Positions 1 through 64,000 of a stretch of DNA of 64,000 nt are shown piece by piece. The DNA is taken from contig CALWHF010000005.1 in NCBI GenBank assembly GCA_944380305.1, forward strand, positions 54,113 to 118,112, given 5' to 3'. Below the pieces are notes generated by a model. That model was not told the DNA's origin and made no database searches. It saw only the letters and a list, made by a program, of their open reading frames with translations. Numbering within the stretch: position 1 is the stretch's first letter; every line of letters begins with the position of its first letter. The position numbers and the translations under genes were made by a program. Origin of the DNA: an uncultured Christensenellaceae bacterium. GTDB taxonomy: Bacteria > Bacillota > Clostridia > Christensenellales > UBA3700.

Positions 1-1
1 T

Positions 2-3000
2 ATAGAAGAGCAAACGGGCTTAAATCTTGAAAATTACAATTATGCTTTGCGTTCTGATGAAGTGCGAAAAATTTTCAAAGATCACGGCACTGTGGGAACA
101 GAAGCTCCGAGGGGGCAGCGTCCTGTTACCGAGGCTGATTTTTTGGCGATACCTGATATTTTAGACGGCGCGACGTCTATCTCTCTTTCTGAAAAGAAAT
201 ATAACGGGCAACCTGCTATTGCGTTCTCAAAGGTGAGCGGAAATGAAAGAACGACGGTTGTTGCCGTCGTTTCGGGAAAACATTTAGACTTGCGCGTGCA
301 AACTGAATATATAGGCATAAAAAAAGGAACCCTTGCCACGCTATCGGGTGAACAAGCCCCCAACAATACGCCCAAAGCGAGCCGTGGTACAGATTCCACT
401 AACAGTATATCGCAAAATGCGGAAAATGTCAACTCCGAATCGCAAAAAGGCAAAAAGTTCGCTTTGGCGGGCGAAACGAGCGAAACCGCAAACTTATCTT
501 TGCTTGATAGAGCAAAACAGTTACAGGCGGCGGGAGAGGACAGCGAGACTATAAGGCGAGAGACGGGGTGGTTTGTTGGGTATGACAATCAATGGCGATA
601 TGAAATCGACGACTCGGCGGCAACCCTTGTAGAGAAGCCTGCTTTTGAAAATCATTCCACGGAGGACGGGAGCTATCGTACAGCAAAACTTGGCGACATA
701 ATGCACCACGAGGAACTGTATGCTGCATACCCGTTTCTGAAAGACGTTACGGTCATTTTGCAGGAGACGGAAACGGGTGTTGACGGCTCGGCTTTTGCGG
801 AGGACGGGCAAATTGTCTTGGCTCAACGGCTGTTTACGAGAACGTCGAAAGAGTATCAAAAATACCTTGAAAACAGGCAGCCTGAAATCAAGCGAATTGA
901 ACAAACACCCGAATATCGGGAGTACAACAGATTTTACACGGACGAAAGCCTGCAAGAGACGTTATCTGCCGAGGAGTGGCTTGCGCAGGAGGAGGCGGCA
1001 AGAAACAAATTTTTTGCTTCCGAGCTCGGGAAAAGATACCATGAGCTTATGTGGGGCAAACCGAATGTCGCCACAACCGAACTCGGGTGGTCTGATAAGG
1101 CAAAATCTGTCCTTATGCACGAAGTGCAGCACTTGATTCAGGCGCACGAGGGTTTTGCAGGTGGATCAAGCGATACATATTGGTATAACCGCCTGCTGAA
1201 ACAGTACAGGAGTGAAGCAGGGACTGCCCGCGAGAAGTTCTTAAAACTTCGTATTGAGGCTGCACCCGAATTGCAGCAGGCTATGTACGACATGGAGGAC
1301 ACTCTGAATCGCCTTGATGTTTCGACGTCGTCTATTGCGAGGGCATACGATAATGCGGCGAGATATGCACAAAACGACAATCAAAGAGACATATTGTGGG
1401 ACTATACGCAGGCGTATAGCAAGCTCGCAGATTTTTATAAAAACGGTCGCAAGTATGCAGATGATATGTATAGAAACACGGCGGGCGAAATTGAGGCTCG
1501 GGACGTATCGTCGCGTTTGGAGATGACCGCCGAACAAAGGCTCGAAACGAGACCTGATATTGACAGAAAAAGGGTGTATTTTTCAGACCGCTTGGGGGAA
1601 ACCGCAAATCGTATAGAAAGAGGTATTGAGCCGTCGGAAAATATGCGCTACGCCTTACCCGATGACAAAACAGTAGACTTTCTAAATACGCAACAAACAG
1701 TGACTGTTTACAGGGCAATGCAGGTTATCGACGGAAAGTTGTACCCTCCCATGGCGGCGAGAGTTAAGAATGCAGACGGCTCCCGAGAGCTCGTCATGTC
1801 AAGCGAGTTGGGTCGTTGGGAACAAGCAGATGAGCGCCCCGAGCTCATACGAAAAGGTAATAAATTCACTCTTGATAAAGCAAATGGCAGCAGTATTGAG
1901 GCGGCATATAACCCTTATTTCCACACATCAAGATCACCTCTCAACGATCAATTTAGCTCGGCTTATAAAAGAGATAATCTTGTGATTGTCGAGGGTGAAG
2001 TGCCCGCAAGTGAATTAACAAGTGGCTATCGAGCTCAGTATGCAAAAGACGCTGTGGGAGAAATAAAGTGGCACAGCGGTCCCGTTAGCTCGAAACTCCC
2101 GAAAAGCAAAGAAAGAAAAGTTATTCTTTCGAGGTGGTTTAAGCCTGTTCGTATAGTCCCTGACGCAGAAGTGGCTCAAACGATTGCCGAAATGCTAAAC
2201 GGTGAGAATATAGAAATTCCGTATAAGGTAGTTACGCCATCATTGCTCAAAGAGCTTGAAAAGCGGGGTGTAGCTATTAACTATGGAAACAACAGCCGTT
2301 ATGCGCTCGCAGAAAACGATAGCGACGGCGCTGCTCTCAGCCAAGAACAACGTGAGTATTTCAAAAATAGCAAAGTAATAGATGAAAACGGCAGATTGCG
2401 TGTTGCCTACCACGGTTCGCCGAACAGTTTTTATACGTTCGACCGCAACAGAATCGGAAAGGGCAACGATCAATTTGGCGCAGGCTTTTATTTTGCAACG
2501 AACGAGGAAGCCTCGCGGCATTACGGCGATAATATTTACAAGACATATCTCAACATCACAAAGCCTATTGTAATAGACCGCACGACGGACGGCGGCGATT
2601 TATTCGATGTTAAAATCACGCAAAAACAGGCGTATGAGATACTCAAACGGCACCCGCTTATTTATGATCCCGAAAGTTCTCCTCTCGGCGATATGTTTGA
2701 GGAGTATTGGGAAGTCGGAGCAAAGGACTACATGATACGCGAAGCCGCGAAGAATTTTAATTCGATAGGCTTGCTTGACAGCGATTACCTTGCTTACAGA
2801 GATTATCCGAACGAGCTGCACGAGGCTATCCGCGACGTATTGGGCTATGACGGCGTGGAGGTACGATTTGACAATACGGGCGACAGATTCTATGTCGCGT
2901 GGTTTGAAAATCAGATTAAGCTCACGACGAACAAGCAGCCCACAAGGGACGCCGATATTCGTTTCGCTCTCTCTGACAGCGTGGTAAACGTCGATAGTGC

Positions 3001-6000
3001 AAACGAAACGGCGGCGTGGACGTCCGAGCGCGTAACAGACCTCATCGACCGCTACGGGGCAACAAACCCGCGCTATACGCAGGCTTACGCGACGTGGATC
3101 AACCCCGCTGACTTCGTAAAAGCAACGACGGTAAATCAGACGCGCCGCAATCAGATTTACGACGAGGCGGGCAATCTCGATATTGACGCGCTCTCGCGTG
3201 AAACGCAGACGCCGTATCTCACCGTGGACTATGAGACAATGCGCATTGTCGGACACGAGGGCAGACACCGCATGGCTGCGCTTGCGAAAGCAGGCGTAAA
3301 GCGTGTTGCGGTGGCGATTCGCTTTACAGAAAATTCTTTGAGCAGATACGACGCGCGCATTATGGACGGCGAACACAAGCTCAAAGGGCAGACATTCTCA
3401 TCTTGGGACGCCGACACGCAGCGCGTGAGAACGCGCACGAGCCATAATTCCGCTGCCGTCGGAACGCTTGTACCTATCAACGCGGCGTATTCGGCGCAGC
3501 TCTCCGAGTTCACGAGCGAACGCGGGGTGCGTTTCGCCCTTGACAGTTCCGAGGACGGGAACGCGCAGCCGCGCGGCAATTATTCCGTCGGGCAGAGAGC
3601 GCGCTTTGCCGCGAACAATACGGGTATGCGCGTATATACCAAAGCGGAGGCGGCGGAGGTCATCAACTCCATTATTGAGGAACGGCTCGTATTCGAGGAA
3701 ATCGGAATGCAGGGCGAGCTGCGCGGGAAAGACAGGCAGGCAGTCATTGACTATCTGTTCCAAAAACTCAACACGGTAAAGGAGGGCTACCGCGGCGGCG
3801 TTGCGTTAAAAATCGCAGACTTCATGATCGAGCATACCGTCCTTACGGATATGTACGCCGACAGCAACGGAGAAGTCTCCGAGGCTATGCGTAGGCTGTC
3901 TGTACTGCGTCGGTATATGCACAAAATCGACCTGCGGCACATTCAGGGCGAGATACAGTATCGTTTTGACAGGAAAAACAGTATCAATCTTGTTTGGGGA
4001 GCCAAAGAGGGCGGCATTGCACCCGATACTCTCCCGCAGCTTTTAGCTGATGAGGGTATTTTCATTGACGCGGTAAATGAGGCAGACTGTTTCCTGCAAA
4101 TGGTCGAGATGTATGAGGACGCGCGGGCGGCGGTCAACAACGCCACCGAACAGGTCATGCTCTCAACATACGGCGACGCTCGGACTATCAAAAACCTGCG
4201 GCAGCAGATTGCCCGCGACGTTCTGAACGCTTACGAGCAGAAAGGCAGAAAGTCGAAGTACGCAAAGCTCGTCGAGAAATACACGAAACAGATCGCCGAG
4301 CTCAAACAGAGGCTGCGTGAATCGAACGCCAACAACAGGCTCATCAATAGCATTGTGGATCAGGCGCAGAAAATGCGCGACCTCAAACTCGGCACGTTCC
4401 AGAATGCAACGCAGTACGATACCGAGATTTTCAGGAGCTCGATTGAAAAGCTCGGGAAAATCAAGTTCAGGGGCAACTTCAATATCGCGGGGACGCGCAA
4501 AATCATGGCTGACCTGCGGACGTGGTACACAAAAGACAACCCGCTGCTTGCCGATACCTATGAGCAGGGCATAGCCGATATGCTTGACGAGGTGGCGAAC
4601 GGTAAAACAAATAACTATACGAAACGCGAATTGCAATCTATTCGCAATATCATGGCGTACTTTACGAACTACGTCGAGCACTTCAACAAAGTATATCGTC
4701 AGGGCAGGTGGGTTGACGCTGTACCCGAAGCAACGCGGTATATCGACATTCTGCACAGGAACGAGGAGCTAAAATCGAGTTGGTTTATGCGCAAGGTGGG
4801 TACCTCATACTTACAGACTTTCGGCGATCCCATGTCAGTTATGCGCCGCATGGATAGGTACGAGAGCGGTTTCTATACCGAGATTTTCACCGAGCTGCGC
4901 GATTCCAAAATTGACGCGGAAATTGCCAAAATGCAGCTCATGGAGGAATACGAGGCGTTCCTGAAAAAGAACAGGAAATATCCCGCACAGGCTACCAAAG
5001 AAACGGTAGAGTACCGCGGCGTTGAAATTCCGAGAATGTCGCTCATCAGCCTTTATATGACGCTCAAACGTCAGCACGCGCAGGCGGGGCTTGCAGAAAA
5101 CGGCTTCGGCTTTTGGAACGCACAAGATCAGCGCGTGCGCGTGGACGGCTTTGCAAAGGGTATTACGGAGGAAAGCGAACTCCGTGCCGCTGCCGTGGAA
5201 GAACAGGCAAGAATCGCGGAGCTTTTGACGGAAACGGACAAAGAGTACATAGCGATTTTGGAGAAAGGGTATCAGGAGGCTGGGCGGCTCAAAGCAGATC
5301 GCGATATACAGCGTCTCGGCTTCACCAATGCCACAGAGGACTACTACTACCCGATCAGACGCGGGAATATTGCAAAGAACGTCGATAGCGCAGAAATGCA
5401 GCAGGAGCTCGACAGAATCAGCAATGCCTCGTTTAACAAGGACACAGTGCGCGGGGCAAAGCAGGAGCTCTTTATAGAATCTGCCGACGTGGTATTTAAC
5501 CGCCATGTGCGTGGTGTCGTACAGTATGCGTATATCTCGCCCGCCATTGAGACCTACAACAAGCTCTACAATTTGGATATTGCAGGGACTCCGAATAAGC
5601 CTGTAAGCGTATCGACGGAGAGCGCGAACGTATGGAAGCAGGGTAACGACTATTTCAAAAAGCTCATCACCGATATTCAGGGAATTTCTCCTGTTTCTTC
5701 GGAGGGGCGGGCGGTCTTGTCCTTTATCCGTGGCAGCTATGCAAAGTTCCAACTCGGCGCAAACCCGAAAGTGTGGGTAACGCAGCTTTCGTCCCTGTTC
5801 GCCTCGTCGAGCCTGCTTGACGCAAGCAGCATTACGCGCGGTATGACCGTATCGGCGAAAGACGTTGATACCTATTGCCCGCTTGCAAAGCTACGCGCGC
5901 AGGACAATACGGCTGCTATGGCGCAGGGTGTTCTCGACAAGGTAGGCAGAATTTCAAACGTGCTCATGGCTCCTATCGGAAAAATGGACAGGTTTGTTGT

Positions 6001-7549
6001 CCGCCGCCTGTTCGGTGCTTGTCAGGTACAGGTGCAAAAGGACGGTGGGGCGAAAATCGGCACCGAGGCAAACAAGATAGAGGCGGGCAAGCTGCTTAAA
6101 CGGGTTATCCTTGAAACGCAGCAGAACTCCCTCGCAACGGAACGCTCTGCTGCAATGCGTTCGGGCAATGAAATCATGCGCACGCTGACGATGTTCTCGG
6201 CGGACAGCATGAAAGTTATCGGGCGCGTCATTGACTCGGTGGGCGAGCTTTCCGCTTTGAAAGCAAGATTGCGCACGACGACAGACACGGAAAGCCGCAG
6301 CACTTTGCAGACGCAGATTAAGGCGGCGCGCAGAAATGTACGCAAGTCTTTGACCGCGCTTGCCACTTCCGCGCTGTTCATGGCAGCTATTGCGCAGCTC
6401 TTTAATTGGCTGTACAACAAGGACAAGGACGATGACGAAACGGCGGCGCAGCAGGTGCTTGTGGACTTTGTGGGGAATTTGCTCGGCGGGCTTCCGCTTG
6501 TGCGTGATTTTTACTCCCGCATTGCAGAGGGCTATTCTGTCGATAACTACGCTTATTCCGCACTTAATGACTTGCTTGACAGCGCAGTCAATCTGTTCGA
6601 TACCGTCGGTAGCCTTGTTTCGGGCGATGAGAGCAATTCAAAGCTGACCGCCCGCACCAAAAACCTTTTGTATGCACTCGGGCAGTTGACAGGTATTCCG
6701 ACGAGAAACCTCTACAACGTGTTTTATGGGCTCACAAAGCGGATCAGTCCGACGACGGCGTATAAAATCGACGAGGCGTTCTATGCGAAAAACTATGTAA
6801 CCGACCTCAACAAGGCGATTGAGAGCGACGATACGGACATGATCGCCATGCTCACGAGCATGATTTTCGGCGAGAGAATGGGGAATACGACCATGAGCGA
6901 CGCCGTGCGCAACAAGTTCGTTGACCTGTACTCGAAAGGCTATTCCGTGCTGCCCCGCAGCATAGGCGACACGATTACCTATGGAGGAGTAGAGATTCCG
7001 CTGACGGACGAAGAATACAGCCGTTTCAGAGCGATTTATGCGCAGTCCATGAAAGACATTGAAAAAATGGTGAATAGTGGCACGTTCAGCGTACTCTCGG
7101 AGGAAATGCAGGCAAAAGCCATAAAGCAGGTGTACGACGCATATTATTATGACGCGCTCTCCGATTTGGTGGGCGTGGACGAACGCACGACGATAGGCGA
7201 GCTGTCTGAATGGATAGACATGAGCAAGCTCTCCGTTGTGTTCACAGGGCTTTCCGATATAGAGTCGGACAAGAACTCAAACGGCGAGACGATTGCGGGC
7301 TCAAAGAAAAAGAACACGGTCAAGTACCTGCTCGGGCAAAACCTTTCAGACGGCGAGCGGCTGCTGATCCTTTTCTATCGCGGATATTCCATTCAGGACG
7401 GCGATTATAAGGGGTACACGGCAAAGCGTGCAAAGCGCATACTGTTGCAGTACATCTTGAAGCTGAACGGGACGCAGGCGGAAAAGGCTGCGCTTGCCGA
7501 AAAATGCGGGTTTACCGTCCGAAACGGTAGAATTATCAGAGATTTTTAG
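2..7549 (+). CDS. Phage large polyvalent virion protein (5' end outside window)
   Basis: The frame is open from base 2, so the gene starts left of the window; the TTG at 47 is only the first possible start and serves as residue 1 for numbering (2,500 residues from there). The opening residues (NYNYALRSDEV, FKDHG) resemble the PBECR nuclease family of phage polyvalent proteins. Residues 358-362 are HEVQH, a zinc-metallopeptidase HExxH motif followed by an EGFAGGSS segment, as in zincin-like polyvalent domains. Residues 788-818 (YHGS ... GAGFYFAT) match the ADP-ribosyltransferase fold of polyvalent proteins. Around 1070 is a ParB-like HEGRHRMAAL motif. The remainder is helical, with a hydrophobic segment near 2101-2125. 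Such proteins are packaged and ejected with phage DNA to protect it or alter the host; that role is inferred from the family. It lies upstream of scaffold and capsid genes, as expected. Confidence 0.8.
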   Translation: MEEQTGLNLENYNYALRSDEVRKIFKDHGTVGTEAPRGQRPVTEADFLAIPDILDGATSISLSEKKYNGQPAIAFSKVSGNERTTVVAVVSGKHLDLRVQTEYIGIKKGTLATLSGEQAPNNTPKASRGTDSTNSISQNAENVNSESQKGKKFALAGETSETANLSLLDRAKQLQAAGEDSETIRRETGWFVGYDNQWRYEIDDSAATLVEKPAFENHSTEDGSYRTAKLGDIMHHEELYAAYPFLKDVTVILQETETGVDGSAFAEDGQIVLAQRLFTRTSKEYQKYLENRQPEIKRIEQTPEYREYNRFYTDESLQETLSAEEWLAQEEAARNKFFASELGKRYHELMWGKPNVATTELGWSDKAKSVLMHEVQHLIQAHEGFAGGSSDTYWYNRLLKQYRSEAGTAREKFLKLRIEAAPELQQAMYDMEDTLNRLDVSTSSIARAYDNAARYAQNDNQRDILWDYTQAYSKLADFYKNGRKYADDMYRNTAGEIEARDVSSRLEMTAEQRLETRPDIDRKRVYFSDRLGETANRIERGIEPSENMRYALPDDKTVDFLNTQQTVTVYRAMQVIDGKLYPPMAARVKNADGSRELVMSSELGRWEQADERPELIRKGNKFTLDKANGSSIEAAYNPYFHTSRSPLNDQFSSAYKRDNLVIVEGEVPASELTSGYRAQYAKDAVGEIKWHSGPVSSKLPKSKERKVILSRWFKPVRIVPDAEVAQTIAEMLNGENIEIPYKVVTPSLLKELEKRGVAINYGNNSRYALAENDSDGAALSQEQREYFKNSKVIDENGRLRVAYHGSPNSFYTFDRNRIGKGNDQFGAGFYFATNEEASRHYGDNIYKTYLNITKPIVIDRTTDGGDLFDVKITQKQAYEILKRHPLIYDPESSPLGDMFEEYWEVGAKDYMIREAAKNFNSIGLLDSDYLAYRDYPNELHEAIRDVLGYDGVEVRFDNTGDRFYVAWFENQIKLTTNKQPTRDADIRFALSDSVVNVDSANETAAWTSERVTDLIDRYGATNPRYTQAYATWINPADFVKATTVNQTRRNQIYDEAGNLDIDALSRETQTPYLTVDYETMRIVGHEGRHRMAALAKAGVKRVAVAIRFTENSLSRYDARIMDGEHKLKGQTFSSWDADTQRVRTRTSHNSAAVGTLVPINAAYSAQLSEFTSERGVRFALDSSEDGNAQPRGNYSVGQRARFAANNTGMRVYTKAEAAEVINSIIEERLVFEEIGMQGELRGKDRQAVIDYLFQKLNTVKEGYRGGVALKIADFMIEHTVLTDMYADSNGEVSEAMRRLSVLRRYMHKIDLRHIQGEIQYRFDRKNSINLVWGAKEGGIAPDTLPQLLADEGIFIDAVNEADCFLQMVEMYEDARAAVNNATEQVMLSTYGDARTIKNLRQQIARDVLNAYEQKGRKSKYAKLVEKYTKQIAELKQRLRESNANNRLINSIVDQAQKMRDLKLGTFQNATQYDTEIFRSSIEKLGKIKFRGNFNIAGTRKIMADLRTWYTKDNPLLADTYEQGIADMLDEVANGKTNNYTKRELQSIRNIMAYFTNYVEHFNKVYRQGRWVDAVPEATRYIDILHRNEELKSSWFMRKVGTSYLQTFGDPMSVMRRMDRYESGFYTEIFTELRDSKIDAEIAKMQLMEEYEAFLKKNRKYPAQATKETVEYRGVEIPRMSLISLYMTLKRQHAQAGLAENGFGFWNAQDQRVRVDGFAKGITEESELRAAAVEEQARIAELLTETDKEYIAILEKGYQEAGRLKADRDIQRLGFTNATEDYYYPIRRGNIAKNVDSAEMQQELDRISNASFNKDTVRGAKQELFIESADVVFNRHVRGVVQYAYISPAIETYNKLYNLDIAGTPNKPVSVSTESANVWKQGNDYFKKLITDIQGISPVSSEGRAVLSFIRGSYAKFQLGANPKVWVTQLSSLFASSSLLDASSITRGMTVSAKDVDTYCPLAKLRAQDNTAAMAQGVLDKVGRISNVLMAPIGKMDRFVVRRLFGACQVQVQKDGGAKIGTEANKIEAGKLLKRVILETQQNSLATERSAAMRSGNEIMRTLTMFSADSMKVIGRVIDSVGELSALKARLRTTTDTESRSTLQTQIKAARRNVRKSLTALATSALFMAAIAQLFNWLYNKDKDDDETAAQQVLVDFVGNLLGGLPLVRDFYSRIAEGYSVDNYAYSALNDLLDSAVNLFDTVGSLVSGDESNSKLTARTKNLLYALGQLTGIPTRNLYNVFYGLTKRISPTTAYKIDEAFYAKNYVTDLNKAIESDDTDMIAMLTSMIFGERMGNTTMSDAVRNKFVDLYSKGYSVLPRSIGDTITYGGVEIPLTDEEYSRFRAIYAQSMKDIEKMVNSGTFSVLSEEMQAKAIKQVYDAYYYDALSDLVGVDERTTIGELSEWIDMSKLSVVFTGLSDIESDKNSNGETIAGSKKKNTVKYLLGQNLSDGERLLILFYRGYSIQDGDYKGYTAKRAKRILLQYILKLNGTQAEKAALAEKCGFTVRNGRIIRDF

Positions 7550-7577
7550 GCATTTTTGCGGTACTTTGCCAAAACTA

Positions 7578-7606
7578 TTGCCATTTCTCGATGAATGTGC
7601 TATACT
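7578..7606 (+). promoter_or_regulatory. Extended -10 promoter for the structured RNA
   Basis: TTGCCA (7578-7583), a 17-base spacer, and TATACT (7601-7606) preceded by TGC, an extended -10. The predicted start is 7613, exactly the first base of a long inverted repeat. It lies just after the stop of the polyvalent gene. Confidence 0.7.
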
Positions 7607-7612
7607 ATATGC

Positions 7613-7756
7613 GCTACACAACCAAATAACAAGTAGTGGGCTACATCTCGGCATAGGTGTATCCTTTATTCCCACTACTTTGTGGTTGTGTAGCAACAAA
7701 TTGAGGGGTACATACCAAATTCTATGCAGGGCGGCTCCTTAATTGGAGCCGCCCTT
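7613..7756 (+). ncRNA. Candidate phage-encoded structured small RNA
   Basis: No protein gene fits here. Bases 7613-7624 pair perfectly with 7683-7694 (12 bp). After an asymmetric internal loop (6 bases against 2), 7631-7640 pair perfectly with 7671-7680 (10 bp). The apical region can form a further 6-bp stem (TACATC with GGTGTA, one G-U pair). A single-stranded stretch of about 34 bases follows, then a 10-bp GC-rich hairpin (7729-7754) that could end transcription, although the T tract after it is weak. The stem starts at the base where the upstream promoter should initiate. I do not recognise the RNA family. 6S-like decoy, packaging RNA or antisense regulator are all possible and none is proved. 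Confidence 0.6.
7729..7754 (+). terminator. GC-rich hairpin, probable 3' end of the small RNA
   Basis: GGGCGGCTCC, loop TTAATT, GGAGCCGCCC: a perfect 10-bp stem followed by TTAATGTTTG. The poor T run makes the terminator call moderate. It also sits 25 bases before the next start codon and could affect its translation. Confidence 0.5.
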
Positions 7757-7778
7757 AATGTTTGCGGGAGGATATGCT

Positions 7779-8090
7779 ATGCAGAGATTTTATGGATCAT
7801 TGATTAAGGACGGGAGCCCGATTTCGGGTATTTGGTTTACGGACGGAGTAAATCTAACTTTTAACAGACGCAGTACAGGTTTTGTTGCTATGTTTGGCTT
7901 GCTTTCCGATACATTGAGTATTGGAAAACAAATGATGACCATGCCTATTTCAAGTGTGAAAGAGGTAGAATATTTTAAGTTTCGCCTCAACAAAAAAGCG
8001 TTGCGCTTACATACCGATAACGGCGTTGTGGAATTGGTTGTGAATAAGCCCGAACGTGTGTATGAGATAATACAGCAGCAAATGATCTGA
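7779..8090 (+). CDS. Small PH-like domain protein
   Basis: 103 residues from ATG 7779, chosen because GGGAGGA lies about 7 bases upstream; a longer in-frame start at 7743 would run through the RNA hairpin and has no ribosome site. The sequence alternates short beta strands and turns and ends in one helix (PERVYEIIQQQM), with a central SSVKEVEYFKF strand. This resembles bacterial PH/GRAM-like domains. Partner and function are unknown. It precedes a membrane protein by 13 bases, so the two may be cotranscribed as phage accessory genes. Confidence 0.55.
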   Translation: MQRFYGSLIKDGSPISGIWFTDGVNLTFNRRSTGFVAMFGLLSDTLSIGKQMMTMPISSVKEVEYFKFRLNKKALRLHTDNGVVELVVNKPERVYEIIQQQMI

Positions 8091-8103
8091 TTAGGGGCGA
8101 GAT

Positions 8104-8445
8104 ATGTACTACGAGTTCTCTGTATCGCCGCCGACCAATATCAAGTCTGTAACAACATATAAACGACGAATGCGAGAGATAGTTTGCGGGCAAATGAAGA
8201 ACGTGTTTGCAAAAGGTCGTTTTATGAGTCCGTTTTTTTGGCTGTTCTGCATAGTATTTATTCCTTTATCAGTTGTGTACTTGTTTGGCTGCATAATGGA
8301 AATATTCGTCGATACATTTTTATTTCCGCTCTCGCTAATACCTATTTTGCGAGTGATCCCAACTGCCGCGCGAATTGCGGTTTGGTCTTTAACGGTGGCG
8401 GTCGGGTGCTTTTCCTGTGTGGATATGGTTTACGAGGTTGATTAA
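8104..8445 (+). CDS. Small membrane protein, unknown
   Basis: 113 residues from ATG 8104, with a GGGGCGAG ribosome site just upstream. A soluble N-terminus of about 40 residues is followed by hydrophobic segments near 43-68 (FFWLFCIVFIPLSVVYLFGCI) and 72-105. No family is recognised. It follows the PH-like gene closely and its stop codon is embedded in a strong terminator, so the pair ends a small transcription unit. Confidence 0.5.
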   Translation: MYYEFSVSPPTNIKSVTTYKRRMREIVCGQMKNVFAKGRFMSPFFWLFCIVFIPLSVVYLFGCIMEIFVDTFLFPLSLIPILRVIPTAARIAVWSLTVAVGCFSCVDMVYEVD

Positions 8446-8476
8446 AAAGGCTGTACGAAATTGTACAGCCTTTTTT
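8444..8476 (+). terminator. Rho-independent terminator
   Basis: AAAAAGGCTGTAC, loop GAAATT, GTACAGCCTTTTT: a perfect stem ending in a T run, directly at the stop codon of the membrane protein gene. The A tract before the stem also makes it usable from the other strand. Confidence 0.9.
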
Positions 8477-8576
8477 CTGCCGTCTGATTGCGTTTCGTCC
8501 CCCGTTTTGAAAAATAAATTGCGACTAAACGGCGTTTAATCTGTGTTATCATAGATAATAGGAGGTGCACAAACAG

Positions 8577-8741
8577 ATGTTGAGCATAACGCCTGCTGTG
8601 AAATCTGATATTACGCATATCGTTTGTCCTCATTGCAAAGAGAAGCTCGCCCGCGTCGGTTTGCATAAAAGCAGCAAGATTGACGGGTTGACGTTCAAGT
8701 GCAGGAAGTGCGGCAAGCTGTGGAACGTGAAAACTGAATAG
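8577..8741 (+). CDS. 54-residue zinc-ribbon protein, Com-like
   Basis: ATG 8577 follows GGAGG at 8561-8565. The protein carries two CxxC knuckles, CPHC and CRKC, 24 residues apart, then CGKLW near the C-terminus. This matches the general plan of Com-type zinc-finger proteins of Mu-like phages and other small phage zinc ribbons; Com activates translation of the mom modification gene in Mu. No mom-like gene is visible, so a nucleic-acid-binding role is inference only. Confidence 0.6.
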   Translation: MLSITPAVKSDITHIVCPHCKEKLARVGLHKSSKIDGLTFKCRKCGKLWNVKTE

Positions 8742-8793
8742 CTTGTGCGATTGCACGGTAAACATTGTTTTGTGCCAAAGTCCCGAGAGACAG

Positions 8794-8829
8794 AGCCCTA
8801 TTCGCCAAAGGTGGCGGTGGGGCTTTTTT
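8794..8829 (+). terminator. Rho-independent terminator
   Basis: AGCCCTATTCGCC and GGCGGTGGGGCT form a stem with two imperfect pairs and a short loop, followed by TTTTTTGTTT. It separates the zinc-ribbon gene from the virion structural genes. Confidence 0.7.
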
Positions 8830-8867
8830 GTTTCTCAAAAATCTTAAAAAAGGAGGAGACAGCTTTT

Positions 8868-9011
8868 ATGAAACCGAGCAGAGATAACAGGTTTGCCACG
8901 AACAAGGGCGGCATTATCAAGGCTCCCAAGTCCGTGGGCTCCGATTCGCCAAAGGCTACGGTCGTAAAGGGTAACGATCTTCGGAGCGGGAAAAAGAGCG
9001 GCAAAAAGTAA
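8868..9011 (+). CDS. 47-residue basic phage protein
   Basis: ATG 8868 is 10 bases after GGAGGA. The product is rich in Lys, Ser and Gly, ends in GKKSGKK and has no hydrophobic segment. It is the first gene of the run that leads into scaffold and capsid and is 36 bases from the next start. Function unknown; a small virion or DNA-binding protein is plausible. Confidence 0.45.
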   Translation: MKPSRDNRFATNKGGIIKAPKSVGSDSPKATVVKGNDLRSGKKSGKK

Positions 9012-9047
9012 TCTATCCCAAAAATTTGAAAGGAGGAACAGACGATC

Positions 9048-9938
9048 ATGGGAAAAGAGCAGAATATCGAGCTCGACGAAGAAAAAAAGGACGGCGTTCA
9101 GGGCGAGGAAACTGACGACGAAACCGAAAAGGACGACGAGTTCGAGTATGATGACGACGGGAATATCATTATCCCCGACGTAATCGAGGGCGAAGATCAG
9201 GACGAGGACGGCGACGATGACGCCGCCGATACCGATGACGACACGGACGACGAGAACGAGGGCGACGACGGCGACGATGAGGAGGACAAGGAGCCGAAAG
9301 AGCCCGAAGCCAAACCCGAGGGCAAGGACGAGAAAGACGCGCAGATCGAGGCTCTCCAAAAGAAGCTCGAAGCGCAGGGCAAAGAGTATGAAGCCCTGAA
9401 AGCTCAAAGCGCGGACACGCTCGCCAAGCTGGGCGTAAAGTCGGACAATGTGTTGGAGGGGCTCGAAAAGGTGGCTGCCGAATCGGACGATATGTCGCTT
9501 GACGATTATCGGAAGAAAAAGGCAGAGAGTCAACGTGAGGACGCTGCGAGAAAGCTCTATCAGCAGGCTGAATTTGAAAAGAAAATGCAGTCTGACTTTG
9601 CAGAGATACAGCGCGAGTTCCCCGAAACCCGAGGTCTGAAATCTCTCCGCGAGATCGAAAATCTCGCAAAGTTCGGGAGGTTTAGGGACTTGGGACTGTC
9701 CCCGAAAGAAGCGTATGCGGCGGCAAACCCCGACAGCGTGCGCAAGAGCGTCGCGGCAGCGACGAAACAGCAGTCGTTAAACGAAACGAAAGCTCATCTG
9801 AAATCTGCCGTGCCCGCAGGCTCCAAAGATGACGGGATCGCTATCTCAAAAAAGGAGCTCAAAGAGTGGAGAGACCTGTTTCCGAATCTGTCGGATAAGG
9901 AGATCAGCAAGCTCTACAAAGAATCAGCAAAAAAATAA
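9048..9938 (+). CDS. Capsid scaffolding protein
   Basis: 296 residues from ATG 9048 behind AAAGGAGG. The first 95 residues or so are strongly acidic, with D/E runs. A long charged helix follows (roughly 100-135), then a helical C-terminal half ending in a positively charged segment. An acidic, coiled-coil-rich protein immediately upstream of decoration and major capsid genes is the usual position and make-up of a phage scaffold, which directs head assembly and leaves the mature particle. The call rests on composition and order, not on a recognised domain. Confidence 0.7.
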   Translation: MGKEQNIELDEEKKDGVQGEETDDETEKDDEFEYDDDGNIIIPDVIEGEDQDEDGDDDAADTDDDTDDENEGDDGDDEEDKEPKEPEAKPEGKDEKDAQIEALQKKLEAQGKEYEALKAQSADTLAKLGVKSDNVLEGLEKVAAESDDMSLDDYRKKKAESQREDAARKLYQQAEFEKKMQSDFAEIQREFPETRGLKSLREIENLAKFGRFRDLGLSPKEAYAAANPDSVRKSVAAATKQQSLNETKAHLKSAVPAGSKDDGIAISKKELKEWRDLFPNLSDKEISKLYKESAKK

Positions 9939-9953
9939 AAAGGAGATTTTTCT

Positions 9954-10355
9954 ATGTTCAAACTCATCAAGATAGAGAACGCGAGAATGAACGTGCCCGA
10001 GCCCGTTTTCCACGAAGTAACGGAGGACGAGGCGGTGGTTATGGGCGAGGCTCTCGTTCTCACGGACGGTAAGCTCACGAAATGCGGGGCTACGGTAAAG
10101 CCCGAGTTTATCGCTATGGCAGACTGCGCGGCGGACGCGGCAAAGCGTCTCATTCCCGCTGCGCGCGTGGAGCCGAATCAGCTCTACGAGGTGCCCGTAC
10201 AGGCGGCTCCTACGAGCCTCGTTGAGGGCAGCAAAGTAACCCTGCACACGGACGGCTTGCAGGTAACGGCGACGACCACGAGCGGCGTTGTAACGGTTGA
10301 AAGCCTCAACGGTGCGGCGGCGGCAGGCGATATTATTGTCGTCAGAATCGTATAA
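9954..10355 (+). CDS. Putative head decoration or capsid-associated protein
   Basis: 133 residues from ATG 9954 with AAAAGGAG at 9939-9946. It is beta-rich: an N-terminal segment with a VVMGEALVLTDGKLTKCG strand pair and a C-terminal VESLNGAAAAGDIIVVRIV strand. The layout is like small phage decoration proteins such as the DUF2190 type, which stud the outside of the head. It lies 18 bases before the major capsid gene. Confidence 0.55.
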   Translation: MFKLIKIENARMNVPEPVFHEVTEDEAVVMGEALVLTDGKLTKCGATVKPEFIAMADCAADAAKRLIPAARVEPNQLYEVPVQAAPTSLVEGSKVTLHTDGLQVTATTTSGVVTVESLNGAAAAGDIIVVRIV

Positions 10356-10373
10356 AGGGAGGTACAGACAACA

Positions 10374-11414
10374 ATGTCGAATTTCATTTACAGCGCAATG
10401 TCGGGCAAGAACGATCCCATGTTCGGGAAGTTCGAGCACCCGATCAAGGCACTCATCGAGAACGAATCGAATCTCTGCGAGAAGCGTAAGACCATTCTCG
10501 ATGTCCTTTTCAACGTGGAGAAGTCCAACAGATACGCCGAGACGATCATGGGCGAATCTGATTTCTCTACGTTCATGAGCAAGCAGGAAGGTCAGGGAGC
10601 CGAGAACGACAGCGTGGAGCCCACGTTCAAAAAGACTATCGAGCACATCGAGTTCGCCAAAGAGTTCACCATTACCCGAAAAATGGCGGACGACGCGAAG
10701 TTCGGTATGGGCGCGGACATGAAGAACAAGCCCCGCAAGTTTGTCCGTGCTTATTACAGGACGCGCGTTGAAATCGCGGCGCAGGCACTCATTCATGGTT
10801 GCGAAAAGTCCATGAAGTACAACAAGGCGGACGTCGATCTCACTTCGGCGGACGGGCTTTCCCTTTTCAACAAGTCGCACCCGTTCTCTACGGACAAGAT
10901 GAAAGGAAAGACGCAGAGCAACTACTTCTGGGGCAAAATCACCGAATCGGCAGGCGCGCTTGAAGAAGCTCTCGGTGAGCTTGCAAACAAGGTGAGAAAC
11001 TTCAAGGACGAAAACGGAAAAGTCATGGGCTTTGTTCCTGACATCGTGATCGTGCCCTGCAATCGCCCGAAGCTCGAAACGATGATGAAGAAAGTCATCG
11101 GCTCCGAACGCACGGTCGGCAGCGACTACAACGACATCAACACGCAGTACGGGAATTGGACGCTCGTCGTTCTCGATGAGTGGGAAGCTACGGACGACAG
11201 GTTCATGGTAATGTCCGACGCGGCGAACAAAGACCTGCTCGCAAATATGTTCTACAACCGTGTCCCTCTCGACATCAGAAACGGGATCGACGATCACACG
11301 CGCAACTTCTTCTGGAACGGGTACTGCCGTTTCGGTGTAGGCTTCACAACGTGGAAACACATCGCGCTCGCCGTAAACGCCGCGTCGGAAGTTAGCGGCG
11401 CAACCGCGCTTTAA
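10374..11414 (+). CDS. Major capsid protein
   Basis: 346 residues from ATG 10374 behind GGGAGG. It shows features of HK97-fold, Mu-type capsid proteins: an N-terminal helical arm, the KKTIEHIEFAKEFTITRKM strand-turn, a long central region with IVPCNRPKLETMMKKVIGSE, and a C-terminal aromatic segment (NFFWNGYCRFGVGF). It follows scaffold and decoration genes. Length fits the family. It should form the icosahedral shell. Subfamily assignment is by eye. Confidence 0.8.
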   Translation: MSNFIYSAMSGKNDPMFGKFEHPIKALIENESNLCEKRKTILDVLFNVEKSNRYAETIMGESDFSTFMSKQEGQGAENDSVEPTFKKTIEHIEFAKEFTITRKMADDAKFGMGADMKNKPRKFVRAYYRTRVEIAAQALIHGCEKSMKYNKADVDLTSADGLSLFNKSHPFSTDKMKGKTQSNYFWGKITESAGALEEALGELANKVRNFKDENGKVMGFVPDIVIVPCNRPKLETMMKKVIGSERTVGSDYNDINTQYGNWTLVVLDEWEATDDRFMVMSDAANKDLLANMFYNRVPLDIRNGIDDHTRNFFWNGYCRFGVGFTTWKHIALAVNAASEVSGATAL

Positions 11415-11439
11415 GACAGGCACCGCGGGAGGCAGGTCA

Positions 11440-12354
11440 ATGAACGTAGCTGAACTCTATTTACAGACTGCGCAGCTCGGGTTTGAGACCACTCTCGAAG
11501 ATAGCGACAGGTTTTATTTCGCGGCAAATCGTGCGCTATTGCAGGTCTGCAAGGTCAGACCTGCAATAAGGCATTGCCTCATCAATCATAAACCGCTTGC
11601 AAACCTGATAAGGCAGGACACCTTTTCGCCGATTGAGAAAATCGAGGATATTACTTATGAGGCGGAGGGGGCAAAAGCGTATTACTTCGAGGCGGACGGC
11701 AACGGCGTTCTGTACCTCGAAGAATACATTACGGACACGGGGGAATGGCGCATTTTCGGCGAGATTCCGCTGCAATCAAAGCAGATTTTCGTGCCGTATA
11801 GGGGCTTTATCAAAAAGCAGGGCGCGTTTGTAAGCGGTCGTATTCGGTTGCGTTTTGCGGGAGAATATTTGTATTCCGTGAAAAACGTCGCGCTGTATCA
11901 GTATCTGTACGGCGGCGAAGTGGCAGACATTCCCGCGTACGAGGCTTATACGCGGTATGACGTGAAAAAACTTGTTTCCGACTTCATGGCTCTGTGTAGT
12001 CCGCCTATCAGAGAGGAGGAGGAAAACACCCTGCTCAATCAAAATTACGAGCAGGAGGGCGACAGTATCATTCTGCTGCCATATGACAAGCGCGGAGTGT
12101 ACAAGGTGCTTTACGAGCACCGACCGACCGCGATTGAAAATACGGGCGCAACGACGGAGGACACGCAGGAGCTCGATCTTGATGATGAGCTCTGCTCGCT
12201 TATGCCGATACTTGTTGCTGCGTATGTTTGGATCGAGGACGAGCCCGAGAAGTCCGAATACTACATGAGCCTTTACAGGGAACGTGTACAGGAGATCGTG
12301 CTCTCTCACAAAGATACCTCGCCCGTTTTGATTAAAAACGTGAACGGGTGGTAA
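11440..12354 (+). CDS. Virion structural protein, possible head-tail connector
   Basis: 304 residues from ATG 11440, with GGGAGG about 9 bases upstream. It begins with a helical segment (ELYLQTAQLGFETTLEDSDRF), has a beta-rich middle that may be a carbohydrate- or jelly-roll-like insert, and ends in helices with acidic residues (EDEPEKSEYYMSLYRERV). The position directly after the capsid gene suggests a connector or neck component. No domain is recognised with certainty. Confidence 0.5.
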   Translation: MNVAELYLQTAQLGFETTLEDSDRFYFAANRALLQVCKVRPAIRHCLINHKPLANLIRQDTFSPIEKIEDITYEAEGAKAYYFEADGNGVLYLEEYITDTGEWRIFGEIPLQSKQIFVPYRGFIKKQGAFVSGRIRLRFAGEYLYSVKNVALYQYLYGGEVADIPAYEAYTRYDVKKLVSDFMALCSPPIREEEENTLLNQNYEQEGDSIILLPYDKRGVYKVLYEHRPTAIENTGATTEDTQELDLDDELCSLMPILVAAYVWIEDEPEKSEYYMSLYRERVQEIVLSHKDTSPVLIKNVNGW

Positions 12355-12359
12355 GCAAC

Positions 12360-15023
12360 ATGGCATACAAAACGAGTAAAAACCTATTGACCGAAAAGGA
12401 CGTCTATAACCGTTATTACGGCGATTTCCGCGGCGTGGACTTTTCAAGCGATCACACGCAGGTACACGAGCGGCGTCTTGCTTACATGGTCAATATGTTC
12501 AAGGACTATCAATCGGGGCAGGGGCAGGCAATCGAGACTATCGCGGGTTTCAGGCGGCGCGTTGTGCTGCCCGAGGCGAGCGAGATTTACGGTATTTTCA
12601 ATTTTGCGCACAAAGACGCGGAGGGGAATACCGTTACAGATGTGCTCATTCACGCGGGCAACAAGCTGTATCTGTGGGCGAATTACCCGAACACGGTAAA
12701 CGTCATTCTTACAGACACAATCGAGGTGCCTGCTCCGACTTCGACAACAAACGGCACCCATACGTTCAAACAGACGCTTTCGGAAAACATCGTCGAGGTC
12801 GTCTCCCTCGCCACTATCAGCGGCGACGATTTGACGCCCACGATGAGCTACGATCCTGAAACGCGCGAGCTCACCTATGCAAGCAGCGTGCTTGCCGAGG
12901 GCGAGCGTCTCACGATGACGTATAAAGAGGGTGTCATCAAGACGCAGGACGCCCTTTACAGCGATATGAACAATCGCAGAAGTGCGTCCTTTATTTTCAA
13001 CAACAGACTGTACATCATCGACGGGAAAAACTATCTTTTCTACGACGGCGAGACGGTCAACAAGGTAGTGGATAGCGCGTATATCCCGACGACGTACATC
13101 AACATCGTTCCGAGCGGTACAAATGCCGACAACGGCACGGAGTACGAGCAGAGGAATATGTTGCAGCCGAAGTTCAAGCATACGTTTATTGCCGACGGGA
13201 CGACGACGGACTTCTACCTGAACGAAAACCTGCTCGATGAGGTGTCCGAGGTCAAGGTGTACGGCGTCGTAAAATCGGCAGGAACGGACTATACGGCAGA
13301 CCTTGCAAACGGCGTCATCAAGTTTACGACTGCGCCCGCAAAGCCGCAGGACGTCGTGCAGGTCGCGGGCGAGGACGGCGCAGAGAACGTCATGTACCCC
13401 GAATTTTATGCGGGCATAGAGGTAACGGCGAAAAAGACGTACACGAGCGTTTCGGGCGTAACGGAGGAGGCGGATAACATCGCGGCTCTCATCACGGAGT
13501 GTACGCTTGCAGCGATCTACGATAACCGCGTATTTCTTTCGGGAAACCCGAGTTATCCGAATCACGTTTTTTACTGCGGCAGGAACAGCACGGGCTTTGC
13601 CGATCCGTCGTACTTCGGTGTTCTGAACTATATGCAGGACGGCGTGGGAATATCGCCTATCACGGGCATGGTGGTCGTTGCAGATACGCTCATGGTGCTC
13701 AAAGGCGATACGCAGCAGGACGGCTTGACGTACTTCCACACGGCGACTGATTCGGGCAATGACATACAGCCGCGCATTTACCCCGCACAGCAGGGGTTGA
13801 GCGGCTCGGGCTGCCTCGGGGCGTGTATCAACTTCTTGGACGATCCCGTGTTCGTCTCCCGCCTCGGCGTCGAAGGCGTCGGACAGCTCTCCGTTCGGTA
13901 TGAGCGCGCGGTTGAGCACAGGTCGAGTCTGATTGACGCAAAGCTCGTGAACATGAATTTGGAGACGGCGGTCTTGGAGGAGTGGAACGGCTATTTGCTG
14001 CTGCTCGTGGACGGCAACATCTTCATGGCGGACAGCAGGCAGTGGTACACGCACGACATCGGCGTCCCACAGTACGAGTGGTACTACATCGAGGGCGTCG
14101 GTGTGTACGACGGGCAATATCCCGAGTACACCTATTCGAGCTCTATTTTTGACGAGCTGCAAGGGGCGACCGTGCATTATTGCACGAAGTGCAAAAAGGG
14201 CGCAAAATACTGCACATGCGGGAACGACGACAACATCGTCGAACTGCCGATAAAACTTGCAAACGCCGTCTATTATGCCGACACGAACGAGACGAAAGAC
14301 CTCACGGGAACTGTCGTGAACGCGCCCGATGACAGCGGGAACGCGACGACGGAGGTTTTCGACGAGGGCGTTACAGTTCAGATCGGAGAGGAAAACTACA
14401 CCCTCGGCGTGTATTTCACCGTACACGAGGTGTACGACTTTTTCACGGGCGATTTGACGGGATATGAAGCGTACCTGTGCGAAGGGAAAGGCAATCATGT
14501 CGGCGGTGTATTCCGTAAGGCGACGACCGTCAAGAGTATGTTTGACAATATCTTTTTCGGCACGGAGAACGGCGTCGTCTGCTCGTTCAACTTCGATATG
14601 CGGAATAGTCAGGGAGAAATTCCGAGGCAGTATTATACCTTTGACGAGCGGACGATTTACAGCGGCTGCGCCACAAAAATGGACTGCTGCGACATTCCGC
14701 ACCTGACGAAAAGCACGATCAAAAAATCGACGGTCATCAAGACAAAATCGTTGAGCTCGTCCGCTGCAAAAATCAAGGTCAGGACGAACAGAAAGGCTTA
14801 CGAACAGATCGCGCGTATCAACAGCAGCCTTTTCTCGTTCGACGACATGGACTTTACGGACTTTACGTTCAACACGACGGAACAGAGCCTGTTCGCTATC
14901 AAGGAAAAAGAGAAAAAGTGGGTTGAGAAGCAGTATTACATCTACTCCGATGAATACATGAAGCCATTTTCTCTGTATTACGTTTCGTTCCGCTATCGTG
15001 TTGTCGGACGTCTCAAAAATTAA
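12360..15023 (+). CDS. Large virion structural protein (tail hub/stem), unknown family
   Basis: 888 residues from ATG 12360, 5 bases after the preceding stop. A GTG at 12348 is possible but overlaps that gene, and ribosome binding is weak at either, suggesting translational coupling. The protein is beta-rich throughout, with YDNRVFLSGNPSYPNHVFYCGR near residue 390 and a cysteine cluster C608-x2-C611-x6-C618-x-C620 that could bind a metal. The C-terminus is aromatic and charged. Its place between connector and fibre genes suggests a tail-stem or hub protein to which the fibres attach. Confidence 0.55.
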   Translation: MAYKTSKNLLTEKDVYNRYYGDFRGVDFSSDHTQVHERRLAYMVNMFKDYQSGQGQAIETIAGFRRRVVLPEASEIYGIFNFAHKDAEGNTVTDVLIHAGNKLYLWANYPNTVNVILTDTIEVPAPTSTTNGTHTFKQTLSENIVEVVSLATISGDDLTPTMSYDPETRELTYASSVLAEGERLTMTYKEGVIKTQDALYSDMNNRRSASFIFNNRLYIIDGKNYLFYDGETVNKVVDSAYIPTTYINIVPSGTNADNGTEYEQRNMLQPKFKHTFIADGTTTDFYLNENLLDEVSEVKVYGVVKSAGTDYTADLANGVIKFTTAPAKPQDVVQVAGEDGAENVMYPEFYAGIEVTAKKTYTSVSGVTEEADNIAALITECTLAAIYDNRVFLSGNPSYPNHVFYCGRNSTGFADPSYFGVLNYMQDGVGISPITGMVVVADTLMVLKGDTQQDGLTYFHTATDSGNDIQPRIYPAQQGLSGSGCLGACINFLDDPVFVSRLGVEGVGQLSVRYERAVEHRSSLIDAKLVNMNLETAVLEEWNGYLLLLVDGNIFMADSRQWYTHDIGVPQYEWYYIEGVGVYDGQYPEYTYSSSIFDELQGATVHYCTKCKKGAKYCTCGNDDNIVELPIKLANAVYYADTNETKDLTGTVVNAPDDSGNATTEVFDEGVTVQIGEENYTLGVYFTVHEVYDFFTGDLTGYEAYLCEGKGNHVGGVFRKATTVKSMFDNIFFGTENGVVCSFNFDMRNSQGEIPRQYYTFDERTIYSGCATKMDCCDIPHLTKSTIKKSTVIKTKSLSSSAAKIKVRTNRKAYEQIARINSSLFSFDDMDFTDFTFNTTEQSLFAIKEKEKKWVEKQYYIYSDEYMKPFSLYYVSFRYRVVGRLKN

Positions 15024-15038
15024 AGGGAGGCTATACAC

Positions 15039-15806
15039 ATGAGTCTGAAAAAACTCACGAATATAACACCTGCCGAGCTGAAATCGAAAGGCGTTGTATC
15101 TCTCGCCGATAAGCCGAACGCTGCGGCGTCCTATGGCGTCGGCGGGCTGTCTCCGACGGCTCTCAAACTGTGGTTTGATCAGTTAAGCAAGCTGCTCGCC
15201 GACAAAATCAATGCCATTCAGGACGCATTGAGCGGGGATCAGGCGGCGGAGTATATCAAGCTCATACTTACGGGGCTTGACGATAGCAACGAAACAGGAG
15301 AATACAGCCTGCAAGACCTTTGCGACGCTTTCAAAAACGGAAACTTTGCGGAGTATTTACAGGCATACGGATCCGCCGCAGCGGAGAATTTGAGCTCGTT
15401 GCAGACAATCATCAATACTTTTGCGTTGGATATAAGCACGGCAAAAGAGACGGCAGAGGACGCAAAGGACGCGGCGGAAACAGCAGAGAACAACCGAATC
15501 ATCGAAACGGCTGTTGAATATCAGGAGGGGACGAGCGGAACGTCCGCGCCGACGGGCGCGTGGTCGTCCGCAATTCCTGCCGTGCAAGAGGGGCGTTACT
15601 TGTGGACGAGGGTTACACTCACTTTTGCAAGCGGCAGTACGGCTGTGTTCTATTCTGTCGGCAAAATCGGTGCGAGGGGCGACGACGTTTATAGTTTTGT
15701 CATCAGGGACGGCAATCTGATTCAGGTCAAAGCCTCGGCTGCGGACGATAATGTACAGTACGGCATTGATGAGTTCGGCTATTTGAGCGTAAAAATCAAT
15801 TTTTAA
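15039..15806 (+). CDS. Tail-fibre or stalk protein with coiled coil
   Basis: 255 residues from ATG 15039 behind GGGAGG. The N-terminal 60 residues form a phage attachment-like region (ITPAELKSKGVVSLADKPNA, then SPTALKLWFDQLSK). A helical region around 60-150 includes the Ala-rich coiled-coil stretch TAKETAEDAKDAAETAEN. A beta-rich tip domain follows, with VQEGRYLWTRVTLTF. This is a short trimeric fibre plan. It lies 12 bases before the collagen-like gene, in one run with the DGR target. Confidence 0.6.
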   Translation: MSLKKLTNITPAELKSKGVVSLADKPNAAASYGVGGLSPTALKLWFDQLSKLLADKINAIQDALSGDQAAEYIKLILTGLDDSNETGEYSLQDLCDAFKNGNFAEYLQAYGSAAAENLSSLQTIINTFALDISTAKETAEDAKDAAETAENNRIIETAVEYQEGTSGTSAPTGAWSSAIPAVQEGRYLWTRVTLTFASGSTAVFYSVGKIGARGDDVYSFVIRDGNLIQVKASAADDNVQYGIDEFGYLSVKINF

Positions 15807-15818
15807 GGAGGGCACAAA

Positions 15819-16649
15819 ATGCCAAGCACAACTCTTAACTTGGGACGAGTAAAAGGCTCCATGTGGTACACGGGAACGGCGGACAGCAATGTTGACATCG
15901 CCTCCGCGCTGACCTCCGCGGGCTATACACCTATCAAGCTCGATATGTACCTGAATACGAGCAACGGCAACGTCTATCAGTATGCGCCCGTGGACGACGG
16001 GCTGCAATGGACGCTGAAAGGAAACTTGCGCGGCGCAAAAGGCGAGGGCTTTCAGATCAAAAAGACCTACGCAAGCGTATCTGCAATGAATGCGGGATAT
16101 GCAACCGACGGGCTTCCTGTCGGCAGCTTCGTCATGATTTCAAGCAACGTCGAGGATCCCGACAACGCAAAACTCTACGTCAAAGGCGAGACCGCCTATT
16201 CGTTCGTTACGGACTTTTCGGGCGCGCAGGGCGTCAAGGGTGAAACGGGCGATAAGGGCGACAAGGGCGACGCAGGAACTGCCGCAACAGTTCAGGTCGG
16301 CACGGTAACGACGGGAGCCGCAGGCTCGCAGGCGTCCGTTACGAACGCGGGCAGCGCGAACGCCGCCGTCCTGAACTTCTCTATCCCCAAAGGCGACAAG
16401 GGCGACAAAGGGGACAAGGGCGATACGGGCGACGCTGCAACGATTCAGGTCGGAACGGTTACATCGGGTGCGGCAGGAAGTCAGCCGCAGGTAACGAACG
16501 GTGGTACGGCACAGGCGGTCGTCCTCAACTTTGTTATTCCGAAAGGGGACAAAGGAGACAAGGGCGATACGGGAGACAAAGGAGATGACGGCAAAACTCC
16601 GTCGTTCTCTGTGAATGCGAACGGCGAGCTCATCGCTACGTTCGAGTAA
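15819..16649 (+). CDS. Collagen-like tail-fibre protein
   Basis: 276 residues from ATG 15819 behind AAGGAGG. The N-terminus (LNLGRVKGSMWYTG) closely resembles that of the DGR target gene downstream, suggesting a shared virion-attachment module. Three blocks of G-x-y triplets (GVKGETGDKGDKGDAG, GDKGDKGDKGDTG, GDKGDTGDKGDDG) alternate with two near-identical beta segments of about 40 residues (VQVGTVTTGAAGSQ; IQVGTVTSGAAGSQ). Collagen-like triplets form rigid trimers in phage fibres. The DNA of the two beta units is itself repeated and could recombine. Confidence 0.75.
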   Translation: MPSTTLNLGRVKGSMWYTGTADSNVDIASALTSAGYTPIKLDMYLNTSNGNVYQYAPVDDGLQWTLKGNLRGAKGEGFQIKKTYASVSAMNAGYATDGLPVGSFVMISSNVEDPDNAKLYVKGETAYSFVTDFSGAQGVKGETGDKGDKGDAGTAATVQVGTVTTGAAGSQASVTNAGSANAAVLNFSIPKGDKGDKGDKGDTGDAATIQVGTVTSGAAGSQPQVTNGGTAQAVVLNFVIPKGDKGDKGDTGDKGDDGKTPSFSVNANGELIATFE

Positions 16650-16661
16650 GGAGGTACAACT

Positions 16662-17723
16662 ATGTCAGAGGTAAATCTTGGGCGCGTGCAGGGTGGCGGG
16701 ATATTCTATTCCACGGCGAGCTCGGGCACGAGCATTGCAAAATCGACGCTTACACCGACGGGGCTTGCGCCGCTTGTCGGAGATTGCGTCGTGTTCCCAA
16801 ACGGAGACCTGCGCAAAATCACCGCGGTAAGCGGCACGAACGTAACGTGTGGGAGCGTTTCCGCGAACTTCAAGGGCGACAAGGGCGATACGGGCACGAC
16901 AAGCTCGATTGTCAAAACCGCCGCGGAATGGGAGAGCCAAAACCCCGTTCTCGGCGCGGGTGTGTTCGGGTACGATTCCACAAATAAAATAATCAAAGCG
17001 GGTGACGGAACAACGGCGTGGAAAACATTGCCTATATTGCTTTCGACCGATTTCAGCTTTGAAAAAGCAAGCTGGTCGGATATTGCTGCGCTGTCAGAGA
17101 GCGGCAGCGCAGATAAATATTTCTCTGTTGGCGACGAAAAGACGATCTCTCTTACGACGGGCGAGCAGGTTACGCTTGTCATTCTCGGCTTCGACCACGA
17201 CGACCTCACGGGCGGCGGCAAAGCGGGTATGACTATCGGTATGAAAAACCTGCTTGCAACGACCTACCGCATGAATGCGACGGCTACAAACGAGGGTGGT
17301 TGGGACGAGAGCGAAATGCGCACCTCCACAATGGCAACTCTGCTCTCGCAGCTTCCGTCCGACTTGCAGGGCGTGATTAAGCAGGTCAATAAGAAAGCGA
17401 CGGCAGGAGGTGCGAGCACGAGCATTACAACGTCTGCCGACAAACTTTGGTTGCTTGCAGAAGTCGAGGTTGACGGTACGACATCGGCAGGATATGCAGA
17501 CGAGGGAGAACAGTACGAATATTGGAAAACAGTTAAAGACGGTACAGTCGCTGCCGACAGGAGAAAGTATTTATCTAACGGCAGCGGTTCCGCGGGCGGC
17601 TGGTGGCTGCGTTCCCCGAGTGTCAGCTACTCTGCGAACTTTCGCGCCTTCACCTCGACGGGCTACGTCAACTACTACAACGCGAACTACACGCGCGGCG
17701 TGTCTTTCGGCTTTTGCGTTTAA
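16662..17723 (+). CDS. DGR target: tip receptor-binding protein with variable C-terminus
   Basis: 353 residues from ATG 16662 behind AAGGAGG. It has an N-terminal VNLGRVQGG attachment module like that of the collagen-like fibre, then a short GDKGDTG triplet stretch near residue 70. The C-terminal domain from about 150 ends in WWLRSPSVSYSANF ... GVSFGFC, the signature of DUF6273/formylglycine-enzyme-like C-type lectin folds used as DGR variable proteins. Residues 308-352 are encoded by the variable repeat. Eleven residues differ from the template-encoded version, mostly Asn to Tyr, Gly, Ala, Ser or Thr. The product should bind a host receptor at the tail tip, with the retroelement diversifying it. 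Confidence 0.92.
   Translation: MSEVNLGRVQGGGIFYSTASSGTSIAKSTLTPTGLAPLVGDCVVFPNGDLRKITAVSGTNVTCGSVSANFKGDKGDTGTTSSIVKTAAEWESQNPVLGAGVFGYDSTNKIIKAGDGTTAWKTLPILLSTDFSFEKASWSDIAALSESGSADKYFSVGDEKTISLTTGEQVTLVILGFDHDDLTGGGKAGMTIGMKNLLATTYRMNATATNEGGWDESEMRTSTMATLLSQLPSDLQGVIKQVNKKATAGGASTSITTSADKLWLLAEVEVDGTTSAGYADEGEQYEYWKTVKDGTVAADRRKYLSNGSGSAGGWWLRSPSVSYSANFRAFTSTGYVNYYNANYTRGVSFGFCV
17584..17717 (+). repeat. DGR variable repeat (VR)
   Basis: 134 bp, aligned without gaps to the template repeat at 18560-18693. The 15 mismatches lie at 17595, 17596, 17598, 17599, 17620, 17628, 17634, 17646, 17647, 17653, 17660, 17664, 17673, 17676 and 17688. Each is an A in the template (8 to G, 5 to T, 2 to C). 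The last 29 bp are identical and nearly free of A, as expected of an initiation-of-homing end. The repeat ends two codons before the target gene stop. Confidence 0.97.
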
Positions 17724-17739
17724 TCTATTATCGCGCATG

Positions 17740-17763
17740 TCCGCGCCCTTGTATGGGCGCGGA
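17740..17763 (+). promoter_or_regulatory. VR-proximal hairpin (candidate DGR cruciform)
   Basis: TCCGCGCCC, loop TTGTAT, GGGCGCGGA: a perfect 9-bp stem that starts 22 bases after the VR end. It is not followed by T residues and so is unlikely to be a terminator. No equivalent follows the template repeat. Known DGRs such as that of phage BPP-1 carry a hairpin just beyond the VR that helps target recognition; the same role here is inferred. Confidence 0.7.
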
Positions 17764-17785
17764 AAGAATAACAAGGAGGTAACTC

Positions 17786-18097
17786 ATGACATACGGATTC
17801 AAAAACACGCCGATCATGCCGCGGTCAAGCGGGGACGGGCTCATCGCAACTGCGCTTGACGGCGTGGTCTATACCGAAAACAGCCGTCTGCACATCAAGG
17901 GGAACACGGCGCAATACGTCTATAAACCCGACGGCTCACCCGCAGGGTGGTATGCGCGTAACATCAAGACCTGCGATGACATTTATCTCGGCGTCGGCGC
18001 AAGCCCCACGATTGAGCTTGAAAACATCGTGATTCAAAACACGAGCGTATGGAGCGCAATCAAACAGGAGGAGCCCGAGGAAACCGAGGGGGAGTAA
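17786..18097 (+). CDS. Small phage protein between DGR target and Avd
   Basis: 103 residues from ATG 17786 behind AAGGAGG. It is beta-rich with a VVYTENSRLHIKGNTAQYVY strand pair, GASPTIELENIVIQNTSVW and an acidic tail (EEPEETEGE). No family is recognised. The position inside the DGR cassette is compatible with a small structural partner of the tip protein or a simple passenger. It is 6 bases from avd, so they are cotranslated. Confidence 0.5.
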   Translation: MTYGFKNTPIMPRSSGDGLIATALDGVVYTENSRLHIKGNTAQYVYKPDGSPAGWYARNIKTCDDIYLGVGASPTIELENIVIQNTSVWSAIKQEEPEETEGE

Positions 18098-18103
18098 AGC
18101 AGA

Positions 18104-18529
18104 ATGTCGGTACTTAAATCAAAGCGCGGGGAAAGCGCAATGCAATTTCTTGAAACCGCAAGGGAGCTTGAAGTGTACACCATACGTCAATGTGCGCGCT
18201 TCCCAAAACGGTTTATGTTCCTTATCACAAAGGACATCGTTGTGCTCTCAAAGGCTGTGTATAACAACGTCAAAGCCGCAAACAGCGTCTATCCGACAAA
18301 TGCGGCAGAGGTGCAGGTGCGGCGCAATTACCTTATCGCGGCAAATTGTGAGCTGCAATGCCTCATCTCGCAGCTTGACATCGCCCGCGAATTTGTGCGA
18401 AGTACCGCAGACAACAAAGCGATTCAAAGCGGAGTGTGGCAGAAGTGGATAGACCTTATAACGTCCGAGGCAAAGCTGATTTCGGCGTTGAGAAACAAGG
18501 ACAAAGAACGCTTCAAAGCTCTGCTATGA
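18104..18529 (+). CDS. avd: DGR accessory variability determinant (Avd)
   Basis: 141 residues from ATG 18104, with GGGGGAG about 9 bases upstream; ATG 18140 is an alternative giving 129 residues. The protein is almost all helix and rich in Arg/Lys: LETARELEVYTIRQCARFPKRF, YNNVKAANSV, VRRNYLIAANCELQCLISQLDIA and WIDLITSEAKLISALRNKD. This matches the four-helix-bundle Avd/S23-like family that forms a basic pentamer, binds the DGR RNA and works with the reverse transcriptase. The RFPKRF motif is typical of the first helix pair. The gene lies 30 bases upstream of the template repeat, the usual order. Confidence 0.88.
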   Translation: MSVLKSKRGESAMQFLETARELEVYTIRQCARFPKRFMFLITKDIVVLSKAVYNNVKAANSVYPTNAAEVQVRRNYLIAANCELQCLISQLDIAREFVRSTADNKAIQSGVWQKWIDLITSEAKLISALRNKDKERFKALL

Positions 18530-18559
18530 ATGCAGGTCATGCGCCGTAAATATTGTCGT

Positions 18560-18693
18560 GCGGTTCCGCGAACAACTGGTGGCTGCGTTCCCCGAATGTC
18601 AGCAACTCTACGAACTTTCGCAACTTCAACTCGACAGGCAACGTCAACAACAACAACGCGAACAACACGCGCGGCGTGTCTTTCGGCTTTTGC
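18560..18693 (+). repeat. DGR template repeat (TR)
   Basis: 134 bp in the gap between avd and the reverse transcriptase, with 33 adenines. Read in the frame of the target gene it is dominated by AAC codons (for example four in a row at 18646-18657), the typical DGR template design that lets adenine mutagenesis reach many residues but not stop codons. The 216 bases between its end and the reverse transcriptase start would form the 3' spacer of the template RNA, which in studied DGRs is needed for priming. Confidence 0.97.
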
Positions 18694-18908
18694 AACACGA
18701 TATACTCGACAAAGTAACCTCTACGGTGAAATCAATGTATTTGCAAAAGGGGCGCATGACCTTTCCGTAAGGATAAATAAATACCCCGATGTAGTCGATC
18801 GGACGCTTCTTGCATTGCCGCTTATCGTGGTACGGCGGTTTAATGGTCGGTACTACGGGCAATCGGAACTCCACGACGATAAACAGGTTGTACGGGGTAA
18901 TACGTCAA

Positions 18909-20045
18909 ATGAACAGCAAAGAACGGCATGAGGCGCGGTATCAGCGCAGGAAAATGAAACGCCTGCTGCGCAAGCGGCAGAAAGAGGCGAAAAACGGAGA
19001 CTTTGGCAAGGTGTTTACTTTCGATAATCTCTACACGGCATTCAGAAAGTGCTGCCTCGGTGTCGGTTGGAAAGCGAGCACGCAACGATTCAAGGCGAAC
19101 GCGCTGCAAAACGTCAACGACATCTACCGCTCTTTGCATAACGGTACATATAAGAGCCGCGGTTTCTATGAGTTCGACATCGTGGAACGCGGCAAGGAAC
19201 GGCACATAAAAAGCGTGCATATCTCCGAACGAGTCGTGCAGCGGTGTTTGTGCGACAATGCGCTTGTCCCCATGTTCAGCAGGTCGTTTATTTACGACAA
19301 CGGGGCGTGCATGGCAAATAAGGGAATAGATTTTGCGGTGAGGAGGCTTACTTGTCATTTGCAAAGATATTTCCGAAAACACGGTACGGACGGTTATGCG
19401 TTGGTGTTCGATTTCTCAAAGTATTTCGACAACATCGCGCACGAGCCGTTAAAGGCGACGGTCAGCAAGACGTTTTCCGATCCACGCATAGTGCAGCTCG
19501 TGAACGGCTTTATAGACGATTTCGGCAAGGTGGGGCTCGGGCTTGGCAGTCAGATTTCGCAGGTGTCCGCGCTTATGTACCCAAACAAGCTCGACCACTA
19601 CATCAAGGAGGAGCTGCGCATAAAGGCATACGGTCGGTACATGGACGACGGGTATCTTGTTCATGGGAGCAAAGAACATCTGCAATATTGTCTGCAAGAG
19701 ATCCGCCGCCTTTGCGCCGAATTGGGGATAAAGCTCAACGAAAAGAAAACGCAGATCGTCAAGCTGTCCCGCGGGCTGAACTTTTTGAAACGTCGCTTTA
19801 TTCTGACTGAAACGGGGAAAGTGATCGTTAAGCCCGCCCGCAAAGGCATAACGAAAATGAGGCGAAAACTACGGACTTTCAAGCGGTGGCTCGTTGCAGG
19901 CAAGATGAAAATGGAGGATATACGGACATCGTACACCTCTTGGAAAGGACACATGAAGCAATGTAACGCCTATCGGACGATTTTAAGCACGGACGCATTG
20001 TTTGACAGCTTATTCGCGGGTAGGGCGGCGGCATTTGACGGTTAA
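18909..20045 (+). CDS. DGR reverse transcriptase
   Basis: 378 residues from ATG 18909; the frame is open back to 18810 but the extra residues do not look like protein and the template RNA spacer lies there. It is a group-II-intron-like reverse transcriptase fold: VFDFSKYFDNI with catalytic D168, the DGR-specific LGSQISQ (212-218) in place of the usual QG motif, and YMDD (244-247) with D246 and D247. The N-terminus is very basic (RYQRRKMKRLLRKRQK). It should copy the TR RNA with errors at adenines and, with Avd, deliver the cDNA to the VR. Length is slightly above that of BPP-1 Brt (about 330). Confidence 0.95.
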   Translation: MNSKERHEARYQRRKMKRLLRKRQKEAKNGDFGKVFTFDNLYTAFRKCCLGVGWKASTQRFKANALQNVNDIYRSLHNGTYKSRGFYEFDIVERGKERHIKSVHISERVVQRCLCDNALVPMFSRSFIYDNGACMANKGIDFAVRRLTCHLQRYFRKHGTDGYALVFDFSKYFDNIAHEPLKATVSKTFSDPRIVQLVNGFIDDFGKVGLGLGSQISQVSALMYPNKLDHYIKEELRIKAYGRYMDDGYLVHGSKEHLQYCLQEIRRLCAELGIKLNEKKTQIVKLSRGLNFLKRRFILTETGKVIVKPARKGITKMRRKLRTFKRWLVAGKMKMEDIRTSYTSWKGHMKQCNAYRTILSTDALFDSLFAGRAAAFDG

Positions 20046-20056
20046 GGAGGTATGCA

Positions 20057-20395
20057 ATGAATGCGTCAATCGCAAAGGCGCGAGCACTTGTTTGTGCCTG
20101 CGCGGAAAAACAAAAAGAGAACGGGATCGTCGTCGGCACCGTGGTAGAGATTTACAAAAATCTTGTCAGAGCCGATGAGTGCAAGTTGTCGGACGCCGCC
20201 GAACGCGAGGAGCGGCAACGCTTTCAGCGCGAGGCAATCGTCGGCTGCCGCGTCCTTGCGGGGCTGCTTGATAGTCTGTGCGACGAAGAAGCAAAGAAAA
20301 GCCTTTGCGAGCGAACAGCCGAAGTTCGCCGCTTGTCCGCAGCATGGCTGAATGCTGAAAAACGACAAACAGTTCAAAAAGGAGCAGGGAGATGA
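20057..20395 (+). CDS. Small helical phage protein, unknown
   Basis: 112 residues from ATG 20057 behind AAGGAGG, 11 bases after the reverse transcriptase stop. It is predicted all-helical and charged (AEREERQRFQREAIVGCRV; CDEEAKKSLCERTAEVRRL). No family is recognised. It overlaps the next start by 4 bases (ATGA), so translation is coupled. It may belong to the DGR transcription unit or simply to the phage late operon. Confidence 0.45.
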   Translation: MNASIAKARALVCACAEKQKENGIVVGTVVEIYKNLVRADECKLSDAAEREERQRFQREAIVGCRVLAGLLDSLCDEEAKKSLCERTAEVRRLSAAWLNAEKRQTVQKGAGR

Positions 20396-20853
20396 AAATG
20401 GAATACAAACTACTCAACAGCAACGGCGGGGTGATTCTGACGAGGACGCCCGAGCTCATCGGCGATACGCTGTACATCTCTTTCACGGGCGCGCCTGATA
20501 AGGCAACGGCTATCTTTGAACGCAGCGACGGCGAGAGCGCGTACAGGGCTCTTTCTGACGGTCTGTGCGGCATTGAGAGCGATTGGTTGGACGGCTCGAT
20601 AAAAGTTACGGTCGCCGTGCTCGACGGCTCTACGCGGTCGCAGAGGTGGTTTTGCGAGGGCTTCTGCGCAAAGCGTCTTACAGAATGCGGTGCCGTCCTC
20701 ATCTATCCCGACGATATGGATATGCAGAAGAAAATCGCAAAGTTGCAAGAGGAAGTTTCTGACCTCACGGCGGCAAAGAATGAACTTTCCGACAAATACG
20801 CGGAGCTTGAAACAAAACTCAACAAGCTGCTTGAAGGGTACGACATCATATAG
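20392..20853 (+). CDS. Phage protein with C-terminal coiled coil, unknown
   Basis: 153 residues from ATG 20392 (or ATG 20398), downstream of AAGGAGCAGGGAG. The N-terminal 105 residues are beta-rich (MEYKLLNSNGGVILTRT; IKVTVAVLDGSTRSQRWFCEGF) and resemble small phage baseplate or fibre-associated domains. Residues 115-148 form a heptad coiled coil (KKIAKLQEEVSDLTAAKNE). It may be a trimeric or dimeric structural piece. Function not established. Confidence 0.5.
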   Translation: MKMEYKLLNSNGGVILTRTPELIGDTLYISFTGAPDKATAIFERSDGESAYRALSDGLCGIESDWLDGSIKVTVAVLDGSTRSQRWFCEGFCAKRLTECGAVLIYPDDMDMQKKIAKLQEEVSDLTAAKNELSDKYAELETKLNKLLEGYDII

Positions 20854-20865
20854 GAGGTATCAGCA

Positions 20866-21558
20866 ATGATTAAGTCGAAAAAGCTGCTTTTCCGCTGCGT
20901 GCTTTGCGCCGTTCTCGTGTTCGTTTTATGCGTTACCGTGTGCCTTATTGCGGCGGGATCGCCCGCGGTCGCTCATGCGGAAGAACTGCCGCAAGAGGAA
21001 ACGGAAATCGTGCAGGAAGTTCCCGAGGGAGACAATGTTCCCGAGGGTGAGCCTACTTTCTTTGGCAGGATATGGGAATGGGTGCAGGCGAACGTCGCAG
21101 AAATTTTAACAGTCGTCGGCGACATCGTTCTCGTCGGTTTCCTGATCGCGCAAAAGGTGAAGCAGAAAAAGAAGCTCGCCGCTATCGGAGCGGACGTTCT
21201 GACGGTCAAGGACGGCGTAACGAACACGGAAACGTCGCAGAGGAATGTTGTCAGCGTAACGAACGAGCTCATTGAGGGATATAACCGCTTTGAGAAAGCT
21301 CTCAATAACTTCGACGCGACGGAGCAGGAGCGGTACAAGACCATGATCGCCGCGTTCGCGCAAACAAAGGCGATCCTTGAAATCATGACAACGGTCTATG
21401 CGAACTCGAAAAATATTCCGCAGGGCGTAAAAGACCTTGTTAATCTGAAATACGCAGACGTTCTGAAACTTGTCGGGGACGAGGACAAGCTCAAAGAGAT
21501 TGTCGAGCCCGCCGAGACGGAGCCTGCGGCAGAGGAGAGCGGCGACGCGGAGGAGTAA
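20866..21558 (+). CDS. Phage membrane protein with signal-like N-terminus
   Basis: 230 residues from ATG 20866 behind TAGGAGG. A hydrophobic segment at 8-30 ends in AVAHAEE, a plausible signal-peptidase site. A second hydrophobic segment lies at 74-95 (VAEILTVVGDIVLVGFLIA), then KQKKK and a helical region of about 110 residues, ending in an acidic Glu/Ala tail. It is the first of three consecutive membrane-protein genes. A holin-like or superinfection role is possible but nothing in the sequence proves it. Confidence 0.55.
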   Translation: MIKSKKLLFRCVLCAVLVFVLCVTVCLIAAGSPAVAHAEELPQEETEIVQEVPEGDNVPEGEPTFFGRIWEWVQANVAEILTVVGDIVLVGFLIAQKVKQKKKLAAIGADVLTVKDGVTNTETSQRNVVSVTNELIEGYNRFEKALNNFDATEQERYKTMIAAFAQTKAILEIMTTVYANSKNIPQGVKDLVNLKYADVLKLVGDEDKLKEIVEPAETEPAAEESGDAEE

Positions 21559-21562
21559 GGCT

Positions 21563-21961
21563 ATGCAAAGAACAACGAAAGGGAAGATATGCAAAATCTC
21601 CGCGCTTGTTCTCGATGTAGGAGCTCCGCTTGCAGCAACAATATCGCAATTCCCCGTATGGGTGGATAGGAGCGCAGAGGCGACAATCTCGGGCTTATTT
21701 GTGTTGTTTGCGTTCTTATCCCTGATACCGTTCTTTAAGCAGATCAAGGCGTATTTCAAGTCTCCGTCCGCATGGGTGATGTGGTGTATCATTCTCGTTG
21801 CACTCATTGCGCTGCGGGCAATTATAGACGAGATTATTGTGATTTGCATAATCGGGGCGTTGGCAAACGTCATAGGGGCGGGGCTGTATAAGCTCGGAGA
21901 TCATTTCGATCCGCCGAAAAACAACGGCGGTGGAAACGGAAACGCGGGAGGTAGTCCTTAA
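21563..21961 (+). CDS. Phage membrane protein, possible holin
   Basis: 132 residues from ATG 21563, 4 bases after the preceding stop, using the AGGAG that overlaps that stop. Three or four hydrophobic segments are visible (SALVLDVGAPLAATI, ISGLFVLFAFLSLIPFF, WVMWCIILVALIAL, IIVICIIGALANVIGAGL), followed by a charged and Gly/Asn-rich tail. Size and topology suit a holin, which forms the lysis pore, but no endolysin lies beside it. Its stop overlaps the next ATG (TAATG). Confidence 0.5.
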   Translation: MQRTTKGKICKISALVLDVGAPLAATISQFPVWVDRSAEATISGLFVLFAFLSLIPFFKQIKAYFKSPSAWVMWCIILVALIALRAIIDEIIVICIIGALANVIGAGLYKLGDHFDPPKNNGGGNGNAGGSP

Positions 21962-22971
21962 TGGAGCCTATTAAACAAAATGAGTCTGTGCGCGACAGGG
22001 AAGAAAGATCGCGCAGCCTCGGAGAGGTTATCGAGCAAACAACGGCAAAGAAAAAGCGAATCGTTCGCGGCGTTATGAATTACTTTGGCACCGCCGTTGG
22101 CACGTTCATCATCTTCGTTGCAATCGTCGTCTCCACGACAGATATTACGGTCATGACCGCGCTCGATTGGACGGTGCTCGGCTTGGCTTTCTTCGTGTTC
22201 ATGTTTTGCGCGTATGCGATGTACATCAACGGATCGGGGAACGGCATTCGCGCGGGACGGAAAAGCGAAACATATTTGTCCGCAAAGAAGCTGTACGACG
22301 ATTTGAAAGATGAGATCATCGAGAAGAAAATGCAAGGCAGGCTGCCTGAATTTTGCCGTTACTACGTCGAGGAGGAGCTTCGGAACACGCGCAATTCCAT
22401 TCTGACGGAGGTCGGCATAGACTTTTCTGTTTATCAGGAGAGGTATGTCGGAAAGGACAAGGCGGAGTTGGAGCAGATTACGATCCTTTCAAAATCGCAG
22501 GTGGAGGCGATTGTTTGCGCGAATAACATCAAGCCGATCAAGCTCACCCCCGAGATGATCTTGAAGCGCGGAAGAGGCACGCTGCACAGGAGCCCCCTCG
22601 GAATGGAGCCCTCAAAGAAACGCAGAATCGGTTATGTGTGGAAGTTCGTTTCCACGTTCGCCGTCGCCGTTCTAATGGTAGGCATAACTCTGAATCCGAA
22701 ATCTGACCTCACATGGGGGACTTTCGCGGAGTGTATATTAAAGCTGTTTCCGATTGTCCTGAACGGCTTTACGGGGTATCAGAGCGGCTACAACAACATC
22801 GTCGTCGATACTGTAAACTACATGAACGACCAAGCCGATCTCATGCGGCAGCTCATTCACTACGTCGAGGAAAACCCGATTAAAAAGCCCCTCGTGCTTG
22901 CCTCGGAGGTCATCGACGAGAGGGAGTTCATCGTTCAGAACGCGGAGGAAACTGCCGCCCAAAAGGAGTAA
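21961..22971 (+). CDS. Phage multi-pass membrane protein, unknown
   Basis: 336 residues from ATG 21961, overlapping the previous stop by one base. Two hydrophobic helices lie near 43-62 and 70-92, a soluble helical region occupies 100-225 (RLPEFCRYYVEEELRNTRN), and two more hydrophobic stretches lie near 228-245 and 255-275. A long charged tail ends in AAQKE. No family is recognised. It is the last gene of the phage late operon before a strong terminator. Confidence 0.5.
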   Translation: MEPIKQNESVRDREERSRSLGEVIEQTTAKKKRIVRGVMNYFGTAVGTFIIFVAIVVSTTDITVMTALDWTVLGLAFFVFMFCAYAMYINGSGNGIRAGRKSETYLSAKKLYDDLKDEIIEKKMQGRLPEFCRYYVEEELRNTRNSILTEVGIDFSVYQERYVGKDKAELEQITILSKSQVEAIVCANNIKPIKLTPEMILKRGRGTLHRSPLGMEPSKKRRIGYVWKFVSTFAVAVLMVGITLNPKSDLTWGTFAECILKLFPIVLNGFTGYQSGYNNIVVDTVNYMNDQADLMRQLIHYVEENPIKKPLVLASEVIDEREFIVQNAEETAAQKE

Positions 22972-22982
22972 AACATGGGTAT

Positions 22983-23010
22983 AAAAAGCCGCTCGAAAGG
23001 GCGGTTTTTT
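22983..23010 (+). terminator. Strong Rho-independent terminator of the phage operon
   Basis: AAAAAGCCGCTC, GAAA tetraloop, GGGCGGTTTTTT: 12 pairs including two G-U, ending in six T residues, 12 bases after the stop of the last membrane protein gene. Confidence 0.9.
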
Positions 23011-23014
23011 ACCT

Positions 23015-23110
23015 ATGCAAGCTGTATGCAAATGCAATGCAAGTGCATAGCAAATGCAAAGCTCGTGCATACGGTTTGCTCTGCAAATGCAATGCAAAAT
23101 TATGCAAATA
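23015..23110. repeat. TGCAAATGCA-rich repeat patch
   Basis: Short TGCAA/TGCAT units recur here; the 16-mer TGCAAATGCAATGCAA occurs exactly at 23027-23042 and 23092-23107. An A-rich stretch (23110-23160) follows. The pattern resembles iterons or protein-binding arrays. Its role is unknown and it contains no convincing gene. Confidence 0.6.
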
Positions 23111-23164
23111 AAAATAAAATAAAATCAAAATCAAATAGAAAGAGAAATATAAAAGAAAGATCAT

Positions 23165-23240
23165 ACTGACTGACAGACTACAAGCTATGAGGGGGTTACA
23201 GGGGGAGAATGTCGGTCAGTCGGTCAGTTTTCTTTTTTTT
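23165..23240 (+). terminator. Long-loop hairpin with T tract
   Basis: ACTGACTGAC (23165-23174) can pair with either of two overlapping copies of GTCGGTCAGT (23211-23220 and 23219-23228); the second runs into a T-rich tract. The 44-base loop is long for a simple terminator, so a switching structure or a protein-bound site is also possible. A second perfect hairpin, TTCTCGGT/ACCGAGAA, lies at 23252-23270. Confidence 0.45.
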
Positions 23241-23368
23241 GAAAAATTTTTTTCTCGGTTTTACCGAGAACGTGCCTGCACGCATTGAGGACTTTCGATA
23301 AATGCTTGAAATCGGCTGAAAAGTGTGCTATAACAGAAAGACACTTTACACGAGAGGAGGAACGAAAG

Positions 23369-24394
23369 ATGAGCAGGGGAGTAAGATTCACCATTCGAGA
23401 AAAAGAGCGAGCTCTCAAAATGTGGCTCGGAGACCACGAGGACGTTCTCTGCGTGGCAAGGAAAGTGAAATGCACGGAGCAGACGTTGTATCGCTGGAAA
23501 AAGCGGTACGACGGCACGCGGGAGAGTTTGCAGAACAAGTCAAGCCGTCCGCATACTCCACACCCGAACGCACACACCAAAGAGGAGCAGGAATACATAC
23601 GAAGGCTCTTTGAGGAGCAGCCGAACATCAGTTACGCGGAGGCTCTCGGTATTTTGCGGCAAAAGTACGCCTATTCGAGGACGTACTACGGCTTTTACCG
23701 ATATGTCGTCAAGAGCGGCATTCGACCGAAAGAGCAACTCGAAAAGTACGAGCCGCAACCGTATGAAACGCCTGAAATGTTTGGTATCAAAATGCAAATG
23801 GACGTGAAGTACGTCCCCAAAGAGTGTTTCAGAGGAGCCGCGCAAGAACGCTATGAGGCAAGCGGCGCGAGATTCTATCAGTACACAATGATTGACGAAA
23901 CGACGCGCGAGCGGTTTTTATACCCTTATACCGAGGTGTCGGCGCGGGCGACGGCAGACTTCGTGAAACGCGCGATAGTGTACTTTGGGTATCTTCCGCA
24001 CATCATTCAGACGGACAACGGCGGCGAGTTTACGAACAGCAAGGGGTGCAAAAAAGTACACATCTTGGACGAGCTTCTCGGCAAGCTGCGGATCAAACAT
24101 CAGCTTATCCGACCTTATACGCCACGTCATAACGGGAAAGTGGAGAGATCACACCGCACCGACGGGGAGAACTTTTACAGGACTTTAACCTTTGAGACCT
24201 ATGACGAGCTCAAAGAAAAAATGCAGGAATGGAACATCAGGTACAACAACCGCCCGCACTCCTCATTGCGGAACATAGAGGGGAAAAGAGTGTGGTTTAC
24301 GCCGCTGCAAAAGAGAGCAGAGCTTATGACTGTTCTAAAAGCGGGGCAAACCGACAGCCCGCGGGTGCGGTTCATCAGACGGAAAGCTGCATAA
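23369..24394 (+). CDS. DDE transposase, IS481/rve type
   Basis: 341 residues from ATG 23369 behind GAGGAGGA; a longer frame to 23285 lacks a ribosome site. An N-terminal helix-turn-helix (ARKVKCTEQTLYRWKKRY) is followed by an integrase-core domain with the triad D145 (QMDVKY), D216 (QTDNGGEF) and E259 (NGKVERSH). The D216-E259 spacing, 42 residues, is longer than the usual 35 because of a KGCKKVHILDELLGKL insert. One frame encodes everything, as in IS481. I found no clear terminal inverted repeats, so it may be a degraded IS or a phage-adopted recombinase. It marks the right side of the phage block. Confidence 0.8.
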   Translation: MSRGVRFTIREKERALKMWLGDHEDVLCVARKVKCTEQTLYRWKKRYDGTRESLQNKSSRPHTPHPNAHTKEEQEYIRRLFEEQPNISYAEALGILRQKYAYSRTYYGFYRYVVKSGIRPKEQLEKYEPQPYETPEMFGIKMQMDVKYVPKECFRGAAQERYEASGARFYQYTMIDETTRERFLYPYTEVSARATADFVKRAIVYFGYLPHIIQTDNGGEFTNSKGCKKVHILDELLGKLRIKHQLIRPYTPRHNGKVERSHRTDGENFYRTLTFETYDELKEKMQEWNIRYNNRPHSSLRNIEGKRVWFTPLQKRAELMTVLKAGQTDSPRVRFIRRKAA

Positions 24395-24507
24395 CTGCCG
24401 ATAACGGCATGAAACCTCTGCTCATAGCAGGCAGGGGAGTTTTTTGCTGTCCGCAATCATGCGCGGGCGAGGGGACAAGGGCACATCAATGTCACTTTCA
24501 AGGTCAG

Positions 24508-24531
24508 GCTCCCGACAGAGGGGGCTTTTTC
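24508..24531 (+). terminator. Rho-independent terminator after the transposase
   Basis: GCTCCC, loop GACAGA, GGGGGC, then TTTTTC. A competing stem, GACAGAG with CTCTGTC (24514-24537), overlaps it. Bases 24395-24507 upstream contain no gene. Confidence 0.65.
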
Positions 24532-24594
24532 TCTGTCCCGAACGGTCGTAACAAAAAATTTTTTAGAAAATTTGGAAAAGTTACTAAAAAACGA

Positions 24595-24628
24595 TTGACA
24601 AATCACAGTGTATGACTGCAAATCATAA
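24595..24628 (+). promoter_or_regulatory. Possible promoter/operator of the first surface gene
   Basis: A perfect TTGACA (24595-24600) lacks a good -10 at 17 bases, but a dyad TATGA ... TCATA (24611-24627) covers where RNA polymerase would bind. This suggests a regulated start or an alternative sigma factor. The start codon follows at 24651. Confidence 0.35.
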
Positions 24629-24650
24629 ATAAATTAACGAGGGCGGATTT

Positions 24651-27600
24651 ATGAGAACTGCTAAATTATCTAAAATAATAATATTCTCGGTTTGCATTCT
24701 GCTTGTCTTTGCCGTGACGGCGGCGTTGCTCTTCAGCGGCAGCGCGTCTTTGCCTGCCAAGGACAAAGTGATCGCGGACGCGGGAGAAGGAGCGGACGAA
24801 ATCGCGGGCGCATCGTATCCCGTATCGGCAGACGGCTATACGCACGGCAGTAATATCGGACGTACTACGTCGGGGACGAGCGTTGCCACGGCGGAGCAAT
24901 TCGTAACAGCCGTGAACAACAACGAAGATATCGTGATCAACGCGAGTGAGATTACGTTGTCTTCGTCGCAGGCGTTCAGCATTCAGAAAACATACAGCGG
25001 AACGATATACGGCAACGGAAACAAGATCAAATATTCAGGTCCTCATAGCAACAACAGTTGCACCGGTAATTATTCAAGCGATTCTTCGATTGGCGGTCTA
25101 ATTTCAGTTTTAAGCGGTAAAATTTACGATCTGAACGTTGAGTTTACCGGAGGACAGGCGGCATTTGCGATAACAAGCGGCGGAGGAATTATCAATGTCG
25201 GAGGCATAGTAGGATATTTGAACGGCGGCACTATCGAAAACTGCACTATGACGTTCTCGGGGAGTGGGATAAGGCTCGGTGCTGCCGCATGGTCGAGCTC
25301 TTACGGATCTTGGGCAAGTCCAAAGGATTCGTGGCCGTCAGTAGGTGCTGTCGCAGGCAAAATGGCGGGAGGAAGTACGATTAAAAACGTTACCGTTAAA
25401 TCGGCGGCAACCAGCAATTACATTGTTGCAGGTGTAGCCGCAAGAGAAAGCAGTACAAGTTCATTGTCTATCGATAATACGAAAGGAACCGCAAGTATGC
25501 TTGTTGGATATATTGATGGCGGATCTTCGACAGTAGATAATATCGTTATGGAAGGTAGTGTAACGATAAAGAGCTTTTACGGTTCGCTGCTCGGTATGTC
25601 AGCTTCAAGTGGAACGAACATTTCTACAACTAATTTTTATAATAAGCTGGCGGCAACCCTCGTAACTACAAACAATGGTAACGGGGCTGCGTATGTAAAA
25701 TATACCGGAAACGGTAGCGTATCCGTTACTAATATGTATAAATCGAGTAACGCTTACGACAGCAACGGAACATACGCGGGAACGATTACAGACCGTGTGA
25801 CCGTACCCAACGATCTCCCGTATTCCATATATTTCGACCCAAAGGCTGACAGCGACAGCACTGCAAGTTCTCTCGTAGTAGTCAAAACAGGCGTTACGGG
25901 CGGCGAAGGCTATTCGGCGACGATAACCAACGTAAAATCCACGCCTTACACTTATACCGATAATTATGCGTTCAATGAGGCAGGCAATACGGTAATATTC
26001 CGCAATCTTTCGACTACGGCGAGCGACTGGAGGGACAGCAAAGGAAATTTCGCCTGCACGATAAATATCGTTCAGGGTACGACACCTGTCGAAAAGCTCG
26101 ATCGCGTCAACAAGTGGGAGAGCAGTTATACGACAACGACTTCTTCTACGGGCACGGCGGTCGACAACGGTTCAAAACTCACGACGGCTATCAACAACAA
26201 TCAGAATATATATCTTACAAGCGATATAACAGATTTCAAAGGCTTTACGCACAAGGATGAATACACGGGCATTCTGGACGGTAACGGACACACGATATAT
26301 ATCGTCAGCGGAGCAGCTAACTCTGCCGATACGGTCGGCGGTCTGTTCAAGAGGCTGTCAGGTACGATAAAGAACGTACGCATAGTGCTATACAACAGTT
26401 ACGACAGGACTATCGGCACAGGAAAGATAGGCACGGGTATAGTCGCAGGCAACCTTTGCGGCGGCACCGTGGAAAACGTATATGTATATATACCCGACGG
26501 GGTTACGTTCGGTGCGGACGGCGGCACTACTTACGAATCTTATGTCGGTGCGGTCGCAGGACTTTCTGACGCAGGATGCACGATAAAAAACACCACCGTT
26601 CATCTGGACGGCAAGCTGCATCTGAACGGAACGTATGTATATCTTGCGGGTTTTGTCGGCAAGGGTTCTACAAGTGCTTCTCAGACGGAGTTCAATATGA
26701 CGAACAACGTGTTCAAAGGAAGCGGAAGTTTTGCAAGCGAGAAGAGCATATCGACAGAGCCGATATATCTTGCGGCAACGACAGTTTTGTTTGAGGCGGC
26801 TTCTTCGTCAAGCGCAACGATAAATATAGACGGCTTTGTCAACGCCTTCAAGGGCGGCACATCGAATCTGAACGATTACTCGATGTACGGTGTTTTGTCA
26901 AAGAACGACAACGGCAAGAATATGTCCAAGTGGACTAAGAATGTATCCAATGTATACGATTACGACAGTCCGTGGGCAGATATAAACAACAAGGGCACAG
27001 ATTCGACAGGAAACAATTATATCGACGTAACGAATAGCAGATCCACCGTATCGACTACGGTAGAGGGATCTTCGATAAAGGTGACCCCGTATTTCCCCGC
27101 AGACAGCAAGTACGACGGCAAGCTGGTGCTTGTCGCGGGAGACGGAAGCGTCAGCGTGCCAGAAGTTGCGTACAACGGCATAAGCGGCGAGACGGACGGC
27201 AACTACAAGGTGGTGACGGTTGCAAAGAACGATATAAGCGCGGGCAGCACAGTAACGCTTACCGAGCCCGTCATACCGGCAACCCCGATAGAGCCTCTCA
27301 ACGAGTGGGAAAACGGTTATGCCGTATCTTCCGACGTAGTACCCGAAGGATATACGGCGGTAGCGGACGGAACGCAGCTTGCAAACGCGATAGCGGCAAA
27401 CGAAAATATCTTCCTTACAGCCGACATAATGGATTATGTAGGTTTCAACGGCGCGAGCGAAACCGACAGCGGATATACGGGAATTTTCGACGGCAACGGA
27501 CACACGGTATATATAGTCAAGGCGAACACCGCTAGCAAACAGTATGTCGGCGGACTTTTCGGAAAATTAAAGGGCACGGTAAAGAACGTCAGGATAGTCG

Positions 27601-30600
27601 TTATGGCGAGTGTGGATCTGCCGAGCGCCGTTTACGTCGGAGCCGTAGCGGGTGCACTCGACGATAATGCAAGCGTCAGCAACGTCAACGTAAGTATCAA
27701 CAGCGGGGTGAGCTTGGTAATATCCTCTTCAAGCTCTAATGTCGGCGGTGCAGGAGCTATAGCGGGCGGTCTGATAAGCGGCTCCGGAGAGAAGGCAACC
27801 ATCAGCAATTCAACTGTTGTTCTCAACGGAACTTTGAAGGCAACAGCGCAATATACGTTTATCGCAGGCTTTGTCGGGCATCTGAACGGCGGAAGTATCG
27901 AATACACTAATCTTACGTTCAAAGGCACAGGAAAACTGGACGGCGTAGCTAATGCCGGAGAGGGCGTTCATACGGCAGGCGCAGGCGTTGTAGGCGGAGG
28001 CGTAAGCGCGGTGACCGTCAACGGCTTTATCAATTCGTTCAACGGCACGTTGTCAAGCGGCAGAAGCGCGTACGAAGTCGTAGTACGCAACAGCCAGTCT
28101 ACGAGTATTGATGTCAGCGTATCCAACGTCTATAAGTATGGGGAAATAACCACCTACAACGGTTCGATGGATTACGGTACGCCTGTTGAATGCGTTAAAT
28201 CGGAAATATCGACCACAGTCGCAAATACGCAGATACCCGTGACCCCGTATTTCCCCGCAGACAGCAAGTACGACGGCAAGCTGGTGCTTGTCGCGGGCGA
28301 CGGCACAAGCCCGTGTCCGACGGTAGTGTACGGTAGCACTCAGGGCAAGGCAAGCGGCAATTATATGGTCGTGACGGTGGCAAAGAGCGATATAAGTGCA
28401 GGTAGTACGGTTGAACTGCAGGAATTGTCTTATGTCAACGATCCGTCTCTGACGACGGACAGCAGCGAATACAGCGGCTCGCCGATAGACGTAACTCTCG
28501 GTCAGCTCGCGGCAGGAAGCGTTGTTCTTTCTGAGAGCGATTACGAGGTCACGGTGACGGCAAACGGCGGCAACGCGTCCGTGCAGGACGGCAAGCCCCT
28601 CACGGCAGGCGAGTACAACGTGACCGTGACGCTGAAGAACGGTTACAAGTTCTCGGACGATTCGACGAGCAAGACGCTGACGTTCACCGTCAATAAAAAA
28701 GTCATTACGATCGAGGGCGTGACCGCGGCTACGCGCGATTACGACGGCACAACCGACGTGACGCTTTCGGGAGGCAACCTCGCGGGCGTCGTCTCGGGCG
28801 ACGAGGCGGGAGTTAGGTTCAATCTCGCGGGATTGCTTTCGGACGCAAATGCGGGTGTCGACAAGACGGTGAAAACGAGTATTACGCTTTCGGGAGACAA
28901 GGCGGGCAATTACGAGCTTACGCAGCCCGAAGTCAAAGTTACCATATCTCCCAAGTCGGTAGAAGTGAGCTGGGCAGGCGATTCGTTCGTATACAGCGGC
29001 TCTGCGCAGGCTCCGACGGCTACGGCGACGGGAGTCGGACAGGACGGAAGCGTTAATATTATATTGACAATTAAGAACGCGCAGAGCGAAGTGCAGGCGG
29101 GCGGCGCGATCGATGCGGGCAGCTATACCGCAGAGGCGACGACCGACAACGGCAATTATACTCTGACGAATACTAGCAAAGCGTTCGTAATAACTCAAAA
29201 GGCGATAAGCGTCAGCGTGACCGTTACGGGCTGGACTTACGGAAATCCGGCAAACGCACCCGTCGTTGAGGGCAATGAGGGCAGCGGCAACGTTACCTAC
29301 CTCTATACGGGTCAGACCAACGGAGAACAGCCGTACAGCTCGGCAGACGCTCCGACCGAGGCGGGCACATACAAAGTGACCGTCACGATAGAGGCAACGC
29401 AGAATTACGAAGGCGGCAATGCCGAGAGCGCGGAATTCGTCATTGATAAAAAGCAACTCGCAAAGCCGACCGAGGATACCACGACGTATACTTACAACGG
29501 CTCGCAGCAGACCTATACACCCGCAGGTTTCGACGATCAGACGATGGATATAGCGGGCAACGTTCAGACAAACGCGAATGTATCGGGTTATCAGGTGACC
29601 GTCTCGCTCAAGGATACGAACAACTACGAGTGGGCAGACGCGACGGCGGATGAGGTTGAGTTTACGTTCGTGATAAACAAGGCGACGCTCACCGACGATA
29701 CTCAGGCTGTCGAAACGACTTATGACGGGCAAGAGCACGGTATTCAGATCGCTCTTGACGGATTCGTCAACGACGAGAATATGACGTCGGCAGGCGCAGT
29801 CGTCAGATACGGCACGCAGGAAGGAACGTACGGCGAAGGCAAGATCACTCTGAAGAATGCGGGTAGCACGACTGTTTATTACGAGGTCGCGTTCGCGAAC
29901 TACGCGACGGTTACGGGCAACAAGACCGTCACCGTCAACGCAAAGCAGGTCGCGGTGGTCTGGGACAACAAGACGCAGACCTATACGGGCGTTGCGCTCA
30001 AGCCGACGGCAACGGTTTCGGCGGCTGACATAGTCGTAGGCGACGTGGTAAACGTGACGGTAAAGACCACCAAGGACGGCTATGATGCGGACGCGATCGA
30101 CGTGGGTACATACGGAGCGGTCGCGACTGCCGACAACGCGAATTACGAGCTTACGGGAGCAGAGATAAGCGATTTCACGATCACGGCGGCGGACTTCGCG
30201 AGCGAGGTTCAGATAGAAAACTGGGTTTACGGAAACGGGGCGAGCACTCCGTCCGTGACCAATAATCCCGGCAGCGGCGCGGTCACATACAGATATTCGG
30301 GTACTGCAAACGACGGAACGGAGATCTCCGATTCCGAAAAGGCTCCCGACAAAGCGGGTTCGTACACGGTCACCGCGACGATAGCGGCGAGCGGAAACTA
30401 TGCGGAGAAAGTCGTCAGCGTCGGATTTACGGTTGAAAAGGCGACGGTCGACGTGCCTGAAGTAGAAGACAAGACTTATACGGGAGAAACGATAACGTCG
30501 GGTCTCACAGATACCGATAAATATACCGTGCAGGACACAGGCGGTATCGAAGTTAAAACATATACAGCGACTCTCACGCTCAAGGATAAAGACAACTACG

Positions 30601-33600
30601 CGTGGGCAATGGGCGACGACGACAACGACGGCGTGGTGACGGTAGAGTATCAGATCGTCGCGCAGGGCATGAACATCAACTCCTGGAAACAGGAGCCGTC
30701 GATGGAGGGCTGGACTTACGGCTCTTACGACGGGCAGGTCAACCAACCCGTTTACGAGGCGACGTACGGCCATGAAACGGCGAAGGTAACTTACCGTCTC
30801 AAGTCGGGTGAAGGAGATTTCGCGGAAGTAAGCGATCTTTCGACGCTCGGCGCGGGAGTTTATCAGATGAAGGTCAGCATAGAGGCTTACACCGATCCGG
30901 AAGGGGGTGAGAGCTATACCGCGCTTTCAAGAACGGTAGAATTTACCGTTGCCAAGGCGGCTATCAGCCCGACCGTCTCGATAGACGGCTGGACGTACGG
31001 CGAAGTCGCAAAGACCCCCGTGGTCGGCGGCAATACGGGTAACGGCGGCGTGACGTATTCGTACGAAGGAACGGGCGACACCGTATATCAGGCGAGTGCG
31101 AAAGCTCCGACCGATGCGGGCACATACAAGGTAGTAGCCACCGTTGAGGAGACGGCGAACTACCTCGGCAATACGGCTGAAAATACGTTCACGATAGCGC
31201 AGAAGGCGGCGACGGCGACAGTCAGTGTGCCGCAGAACGCGGTCTACAACGGCGCGGCACAGGTCGCGACCGTGGATTTCGAAGGACTCGTGAACGACGA
31301 CGTGCTGACCGCGACTCTGCTTTACAACGGAGAGGCTCAGGCGGTCAACGCGGGTACTTACGTCGTGACGGTGAGCGCGTTCGGCGGAGAAGGGGTCGAT
31401 AACTACGAGATCTCGCCCGTCGGAGACGGGATCTCGCTTAAGATCGCGCCCAAAGAACTCAAGTTCAGCGACTTCGACGTACTGCCCTACGCTCCCGATT
31501 TCGACGTCGTGTACGACGGAAAGCCGCACGGCGCGACGGTCAGCATAAAAGAGGGAGTGCTTTACGGCGACGACTCTCTGACCGTGACGGTGCTCTACGA
31601 CGGCAAGACGGATGAGCCCGTAAACGCGGGACTGTACGAGATGACGATAAGCGTATCGGGCAACGACAACTACGTCATGGGCAAGGACAACGGCGAGGAG
31701 ATAGAGATACTCAAAGCGACCGTACAGCTCCCGACGATAGCGAGCGCGCCGTACAGCGGCAGCTTGCAGACCGCGACGGTCGCAGAAAGCGATCTCTACA
31801 CGGTCACGCTCAACGGCGGCGGCACCGACGTGGGTCTCTACGACGTGACGCTGACTCTTGCGAACAAGGGAAATTACAAGTGGGCGAGCGGAGACGACGG
31901 AGAAACGGGAGTCGTGACGCTCAAGTTCGGGATAACCAAGGCGGTCAACGAATGGACTTCTTCTCCCGCTATCGAAGGCTGGACTTACGGCGACGAGGCG
32001 AAAGAGCCGACGGCTACCGCGAAGTTCGGCGACGTGACGTTCTCCTATACCACGGCAGACGGCACGCCTGTCGAGGGCAAACCGAGCGGCGCGGGCAGCT
32101 ACAAGCTCGTCGCGACCGTTGCGGGCACGGACAATTACGACGGACTGAGCACCGAAGTCGCATTCGAGATCGCGAAGAATAAAGTGGAGATACCGACTCT
32201 CGCGACCGCTACGTTCGGATACAACGGCGAAGAGCAGACGGTCAGCCTCGTTGAGACCGACGGCGTGACCCTCGGCGGCGAGACTTCGGGCACGGACGCG
32301 AAACAATATACCGCAAAGGCGATCCTCGCGGATAAGGCAAATACCGAGTGGGCAACGGGCGGCGTTGACGACGTCGATCTCATATGGAACATCACCGCAA
32401 AGAGCGTGACGCTCAAGGCGGAAGAGAGTGTAGAAAAGATCTATGACGGCGCGGCTTACGACTTCAGCGGATACATCGTGACGGGCGCAGACGCTTTCTA
32501 TGCACGCGACAACGTGACGGTAAACGTCGATGCGGGCAGTGTTTATATTCCCGGCAGCTACGCACTCAACGTCATTTACAGCGAAAACGCGAATTACAGC
32601 GTGACGGTCGCGTCCACCGATGCGAAACTGACGATAGGCAAGGCGACTCTGACGATCGAGGCTGCGGAAACGGAGAAGGAGTACAACGGCTCCGACATAA
32701 CGTTCGATTTCTCGATCAGGGGCGGCATTGTCGGAAACGACGAAGTCAATATCGGAAAAGTCAGCTACAAGAAGGGAGGCGCGGCGGCTACTCCCAACGC
32801 GATCGGCGCGTATGTTGCGGAATTCACGCTCGGCGGCGCGCAGGCTGAGTATTACGAAACGGGTACGGTCACAGTCAACGTCGTCGCTCCGACGACCGAG
32901 TGCCCCGAGAATATGTCTTCCTCAAACATCAAACTCCCCGACGGCAATACGGTGACATACGACGGCGAGGCGCACGAGGCGGTGCTCGAATACGAGAACC
33001 TCGAAGGCGACACGTCGACTTACGGTCTGGTTTACTACCTCGACGGCAATCCCGTGGACAGCCCGATAGGCGCAGGCGTGTACACCGTGAGAGTCTACAA
33101 GAACGACGAGATATATCTGATCGAAGGCGTTTCGGTGACTCTGACGATAAATCCCGCTACGCTTACCAAAGACGATATAAAGATCGGCGATACCGACTTT
33201 ACATACAGCGGCGCGTCCAACAAGGTTTCCGTCTCCGCAACGGGCGTCAAGGGCGAACCCGTTGAGTTAAAAGTGCTTTACAACGGTTCCGAAATCGCAC
33301 CGAAAGATGCCGGCTCCTATACTGTGACAGTCGTATCCGACAACGTTAATTACGTCGTGGCGGGAGACGTCAGCTACGGTATGACGGTCGCGAGAGCTTC
33401 GGTAACCACACCTCAGGCTAACGCGCTGACCTATGACGGAACCGAGCAGGTCGCTTTCGGCGAAGACAACAGATATACCCTCGGCGGTACAGTGGCGGCG
33501 ACCGACGTTTCGGCAGAAGGATACGTTGCGGTCTTCACGCTTGCAAGCGACAACTACAAGTGGGCGGAGGCAAGCGACGAGACTCAGCGCGTGATCAGCG

Positions 33601-35627
33601 TAGAATGGAACATCGCTCCCGCTACCGTGCAGATAACTGTCAGCGAAGCCGAAAAGACGGCAGTGTATAGCGGCAACGCGTTCACGGCAGAGCAGCTCGG
33701 CGGACTGTTCGTCGCTCCCGACAAGGTAGCGGCGGTCGGCGGCAAGGTCGCGCTTGCGATAACCGTAAAAGAAGGTGAAATGCTCAATGCGGGAGAATAT
33801 ACAGTGGTAGCGGACGTCGATGACGGCAATTACACGGCAGCAGAATGCAAAGTGACGTTTACCGTTATCAAGGCTCAGCCGAACGTGAACGTGACGGTAC
33901 AGGAAAGACTTATGCAGCAGGGCGACAAGCTGTCGACGGTGCGCATCTCGCTCGACGAAGGAAGTACTGCCGGTACTGTTTCGTGGGAAGAACCCGATAT
34001 GTTGCTCTTCAAGGGCAATAACGAGGCGAAGTGGATATTCGTTCCGACCGATTCTGTCAACTATGAAGGCACGAGCGGAACGGTCACTCTCGTCGTTGGG
34101 GACGAGGTGCTGACCTCGTTCGAAATGACGTCGGCTCCCGACAAGACGGAATATACTGCGTTTGAACAATTCGATGCGACGGGTATGGTGCTGACCGCAA
34201 CGTTCGACAACGGAACGACGCAGGAAGTCACTGTCGACGAATGTGACGTGATCGTAGAAAACGCGACTGCGGACGGCAAGATTAGCGGTGCGACGACAAA
34301 TATCACCGTGACTTACGGAAACATATCGGTAGAAATATCTGTCAGCGTCGCTAAGATAAGCGTTGCGGTCCCGACGTTGCAGGTTTCGCAATTCGAGTAC
34401 GATGCGACCGAGAAGACCGTCGACGTCGAAGAGGATCCGCTGTATACCGTCTATGACGGCGCAAAAGCGACCAACGTGGGCACTTACAACCTGAGACTCT
34501 CTCTTGTCGATAATGTGAATTACGCGTGGGAAAACGGCGCGACGTACGCATCGATCGCGTGGGAGATCACTCCCGTGACCGTTTCGGGTACGATAACCCT
34601 TCCCGAAAACCTCGTCTACGACGGTACGGCAAAGACGGCGGCCTTCACGCTGACGCAGGGCACCCTCTTCGGCGGCGCGCAGATGATCGTGACTTACGAA
34701 CTGCCCGACGGCACCAAGCTGAGCGGAGCACCCGTCAATGCGGGCGTTTACGAGGTCGTGGTTAATTTGCCCGACAAGACGAATTACCGTTTCGCAGAGG
34801 GTACGGAATACTCCGTTGCGATGACGATCGCGAAGAAAGAAGTCAGCATAAGCACCAACGGAGACAGAGAAAAATATTACGACGGCGTCGAGGTCACGGC
34901 GGCACAGCTTGCCGAGAACTTCTCGGTAACCGACGGAATAAGCGTCAAAGTGACTGTAAGCGGCACCGTGCTCAACGCTGGTTCTTATACGGTCACGGCG
35001 ACGATAGATGAGAGCAACTACACTGCGGCTCCGACGAGCTACACGTTCACGGTCAGAAAGGCGGACAGAACTGCTGCGGCGACCTTGGAAGTAAAGTATC
35101 TGTCGCTCAAGGTAACGGCGGGCGATTCGACGGCAGTTGTCGAATACTCGCTCGACGGCAACGTATGGCAGGTACTTGACGGAGAGATAGAGGTGGAGCT
35201 CGAGGCACAGTATGACGTGTGGGTCAGATACGTTGCGACCGAAAACTACAACGAGACCGCTCCGATAAAGGTCAGCGCAAAGATAACAAAGGCGATCCTG
35301 GCGCAGTATGCCGCAGACAGATTCAACGGCGAACCCACTCTCGCGGACGTTGCGGATATAACCGCTCTCGAGACATTGGCGGCACAAGCAGAAGGAAACG
35401 ACGAGGCGTTCGACGAAACTCTCGCCGCGCTGTCGGACAAGAAGCAGGCTTTGATAGACGGTGCTGCTGCTGCCGTCGAGAAAGCTCTCAGGACGGGCGG
35501 CGCGCTCAGAGGATATGCGGGCATTGCGGTGGCGGTCGCAGCCGGCGTAAGCGCGATCGGCATTGCCGCCGCTCTCGGAATCACTGTCAGGAATCGCAAG
35601 GGAGGAAAGAAAAATGAAAAAAAATAA
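24651..35627 (+). CDS. Giant MBG-repeat surface protein (cassette 1)
   Basis: 3,658 residues from ATG 24651, with a weak GAGGG ribosome site. A signal peptide covers about residues 1-35. Three beta-helix-like units, each with a 'DGNGHTIYI ... GGLF ... GTIKNVRI' pattern, start near 75, 503 and 895. A YDG domain (RDYDGTTDVTLSG) lies near 1360. A long array of MBG-type beta modules of 70-90 residues follows (repeating WTYG, APTEAGTYKVTVT and YNG/YDG motifs) to about 3500, interrupted near 3151 by an Ig-like unit (YTAFEQFDATGMVLTATFDNG). The C-terminus has an Ala/Gly membrane helix and RKGGKKNEKK; no LPXTG sorting motif. Extracellular stalk or adhesin is inferred. Its stop overlaps the next start by 14 bases. 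Confidence 0.8.
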   Translation: MRTAKLSKIIIFSVCILLVFAVTAALLFSGSASLPAKDKVIADAGEGADEIAGASYPVSADGYTHGSNIGRTTSGTSVATAEQFVTAVNNNEDIVINASEITLSSSQAFSIQKTYSGTIYGNGNKIKYSGPHSNNSCTGNYSSDSSIGGLISVLSGKIYDLNVEFTGGQAAFAITSGGGIINVGGIVGYLNGGTIENCTMTFSGSGIRLGAAAWSSSYGSWASPKDSWPSVGAVAGKMAGGSTIKNVTVKSAATSNYIVAGVAARESSTSSLSIDNTKGTASMLVGYIDGGSSTVDNIVMEGSVTIKSFYGSLLGMSASSGTNISTTNFYNKLAATLVTTNNGNGAAYVKYTGNGSVSVTNMYKSSNAYDSNGTYAGTITDRVTVPNDLPYSIYFDPKADSDSTASSLVVVKTGVTGGEGYSATITNVKSTPYTYTDNYAFNEAGNTVIFRNLSTTASDWRDSKGNFACTINIVQGTTPVEKLDRVNKWESSYTTTTSSTGTAVDNGSKLTTAINNNQNIYLTSDITDFKGFTHKDEYTGILDGNGHTIYIVSGAANSADTVGGLFKRLSGTIKNVRIVLYNSYDRTIGTGKIGTGIVAGNLCGGTVENVYVYIPDGVTFGADGGTTYESYVGAVAGLSDAGCTIKNTTVHLDGKLHLNGTYVYLAGFVGKGSTSASQTEFNMTNNVFKGSGSFASEKSISTEPIYLAATTVLFEAASSSSATINIDGFVNAFKGGTSNLNDYSMYGVLSKNDNGKNMSKWTKNVSNVYDYDSPWADINNKGTDSTGNNYIDVTNSRSTVSTTVEGSSIKVTPYFPADSKYDGKLVLVAGDGSVSVPEVAYNGISGETDGNYKVVTVAKNDISAGSTVTLTEPVIPATPIEPLNEWENGYAVSSDVVPEGYTAVADGTQLANAIAANENIFLTADIMDYVGFNGASETDSGYTGIFDGNGHTVYIVKANTASKQYVGGLFGKLKGTVKNVRIVVMASVDLPSAVYVGAVAGALDDNASVSNVNVSINSGVSLVISSSSSNVGGAGAIAGGLISGSGEKATISNSTVVLNGTLKATAQYTFIAGFVGHLNGGSIEYTNLTFKGTGKLDGVANAGEGVHTAGAGVVGGGVSAVTVNGFINSFNGTLSSGRSAYEVVVRNSQSTSIDVSVSNVYKYGEITTYNGSMDYGTPVECVKSEISTTVANTQIPVTPYFPADSKYDGKLVLVAGDGTSPCPTVVYGSTQGKASGNYMVVTVAKSDISAGSTVELQELSYVNDPSLTTDSSEYSGSPIDVTLGQLAAGSVVLSESDYEVTVTANGGNASVQDGKPLTAGEYNVTVTLKNGYKFSDDSTSKTLTFTVNKKVITIEGVTAATRDYDGTTDVTLSGGNLAGVVSGDEAGVRFNLAGLLSDANAGVDKTVKTSITLSGDKAGNYELTQPEVKVTISPKSVEVSWAGDSFVYSGSAQAPTATATGVGQDGSVNIILTIKNAQSEVQAGGAIDAGSYTAEATTDNGNYTLTNTSKAFVITQKAISVSVTVTGWTYGNPANAPVVEGNEGSGNVTYLYTGQTNGEQPYSSADAPTEAGTYKVTVTIEATQNYEGGNAESAEFVIDKKQLAKPTEDTTTYTYNGSQQTYTPAGFDDQTMDIAGNVQTNANVSGYQVTVSLKDTNNYEWADATADEVEFTFVINKATLTDDTQAVETTYDGQEHGIQIALDGFVNDENMTSAGAVVRYGTQEGTYGEGKITLKNAGSTTVYYEVAFANYATVTGNKTVTVNAKQVAVVWDNKTQTYTGVALKPTATVSAADIVVGDVVNVTVKTTKDGYDADAIDVGTYGAVATADNANYELTGAEISDFTITAADFASEVQIENWVYGNGASTPSVTNNPGSGAVTYRYSGTANDGTEISDSEKAPDKAGSYTVTATIAASGNYAEKVVSVGFTVEKATVDVPEVEDKTYTGETITSGLTDTDKYTVQDTGGIEVKTYTATLTLKDKDNYAWAMGDDDNDGVVTVEYQIVAQGMNINSWKQEPSMEGWTYGSYDGQVNQPVYEATYGHETAKVTYRLKSGEGDFAEVSDLSTLGAGVYQMKVSIEAYTDPEGGESYTALSRTVEFTVAKAAISPTVSIDGWTYGEVAKTPVVGGNTGNGGVTYSYEGTGDTVYQASAKAPTDAGTYKVVATVEETANYLGNTAENTFTIAQKAATATVSVPQNAVYNGAAQVATVDFEGLVNDDVLTATLLYNGEAQAVNAGTYVVTVSAFGGEGVDNYEISPVGDGISLKIAPKELKFSDFDVLPYAPDFDVVYDGKPHGATVSIKEGVLYGDDSLTVTVLYDGKTDEPVNAGLYEMTISVSGNDNYVMGKDNGEEIEILKATVQLPTIASAPYSGSLQTATVAESDLYTVTLNGGGTDVGLYDVTLTLANKGNYKWASGDDGETGVVTLKFGITKAVNEWTSSPAIEGWTYGDEAKEPTATAKFGDVTFSYTTADGTPVEGKPSGAGSYKLVATVAGTDNYDGLSTEVAFEIAKNKVEIPTLATATFGYNGEEQTVSLVETDGVTLGGETSGTDAKQYTAKAILADKANTEWATGGVDDVDLIWNITAKSVTLKAEESVEKIYDGAAYDFSGYIVTGADAFYARDNVTVNVDAGSVYIPGSYALNVIYSENANYSVTVASTDAKLTIGKATLTIEAAETEKEYNGSDITFDFSIRGGIVGNDEVNIGKVSYKKGGAAATPNAIGAYVAEFTLGGAQAEYYETGTVTVNVVAPTTECPENMSSSNIKLPDGNTVTYDGEAHEAVLEYENLEGDTSTYGLVYYLDGNPVDSPIGAGVYTVRVYKNDEIYLIEGVSVTLTINPATLTKDDIKIGDTDFTYSGASNKVSVSATGVKGEPVELKVLYNGSEIAPKDAGSYTVTVVSDNVNYVVAGDVSYGMTVARASVTTPQANALTYDGTEQVAFGEDNRYTLGGTVAATDVSAEGYVAVFTLASDNYKWAEASDETQRVISVEWNIAPATVQITVSEAEKTAVYSGNAFTAEQLGGLFVAPDKVAAVGGKVALAITVKEGEMLNAGEYTVVADVDDGNYTAAECKVTFTVIKAQPNVNVTVQERLMQQGDKLSTVRISLDEGSTAGTVSWEEPDMLLFKGNNEAKWIFVPTDSVNYEGTSGTVTLVVGDEVLTSFEMTSAPDKTEYTAFEQFDATGMVLTATFDNGTTQEVTVDECDVIVENATADGKISGATTNITVTYGNISVEISVSVAKISVAVPTLQVSQFEYDATEKTVDVEEDPLYTVYDGAKATNVGTYNLRLSLVDNVNYAWENGATYASIAWEITPVTVSGTITLPENLVYDGTAKTAAFTLTQGTLFGGAQMIVTYELPDGTKLSGAPVNAGVYEVVVNLPDKTNYRFAEGTEYSVAMTIAKKEVSISTNGDREKYYDGVEVTAAQLAENFSVTDGISVKVTVSGTVLNAGSYTVTATIDESNYTAAPTSYTFTVRKADRTAAATLEVKYLSLKVTAGDSTAVVEYSLDGNVWQVLDGEIEVELEAQYDVWVRYVATENYNETAPIKVSAKITKAILAQYAADRFNGEPTLADVADITALETLAAQAEGNDEAFDETLAALSDKKQALIDGAAAAVEKALRTGGALRGYAGIAVAVAAGVSAIGIAAALGITVRNRKGGKKNEKK
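27081..27139 (+). repeat. 59-bp direct repeat, copy 1
   Basis: Identical to 28239-28297, within the beta-helix units of the giant protein. Perfect identity at DNA level, in a region where the flanking protein units have diverged, implies recent gene conversion or duplication. Confidence 0.9.
28239..28297 (+). repeat. 59-bp direct repeat, copy 2
   Basis: Partner of 27081-27139, about 1.16 kb away in the same frame. Recombination between the copies would delete 1,158 bp (386 codons) and keep the frame. Confidence 0.9.
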
Positions 35628-36093
35628 GGTTTTGTTCGCGCTCGTCGCGCTTGTAGTCACGGTTATTGCGGCAACTCTGTTCTCGGCTTGCGTTGAAGAG
35701 AAAGACACTCAGATAAACGACGCTTTCGCGATCGCGTCGCAAGGAACGTATCTCAAAGTCGAGGTGTCGGACGCACAGGGTATTTTCTATGTTTACGACA
35801 ACGGCAAAGTTACCGATACCTATAATCTCGGGATCAGATTCGAGGATCTCGTTGGCGAAAAGGGTACCGCCTACGCTTTCAAGGAGGACAATCTCAAAGA
35901 AGGTTATCATTGCGTCAGGAACAGGGAGAGCGGAGAAGTGTCTCTGTCAGGAGAGCTGGTGAATACGGGGAACCTTGAGATTGACGGTGCGACGGTGGTG
36001 TTAGAAGCAAATACTTTCACAAAAGCCGTCAGAACGTATTACATCTCTTATACGGACGCTAACGGCTATAAGGTGAAGATAACTCTGGCATAA
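35614..36093 (+). CDS. Small lipoprotein partner of cassette 1
   Basis: 159 residues from ATG 35614, with GGGAGG at 35600-35605 inside the upstream gene. The lipoprotein signal ends at LFSA-C26. The mature part is a small beta protein ending in YISYTDANGYKVKITLA, closely like the end of the cassette 2 lipoprotein (YKVTYRQNGLDVEITLA). Start and the preceding stop overlap by 14 bases, so synthesis is coupled to the giant protein. A membrane-anchored assembly or anchoring partner is inferred. Confidence 0.75.
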   Translation: MKKNKVLFALVALVVTVIAATLFSACVEEKDTQINDAFAIASQGTYLKVEVSDAQGIFYVYDNGKVTDTYNLGIRFEDLVGEKGTAYAFKEDNLKEGYHCVRNRESGEVSLSGELVNTGNLEIDGATVVLEANTFTKAVRTYYISYTDANGYKVKITLA

Positions 36094-36118
36094 CATTGCT
36101 TAAACAAAGGTACGACAA

Positions 36119-36146
36119 GGCTCCGCCTGAATGCGGAGCCTCTTTT
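36119..36146 (+). terminator. Rho-independent terminator
   Basis: GGCTCCGC, loop CTGAAT, GCGGAGCC, then TCTTTT. It ends cassette 1 and lies between convergent genes, so it may also work on the - strand. Confidence 0.8.
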
Positions 36147-36260
36147 GTCGGCATTTACGTTTGCGCGCCGTTCCGGTTATAATACTTGACGGCGCAGGAC
36201 CCACGGCTTGTGTCGCCTGTTTATTTGTTTTTGAAAAGCGTCGGCCTTTCGAATAGTAAG

Positions 36261-36545
36261 TTATTGCTTTCTTGCACTTCCGTCTGAAGCGCGGTTGATG
36301 AAAGTTACGAATTTCAGCGAGTATATATCGCAGACCGTATATGTATTGTTATTGGGGTGAAACAGTACGAAGTATTTATCCGCGACTGCGTTGAGAAGCC
36401 CTGACTTGGTCACAAGGTTGGACGCCCCTACGAGAAACTCGCAGATGACAGCCTCTCCCTTGTTCATCGCAAGCACCTGCTGCATCGAACCGATATACGG
36501 GTTCTCGTTGAAATCTTCAGGTTTTTCGGGTTTGAAGTCTACCAT
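36261..36545 (-). CDS. GerQ-like spore coat/germination protein
   Basis: 94 residues, 61 bases downstream of the CwlJ-like gene on the - strand. The core reads IGSMQQVLAMNKGEAVICEFL ... KYFVLFHPNNNTYTVCDIYSLKFVTF. This has the GerQ pattern of an N-terminal 'LxxNKGK' helix, paired beta strands and a terminal Y-x-x-x-V-T-F strand. In Bacillus, GerQ is a coat protein needed to place CwlJ and is encoded with it. Similarity is moderate; the partnership with cwlJ strengthens it. Confidence 0.6.
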   Translation of the reverse strand: MVDFKPEKPEDFNENPYIGSMQQVLAMNKGEAVICEFLVGASNLVTKSGLLNAVADKYFVLFHPNNNTYTVCDIYSLKFVTFINRASDGSARKQ

Positions 36546-36606
36546 TATAATCTCCTTTTTTTGCGTTTCCGTGTAGGTTAACGCTTATTATTGACGGACA
36601 ATGCCG

Positions 36607-37038
36607 CTATTGTGTCAGATAGTATGATTCGGTCGGTACATAAAAGCAATGATCTCCGATGCGCGTTGCAAAAGAGCCCGAATCGTTGGGGAAATTCTGT
36701 TTGCAGAAGTCTGAGAAAGGATTGAAATACCACAACGAGTTGCCAACCGCTCCGAGTTTGCCTCCTCCCATAGCCCATTCGGCTATTTCGTAGTGCTGAT
36801 CCGTCGGATTCATGTTGTACAGGTTCTGAGGGTTTGGAGAGCCTCCTATCGACGTCATCGCGCAGTCGAATTGGTAAGGAGCGAATATCACGTCCCGCAG
36901 CGTAGGGTATCTGCCGTATTCTCCTTGCAATGCGTTGACCCTGTTCATAATGACGGTGGCGACGGCGCGCATTCCGGTGTCGCCTTCGCCGCCTGCTTCG
37001 CACTGAATTATCCTTGCAAACAACTCGAGATCCGTCAT
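36607..37038 (-). CDS. cwlJ: CwlJ/SleB-type cortex-lytic hydrolase
   Basis: 143 residues from ATG 37038, with no signal peptide, the size and form of CwlJ (SleB is longer and secreted). The Hydrolase_2 fold is clear: LFARIIQCEAGGEGDTGMRAVATVIMNRV with the conserved Glu of the first helix (E14), then NPTDQHYEIAEWAMGGG and NSLWYFNP. Enzymes of this family cleave the spore cortex during germination. The GerQ-like gene follows on the same strand. No clear ribosome site is seen; a sporulation-specific promoter is expected but not identified. Confidence 0.8.
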   Translation of the reverse strand: MTDLELFARIIQCEAGGEGDTGMRAVATVIMNRVNALQGEYGRYPTLRDVIFAPYQFDCAMTSIGGSPNPQNLYNMNPTDQHYEIAEWAMGGGKLGAVGNSLWYFNPFSDFCKQNFPNDSGSFATRIGDHCFYVPTESYYLTQ

Positions 37039-37674
37039 GATTTCATTTTATGCAGATACTTGCGCATGAGTGAAAAAACATTCCGATGCGCGTTTTTATT
37101 ACACATTTGTATCGAAATGCATAGTTAGGTAAAGTTTTGCATAAACGTTCACGGTAAAAACAGAGTCGGATTCGTATTGAAAAACGCAATAAGGCAACAT
37201 TTTATTATTTTGTGTTGATCAAAGCAAAAATATTATGGTTTTTCGGAAAAATAAGGCGGTTAACAGATGCAGCGAAGGGCGGCAGATGTGTATGAAATGA
37301 TCGTTCGCCTTTTATATTCTACATATTTTTCATGAATAAACGTGTAAAAAACAAAGATTTTTGCATTTTATGTTTTTTACACATAAAGATGTTTGACGTC
37401 AGTCGATCGTACGAATTAGTAAATAAGATATAATATGTGCTAAATTCTCCGGTTTCTGCAAAAAACATTTCATTCGGATATATTTATATGTAAATTATAG
37501 ATATAGTATTGAGCATATGAATATTGTGCTTTCGGGAGTATTTTACACGTTTTCCGAATTATCGCGGAACGGTCGGATTTTTTTAAGCCTGTTTTAATTT
37601 CTATATTAAAATAATGATATGCGATAAAATTTTAACGGACTTGAAAACACCAAAAGCTAAAAGGAGGACGGAAC
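37039..37674. other. AT-rich divergent intergenic region
   Basis: 636 bases without a gene between cwlJ (left) and the InlB-repeat lipoprotein (right), markedly more AT-rich than its surroundings. A perfect TATAAT lies at 37429-37434 and a TTGACG at 37393-37398, but their 30-base spacing is too wide for one promoter. AGGAGG precedes the right-hand start. It probably holds the promoters of both neighbours and a long 5' leader; no conserved riboswitch is recognised. Confidence 0.5.
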
Positions 37675-40600
37675 ATGAGAAAGAAAGCCATGCTTATAGC
37701 CGCCGTACTGGTGACTGTGATGATAGCCGTTTTCGTGTTCGCAGCATGTGACGAAGAGGTAACGACCTACAAGTTAACTCTCGTCAACGGCGACGGAACG
37801 GAGACGCAGGTCACTGACATACTGGCGGTCGAAAAAGCTCCCGACGCTCCCGTCAGAGAAGGGTACCGTTTCGAGGGCTGGTATCTCGATCCCGACTATT
37901 CTGTTGCGCCTACATATCCGCTCGCGCTGACGGCGGACGTAGTGTTTTATGCAAAATGGACGCAACTTTTCAACGTTACTTATGAGACTAACGGAGGTAG
38001 CGAAGTCGAAGAGGTCTTGACGGATGTCGTCGAAACTTCGCCGCGTACATACCGAGACGGTTTCGTATTCGAGGGCTGGTATACGAATCCGAGACTTACG
38101 GGTTCGAAGGTGCAATTCCCGTATATCCCGACAAAGGACGTCACGCTTTATGCGAAGTGGAGCGAGGACAAGGGCGTTGCCGAATACGAGCAGACTACGA
38201 CGTATATCAATGCGCTTGCGGCGATGAACAAGATAAAAGGCTATTTCGAGGCAATGAGCGGCACCGCGTTCGATTTCGACACGCTGCTGACCACGAAAAA
38301 CGGTACCGCGCGCGTACAGCTTCAGGCGAACCTTGCAGAAGGAGAGAGTATCGAATTCATGTTCAGGGTTACGATGCAGGAGGACGGGAATACGGCGTTC
38401 GCGCTTTATGTCGTCAACGGCGAGGCATATCTCGAAATAGGCAATGAAGAAGGCAGCACGCTGATACATCTCGAGGACTTCAAGACGAATTATCTTTATT
38501 CCGTTCTGCAGAAAGCACTCGGGGACGTTGATCTTGAAGAACTTCTGAGCAACGTGGGCGGATTCAATATTTACGATATACTGATAGGGCTGATATTCGC
38601 ATCGCCGTCTTACACTTCGGTGACAAGAGTGTCTACGGGTGAGATCGTCAGCGAGAATTTCATTGCCGAGATCAAGGTCAATACCCTTGTAAGCGAAATC
38701 AAGGATCTCGTAGGCATGTTCAGCGGTTCGCTCGGGGACCTGTTAGGATTCGATCTCAATCTCGATTCGCTGTTCGGATGGCTCGATTCGGTCATACCGC
38801 AGATAAAGATGTATCTTCACGTCGACGTCGAGGACAGCACGATCACCAACCTTGCGATCAGCGTTGCGGACAATGCCGAAGGTAACGAGGGAGACGAGTT
38901 GCTCAACTGGAAGAGTACTAAGATAGGTTATTACGATTACAGGATATATATCGATATGCCCACCGATCTCGAGAGCAAATCGAAAGAATTTTCTTTCAGC
39001 AATCTCGCGTTCGATGCGGATCTGAAGATAGACGCGCCCGAAAAGGGTCTTGACGTGGCAAAGCTGATAGGTTTGTTTACAGACGAGGTTTCTCTTCCCG
39101 AAAACACGCTGATCCTGCAGGGAGAATTCGGCTTCAGACTTTCGGTGAGAGCGGACATAGATCTCAATTACGATAAAGAAGCCGGAGACAGGAATCTTAT
39201 CGCGGTCGAACTTTACGTCCTGGGTGCGGACGGCGAACCGACCGCTCAGACTCCCGCGCTCGGGGTGTATTACAAAGATGGCGCGTTTTATGTGTCGCTT
39301 TCCGACCTGATCCCCGATTACTGGAAGACAAAGAACATCAGGATAGAAGCAAATCTCGACGCCGTGATAAACGGTATCGTGGACATGATAACGTCTGCGA
39401 TAGACGATGCTCTCGGCACGGATTTCGATGCTGCGAAAGCGTTGTCGCTTTCGGACGGAAACGCGGTTGAGGCAAGAATGATCAACGACGGCGGCGAGGT
39501 CAGAGCGGTGATAAGTCCGACGATAAGCGGTCTGGTCGCGGCTGTGACGGGCGTGCTGGGCTTGCAGGAGAACGTATACGTCGACGCAGAGGGCGACAGC
39601 CTTGTCATTGAGGTAAACCAGAAACTGTTCGACGTTATCAACAATTTCCTCGACGAAACCAGCAAGATAACTCTGCCGACGTATCTTAACAATATGAGTC
39701 TGTCGGTCAACTTTGCCGAATACGGACTGGCGGACGTAGTGGCTACCGTCGATCTCGGAGACGCGGACGCTCCGCTAGGGGCGGAATTCAGAGCGCACGA
39801 CTTCAGGGTAGGATTCCTCGAAGGAACGCTCGAAGATCTCGGCGGATATATCGACGAGCGCGTGCAGAGCGGCGGCGAATACACCTCAAATCTGGGAGAC
39901 ATGATATATTCGGTACTTGCGGGCGCGGAAATAAACGCGCACGGAAAGGTATCTCTCGACGAAGGCGAATACGCTCTCGGCAAAGTGCTTGCGGCGTTCG
40001 GTCTGGATACGGGAGGAGACAATCCGACGATCGGCGTGACGGGCAACGTAACGGGAGAAGACGGCATCAGCCGTTACGAACTCGATGCCGGGCTGTATGC
40101 GGCGTTCAGCCTCGACAAGGAAAATCCCGAAAACAGCAAAGTAGCCGTTGAGCTGAAAGCGAACGACAACTTGCTGCTGGGGCTGTACGGCTACTATGAG
40201 AACGCAGTATCCACGGTGGTGCTCGATCTCAGCGGAATCAAGACCGAATTCCTGCAACTGCCGATATATAAATTCGAATTTGACTTTGCAAACATGATCC
40301 TCGATCTTATCGACGGTATCAGGATAGACGGCAAGAGTTTGTCCGACTTCGATCTCGCGTTCGATCTCAGTGGTCTGCTGGGAGGAAGCGCGGAAGTCGA
40401 AGCTTTGCTGATGACCGAAAGCGACGGTACGGCTGGCGGCACGGAGCTTACCGAGGCGGGTGCGATCCTGATCGGACTCAATGCGGATGCGATAACCGCA
40501 AACATAGCGTTTTCGGCGGTCATAGCTCTGCTCGAGAGTCTCAACGTGGATACGGGATTGATCGGCAACGAGATCGATCTCGACGCAAACGTATCACTGA

Positions 40601-43600
40601 GCAATCACGGCGTATCCGTAGGTGCGCAGGGTAAACTGCCGCTTAAAGGTTCCGAAGCATACGGCAACTATTCGGTGATTCTCGAGACGGGCACTTCGGA
40701 TTATCCGATCACCATCGGAGAGGCAGGGGGTCTCGAAGAGGCGATCGCGCGCGGCAAGCAGGCAGCCGAGGCTGCGCAGGATAACCTGTACGACACGGTG
40801 TTCGATCTCGCGAACTCGATGCAGGCGAGTCTGTCGGTCAATATATCCAATCAGAAAGACAACATTGACATTGCTGCGATGCTCAACTCGCTGCTTGCGA
40901 AAGAGGGCAGCTATATCGGTTTCCCGATAAGCCTCAGTTTCGACAAGAGCGATTCGGACGTATATCTCGATCTGAAGTGGGACATTCATCTCGACAGTCC
41001 GTACGATACGAAGATATATCTCGAATTGCGCTACGAACAGAAGAAGATATTGTCTGTGGGAATACAGAACAACGATCTGTATATCGATCTCAGCGGACTC
41101 GGGCTGTTCTCGTTCGTCGTGGATAACAGCGATCTGGCATCCAGCTTGTTCACTATGCTTGACGAGCAGATGGGAGTGCTGAGAGACACCGACATCGGCG
41201 CGCTTCTGACCGAACTTGTCACAGGCGCGAGCGGAGCATCCGAGAGCGGAAACGCTGACGGTTCCGCCGATTCTGTCGGAGATCCGACTGCGGGAGAAGA
41301 GACTGACTCCGCCAAGGCGATACTGACCGCGATACTCGGCGATATTTCGATCTACGACGGCGTGATAAAAGCGGACATTTCGGCGACTACGTTCGACACG
41401 ATATTCAACGCGCTGATAGGTGCGACTCTCGGCGTGAAGATGGAAGTCAAAGAAGGAGAAATAGACGTCGAGAGCGGCGTGATCAGATTGCCCATATCGT
41501 TCAATGACACATTTAACGTAAATGCCGAACTCGCGCTCAGACCGAGTGAAGAATTTACAATAGTAAACGAATCGGAAAAGTCTGTCGATGCAAGCAACGG
41601 CGAAAAGCTGACACGCAGTCTGCTCAAGTGTCTCGACCTTGACTTCAACCTCGATATACTCAACAACAATATCGAGAGCTATCCGAACAACAGCTATCTG
41701 CGAGTAAGGATAAAGAACGTCATCGAAGGCGAGAACGATTTCGCGCTCGACGGGACGTCCGAAGTGGCTCACGCAGAGACGCTCGTCGTATCGGTATACA
41801 TGATCAGCAGCGAGGATAAATTCAACAATACGACTTCGGACATCTCGGGAGACGCGCTGCTGCACGTCACGCTCGACTATTCGGACGATGCGATCAACGA
41901 GAACGGCGAAGGCAACAATATGAAGATCGCGATAGTTCCGAACAAGTTTAAGCTTACCGTCTTAGGAATATCTATCGATCTCGCCGACGTCGTGGGAGGG
42001 ATGTTGTCGTTCCAGATGGATCTTGTGGGAATGCTTTCCGAGACGATGCAGAGTCTCATAGATTCTTTGGTATTCACCGAAGACGGAGTAGAATACGAGG
42101 CTCCCGAGATCAGCGTTGCCGAATCTACCGAAGATACGGGAGAAGAAGAGAGTACTCCGAGCCCGTTCGACGGACTCGACGTCAACGAGCTGCTCAGCGG
42201 AGGCATAGAAATAACCATGCTTTCCACCGGCACTCTCAATATCGACGCGAGCATCGATCCGTATATCTTCAACAAGCTGATAGACGATCTGATGGGAGGT
42301 ATGCTGTTCGGCGTAAATACCGTCATTAATCTCACGGAGCTTGCTCCCGACATGTTCCCCGAGACGGGAGACTATTTCAAGTTTATCAACTGGGACAGAA
42401 TAAACGTAGATGCATTCTGGAGCACTTTCAGCAACGAACTGAAGAATATTATCCTCGAAGTCATAAAGAACGTCGAGCAAGTAAAGAGTATTATCGACGT
42501 AATAGGTGACGGATGGATAGGAATAGCTGAAGGTCCGATAGAAGATTTCCTCGACGGAGTAGTGTACGAAATAGTGAAATCGCTGTTGCCGCTACCCGTA
42601 TACAATGAGGTAAACGCGGGCGTAAATCTCGTGGACGGCACGCTGACAAACATCTATATCAAAGGATACGACCGCAACGAAGCGGTGACCAACGCCGACG
42701 GCGAAGTGCTCGAATATCACGGAAAGTATTGCGTCAACAACGCACAGAACGTCATCAGCAACGATAAGACTTACGACGGCGGAATGCGCAGGAACACATA
42801 TAAGACCGAGATAAATCTCTACAACTGTTTCCCGTCGGTCGGCGATCCCGACAATACGGTGGACGGCAGCGGAACCGCGGGCGTTATCAACTGGGGAGAC
42901 ATGGAATTCGACATGACGTTTGATCCGCTCGCGTACAGGAACAACGTGATAAGCAGCGACAGCGCGTTCATCAACGAATATTTCGTAGGAAAGACGGCTG
43001 TGTATCAGAGCGGTTCGACGGTAATTAAATCGTCTGTCAGGTACTATATGTGGGACGATGTTTTGGGGGATTACGGCGCGGAGATAACCGCAAGCAGCAC
43101 GCTCGGACTGCTCGATTACGCGAACAACGAAAACTTCGAAACGGTCACGCTGAAAGGTAAGGCGGTCGCGTCTTTTGCGGGGGTCGGAGAATTCGAAAGA
43201 GAATTCACGATCACGATCGAGCCCAACTTAGAGCCTGCTTTGGTTGAGACGGTAACTCTTCACGCGTACGACAAGGCACCGTCGTCGATAGTGGTCTACT
43301 TCAGGAATCAGTCGAGCCGTCGCGTGGAAATGTCTGCCATAACCTCGCTCGAGATGCCCGCGCCCACAATTGAGGGAGGCGTCAGCGAGGCGACGGTCAC
43401 GTTCAAGAACGGAATGACGGCGACCGTGTCGATAGAATATCTGAACAGCGTTATAACTACTCTCGGCAGCGACGGAGAGAGCGGCGTTTACGAGCTCGAT
43501 CTGTATTCGTTCGACGAGACGCTGGACATTATGGCACAACTGCCGACGATGTTGTTCTACAGTTACGAAGACGGCTCGTACGGAGCGATAGAGGTGGAAA

Positions 43601-44649
43601 AGTGGGATGTCGAACAATCCGTGCTCGACGCTTTCAAAGAAAAGCAGACTGGTGATCTGTCAGGCACCGAATTTACCGCTGTCGCCACGGTAGGCAAGGG
43701 AGATCTCATGCAGACGCTTGAGATAACGGTACGCATCAGGAACAAAGAAGTGACGTCGCTCGAAATAGACGGCAACGAGAACACTTTGGTCATCAATCCG
43801 TACGAATATTATCTGTACGCGGTTGCGGCGAGCGAAGGCAGTACGTTCGATCCGTGGCCGAGCGAAGTGAAGGCAAATTACGTTTACGACGGAAAAGAGT
43901 GGAGCGAAAGCGTAAAAGTCGATTTCTCGACGACGTTCGACTTCTCTTCGATAAGATACGACGCGCCGACATCGCAGACCGCGACGGTAACGCTTGACAG
44001 CGCGAGCTACGGAGACTACTTCGTGTGGACGAGGACCATCGCTCTCGACGTGCAGAGCAACGTGATCGAGGGTATATATTTCGACAGGTCTTTGAGAAGG
44101 AACTCTCTGACGATCGACGCGCTCGCGTTTAACGCAATGACGGCTGAAGAAAAACAGACGGTGTTCCCGTCCACGGCGTGGGTGAAGTTCACCAACGGTT
44201 ACGTCACCGCGTTGCCGATAAGATGGACAGACAGAAACGGCTACGTTCTCGATTATTCTACGCTTACTTTCGACGCGAACGATTACAGCGTACAGGTCTA
44301 TGCGGAGATAGGATTTGCAGACGACGCGGCTATCGAGGCGGCATTCTATCAGAGATACGCCATGACGCTGAATATAGACGGCGCGCTCGAGTATGTCGGA
44401 GAAGGTATTACGGTAGATCCTGCGGGAGAGTCGCTCGAAGCGCAGATGCCTTCCGCGATAACCGTCGGCAACGGCGTTACGAATACCGAAGTATCCGTGA
44501 CGTGGAATTTGTCGGGTGTGGATTACGCGGCTGAAGGCGAGTATCTCGCGGCAGCGACGTTCGTATACAACGGCAAGACTTACAGCCTGATCATACCCGT
44601 CAGGGTAGCGGGGGCAGAAGCTCCCGTTCCCGACGGCGGTGAGGCTTGA
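37675..44649 (+). CDS. Giant lipoprotein with InlB/Listeria-Bacteroides repeats
   Basis: 2,324 residues from ATG 37675 behind AAGGAGG. The lipoprotein signal ends at FAA-C25. Two InlB B-repeats follow (about 28-95 and 96-163), each with the GYRFEGWY/GFVFEGWY and FYAKW/LYAKW signature. The rest, about 2,100 residues, is beta-rich with many amphipathic 'D-x-L-x-F-D-L' strands and repeated phrases such as IKTEFLQLPIYKFEF; no known domain is recognised. There is no C-terminal anchor. It heads the second surface cassette, 19 bases before the next start. A membrane-tethered extracellular protein is inferred. Confidence 0.75.
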   Translation: MRKKAMLIAAVLVTVMIAVFVFAACDEEVTTYKLTLVNGDGTETQVTDILAVEKAPDAPVREGYRFEGWYLDPDYSVAPTYPLALTADVVFYAKWTQLFNVTYETNGGSEVEEVLTDVVETSPRTYRDGFVFEGWYTNPRLTGSKVQFPYIPTKDVTLYAKWSEDKGVAEYEQTTTYINALAAMNKIKGYFEAMSGTAFDFDTLLTTKNGTARVQLQANLAEGESIEFMFRVTMQEDGNTAFALYVVNGEAYLEIGNEEGSTLIHLEDFKTNYLYSVLQKALGDVDLEELLSNVGGFNIYDILIGLIFASPSYTSVTRVSTGEIVSENFIAEIKVNTLVSEIKDLVGMFSGSLGDLLGFDLNLDSLFGWLDSVIPQIKMYLHVDVEDSTITNLAISVADNAEGNEGDELLNWKSTKIGYYDYRIYIDMPTDLESKSKEFSFSNLAFDADLKIDAPEKGLDVAKLIGLFTDEVSLPENTLILQGEFGFRLSVRADIDLNYDKEAGDRNLIAVELYVLGADGEPTAQTPALGVYYKDGAFYVSLSDLIPDYWKTKNIRIEANLDAVINGIVDMITSAIDDALGTDFDAAKALSLSDGNAVEARMINDGGEVRAVISPTISGLVAAVTGVLGLQENVYVDAEGDSLVIEVNQKLFDVINNFLDETSKITLPTYLNNMSLSVNFAEYGLADVVATVDLGDADAPLGAEFRAHDFRVGFLEGTLEDLGGYIDERVQSGGEYTSNLGDMIYSVLAGAEINAHGKVSLDEGEYALGKVLAAFGLDTGGDNPTIGVTGNVTGEDGISRYELDAGLYAAFSLDKENPENSKVAVELKANDNLLLGLYGYYENAVSTVVLDLSGIKTEFLQLPIYKFEFDFANMILDLIDGIRIDGKSLSDFDLAFDLSGLLGGSAEVEALLMTESDGTAGGTELTEAGAILIGLNADAITANIAFSAVIALLESLNVDTGLIGNEIDLDANVSLSNHGVSVGAQGKLPLKGSEAYGNYSVILETGTSDYPITIGEAGGLEEAIARGKQAAEAAQDNLYDTVFDLANSMQASLSVNISNQKDNIDIAAMLNSLLAKEGSYIGFPISLSFDKSDSDVYLDLKWDIHLDSPYDTKIYLELRYEQKKILSVGIQNNDLYIDLSGLGLFSFVVDNSDLASSLFTMLDEQMGVLRDTDIGALLTELVTGASGASESGNADGSADSVGDPTAGEETDSAKAILTAILGDISIYDGVIKADISATTFDTIFNALIGATLGVKMEVKEGEIDVESGVIRLPISFNDTFNVNAELALRPSEEFTIVNESEKSVDASNGEKLTRSLLKCLDLDFNLDILNNNIESYPNNSYLRVRIKNVIEGENDFALDGTSEVAHAETLVVSVYMISSEDKFNNTTSDISGDALLHVTLDYSDDAINENGEGNNMKIAIVPNKFKLTVLGISIDLADVVGGMLSFQMDLVGMLSETMQSLIDSLVFTEDGVEYEAPEISVAESTEDTGEEESTPSPFDGLDVNELLSGGIEITMLSTGTLNIDASIDPYIFNKLIDDLMGGMLFGVNTVINLTELAPDMFPETGDYFKFINWDRINVDAFWSTFSNELKNIILEVIKNVEQVKSIIDVIGDGWIGIAEGPIEDFLDGVVYEIVKSLLPLPVYNEVNAGVNLVDGTLTNIYIKGYDRNEAVTNADGEVLEYHGKYCVNNAQNVISNDKTYDGGMRRNTYKTEINLYNCFPSVGDPDNTVDGSGTAGVINWGDMEFDMTFDPLAYRNNVISSDSAFINEYFVGKTAVYQSGSTVIKSSVRYYMWDDVLGDYGAEITASSTLGLLDYANNENFETVTLKGKAVASFAGVGEFEREFTITIEPNLEPALVETVTLHAYDKAPSSIVVYFRNQSSRRVEMSAITSLEMPAPTIEGGVSEATVTFKNGMTATVSIEYLNSVITTLGSDGESGVYELDLYSFDETLDIMAQLPTMLFYSYEDGSYGAIEVEKWDVEQSVLDAFKEKQTGDLSGTEFTAVATVGKGDLMQTLEITVRIRNKEVTSLEIDGNENTLVINPYEYYLYAVAASEGSTFDPWPSEVKANYVYDGKEWSESVKVDFSTTFDFSSIRYDAPTSQTATVTLDSASYGDYFVWTRTIALDVQSNVIEGIYFDRSLRRNSLTIDALAFNAMTAEEKQTVFPSTAWVKFTNGYVTALPIRWTDRNGYVLDYSTLTFDANDYSVQVYAEIGFADDAAIEAAFYQRYAMTLNIDGALEYVGEGITVDPAGESLEAQMPSAITVGNGVTNTEVSVTWNLSGVDYAAEGEYLAAATFVYNGKTYSLIIPVRVAGAEAPVPDGGEA

Positions 44650-44668
44650 GCCGTAAAGGAGAGAGATT

Positions 44669-47600
44669 ATGACTAGAAGAAAATATAATTTGGCGGCGGT
44701 CGTGACCGCATTGCTCCTTGTAATCGCGATAACGCTCGGATTCGTGTTGAGCGGAGAGGTCGCAGATATGGTTTCGGGAGCGGATAAAGTATTTGCCGCC
44801 GAAACGGAAATATCGGTAGACGAAGGCTACGTCGTCAACGGCAGCGTGCCGAAAGATTACGACGTCAACGCAAACGTGCCCGAAGGCTATACGCTGCAGG
44901 ACGTGTACAACGACGACTGGACCGCACAGATCAAAGGGAAGGACACGACGAATAAATATTATTATCTCGGCGAAGACGTGACTCTGTCCGAAATCGACGG
45001 CGTCACCGAATTCAAAGGGATACTCGACGGTTGCGGTAATACCATCACGTTGAATATCGAAACGACGCTTGACGCGAGCGGCGGCAACGATCAGATCGTC
45101 GGCGGTCTGTTCAAGCTGATAAACGGCGGCACCGTCAAAAACGTCACGATAAAGGTGACGAAGTATTCGGTCGGCGTAAACAACGTCGGCATAATCGCGG
45201 GAATAATCGCGGGGCAGACGCTGAATAACGCGGTATTGCAGAACGTAAGAGTAGATCTCGACTATATGCCTGCCGAACAGTACAAAAAGGCAGACGACGG
45301 CAGCGACGGCACCAAAAATTACAACGTCAACTATCTGTACGAGACCGCGCAGCGTACTTCGGGTTCACCCGACTATATGATACTCGGCGGAGTCGTAGGC
45401 GATATTGCGGGCAACACGACGATAGACGAGACGACTGTCTCCGTCAACGCGAATTCGGGTTGCGAGCCCGTTCCCGACGGACAGGACGATACGGATCCCG
45501 GTTTCGGCATAAGCGGCTGGCGTGCGGCGGACAATACGCACAGATATTATATTCTCGGAGGATTTGTCGGCAGGGTCAACGGCGGAACGCTCTCTATGAC
45601 CAACGTGAATCTCGAAGGCGACGGAAAAATCCTGAATTACAGCGAGAGCGACGACACTGTCGGAGATTTTTTGGGCTGGGGAGGAGATAAAAGATACAAT
45701 CACGGCTTTGCCGGGGGTTTTGTCGGGGAAGTGATAAGCAAGCTGGAGATCGACGGACTCAACTATCTGTTCACAGGCGCGCTCGGCAAGACGAATATGG
45801 GCGAAGAGAATCCGACGGGAGCCATTGTGGGAAAGGGCGGTTCGAACAGTTCTCTGACCACGATCGCGAACGTATATTTCGCGTCTACCAGCACGCAGAG
45901 AGGATCGTGGGTCATGGGCGACAGTGAGAACTTCAACGGCGGCATAGTTTACGACATATCCGCTCCCGTCTATGTCAGCGGCGGCAAGCTCGTTATCCCC
46001 GCGCAGAAGTCGGTGACCTGGCAGACGGGCAACGACGCGCTGTATTCCGTCACGGATAAAAACGGCGTCGTTTACGTCGTCGAAGATTATATGATAGTAG
46101 ACGACGCGACCGCGACGGGTGACGTGTATCTGTCAATGCCGATGTTCGGCAATGTAGAATTCAAGGCAGAAGGCAATCAGCAGGATTACGGCAAACTGTA
46201 TACGCTCAACTACTATACGATGGGATCTGCGGATATTGCGGACGGTTTCGATTACGACGAGGGCGCGAACACCTATTCGTATTCCAAGACGTACGACGGC
46301 GTAGCAAACGCTAAGGACATCAGCGTAAAATTGAGCACCGGTGTCGATCAGAGAGCCATAGACGTGTTCGGCGGAGAGAAAGAAAACAGCGGCAACGCGG
46401 GCGAATATTCTTTCGCTCTCGACAAGTCGAAGTATGCCGCGGCAGGAGTCGAAGAGGTGCAGGTCTCTTGTGTAGGCAGCTGTCTTCTCGACAAGGAGAA
46501 CGGCGCGATATACAGGATGAACTTCAACGACGGCTCGAAGATAAACGTCAGCATAAACAAACTCGCCGTAGAGATAGCGTTCGACGGTGCGGGCAATATC
46601 ACATACGGCGACAGTATCGATACGGTGAAAGCCAATAACCCCGTAAGCATAATTTCGGTCGGAGGCGCATCGGTCGGCGATACCGTGACCACTCCCGACG
46701 AATTTACGGGATATTCGCTGACGGGTTACGTCGAAAAGACGGCTGCGGGCAGCGAAGTGATTCTTGGTATAGCCGACGTCGCGATGAACGGAGCGGAAAG
46801 CAATTACGAGTTCACGCTCGGCAGCGCGAAGGCGACGGTGGCGAAATATCAGATCACGGGAAAACTGCAAAAAGACAAGTTCACGACCGACGAAGTCGCG
46901 GGCGGAGCTACGGCGGTATTCGTTCCCGACACGACGCTCCCCGACGAAGTCGTCTTCTCGTACGGATATTCGAATAAAGCCGACAGCTCGGAGTGGAAGG
47001 CGGAAATGCCGACGGCGTCTGACAGGTACTACGTCAGGGTCACCTTCGACGATTCCAACTACTCGCTGGGAACGAGCGTATACACGTTCACGGTAACGGC
47101 GGTCGTGACCGTCGGTACTACCGATAAGGTCGTGGACGGAGTGTTCACTACCGAATATCTCAACACGGCGCAAAAACTCGCAGAGGCACTCGCCGCGGCG
47201 GTGGATTACGAGGCTGAAGTCAAAGAAGAGAGCGATTATTTCGAGTTCTCCGTCAACGGAGAAGTCATAGCCGACGCGCTCGACGCGAGCGAGTCGAATT
47301 ATACGGTGACCGCGACGCTGAAGAGTCAGCGTTACGAAGAGGCGAGCGTTACGTTCGAAGTCAGGGTGGTCACGCAAAAAATATACATCACGGGAGAAAC
47401 CCCCAACGCGAGCTGGGATCAGCTCGAGAACGGCGTCTACGACGGCGAGGACAAGACTTCGTTCGGACTGACTACGGCGGACGAATTCGAAAAGAACTAC
47501 GCGATAGCTTTCTGCACGATCGAGAACGGAGAATATACTCCCGTAAGTTGCGTAAAGAATGCGGGTTATTACAAGATAGTCGCGACTTCGGCAGATCCCA

Positions 47601-50053
47601 ATTACGAGATTGTCGACTCCGAGGCGGGCATAGGTTCTTATTATGTCGAAAAGGCGACCCCGATCGTGGACTTCAGCGGCATAGAGGTTTCGATCGTCTA
47701 CGGTGCGGCGACGGTAAGCGGAGATGTCGTTCCCGTCATATCGGGAGCGTACGATACTTACGGATACAACGTATGTCTTCTGACCGAGAGCGGAGCGGAT
47801 TATACCGCGACCTCGGTCAACGCAGGCGGAAAGATAACCGTGTCGACAAAGGACTTCGCTTTCACTGCAAATGCGGAAAACTATAACGATGTCGTAGTGA
47901 TAGGCAAAGAGATCACGGTCGGGAAAGCTAATATCACGGTTGTGACGACGAACAGAAACGTGACGTACGGCGACGAACTCTCCTACGTTGCGGCGGATTT
48001 CTACGGCTCGGTAAGCGGTCTCGTAGGAAACGATGCGGTGACTGCCGAATTCACGACGGATTACGTTGCGGGCATAGAGGCGGGAAGTACTGTCGACGTC
48101 GTTCTGACTTTCGCTTTCCTTGAGGGCAACGCAGACAACTACGTTTTCAACGGCGGGGAGCCCGTTGTCGCGGAGCTTACCGTAGACAAGAGAGTGATAA
48201 ACGGCGAGCTGGTTGCTCCGCAGAGTACCTATGACGGCATGCCCTACGATCTGACTGAGATCGTCAGCGAAGGCATCGTCGAAGGCGATACGGTGAATAT
48301 CACGGTCAAATATTCCGTCAACGGTATCGATTACGTTCCCAACGCTCCCGTAGATGCGGGTACTTATTACGCAAAGGTAGTTTCGATAGACAATCCCAAT
48401 TACGAGATGGGCGAGATCGCGGACGGCGTTCAGTTCACGATAGAAAAGGCTGCGGCTCCGACGATAACGGTTACGGCAAAAGAAGGGCTGGTCTACGACG
48501 GCAGCGAAAAGGCTCTTAAAGACAGCATCGTCGTTACGGTCGAAGGGCTGTTTGCAGGAGACGAATCGCTTGCAAACTACGTTCAGACAATATGTCTGAC
48601 AAAGATGATCGACGCGGGCGATTACACGGTGACCGTGAGCCTCGGCGGACTTGCCAACTACGAGGACGCTGAGACGACGGAAGCTACCGTGACCGTTGCA
48701 AAAGCTCCCGTCACGGTGCAGCTCAGGAACGGCTCCGTGGTATACGGAGACGAGCTTACGGGCAACGAGACGTATTTCGTAAGCGCGAGCGGAACGGTCG
48801 GCTCTGATGCGTTCGTCGTGATCGGTTACGATTATTTGACCGAATACGTAGCGGGACAGACCCCCGCGGGTACGACTATCGAGGTTTCGGTCGGATATAC
48901 GCTCGACAATGCGGATAATTATATTGTCAACGGAGGAGAGCCTCTCGTCGCTCTGCTGAACGTCGAAAAGCGCGCCCTCGGCGGCACGATATATACGGCT
49001 GCAAAGACCTACGACGGCACGGCGTACGGCGGAGCGTCCGCGACGTGGAACAATCTCTCGGGAGAGGACGTCGTTACCGTGACGTTCGAATATTCGACTG
49101 ACGGCAAGACGTATTCGGCGACAGCTCCCGTTGACGCGGGTACATATTACGTCAGAGTCGCTGGCGTCGAAAATAACGGCAATTACGTTATCGGCGCGAT
49201 AGCTCCCGTGAAATTCACGATAGCTAAGGCGGCTGCTCCGGTCATAACGGCTTCAGCGAAGGACGTCGTTTACAGCGGCAGCATAGTCGATCCCAAGGAT
49301 ACCGTGGAGTATACGGTAAGCGGATTCATCGCGGGTGAAGAATCGCTCGTCTCCGAAGTCAACGTATACAGCAACGAAACGATACTCGCCGCAGGCGAAT
49401 ACGGGGTGGGCATCGTGCTCAAAGGACTGAGAAACTACGAGGATGCAGAGACGGTCATCGTGACGGTGACGGTATCCCGCGCGGAAACGACTCTCGAGGC
49501 GACCGCACGCATGGGTTACGGTTACGTCGAGGTGACCGTCAACGACAGAGAAACCGTCGAATATTCCTTCGATCAGCAGACCTGGACCAAGCTTGCCGCA
49601 GACGGCAGGATCGCGATAGACGTGACGAACGTCATCACTCTGTATCTGCGCTACGTTCAGACAGAGAACTTCAACCAGAGCGCGGTGACCGAAGTCAAAG
49701 CGAATATCACTTTCGACGTCCTCGAAGAATACGTCGGCAGAAACTATCTGAACACAGAGGTCACGTTTGCCAACGTCAACGAGATCGGGGCGGTGCTCAA
49801 CTGGCAGGAAGACGCGATCGGAGAGAAGAGCGACACCTACGAGACGGTGGTCGGCGGACTCGAAGATAAATACGCAGAACTTTTGTTGAACGCAAACGAA
49901 ACGATAGCCGAGGCTCTCGGTGCGGGCGCAAGCCTGTCGGGACATCAGAAACTGACGGCGACGGTGCTGTCCGTATCCGCAGGAGGTCTCGCGCTTGCGG
50001 TAGGCGCGCTCGCGATAAAGAGGCGCAAGGGAGGTAAAAAAGATGAGAAATAA
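44669..50053 (+). CDS. Giant MBG-repeat surface protein (cassette 2)
   Basis: 1,794 residues from ATG 44669 behind AAAGGAGAGAG. A signal peptide (1-44, ending VFAAE) precedes a beta-helix-like domain (about 90-480: GILDGCGNTITLN, GGLFKLINGGTVKNVTIKV, GGFVGRVNGG). MBG-type repeats fill about 630-1,640 (YDGMPYDLTEIVSEGIVEGD; VDAGTYYAKV; NYVIGAIAPVKFTI). A C-terminal module (YSFDQQTW ... LRYVQTENFNQ) matches cassette 1 (YSLDGNVW ... VRYVATENYNE), and the membrane helix ends in KRRKGGKKDEK. It is thus a shorter paralogue of the 3,658-residue protein. Its stop overlaps the next start by 11 bases. Confidence 0.8.
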   Translation: MTRRKYNLAAVVTALLLVIAITLGFVLSGEVADMVSGADKVFAAETEISVDEGYVVNGSVPKDYDVNANVPEGYTLQDVYNDDWTAQIKGKDTTNKYYYLGEDVTLSEIDGVTEFKGILDGCGNTITLNIETTLDASGGNDQIVGGLFKLINGGTVKNVTIKVTKYSVGVNNVGIIAGIIAGQTLNNAVLQNVRVDLDYMPAEQYKKADDGSDGTKNYNVNYLYETAQRTSGSPDYMILGGVVGDIAGNTTIDETTVSVNANSGCEPVPDGQDDTDPGFGISGWRAADNTHRYYILGGFVGRVNGGTLSMTNVNLEGDGKILNYSESDDTVGDFLGWGGDKRYNHGFAGGFVGEVISKLEIDGLNYLFTGALGKTNMGEENPTGAIVGKGGSNSSLTTIANVYFASTSTQRGSWVMGDSENFNGGIVYDISAPVYVSGGKLVIPAQKSVTWQTGNDALYSVTDKNGVVYVVEDYMIVDDATATGDVYLSMPMFGNVEFKAEGNQQDYGKLYTLNYYTMGSADIADGFDYDEGANTYSYSKTYDGVANAKDISVKLSTGVDQRAIDVFGGEKENSGNAGEYSFALDKSKYAAAGVEEVQVSCVGSCLLDKENGAIYRMNFNDGSKINVSINKLAVEIAFDGAGNITYGDSIDTVKANNPVSIISVGGASVGDTVTTPDEFTGYSLTGYVEKTAAGSEVILGIADVAMNGAESNYEFTLGSAKATVAKYQITGKLQKDKFTTDEVAGGATAVFVPDTTLPDEVVFSYGYSNKADSSEWKAEMPTASDRYYVRVTFDDSNYSLGTSVYTFTVTAVVTVGTTDKVVDGVFTTEYLNTAQKLAEALAAAVDYEAEVKEESDYFEFSVNGEVIADALDASESNYTVTATLKSQRYEEASVTFEVRVVTQKIYITGETPNASWDQLENGVYDGEDKTSFGLTTADEFEKNYAIAFCTIENGEYTPVSCVKNAGYYKIVATSADPNYEIVDSEAGIGSYYVEKATPIVDFSGIEVSIVYGAATVSGDVVPVISGAYDTYGYNVCLLTESGADYTATSVNAGGKITVSTKDFAFTANAENYNDVVVIGKEITVGKANITVVTTNRNVTYGDELSYVAADFYGSVSGLVGNDAVTAEFTTDYVAGIEAGSTVDVVLTFAFLEGNADNYVFNGGEPVVAELTVDKRVINGELVAPQSTYDGMPYDLTEIVSEGIVEGDTVNITVKYSVNGIDYVPNAPVDAGTYYAKVVSIDNPNYEMGEIADGVQFTIEKAAAPTITVTAKEGLVYDGSEKALKDSIVVTVEGLFAGDESLANYVQTICLTKMIDAGDYTVTVSLGGLANYEDAETTEATVTVAKAPVTVQLRNGSVVYGDELTGNETYFVSASGTVGSDAFVVIGYDYLTEYVAGQTPAGTTIEVSVGYTLDNADNYIVNGGEPLVALLNVEKRALGGTIYTAAKTYDGTAYGGASATWNNLSGEDVVTVTFEYSTDGKTYSATAPVDAGTYYVRVAGVENNGNYVIGAIAPVKFTIAKAAAPVITASAKDVVYSGSIVDPKDTVEYTVSGFIAGEESLVSEVNVYSNETILAAGEYGVGIVLKGLRNYEDAETVIVTVTVSRAETTLEATARMGYGYVEVTVNDRETVEYSFDQQTWTKLAADGRIAIDVTNVITLYLRYVQTENFNQSAVTEVKANITFDVLEEYVGRNYLNTEVTFANVNEIGAVLNWQEDAIGEKSDTYETVVGGLEDKYAELLLNANETIAEALGAGASLSGHQKLTATVLSVSAGGLALAVGALAIKRRKGGKKDEK

Positions 50054-50528
50054 GAAATTTTTTATGATAGCGGCAGCGGTCGTCATGATAATCGTTGCGA
50101 CGATCGCGCTGACCGCCTGCAATACCGAAGAAGAGATATACGAGCAGATCTTCGCGACCTGCGCGAAACAGACCGACCTTGCGGTCACGGTAAAACAGGG
50201 CGATGTCACCGTGTATACCTATAAAGACGGCGTCGGCTCGAGCGACTTCGAGGGCATATTCATAAACGAAGACGACTTCGTGGGTGCGGCTCAGAATGCG
50301 GGCAAGAAACTTTCGCTCGCAGACTTTACCGCAGATACCAAGAAGTCGTACGACGAGGTCAGCGGAGCGTTCGAGATAGAAGGTGCTTTCGCCGACGCGA
50401 AGACTCTTCTCGGAGTAGACGTTACCGCAAACGTGCACATCAAGGGCAACTATATCAACGGCACGGTTGAGATCTACAAAGTGACCTATCGACAAAACGG
50501 TTTAGACGTCGAGATAACGCTTGCTTGA
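50043..50528 (+). CDS. Small lipoprotein partner of cassette 2
   Basis: 161 residues from ATG 50043, with GGGAGG just upstream inside the giant gene. The lipoprotein signal ends at ALTA-C26, the same position as in the cassette 1 paralogue. The mature domain ends in VTYRQNGLDVEITLA. The pairing of each giant anchored protein with one such lipoprotein, with overlapping start and stop, suggests a functional complex at the membrane. Confidence 0.75.
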   Translation: MRNKKFFMIAAAVVMIIVATIALTACNTEEEIYEQIFATCAKQTDLAVTVKQGDVTVYTYKDGVGSSDFEGIFINEDDFVGAAQNAGKKLSLADFTADTKKSYDEVSGAFEIEGAFADAKTLLGVDVTANVHIKGNYINGTVEIYKVTYRQNGLDVEITLA

Positions 50529-50551
50529 TCACAACCGAATCACCTTTCATC

Positions 50552-50583
50552 GGCGGCGCAGACGCGCCGCCATTATTTTTTTA
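50552..50583 (+). terminator. Rho-independent terminator
   Basis: GGCGGCGC, loop AGAC, GCGCCGCC, then ATTATTTTTTT. It ends the surface cassette 24 bases after the lipoprotein stop. Confidence 0.9.
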
Positions 50584-51079
50584 TCGCAAAACATCGCGCA
50601 TTTGCGGTAAAGCAAAATATCATATACGTTGACCGTGACGGCGGGCAGGAAAACGATAGGAGGGGCAGAATATCAAAGGAGTATTCTTTGAGAAAAAGTC
50701 GTCTTTCTTGACGTCCGATTATGCGGGCGGAAACGTTAAAACCGCAGACGGGCGTATAAAGGCGTTCCACGCACGTTTTCTTGCTTGCGGAGAAATTTCC
50801 GATCCGCGAGAAGAGACGGCGAAAAACGCCTTAAACGCGGCCATACGCGATAATAATGCGCGCGCGGGGAAAGCCGTGCGGGTCAAGCGGCGAAACGCGC
50901 ATATTGCGGGAGGAAGGTCGTGTCCTGCCGCACATAAGAATAGTTCCTCTAAAGTATTAAACGGGGCAAACGGCGGGTAAACGGGAAAGGAGCTGTCAAC
51001 GTCAACAGGCAAAATATCGCGCGTATGAGTGTCGTGTACGCAACGATAGCGGCGGTAGGGCAGACGTTTGACAGGCATG
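50584..51079. other. Intergenic region without a supported gene
   Basis: About 500 bases between convergent transcription units. An open frame of 90 codons (50708-50980, +) and one on the other strand have arginine-rich, low-complexity translations, no ribosome site and no family resemblance. Nothing else is recognised; it may hold gene remnants. Confidence 0.5.
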
Positions 51080-51112
51080 AAAAAAGCGCGGCGATCGCCG
51101 CGCTTCGTTTTG
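51080..51112 (-). terminator. Terminator of the nucleoside transporter operon
   Basis: The 22-base palindrome AAGCGCGGCG-AT-CGCCGCGCTT (51084-51105) has a T run on the - strand (A run 51080-51085) and T-rich sequence on the + strand, so it should act in both directions. Confidence 0.85.
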
Positions 51113-51132
51113 TTTTTCGTCCGAATGACGTT

Positions 51133-52125
51133 TCAGCGTTCTTCTCTGAAGTAATTGAGGCCGAGTCCCGCAGGAGATCCCGTACTCTTGTGTTTTCTCA
51201 TAGAGGTGAATATCAGCACCAGCATCGTCACGATGAAGGGCAGAGCGTCGAAAAGCTCCGTCGGTATGGAAGTCGACCACGACAGTATCGACGGGAACGC
51301 GCTTGCAAGCGACGGCATTCTCGATTTAAGAGCGAGCAGAAGACCGAAGATATACGATCCCCATATCGCGCGTGCGGAAGACCAGTTCGCGAAGATGACC
51401 AAGGCGACCGCTATCCAGCCGTAGCCGTTTATCCAGTCGGTATTCCACAGACCGTTGTTGATGAACAAAGCCATATAAACGCCGCCGAGACCCATGATAC
51501 CGCTTCCCACGATGATGTTCTTGTACCTTTCGGCGTCGACGTTTATGCCCACGCTGTCGGCTGCCGCGGGATTTTCGCCCGCCGCACGCATACGCAGACC
51601 CGATTTCGTCTTCGAAATGTATATCCATACGACGACGGCTATCGCTATAGCGATGTAAACCAGCGCATTATAGGAGAAGAGCAGCTGACCGACGTAGGGA
51701 ATATCCTTGAGAAGAGGAATGCCTCCGCCGGTGATCACGGAATAAAATTCGGTGGTGTACGCGGGGAATTTGCCCGACGATTTAAGCGTTTCGCCGACGA
51801 ACAGGCACAGACCGCCGCCGAATATGGTTATCGCGAGACCCGTGACGTTCTGGTTCGCTTTGAGCGTTATCGTCAGGAACGCGTAGATCAGACCGCAGAA
51901 CATACCGCCCGCGAACGCGCCGATGAGAGCGAGGAACAGGCTGCTGGTCGAAAGACCGAGAAGTGCGCCCGTTATCGCGCCCACTGCCATCGTTCCTTCT
52001 ACGCCGAGGTTAAGGGAACCCGACTTTTCGTTGAGTATTTCTCCCGTTGTGCCGAGGAGAAGAGGCGTGCCGCGGCGTATCGCTTCGCACAGAGTGAGTA
52101 TGATCGCCATTACCGAACTATTCAT
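51133..52125 (-). CDS. Nucleoside ABC transporter permease, NupQ/YufQ type
   Basis: 330 residues from ATG 52125, preceded by AAGGAGG at an 8-base spacing; a GTG at 52134 is in frame but inside the ribosome site. It is a BPD_transp_2 permease with 8-10 hydrophobic segments and the family phrase LNEKSGSLNLGVEGTMAVGA near the N-terminus and GLRMRAAGENPAAADSVGI in the cytoplasmic loop. It should form the membrane channel with the other permease for import of nucleosides or related purines delivered by the BMP lipoprotein. It overlaps the upstream gene by 8 bases and is the last gene of the operon. Confidence 0.9.
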   Translation of the reverse strand: MNSSVMAIILTLCEAIRRGTPLLLGTTGEILNEKSGSLNLGVEGTMAVGAITGALLGLSTSSLFLALIGAFAGGMFCGLIYAFLTITLKANQNVTGLAITIFGGGLCLFVGETLKSSGKFPAYTTEFYSVITGGGIPLLKDIPYVGQLLFSYNALVYIAIAIAVVVWIYISKTKSGLRMRAAGENPAAADSVGINVDAERYKNIIVGSGIMGLGGVYMALFINNGLWNTDWINGYGWIAVALVIFANWSSARAIWGSYIFGLLLALKSRMPSLASAFPSILSWSTSIPTELFDALPFIVTMLVLIFTSMRKHKSTGSPAGLGLNYFREER

Positions 52126-53707
52126 TGTCGGCACCTCCTTTTACGCTCGTTTTCTTTGCTTTTCCCGCCGTCTTGCCCGCGGCAGTCTTTTTTGCGGACA
52201 CTGAGCCTTTTGCCGCGGTTTTTTTTGCGGTGGCAGGCTTTTTCGCGGTTGTCGTCGGTTTTTTAGCCGTATTTTTCGTTGTCGCGCTCTTCTTTACCGC
52301 CGTCTTTTTCTTTGCGGGCGAAAAGGTTTCCTCTTTTTGAGGAACGGGATCGTTAGGCGTGTTTTCGTCTTTCGGAGCGGTCTCCTCTGCGTTTTCCTGC
52401 GTCGTTTTATCGTCTGTGACGGCATTTTCGGATCCATCGGACTCTTTAGCGGAGTCTGCCTGAACCCGGTCTGCGTTTTCGACATCAGCGACCGCCGTTT
52501 CCGTGATCGCAGAAGGGGTGATTTCGCCGTCCGTTTCCCGCTCTTCGGCAACGTCGTCAGACGTTCCGATCTCTCCGGACTGTCCCGCTCCCGCGACTTC
52601 GGGTGAAAGTTTCGCCTTTTTGCGGAAGGAAATTTTGTAATTTATGAAGAAGTCGCTCGCCAGCACGGTGAAGAGTATTATGCCCTGCAAGACGTCGCTC
52701 ATCGCGTCGCTTATGCCCAGACTGGTACGGGCGAAAGCGCAACCTCTTTCGAGAATGGACATCAGCAGAGACGCAATGAATATGCCGACGGGGTTGAGTT
52801 TTGCCAGCCATGCGACTATTATCGAAGTCCAGCCGACTCCGCCCGTGATATTCGCGCTGAAGGTGTGACCCGCCGAAGAGCCGCACAGTTTCAGAGCTCC
52901 CGCCATGCCTATTATCGCGCCCGAAAGGAACATCGTGCGCACTATTATCCTGTTGACCTTCATGCCCGCGTATTTCGCGGTATTGGGGCTGTCGCCCACC
53001 ACGTTCAGCTCGTATCCCTGTTTTGATTGCTTGAAATACACGAAAAGTATTATCGTCAGAGCCACCGCGATGAAAAGCGCGGTATCGAATGAAAATTTGC
53101 CTATGTTTATCTCGGTGAGCCACAGAGATTCGGCTATGACCTTGAACGCGGGCACGCCCTGACCCTGTATCGCGAAGAAATCCGTCTTCAGCATATACGA
53201 CGCGAGGTAAAGCGCGACATAGTTCAGCATAAGCGTCATCAGCGTTTCGTTGGTGTTGAATTTAACTTTGAGCACGGCTACGAAAAGCGCGTACAGACCG
53301 CCGCCGAGAGTACCGAGGAGCACGACTACGACAGCACCCAGAGGAGAGGGGAGAGAATCCCCTATCAGCAGGGAGAAAGTCATCGCGATTATCGCTCCGA
53401 CGATGAACTGTCCTTCGCCGCCTATGTTCCAGAAGCGCATTTTGAACGCCAGGGAAACGCCTAGAGAGGTTATCAGCAGAGGGATAAGAGCGCGTACCAT
53501 CAGTTTGACGTAAGACGCGTTCTTGAAATTGCCCATGATCATTTCGGTATAGAACTTGATCGGGTTGTATCCGAGGCACGCGAGAAGAATTCCTCCCAGC
53601 ACGAGGGAGAGCAGTATCGCTCCCAGCGTCAGCAGCAGCTTGTATTTGAGCGCGAGATTCTGACGTTTTGATATTTTGATCAGCTGATCTTTATTTGTTT
53701 TCGTCAT
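52118..53707 (-). CDS. Nucleoside ABC transporter permease with long charged tail
   Basis: 529 residues from ATG 53707. Residues 1-367 are a normal BPD_transp_2 permease of the NupP/YufP type (MRFWNIGGEGQFIVGAI; NETLMTLMLNYVALYL; KQSKQGYELNVVGDSPNTAKYAGM). Residues 368-462 are an acidic, Thr/Asp/Glu-rich linker. Residues 463-529 are a Lys/Ala/Thr-rich tail (KKTAVKKSATTKNTAKK and similar) like that of histone H1. Usual family members end near residue 360. The tail faces the cytoplasm by topology and its role is unknown. The start overlaps the ATPase gene by 17 bases, so translation is coupled. Confidence 0.9.
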   Translation of the reverse strand: MTKTNKDQLIKISKRQNLALKYKLLLTLGAILLSLVLGGILLACLGYNPIKFYTEMIMGNFKNASYVKLMVRALIPLLITSLGVSLAFKMRFWNIGGEGQFIVGAIIAMTFSLLIGDSLPSPLGAVVVVLLGTLGGGLYALFVAVLKVKFNTNETLMTLMLNYVALYLASYMLKTDFFAIQGQGVPAFKVIAESLWLTEINIGKFSFDTALFIAVALTIILFVYFKQSKQGYELNVVGDSPNTAKYAGMKVNRIIVRTMFLSGAIIGMAGALKLCGSSAGHTFSANITGGVGWTSIIVAWLAKLNPVGIFIASLLMSILERGCAFARTSLGISDAMSDVLQGIILFTVLASDFFINYKISFRKKAKLSPEVAGAGQSGEIGTSDDVAEERETDGEITPSAITETAVADVENADRVQADSAKESDGSENAVTDDKTTQENAEETAPKDENTPNDPVPQKEETFSPAKKKTAVKKSATTKNTAKKPTTTAKKPATAKKTAAKGSVSAKKTAAGKTAGKAKKTSVKGGADNE

Positions 53708-55433
53708 CGTGCGCCTCCTCCGCTATATTGCTGTCTTTCGCTATGCCGTACGGTTTAGCGTTTTCGATCTGAAGATCGAGTGCGCCGGTCATCATCAGAC
53801 CGAGCTGTTCTTTTGTCGCTTTTTCGGCGTGTACGACGCCCATCAGCTTGCCGTGGCATATGACCATGATCTTGTCGCACAGAGCGAGCATGACGTCGAG
53901 GTCTTCGCCTACGAAAAGAATGCCTACGCCGTTCTTCTTCTGTTCGTTGAGGATGTCGTATATCGCATACGAAGAATTTATATCCAGTCCTCTGACGGGA
54001 TAGGCGGTTATGATCACGTTGGGTGAAGATTCTATCTCTCTGCCTACGAGAACTTTCTGCACGTTACCGCCCGAAAGCCTGCGTACGGGTGTTTCGGTAG
54101 ACGGAGTGACTATATTCAGCGCGTCGATAAGCTGTTTGGCTCTTTCGCGAGCTTTCTTTCTGTTTACGAACGGGTTGAACCTGCCCTCGGAGTAGGTCTT
54201 GAGCATCATATTGTCCGTGATGGACATAGAGGGTGCGAGCCCCATGCCCAGTCTGTCTTCGGGGATGAAACTCATCGAAATTCCCATTTCGATTATCTTT
54301 TTGGGCGGCAGACCGATCAGGGACTGACCCTTGTGGTTTATTTCGCCTTTTTCTATCTTTCTCAGACCCGCGATCGCCTCGCAGAGTTCTTTCTGACCGC
54401 AACCCGAGATACCCGCTACGCCGAGCATTTCTCCGCCGCGGATGTAAAAACTCATATCGTCTATGGCGACCGAGCCTTCGTCGTTCTTCACCGTCAGATT
54501 CCTTATTTCGAGGAGAGGGCGGTCGAAGTCTGTTTTGGGTCTGTCGATATGCAGCTCGACCTTTTCGCCTACCATAAGTTCGGTAAGCAGCTGTTCGTCA
54601 GCGTCCTTTGTGTCGACGGTGGTGATGTATTCGCCTTTGCGCATTATGGCGACGCGGTCGCTGATCTCGAGCACTTCGTTGAGCTTGTGAGTGATGATTA
54701 TGATAGAACAGCCGCGCTCTTTCATGCGTCTCATCGTGGCGAACAGTTTTTGTATCTCCTGTGTCGTCAGTACGGCGGTCGGCTCGTCGAGAATGAGTAT
54801 TTTCGCGCCGTAGAAGAGCACCTTGACTATCTCACAGGTCTGTTTTTCGCTGACAGCCATGTCGGAGACGGTCTTGCGGGAATCGAGATCGAACCCGAAA
54901 TCGTGCGTTATCTGGTCTATGGTCTCGAAACGCTGCTTTCTCAGAGGCTGTCCTTTGATGAATTTTCCCAGTTTATATCCGAATGCGCGAACGCGCAGGT
55001 TTATTTTCGCTTTTAACAGTTTTCTTTTTTGGGATGACAGTACTTTTGGATCGGAAGAATCGCACGGATTGCATTTTTCGGCAAAAGCGAGCTTTTCTTC
55101 GAGATAGAAAGGTTCGGATTCGGTTCCCATCCATATATTGTCCGCGGCGGTAAGGGTGTCTATCAGTTTGAAATGCTGATGCACCATGCCGATGCCCAGG
55201 CGTTTCGCCTCTTCGGGAGAGTGGATGACGACTTTTCTGCCGTTGATGAAAATATCGCCGCTGTCGGGTTGATAGATACCCGAGAGCATATTCATAAGCG
55301 TCGTCTTTCCGCTTCCGTTTTCGCCGAGCAGGGCGAGAATCTCGCCCTGCCGTAAATTTAAGCGAACGTTGTTGTTCGCAACTACTTCACCGAAAGTCTT
55401 GGTGAGGTTGCGGATTTCTACAATGTTTGTCAT
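53691..55433 (-). CDS. Nucleoside ABC transporter double ATPase, NupA/YufO type
   Basis: 580 residues from ATG 55433 behind AAGGA; a TTG two codons earlier is less likely. Two nucleotide-binding domains are fused. The first has Walker A GENGSGKTT (37-45), Q-loop MVHQHFKL and Walker B ILILDEPTAV. An insert of about 65 residues (SEPFYLEEKLAFAEKCNPCD ... PLRKQRF) lies before a degenerate signature MAVSEKQ. The second has LSGGNVQKV and a VIITAYPVRGLDI Walker B and, as usual for the family, a poor Walker A (GISGCGQKEL). It energises uptake through the two permeases. Confidence 0.92.
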   Translation of the reverse strand: MTNIVEIRNLTKTFGEVVANNNVRLNLRQGEILALLGENGSGKTTLMNMLSGIYQPDSGDIFINGRKVVIHSPEEAKRLGIGMVHQHFKLIDTLTAADNIWMGTESEPFYLEEKLAFAEKCNPCDSSDPKVLSSQKRKLLKAKINLRVRAFGYKLGKFIKGQPLRKQRFETIDQITHDFGFDLDSRKTVSDMAVSEKQTCEIVKVLFYGAKILILDEPTAVLTTQEIQKLFATMRRMKERGCSIIIITHKLNEVLEISDRVAIMRKGEYITTVDTKDADEQLLTELMVGEKVELHIDRPKTDFDRPLLEIRNLTVKNDEGSVAIDDMSFYIRGGEMLGVAGISGCGQKELCEAIAGLRKIEKGEINHKGQSLIGLPPKKIIEMGISMSFIPEDRLGMGLAPSMSITDNMMLKTYSEGRFNPFVNRKKARERAKQLIDALNIVTPSTETPVRRLSGGNVQKVLVGREIESSPNVIITAYPVRGLDINSSYAIYDILNEQKKNGVGILFVGEDLDVMLALCDKIMVICHGKLMGVVHAEKATKEQLGLMMTGALDLQIENAKPYGIAKDSNIAEEAHDDENK

Positions 55434-55463
55434 TTGCAAATCCTTGTCAGAGTTTTGTTTGAA

Positions 55464-56711
55464 TTACTTGTTGTGGACTTCTACGCCCGCTACCCAGTAG
55501 GGCATGTTGCCGGTGATATTGGAAACTTCGACTTTTGCGATGTCGTTTCCTTCGTTATCCTTGAGCTGTCTGTCTACCTGAGAAACGGTATACTTGCCGT
55601 CTTCGCCCTTGGTGAAGGAAAGAGCCTTGTTGGTGAACACGTCCCATTCGTTTGTGCCCTTGGACATCATTTCTTCAACGAGAGCAACGATCTCGGCTGT
55701 GCCTTCAGCGCACTTGTCGGAAAGAGGAGCGAGCTCGTACAGACCTTCGGTGTAGTCGCCGTAGTAGTTGCCGAAATCTTTCCATGCGTCAACGCTGACG
55801 AAATTGCCCTGTTTGTCAAAGCACTTCATAGCGGTCTCGATAGCTTCGGTGTAGTATGCGCCCCAGTTCCAGAGTACGGAAGTGAGAACGGAAGGATCTC
55901 TTTCAACACCCTTGTCCGCAACCGCGAGAGCCATGTCGCTGTTGTAACCGATGCTGTATACGTTGTGCTCTTTCGCGCTGGAAGACGGACCTTCGGTGTC
56001 GCAGTGCTGAGTAACGATGTCGCAGTTATAGTCCTCGATGAGGGTGTCTGCATATCCTTTCTCGTTGGTAGGATCGTACCAGCTGTTGAGGATCATGACG
56101 TGGACGGTAGCTTCGGGATTGACTGCCTGTACGCCGAGAGCGAACGCGTTGACGCCGCTGGTGCACTCAGCGGTATCGGTGCCTCTCGCAACGACGTAAC
56201 CGATATTGTTGGTCTTGGTGGTGAGACCCGCTACGAGACCGGACAGGTATCTGATCTGGTAGATTCTGCCGAAGTAGTTGTTCATGTTGTTGTTCTGACC
56301 TTCGCCGTAGGTGTCGAGGTAGCCCGTGCCGTGAGAGAAGATGATCTCGGGGTACTGCTTAGCGTACGTCTGCATCTCTTCCATGTAGCCGAAAGAAGTG
56401 CCGATGATCATATTGCAGCCTTCTGCGATCAGCTCTTCGATAGCCGCATTGATCTGGTCGGTCTGGTCATCGGGAAGAGAGTCTTTGATGACTATCTGAG
56501 AATCCTTGAGACCGAGAGCCTTCTGCGCCGCTACGATACCCTGCTGGTGAGCGTAGGTATAGCCCGAGGTTGACGAAACGGGATTGATGTGAAGCACGCC
56601 GACCTTGAATTCGCTTTCGGTATCGGTACAACCGCCGAGCGCGACTACGGTTCCGAGGCTCGCTACGATCATTACGAGAACGAGCATGAGAACGGTGATT
56701 TTTTTCTTCAT
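55464..56711 (-). CDS. BMP-family nucleoside-binding lipoprotein
   Basis: 415 residues from ATG 56711 behind GGAGG; a longer frame lacks a ribosome site. The lipoprotein signal ends at LGG-C28. The mature protein is a BMP/PnrA-type periplasmic-binding fold: FKVGVLHINPVSSTSGYTYAHQQG, NMIIGTSFGYMEEM, YFGRIYQIRYLSGLVAG and IVTQHCDTEGPS. It captures nucleosides outside the cell for the ATPase and permeases encoded downstream. The GTTATCAAAAGATAAC palindrome sits about 23 bases before the start. Confidence 0.92.
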   Translation of the reverse strand: MKKKITVLMLVLVMIVASLGTVVALGGCTDTESEFKVGVLHINPVSSTSGYTYAHQQGIVAAQKALGLKDSQIVIKDSLPDDQTDQINAAIEELIAEGCNMIIGTSFGYMEEMQTYAKQYPEIIFSHGTGYLDTYGEGQNNNMNNYFGRIYQIRYLSGLVAGLTTKTNNIGYVVARGTDTAECTSGVNAFALGVQAVNPEATVHVMILNSWYDPTNEKGYADTLIEDYNCDIVTQHCDTEGPSSSAKEHNVYSIGYNSDMALAVADKGVERDPSVLTSVLWNWGAYYTEAIETAMKCFDKQGNFVSVDAWKDFGNYYGDYTEGLYELAPLSDKCAEGTAEIVALVEEMMSKGTNEWDVFTNKALSFTKGEDGKYTVSQVDRQLKDNEGNDIAKVEVSNITGNMPYWVAGVEVHNK

Positions 56712-56733
56712 GTTTGAAACCTCCATATTTTTC

Positions 56734-56749
56734 GTTATCAAAAGATAAC
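56734..56749 (-). promoter_or_regulatory. Palindrome upstream of the BMP gene
   Basis: GTTATCAAAAGATAAC, 6-bp arms around four bases, between the xpt terminator and the ribosome site of the BMP gene. It could be an operator or a small leader hairpin. No regulator is identified. Confidence 0.35.
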
Positions 56750-56762
56750 TTATTTCCGACAA

Positions 56763-56795
56763 ATAAAAAAAGCGCGCGGAAAATCAGTCGCGCGC
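56763..56795 (-). terminator. Terminator overlapping the end of xpt
   Basis: GCGCGCG (56772-56778) pairs with CGCGCGC (56789-56795), with a T run on the - strand at 56764-56771. The stop codon of xpt lies in the loop and the last codons in the stem, so termination is built into the coding sequence. Partial read-through would feed the transporter operon. Confidence 0.75.
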
Positions 56796-57359
56796 AAACA
56801 CGATATTGCCGTCTTCCATGCTTTCGACCACGGCGAGGCTTTCTATGCGTACGCCCTGAGCGCGCAGGATCTTGCCGCCGGGCTGGAAAGCCTTTTCTAT
56901 CGCGATAGCCGCGCCCGCAAGGGTCGCACCCGCTTGTTTAACGAGGTCGATGAGCCCGGTGAGGGCGGCACCGTTTGAAAGGAAATCGTCGATGATCAGC
57001 ACGACGTCGTCGCTTTTGAGGTAATCCTTGCTGACCAGCACGTCGTAATCGCGGTTATGGGTATAGGAATGTACGACTGTCTTGTACACCGTCTTGGAGA
57101 TGTTTGACGTCGCGCTCTTTTTCGCAAACACCATCGGCACGTTGAAATACTGCGCGCAGATCGCCGCGATCGCAATGCCCGACGCCTCTATGGTGAGGAT
57201 CTTCGTGACGCCCGCGTCTTTGTAAAGGCGGAAAACTTCTTCGCCTATCGCGCGCAGGATAAAGGGATCGATCTGATGGTTTAGGAAACCGTCGACTTTG
57301 AGAATGTTGCCGGGGTAGACGGTACCGCGGCTCTTTATCGCTTCTTCCAGTAATTGCAT
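56784..57359 (-). CDS. xpt: Xanthine phosphoribosyltransferase
   Basis: 191 residues from ATG 57359 behind AAAGGA. The whole length fits Xpt: N-terminal LKVDGFLNHQIDP, a central LTIEASGIAIAAICA, VFAKKS, and the PRPP-binding loop VLIIDDFLSNGAAL (120-133). It converts xanthine and PRPP to XMP in purine salvage. It lies directly upstream of the nucleoside importer, giving uptake and salvage in one place. No purine riboswitch is found in the 107 bases upstream; a sigma-70-type promoter is. Confidence 0.93.
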   Translation of the reverse strand: MQLLEEAIKSRGTVYPGNILKVDGFLNHQIDPFILRAIGEEVFRLYKDAGVTKILTIEASGIAIAAICAQYFNVPMVFAKKSATSNISKTVYKTVVHSYTHNRDYDVLVSKDYLKSDDVVLIIDDFLSNGAALTGLIDLVKQAGATLAGAAIAIEKAFQPGGKILRAQGVRIESLAVVESMEDGNIVFARD

Positions 57360-57388
57360 TTGAGTCGTCCTTTGAATAATATAGTTTT

Positions 57389-57418
57389 ATTTTAGAACAC
57401 GCGCACGCGTCAAGTCAA
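57389..57418 (-). promoter_or_regulatory. Promoter of xpt
   Basis: On the - strand: TTGACT (57413-57418), an 18-base spacer, TAAAAT (57389-57394). The start should be near 57382, about 22 bases before the ATG. The spacer contains the GC-rich near-palindrome CGCGTGCGCG. Confidence 0.7.
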
Positions 57419-57465
57419 TGTATTTGTCCGAATTCGAGAAAAAATTTTAAGTCGGTCGCCTCGGG

Positions 57466-58815
57466 TCAGCGGTTTATCCTGAGACCTTTGGGCAGATGAT
57501 TCTTGAGCGTTCCGCCGCTCGCTTTGCCCCAGCCGAGAGGCGATCCTTCCGCGCATACGAGGACCCAGCCTTCGCGATCGCAGGGCAGGGTCTCGCCCGA
57601 AAGATATGAAAGGACCTCTTTGCTGCCTTCTCTGAGCAGAAGAGTGTTTTTCGCCTCCTCCGCTTTCAGCGAGAGCGCGAGCGAATGAGAGGGCTCGAAA
57701 CGGTCTTTTACGAGCTTTCCCAGCTGTACGCCCGCTCTGAGCACTCTGAGTCTGTCGAGGTCGGGGCAGCCCTCGGGAGCGGAATAACCGTATTCTCCGA
57801 AAAACAGATCGGCTTTGGGTCTGACGTTCAGATACGCGTCGCAGAATTTGCCGAAAGCTTTGTCGAACGCGGGGTTTTTCTGCGCTTTGAGAGGCTTGAC
57901 CCTGACGCTTTCGCCGTCGGTTTTTACGAAACGCGTGCAGAAATGTCCTTCTCCGTTCGCGAGGTGAGGCATTATCCTGACCGTGCCCCCGATCACCTCG
58001 TCGCTTGCCTCGACGCCGTACAGCGTCGGCTGAGCTATGTCCGTCACGACGGGGGAGAGCTTGACGTCGCTGTAGGAGTTCAGTATTTTCTGCACGTTCT
58101 CCTCGTTTTCTGCCGCGCTGAAAGTGCAGGTGCTGTATACGAGCATGCCTCCCTCTTTCAGCATGCCGAGTGCCGAAGACAATATCTCGAACTGTCTTGC
58201 GGCGCATACGGAGGGAGAGTCATCGCTCCATTCTTCGGCAGCCTCGGGATTTTTGCGGAACATGCCTTCTCCGGAACAGGGAGCGTCGACGAGTATCTTG
58301 TCGAAGTAACAGGGGAATCTCTTTGCGAGGACGCGCGGGTCTTCGCATGTGACGACCGCGTTTTTGACCCCGCACCTTTCGATATTCTGAGAGAGCGCGT
58401 TTGCGCGGGACGGCACTATCTCGTTGGAGACGAGAAGCCCCGTACCGTTCAGAGCCGCGGCTATCTGCGTCGATTTTCCTCCGGGAGCGGCACACAGGTC
58501 CAGAACCCTGTCGCCCGCCGAGATCCCGAGCGCGGTGACGGGGAAAGTCGCGCTTGCCTCCTGGATGTAATACGCTCCCGCGAGGTGGCTCGCGGTCTTT
58601 CCCGCTTTGAAAGAAAGAGGATAGCGGTATGTGTCTTCGCACCAGCTCACTTTTTCGAAAGACACGTCGGGGAAGGTCTTCTGCAAGTCGAAATTGCGCA
58701 GAGTATTGACGCGCAGACAGCCTTTCTGCTCTTTGTCGTAAGATGCGAAAAAGTCGTCGGCAGCGTCTCCGAGAAGGTCTTTCATATTCTGTATGAATCG
58801 GGAAGGTAAGTTCAT
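57466..58815 (-). CDS. RsmB/RsmF-family RNA m5C methyltransferase
   Basis: 449 residues from ATG 58815; ATG 58821 is also possible but sits too near the CAGG ribosome site. The Rossmann fold contains VLDLCAAPGGKST (SAM binding, about 105-117), the motif IV DAPCSGEGMFRKNP with C180, and the motif VI YSTCTF with catalytic C230. The C-terminal 150 residues resemble the RsmF/YebU-type RNA-binding region. The protein should methylate cytosine in rRNA, or possibly tRNA, in the cytoplasm. The exact target base cannot be told from sequence. Confidence 0.88.
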   Translation of the reverse strand: MNLPSRFIQNMKDLLGDAADDFFASYDKEQKGCLRVNTLRNFDLQKTFPDVSFEKVSWCEDTYRYPLSFKAGKTASHLAGAYYIQEASATFPVTALGISAGDRVLDLCAAPGGKSTQIAAALNGTGLLVSNEIVPSRANALSQNIERCGVKNAVVTCEDPRVLAKRFPCYFDKILVDAPCSGEGMFRKNPEAAEEWSDDSPSVCAARQFEILSSALGMLKEGGMLVYSTCTFSAAENEENVQKILNSYSDVKLSPVVTDIAQPTLYGVEASDEVIGGTVRIMPHLANGEGHFCTRFVKTDGESVRVKPLKAQKNPAFDKAFGKFCDAYLNVRPKADLFFGEYGYSAPEGCPDLDRLRVLRAGVQLGKLVKDRFEPSHSLALSLKAEEAKNTLLLREGSKEVLSYLSGETLPCDREGWVLVCAEGSPLGWGKASGGTLKNHLPKGLRINR

Positions 58816-58904
58816 GTGCATCCTGACAGCCGCAAGTGCAGGTGTCTGCCGCGGCGCGTTTTGTTTATTGTAAAATTTTCTTACCTGTGTAGGATATATG
58901 CGTT

Positions 58905-59723
58905 TTATTCACTTAGCGGCACAGCGTGCGGTTTGTGGTTTTCGTATACGAAAGCGTATCTGAAACCGACCTTGAGCATGGCGGATGCGGCTTCTTCGAA
59001 ATCGGCGCAGAGTCTTTTCGGTTCGTGTGCGTCCGAGCCTATCGTGACCAGTTCGCCGCCCAGTTCGCGGTATCTCGCGAGAATGTCGGTGTCGTGGAAG
59101 AGGTCGCAGCGCGTGCCTTTGGACGAGGTATTGACCTCGAGGGCTTTTCCTTTGGCGATCACCGCTTTCAGGATGTCGTCTATAAGGTCGGAATAATCGG
59201 CATAGCGCATATGCTTGTCGGGATAGGTCGAGCAGCGCGCGATATAGCCGAGGTGACCTATCGCGTCGTAGTCGTAAGGCGCGTCGACGCTTGCCCGAAC
59301 CGCATCGAGATATGCGGTGTACGCCTGTTTTTTTGTGCGCGCGTCGAAATACTCTCTGAAGTAAACGTCCACGCCTTCAACTATGTGCACAGAGTTTATG
59401 ACGTAGTCGGTCTCGTAGTTCTTCTGTACGTCGAGATAAAGGGGATTTGCCTCTTTGACGAAGCCGTATTCGAGGCCGTCTGCAAGATAAATCCTTTTTG
59501 AGTATTTTTCTTTGAGTCTTGAGATCTCGGCTTTGCGGGAGGGCAGATCTATCTGCCTGACCCAGCCGAAACCGGGCAGGGAGAGACAATCCATATCGCA
59601 GTGGTCGGTCACCGCAAGGTATTTCAGTCCTTTGTCTATCGCGGCGAGCACGAGCTTTTCGGGGTCGGGCACGCCGTCGTGAGAGAAGTTTGTGTGAGTA
59701 TGAGTATCGAACAAATATTTCAT
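58905..59723 (-). CDS. PHP-family phosphatase, histidinol-phosphatase type
   Basis: 272 residues from ATG 59723. The PHP metal-site motifs are all present: DTHTHT (6-11), TDHCD (39-43), the NSVH segment near 110 and GSDAH near 230. A GLEYGF motif binds the third metal in this group. The family includes HisK/HisJ histidinol phosphatases, but no other his gene is nearby, so another small phosphoester substrate is equally possible. A good promoter lies immediately before the start codon and implies a leaderless transcript. Confidence 0.85.
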   Translation of the reverse strand: MKYLFDTHTHTNFSHDGVPDPEKLVLAAIDKGLKYLAVTDHCDMDCLSLPGFGWVRQIDLPSRKAEISRLKEKYSKRIYLADGLEYGFVKEANPLYLDVQKNYETDYVINSVHIVEGVDVYFREYFDARTKKQAYTAYLDAVRASVDAPYDYDAIGHLGYIARCSTYPDKHMRYADYSDLIDDILKAVIAKGKALEVNTSSKGTRCDLFHDTDILARYRELGGELVTIGSDAHEPKRLCADFEEAASAMLKVGFRYAFVYENHKPHAVPLSE

Positions 59724-59730
59724 ATCCTAA

Positions 59731-59759
59731 AGTATATCGCGGGCGTGCCGAAAAGTCAA
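59731..59759 (-). promoter_or_regulatory. Promoter of the PHP gene, leaderless
   Basis: On the - strand: TTGACT (59754-59759), a 17-base spacer, TATACT (59731-59736). Seven bases separate the -10 from the ATG, so transcription should begin at or one base before the start codon. Confidence 0.75.
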
Positions 59760-59766
59760 TCGGTCG

Positions 59767-60018
59767 GTCGCGGGGTGACGGCCGAGGGTGCTTCGCAAAG
59801 CGCAATAGTTTGCGCATAGCGTCAGCCGACTTATGCTCCCCGTCACACGGGTCGCGGGGCGACGGCCGAATAAGCTTCGCAAAACATAATGGTTTGCGCA
59901 TAGCGTCAGCCGACTTATGCTCCCCGTCACACGGGTCGCGGGGCGACGGCCGAGGGTGCTTCGCAAAGCGCAATAGTTTGCACATAGCGTCAGCCGACTT
60001 ATGCTCCCCGTCACACGG
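59767..60018. repeat. Three tandem 84-bp intergenic repeats
   Basis: Copies at 59767-59850, 59851-59934 and 59935-60018. Copies 1 and 3 are nearly identical; copy 2 differs mainly in the middle (AATAAGCTTCGCAAAACATAATGG). Each ends in GTCACACGG and starts with GTCGCGGGG. The period is a multiple of three, so frames stay open on both strands, but no ribosome site or family supports a protein. No spacers are present, so it is not a CRISPR array. Confidence 0.9.
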
Positions 60019-60027
60019 GGCACGGGG

Positions 60028-60057
60028 TTGACAGTACGACTTTTCAAGTGTTATCAT
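60028..60057 (+). promoter_or_regulatory. Promoter of ung
   Basis: TTGACA (60028-60033), an 18-base spacer, TATCAT (60052-60057). Transcription should start near 60064, giving a leader of about 11 bases that consists almost only of the AGGAGG ribosome site. Confidence 0.75.
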
Positions 60058-60074
60058 TTGACGAGGAGGCGCGT

Positions 60075-60767
60075 ATGTCCGATTTGAAAAACAGCTGGGA
60101 CAAGCTGCTCGAGCCGCAGTGGAACAGCGGCTATATGGGGGAGCTGAGGGAATTTCTGCGATTGCAATACAGGACGAGGACTGTCTATCCGCCGAAGAAC
60201 AAAATGCTCGCGGCGTTCGAGAACACGGCTTACGAAGACGTGAAGGTAGTGATACTGGGTCAGGATCCCTATCACGGAGAAGGTCAGGCGAACGGGCTTT
60301 GCTTTTCGGTAAACAGCGGGGTAAAATGTCCGCCGTCTCTTGTCAATATCTACAAGGCTCTCGAATACGATCTGGGGATACCCGTCACGACCGACGGCGA
60401 TTTGCGCGGCTGGGCAAAGCAGGGCGTACTGCTGCTCAACAGCGTGTTGACGGTGCGCGCAGGCGAACCGCAGAGCCATGCGGGAAGGGGCTGGGAAAGG
60501 TTTACCGACGAAGTCATAGAACTTCTGGACAAATCGCCGTCCCCGATGGTATTCATGCTGTGGGGAGGGTATGCGAAGGCGAAGGGAAAACTCGTCAAAA
60601 ACCCCAACCATCTCGTGCTGACCAGCGTACATCCCAGCCCGTTGTCTTTTTATCAGGGCTTTTTGCAGTGCAGGCATTTTTCCAAGGCGAACGAATTTCT
60701 GAAGTCGAAAGGAGTGACCCCGATAGACTGGAGCAAGCGATCTCTCGAAGAGTACGAAACGAAGTAA
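60075..60767 (+). CDS. ung: Uracil-DNA glycosylase
   Basis: 230 residues from ATG 60075, 5 bases after GAGGAGG; a longer frame from 60048 runs into the promoter. Family 1 UDG motifs are complete: water-activating GQDPYHG (62-68, D64), the LLLNSVLTV uracil pocket near 119-127, and HPSPLS (186-191). It removes uracil from DNA, from cytosine deamination or dUTP misincorporation, as the first step of base excision repair. Length matches the usual 220-230 residues. Confidence 0.96.
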   Translation: MSDLKNSWDKLLEPQWNSGYMGELREFLRLQYRTRTVYPPKNKMLAAFENTAYEDVKVVILGQDPYHGEGQANGLCFSVNSGVKCPPSLVNIYKALEYDLGIPVTTDGDLRGWAKQGVLLLNSVLTVRAGEPQSHAGRGWERFTDEVIELLDKSPSPMVFMLWGGYAKAKGKLVKNPNHLVLTSVHPSPLSFYQGFLQCRHFSKANEFLKSKGVTPIDWSKRSLEEYETK

Positions 60768-60775
60768 TAGCGTCT

Positions 60776-61255
60776 TCAGGGAAAGTCGTAATACGGCGGC
60801 GGAGAGAAATAGTCTTTCTCGCCGCCGTATTTTTGCGGTTTTTTATTTCTGAGACCGTCCGCATTTTGCACGTTTTTAGTTTTTTCGTCGTTTCGTGTCT
60901 GAGAATTTTGCGAAAACAAACGGTTTTCGCGATTTTTCTTTTCATGATCATGAAAAATGTCGCGATTTTCTCCGTTTTTTTGATTTTCATAATCTGTAAA
61001 TCCGCCGTTTTCGTGAAAACCGTCGCAAATCTGCGAATCGTGTGTTGAATTATGAGCATAATCGTCGTTGCCGCCGCGGAATTCGGCATGAGCGGATGTG
61101 ATTTTGCCGTCCTTGTCAGCGACGTCGGCGGAGCGGTCGGAGGGGGTGAATAAAGGTGAGCCTGACAGAGAAGAGAGAAGGTCGGAAAGCCGCAATGCGG
61201 ACGAGTCCTGCCGATCACGGACGTAAAATGCGTCGCAATACGCGTGTTTTTTCAT
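60776..61255 (-). CDS. Hydrophilic protein, unknown
   Basis: 159 residues from ATG 61255 behind GGAGGTG at good spacing, which is why the gene is accepted. The protein is Asn/Asp/Lys/Glu-rich and lacks hydrophobic segments, with repeated NGENRD and KKNRENR phrases in the second half; it is probably disordered. It ends in FSPPPYYDFP, part of which is encoded by the ung terminator stem. Its stop lies 8 bases from that of ung, in convergent orientation. No family recognised. Confidence 0.55.
   Translation of the reverse strand: MKKHAYCDAFYVRDRQDSSALRLSDLLSSLSGSPLFTPSDRSADVADKDGKITSAHAEFRGGNDDYAHNSTHDSQICDGFHENGGFTDYENQKNGENRDIFHDHEKKNRENRLFSQNSQTRNDEKTKNVQNADGLRNKKPQKYGGEKDYFSPPPYYDFP
60790..60834 (+). 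terminator. Terminator of ung, inside the convergent gene
   Basis: AATACGGCGGC (60790-60800) pairs perfectly with GCCGCCGTATT (60821-60831), with partial pairing further in and T residues after. It lies within the last codons of the opposing gene, which it shapes into a KYGG ... PPPYY peptide. Confidence 0.8.
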
Positions 61256-61296
61256 TATTCCGCACCTCCGCGCGCAAAATTATTTGCGCAAAATCA

Positions 61297-61325
61297 TTGC
61301 ATAATGACTTTTTATATACTATAAT
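61297..61325 (+). promoter_or_regulatory. Promoter of the lipoprotein gene
   Basis: TTGCAT (61297-61302), a 17-base spacer and a perfect TATAAT (61320-61325). It leaves a leader of about 85 bases before ATG 61419 and lies in the 163-base divergent gap. Confidence 0.75.
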
Positions 61326-61418
61326 AAGTTATGCGCGTACGGATTTTATATTCCCGCGAGGCTTTCGCAGAGGTATCCGCCGCGGATAAAACGTCAATAA
61401 TCAATACAGGAGTAAGAT

Positions 61419-62912
61419 ATGACAAAGACGAAAAAAATAGCTCTGATACTTGCGGTCGTGCTCGTTATAGGCGCGCTCTTCGCCGCTTGCCAAAGCTATA
61501 AATGGGGCCCCGTCGGTACTACGGACGGAAACGCCGACGTTGTGAACAACGGTTCTCTGGCGGTTCAGCAGGGCAAATACCTGTACTACGTCAACGGTAT
61601 GGACAGCACCTCCAATATCTCTAAGCCCGAAGACAACTACTTCGGCAAGGCTTCCGTAAAGGGCAGCATAATGAAGAGCGAGATCGCCGAGGACGGCACG
61701 CTGTCGAATACGGCGGTGGTCGTACCCAAGATGTTCTACACCGGTTATACGGGCGGCGGCATCTACATTTTCGGCGACTGGATATACTACGTCACCCCGA
61801 CGACCAAGACAGATAACAGCGGAGTCGTTCAGGTGAGCTATCTCGAGTATTACCGTACAAAGACGGACGGCACCGAGACTCAGCAGATCACGATGGTCGA
61901 AGGCTCCACCGTCGAGTACGTTTTCACCGACGACGCGCTTTTGTACTATACGTCCAACACGCTGTACAAGGTCGGATATACCGCGGATAAGGTAGACAAG
62001 GATGCTACCGTCATCGCGGAGAGCGTCACCGACGTGCTGTTCAACCACGCGTCCACTTATAAGAAAGGACAGGCGAGCATAGAGGATTACGTTTACTACA
62101 CCCAGAGCTACGACAGTGACAGCCTGCTCAGCGGCAACAAGGTCTACGCGACCGACGGCGGCGAGCCCGTGCTCCTTGCCGACAGCAAGACCTATGGCAC
62201 CGACGGAGCCGACGCGAGCAAGGACAAGCAGTATTCGTTTACGCTTGTCAAGGCGGCTAACGAGAGCGACGGCGTAGTGGTTTATTACAGCAAGAGCTCC
62301 ACCGTCAACGGCACCAGCGAGACCGCGGGTACGTTTGCGATCAAGTTCAGCGGAGAGAAGCCCGCGTTCGATACGACCAAAGAAGTCAAGGTTTCCATCG
62401 ACGCTCTGACCTCGGTCACGCATATCGGACTTTCCAACGGCGTGCTCGTAGCTACCGCGGCGACTTCGTACGTCTACAAGATGAACGAGGACGGCACTCA
62501 GACCAAAGAGACTCTGACTTTCAGCGGCACTCCGACAGTCGTTAAAGCCGACGTCGAAGAGAGCGGCGTCACCCTTTATTACGTCATCTCCAACAAGCTT
62601 ATGAAGAGAGTGATCACCGACGAAGTCAGCGTAGAGATCAACATGAGCGGCGCGGAGATCAATACGACCTGGCTCGCTCCGACATTCGTGGGAGACAGAC
62701 TGTTCTATATTGACAATACCTACAGCTATACGTTTATGGTGAACATGAGCGACTTTGTGTTCGAGCCCAATAACGTAGTCCTGCTCGAAGGCAAGTTCGC
62801 GAGCGGATACGTCAGCTCGGATAAGACCGAGGACGGCACGATCCCCAAATTCATTACGGATACGGACAAAGAGACCTATATCACCAACAATCCCGTAAAG
62901 GAAGAGGAATAA
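61419..62912 (+). CDS. Lipoprotein, beta-propeller-like (DUF5050 type)
   Basis: 497 residues from ATG 61419 behind CAGGAG. The lipoprotein signal ends at LFAA-C24. The mature part repeats 'YLYYVN / WIYYVTP / YLEYYRTKTDGT / LLYYTSNTLYKV / YVYYTQ' strands at regular intervals, the pattern of DUF5050-like six-bladed propellers found on Clostridia cell surfaces. The 'Y-R-x-K-x-D-G-T' turn is typical. The ligand is unknown. The gene is monocistronic, with its own promoter and terminator. Confidence 0.75.
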   Translation: MTKTKKIALILAVVLVIGALFAACQSYKWGPVGTTDGNADVVNNGSLAVQQGKYLYYVNGMDSTSNISKPEDNYFGKASVKGSIMKSEIAEDGTLSNTAVVVPKMFYTGYTGGGIYIFGDWIYYVTPTTKTDNSGVVQVSYLEYYRTKTDGTETQQITMVEGSTVEYVFTDDALLYYTSNTLYKVGYTADKVDKDATVIAESVTDVLFNHASTYKKGQASIEDYVYYTQSYDSDSLLSGNKVYATDGGEPVLLADSKTYGTDGADASKDKQYSFTLVKAANESDGVVVYYSKSSTVNGTSETAGTFAIKFSGEKPAFDTTKEVKVSIDALTSVTHIGLSNGVLVATAATSYVYKMNEDGTQTKETLTFSGTPTVVKADVEESGVTLYYVISNKLMKRVITDEVSVEINMSGAEINTTWLAPTFVGDRLFYIDNTYSYTFMVNMSDFVFEPNNVVLLEGKFASGYVSSDKTEDGTIPKFITDTDKETYITNNPVKEEE

Positions 62913-62924
62913 TAACGACGACAG

Positions 62925-62953
62925 AAAAAACGCGACCTCGGGTCGCGTTTTTT
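62925..62953 (+). terminator. Strong terminator
   Basis: AAAAAACGCGACC, loop TCG, GGTCGCGTTTTTT: 13 perfect pairs, with T runs on both strands, 12 bases after the lipoprotein stop. Confidence 0.95.
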
Positions 62954-63066
62954 GTTGCCTTTCGGGCTTATCGGGCGGCACGGTCAGAGGGCTCGTATTT
63001 TTTCGCAGAGACGATCCGTCGTTGCGTCGCTAAAGACAGAACGGTAAAAAGAGACATGGCCGATAT

Positions 63067-63094
63067 TTGATTTATCGCGCGGACATGGTATAAT
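63067..63094 (+). promoter_or_regulatory. Promoter of the DUF5131 gene, leaderless
   Basis: TTGATT (63067-63072), a 16-base spacer, and TATAAT (63089-63094) preceded by TGG, an extended -10. Six bases separate it from the ATG at 63101, so the first transcribed base should be the A of the start codon. No Shine-Dalgarno site is present. Confidence 0.8.
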
Positions 63095-63100
63095 ATCCTT

Positions 63101-63862
63101 ATGGAAGAATCGTGGAATCTGTGGCACGGCTGTCGAAAGTACAGCGCGGGTTGCAAAAACTGTTACGTCTATCGCGAAGACGGCAAACACGACGTGGACA
63201 GCACGAAGGTCAGAAAGACCTCGCGCTTTACGCTGCCCGTTTCGCGTATGAGGGACGGACGCTACAAGTATCCGTCGGGCACTGTTTTCTGGACCTGTTT
63301 CACGTCCGATTTTCTGATAGAGGATGCGGACGAATGGAGAGACGAGGCGTGGAGAATGATGCGCGAACGCTCTGATTGCACGTTCATATTCATTACAAAA
63401 AGGATAGCGAGATTGTCAGAGTGTCTGCCTCCCGACTGGGGTGACGGCTGGGAAAACGTGCATATAGGCTGTACGGTCGAAAACAACGCTGAGGCGGCGC
63501 GTCGTATGCCCGTATTCGTAAACGCGCCTATAAAACACAAGTTCGTCTGCTGCGAGCCGTTGCTCGAAAGGGTGGATCTGTCCCCGTGGCTAAGCGACAA
63601 AGTGGAAGAGGTGATCGCGGGCGGAGAGTCGGGGACAGGCGTCAGAGAATGTGACTTCGACTGGGTGCTGGATCTTCGCAGACAATGCGAGGAAAAGGGA
63701 GTCTCGTTCAGATTCAAACAGACGGGCGCGATATTCAGAAAAGACGGTAGATACTATTCCGTACCCAGGAAACTGCAACACGCTCAGGCTAAGAAGGCGG
63801 GGATAGACTATAACGGCAAAACAAAGCCGTACGACGGCATGCCGCGGAATAGCGGCGTTTGA
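63101..63862 (+). CDS. DUF5131 / phage Gp37-Gp68 family protein
   Basis: 253 residues from ATG 63101, a start fixed by the promoter 6 bases upstream. The N-terminus WNLWHGCRKYSAGCKNCY has the family signature of three cysteines (C11, C18, C21) before an aromatic residue. Further family segments are FWTCFTSDFLIEDADEWRDEAW, FIFITKRIARL, VHIGCTVEN and IAGGESG. The three cysteines and a TIM-barrel-like strand pattern suggest an iron-sulfur radical SAM relative, but the CxxxCxxC order is altered. The family occurs in phages and bacteria; its reaction is not established. Confidence 0.85.
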   Translation: MEESWNLWHGCRKYSAGCKNCYVYREDGKHDVDSTKVRKTSRFTLPVSRMRDGRYKYPSGTVFWTCFTSDFLIEDADEWRDEAWRMMRERSDCTFIFITKRIARLSECLPPDWGDGWENVHIGCTVENNAEAARRMPVFVNAPIKHKFVCCEPLLERVDLSPWLSDKVEEVIAGGESGTGVRECDFDWVLDLRRQCEEKGVSFRFKQTGAIFRKDGRYYSVPRKLQHAQAKKAGIDYNGKTKPYDGMPRNSGV

Positions 63863-63933
63863 AAAAGCGGTTTGCCGATTCTTGTGCAAAGCTCTGCAAT
63901 ACAGAGAAAAAAGATTGTGCGATAGGTGAATTG

Positions 63934-63999
63934 TCAAACCAAGTGCAACACTTTTTGCAATTCCTGTTCAAACAAATCTGCTGGTGTTTTGTAACCAAG
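63934..63999 (-). mobile_element. IS30-family transposase, last 21 codons (cut by window edge)
   Basis: Read on the - strand from the right edge, the frame gives LGYKTPADLFEQELQKVLHLV and a TGA stop. This is the typical C-terminal phrase of IS30-type transposases (N-T-R-P-R-K-x-LGYKTP). The element continues beyond the window. The 71 bases between its stop and the end of the DUF5131 gene must include the IS end; no inverted repeat can be assigned without the other end. Confidence 0.75.
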
Positions 64000-64000
64000 C

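Follow-up and report, generated by a model that had tools for sequence, protein, structure and literature searches.

Does the region from 16662 to 20045 of the window (the whole 64,000-nucleotide stretch of DNA that was analysed) hold a working diversity-generating retroelement (DGR), and how would such an element begin cDNA synthesis?

Parts of the cassette and its carrier

The protein genes and repeats were placed as follows.

16662..17723, forward strand: target gene, 353 aa; N-terminal half tail-fibre-like, C-terminal half DUF6273 ending in the variable repeat (VR)
17584..17717, forward strand: VR, target residues 309-352; differs from TR at 15 sites, each an A in TR
17740..17763, no strand assigned: hairpin or cruciform after VR; 9-bp stem, 6-nt loop, 22 nt past the VR end
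17786..18097, forward strand: ORF of 103 aa, lying between target and Avd; 22 fetched loci, including some duplicates, have homologues
18104..18529, forward strand: 141-aa accessory protein Avd; match to PHROG 3206 'Avd protein of DGR', 9.6e-13
18560..18693, forward strand: TR, 134 bp, ungapped against VR 17584-17717
18909..20045, forward strand: DGR-type reverse transcriptase (RT), 378 aa; RVT_1 1.1e-16, PHROG 1423 3.7e-98
20057..20395, forward strand: predicted four-helix protein, 112 aa; small gene directly after RT

The cassette is a complete DGR: its target, hairpin, Avd, TR and RT are all intact and follow the canonical order. The earlier note had named these defining parts, VR included, in this order and with open frames for target (16662-17723), Avd (18104-18529) and RT; all of them were found and are real, and what its list lacked was the match to an RNA family, together with two small genes. 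Tail-fibre PHROGs were matched at residues 82-172 of the target and DUF6273 in the target by Pfam (PF19789, 2.7e-14); the target sequence had no match in PDB at E <= 0.1, and for the variable domain, where a DGR target is expected to have a C-type-lectin-like fold, DUF6273 was the only match. VR forms the C-terminal end of the target and finishes two codons before the stop region. Stems of at least 7 bp were present 3' of VR in 79 of 90 loci selected as described below, versus 4.6% of random 75-nt stretches from the same loci. Avd homologues were present in 149 fetched loci (duplicates included); Avd (18104..18529) was without a Pfam match, and the 103-aa ORF (17786..18097) was without a Pfam or PHROG match.

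The best PDB profile match of the RT was the BPP-1 DGR RT (8ub7_A, 1.7e-35; next match, 5.2e-18), and the motifs LGSQ.SQ and YMDD were nearly invariant in 19 sequences. Its start is most likely ATG 18909 rather than TTG 18810 of the ORF listing, because the stretch 18700-18920 matches an RNA family and the proteins of most relatives open with MNS/MTS.ERRE at the corresponding point. The 112-aa predicted four-helix protein (20057-20395) may be Avd-like. An ORF at 18530-18931 (133 aa), which overlaps TR and the spacer, was rejected as a gene and taken as a chance ORF, because its frame contains stops inside the span in 23 of 24 relatives; L029 alone was comparably open (130 codons).

The earlier description of the carrier as a Clostridia phage held in part, in that a Clostridia host is plausible from relatives but the carrier is a prophage region of a bacterial contig (118 kb) rather than a free phage genome. 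A scan of the single candidate ORF for an integrase was negative, and the two flanks searched for attachment sites had no stretch longer than 13 bp in common, a length ascribed to chance. At the right edge there is an IS-type transposase. Other copies of TR or VR with up to 55 mismatches were not found on either strand of the window, and a search of the whole assembly for further repeat copies returned VR and TR alone.

Variation at TR adenines

Realignment reproduced the ungapped 134-bp match of VR and TR reported previously, with 119 identical and 15 differing sites, and likewise the restriction of the differences to TR adenines (15 of 33), with 0 of 101 non-A sites affected. TR A was replaced by G at 8 sites, T at 5 and C at 2. 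Given the composition of TR (33 A, 43 C, 31 G and 27 T), the chance of all 15 mismatches falling on A is 3.8e-11 (hypergeometric). A survey of 169 fetched loci yielded 142 with a TR/VR pair and 21 without, the remaining 6 being truncated; 123 pairs passed the filter (score >= 60, length >= 90 and A share >= 0.6), and 90 were left after removal of near duplicates. Pooled over these 90 loci, 1,406 of 1,503 TR/VR mismatches were at A, in a selection that itself demanded an A share of at least 0.6, the criterion that alone excluded L062, L148 and L176. A DNA pattern built from TR had no match in viral_contigs.

Because natural relatives of the target occur in their hundreds in public data (956 homologues at E <= 1e-60), the mutational spectrum can be read without experiment. 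Among 111 target proteins of the same length, 93-97% identical to the query, 110 distinct VRs were present. Mean heterozygosity was 0.72 at the 18 VR codons with A in the TR codon, 0.037 at the other 26 and 0.022 outside VR. Counting against a purely adenine-directed process, 24 of 1,998 A-codon residues in the 111 alleles, including some at positions 325 and 344, were beyond the reach of changing A alone, and the A-lacking codons 330 and 345 were moderately variable. This comparison, an allele check at the protein level, was positive, with neither a fixed VR nor variation spread over non-adenine positions, and by these alleles the target is diversified in nature. Relatives sharing a TR but differing in VR were looked for and found: L130, L132, L133 and L134 have identical TRs and identical 300-nt upstream flanks, and between any two of them the VRs differ at 18-26 of 39 A sites and nowhere else. 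Some other same-TR pairs of relatives had 1-3 non-A differences, which counts against. The closest RT relative, L042 (97% identity), begins 140 nt before RT, inside the spacer, and its genome had no match to the target-to-TR stretch; since this locus breaks off within the spacer, a TR of the lineage to which the window belongs has been seen only once.

An element once active in the lineage and silent in the present lysogen, with VR a frozen allele in a defective prophage, would agree with the single VR in one assembly, with an integrase and attachment repeats not having been found and with the transposase at the right edge; the intact target, Avd and RT frames and the distinct VRs in 110 of 111 near-identical targets make it unlikely. 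We regard the DGR as very probably active and otherwise ordinary, a cassette of a common kind. The same alleles, varying at A-bearing codons, support adenine-directed mutagenic retrohoming as the earlier note had read it, and we hold with high confidence that this complete DGR is likely rewriting the C terminus of a predicted prophage tail-fibre protein by that route.

The RT-2 RNA and the predicted TR:Sp duplex

Three features fall in or next to the spacer between TR and RT.

18687..18695, forward strand: TR tail, forming the 5' strand in the predicted TR:Sp duplex; perfect reverse complement of 18741-18749
18700..18920, forward strand: RT-2 RNA (RF03077), spacer (Sp) domain of the DGR RNA; full-length match, 122.5 bits (gathering cut-off, 40)
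18741..18749, forward strand: strand contributed by Sp to the predicted TR:Sp duplex and presumed to be the primer, from complementarity and covariation

RF03077 was the sole Rfam match in the window, also at an E-value threshold of 1 over 17500-20100, and RF03022 (Phage_DGR RNA) was not matched. The spacer RNA of the window was not unusually stable (z -0.15). Of the first 27 RT relatives, 26 carried RT-2; in 22 of 25 its start fell in the range from 6 nt before to 8 nt past the traced end of TR. When 299 genomes of the family of G498 were searched RNA-first, with RF03077 alone, 6 matches were obtained, in the central genome G498 and in L213-L217; all five of the latter lie just 5' of a DGR-type RT and 3' of an A-biased repeat pair. 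Four are base-for-base duplicates of loci fetched via RT (L213 = L076, L215 = L051, L216 = L071 and L217 = L107), and L214 alone was new. In 398 genomes of the phylum, one match beyond the window's own was obtained (L207; 37.3 bits, below the cut-off); it adjoins a DGR-like RT (37% identity), and no repeat pair was found in this 3.2-kb locus. Among the DGR phages L201 and L203-L206, none of the five had RT-2 over the cut-off, and RT-2 is therefore not universal to DGRs.

Rfam labels RF03077 just 'RT-2 RNA', without mention of DGRs, and its model is without the TR tail that pairs with RT-2 in our prediction. Weinberg 2017 reportedly described the family, and Handa 2025 is the paper on the BPP-1 RNP; our literature search found no paper linking RF03077 to DGRs, though either of these may make the link. 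RF03077 appears in a table of improved structures (PMC11701678), and a paper on a DGR phage has Weinberg 2017 among its references (PMC8143477).

The Sp strand (18741..18749) falls in a conserved stretch of RT-2. In an anchored test of 87 relatives, none of 5,000 permutations gave covariation of TR tail and Sp strands as strong as that observed, a result that is not a strict probability because the loci are mutually related. The test was devised after the raw sequences had been inspected, its register having been suggested by the pairing seen there. Loci without an anchor numbered 3 of 90 (L004, L072 and L166), and a few anchors are probably misplaced (e.g., L011, L028, L129, L149 and L175) and were retained in the counts. 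Since the design itself makes position 1 pair, and the second Sp base hardly varies, the slid-register control was restricted to positions 3-8. Scored without an anchor, local complementarity of TR tail and Sp did not exceed that of swapped controls (17.4 for own pairs against 17.1; Wilcoxon P = 0.36).

RT-2 could instead be a leader that controls RT expression and stands outside the retrohoming RNA; its match overlaps the RT start codon, and position alone fits both roles. The start of RT-2 at the TR end in most relatives, the covariation of its conserved stretch with the TR tail and the presence of Rfam's Phage_DGR RNA at the same place in BPP-1 nevertheless make a leader decidedly improbable. 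As part of the retrohoming RNA, RF03077 would gain a concrete role, and its pairing with TR likely primes cDNA synthesis as in phage BPP-1, an analogy drawn from covariation. Such a covarying duplex offers a sequence-only test of cDNA initiation in DGRs outside Bordetella.

Comparison with known DGRs and a proposed mechanism

The BPP-1 DGR (mtd, avd and brt) resembles that of the window in its order of target, Avd, TR, spacer and RT, in a tail receptor-binding target, in a folded spacer RNA and in the complementarity of its TR tail to Sp positions 48-54, over 7 bp of which one is G-U. Its TR/VR differences are likewise A-directed. The BPP-1 spacer matches RF03022 (104.7 bits) and not RF03077, whereas for the window the reverse holds; the window's element further departs from BPP-1 by DUF6273 in its target, by the additional ORF that separates target from Avd and by a second small gene, which follows RT. 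For BPP-1 it is described that bRT-Avd is recruited by the spacer in its folded form and that the cDNA is primed from an adenine within this spacer (PMC12875486).

By analogy, the TR-Sp transcript would bind RT and Avd, and the TR tail (18687-18695) would pair with Sp (18741-18749), so that the active site of RT is offered an RNA duplex. A nucleotide shortly past the duplex would then prime cDNA on TR, random bases being inserted opposite template A, and the cDNA would replace VR at a site marked by the hairpin and the common 3' end. An altered receptor-binding surface would result. The four-helix protein 3' of RT could act as an Avd-like accessory in this process. More broadly, we think it probable that RT-2 is the retrohoming RNA of a large Bacillota/Spirochaetes DGR clade; that the conserved and unpaired part of RT-2 supplies the primer strand in the TR-tail:Sp duplex, with the register kept by compensatory changes throughout the clade; that BPP-1 self-priming is a general DGR rule readable from sequence; and that some members have a second Avd-like protein. 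An ordinary duplication diverged by drift, for which the existence of two similar copies and nothing more speaks, is virtually impossible given that all 15 differences are at A of one copy and given the A-codon variation across 111 alleles, and it is already contradicted by the same-TR relatives that differ at A sites.

The Roseburia phage Shimadzu DGR (LR596903) has, like the window, an annotated tail fibre, Avd and RT (50.7% identical), RT-2 RNA in the spacer and 17 of 18 TR/VR mismatches at A; unlike the window, its annotation is without the 103-aa ORF between target and Avd. The Faecalibacterium phages Roos, FP_Brigit and FP_Toutatis carry DGR-type RTs with 32-35% identity to that of the window. 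FP_Brigit and FP_Toutatis differ from the window in having no RT-2 match over the cut-off, whereas Roos, like the window, has the RT-2 RNA (175.1 bits).

Layout of the retroelement and its carrier region

The earlier note had proposed a diversity-generating retroelement (DGR) from a 134-bp pair of template repeat (TR) and variable repeat (VR) and from the order of target, hairpin, Avd, TR and reverse transcriptase (RT); both the repeat pair and the order were found as claimed, and the window element is a complete DGR. VR and TR differed at 15 sites, all 15 adenines in TR (15 of 33 adenines; 0 of 101 C, G or T sites in the TR/VR alignment), and a search of the whole 1.94-Mb assembly turned up no third copy. 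The DGR itself is of a known kind; perhaps less expected by a specialist are the identity of the RT-2 RNA and the covarying duplex between TR and the spacer domain (Sp). The cassette comprises, in order:

16662-17723, target, predicted tail-fibre gene (353 aa), including VR at 17584-17717 (residues 309-352)
hairpin
17786-18097, 103-aa ORF
Avd, 141-aa ORF
18560-18693, TR
18700-18920, RT-2 RNA
RT, start codon probably ATG 18909
112-aa ORF

The C-terminal half of the target matched DUF6273 (PF19789, 2.7e-14) and its N-terminal segments were tail-fibre-like; Avd matched PHROG 3206 (9.6e-13). The RT carried RVT_1, its profile matching first the solved DGR RT of Bordetella phage BPP-1 (8ub7_A, 1.7e-35) and next a maturase (5.2e-18), and its motifs LGSQ.SQ and YMDD were almost invariant in 19 sequences. 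Collagen-like GXX runs were seen in the adjoining fibre protein (15819-16649), with a short run in the target too. The 103-aa ORF between target and Avd, for which a family match was absent, was kept in 22 fetched loci (duplicates counted) and occurred in a subclade with a longer VR-to-TR distance.

The cassette is carried by a prophage region, about 44 kb long, within a bacterial contig. Upstream of the cassette lay, in order, a major-head match, terminase and portal, recombination genes (RecT, SSB-like and YqaJ) and housekeeping genes (phosphoglycerate kinase, iron alcohol dehydrogenase and alanine racemase); on the right, a transposase was followed by repeat-rich large proteins and then an ABC transporter. 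Attachment sites were not found in the two flanks searched, nor an integrase in the one candidate ORF scanned for it, and the exact prophage ends were likewise not found.

47-7549, 2500-aa ORF upstream of the head gene, matching solely PHROGs of unknown function
23285-24394, IS-type transposase, integrase core (PF00665), right edge of the prophage region
24651-35627 (3658 aa) and 37675-44649 (2324 aa), very large ORFs right of the prophage, with MBG/YDG and Listeria-Bacteroides repeat domains
44669-50053 (1794 aa), very large ORF right of the prophage

The very large ORFs right of the prophage probably encode bacterial surface proteins. Hosts named in the records of RT relatives (best 80 of 136 loci) were mainly Clostridia and other Bacillota, and also Treponema and other Spirochaetes.

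Diversification in relatives

Evidence for recent diversification of the DGR in its close lineage was strong, in line with the earlier reading. At the DNA level, relatives were compared whose TR and 300-nt upstream flanks were identical, and the same TR was indeed found with different VRs: four loci (L130, L132, L133 and L134) differed pairwise at 18 to 26 of 39 A sites and at no other site, as did L142/L143 (17 of 36 A sites) and L159/L165 (20 of 37). Certain same-TR pairs had 1 to 3 non-A differences (L106/L115, 13 at A and 3 elsewhere), and duplicate records (L009/L010, L021/L022 and L124/L125) had none at all.

At the protein level, 956 target homologues were found at E <= 1e-60, and the best 120, which are the most similar ones and no random sample, yielded 111 alleles of exactly 353 aa after the query's own record and 8 targets of other lengths were left out. 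Among these alleles, 110 of 111 VR strings were distinct, and mean pairwise differences (2000 sampled pairs) were 14.1 in the 44 VR residues versus 6.6 in the other 309. Mean heterozygosity was 0.72 at the 18 VR codons with A in the TR codon, 0.037 at the other 26 and 0.022 outside VR, and 1974 of 1998 A-codon residues were reachable by A changes alone. Positions 322, 325 and 344 held residues outside the A-reachable set, and A-lacking codons 330 and 345 were moderately variable; such exceptions could stem from a TR that differs between strains.

RT-2 RNA and its predicted pairing with TR

The TR-RT spacer was filled by RT-2 RNA (RF03077, 122.5 bits), the sole Rfam family in the window. RT-2 was present in 26 of the first 27 RT relatives (the exception, L027, begins inside RT), in all 9 Spirochaete loci and likewise in Faecalibacterium phage Roos, and exceeded the cut-off in none of five other DGR phages (L201 and L203-L206); the BPP-1 spacer, used as a control, matched a different family, RF03022 ("Bacteriophage Diversity-Generating Retroelement RNA"). 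Relative to the traced TR end, the RT-2 start fell between 6 nt before and 8 nt after in 22 of 25 loci; in L016, L030 and L032 it lay 34 to 80 nt downstream of that end. When 299 genomes of the family of G498 were searched by RNA alone, 5 loci besides this central genome were over the cut-off, each with an A-biased repeat pair upstream and, immediately downstream, a DGR-type RT (41-57% identity); four (L076, L051, L071 and L107) were known earlier through RT, and L214 alone was new. This placement and the RNA-only search make it very probable that RT-2 is the spacer domain of the DGR RNA; neither the Rfam description line nor the literature searched states such a role.

The TR end CTTTTGCAA (18687-18695) and TTGCAAAAG (18741-18749), a stretch of Sp unpaired in the Rfam model, were exact reverse complements of each other. 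Both strands changed jointly in relatives, with TR reading, for instance, TTCTGTAA (L159), TTTTATAT (L014) or TTCCATAA (L162) and Sp the complement each time. Covariation was assessed over 8 positions in 87 of 90 loci, with a short motif as the anchor on either side and G-U counted as half. Mean own pairing was 6.17, versus 4.36 once TR tails had been exchanged among loci, and 0 of 5000 permutations reached the observed total; at least 6 of 8 pairs were Watson-Crick in 65 of the 87 loci (44 distinct TR strings). At positions 3-8 the fraction paired was 0.713 in this register and fell to 0.157-0.358 when the register was slid 1 to 6 nt either way. The single-sequence fold included the duplex, with unremarkable energy (z -0.15).

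In BPP-1, an internal spacer adenine primes cDNA within the TR 3' junction (PMC12875486). There, TR tail and Sp (positions 48-54) were complementary at best over 7 bp, one of them a G-U. The priming adenine is reportedly position 56 of the spacer, and cryo-EM reportedly revealed an RNA duplex at the priming site. By analogy, we infer that the window's TR:Sp duplex would have the same cDNA-priming role.

Other DGR loci among relatives

At L068 (7327-9220), a second bAvd-like protein, below the Pfam cut-off and with homologues in L072, L187, L188 and L191, lay downstream of the first DGR. In L068 another RT-like gene (368 aa, YVDD) came next, possibly making up two DGR units in tandem. The closest viral-contig relatives (L009, 3401-4516, and L010, 4001-5116; RT identity 70%), whose records are near-identical, had a stop codon in the RT frame past residue 44 and TR/VR differences still confined to A (12 of 12). 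The contig L042 (CASFTB010000016.1) of a Firmicutes MAG, whose RT is 97% identical, opens within the spacer, 140 nt ahead of RT; assembly breaks may tend to fall at DGR repeats.
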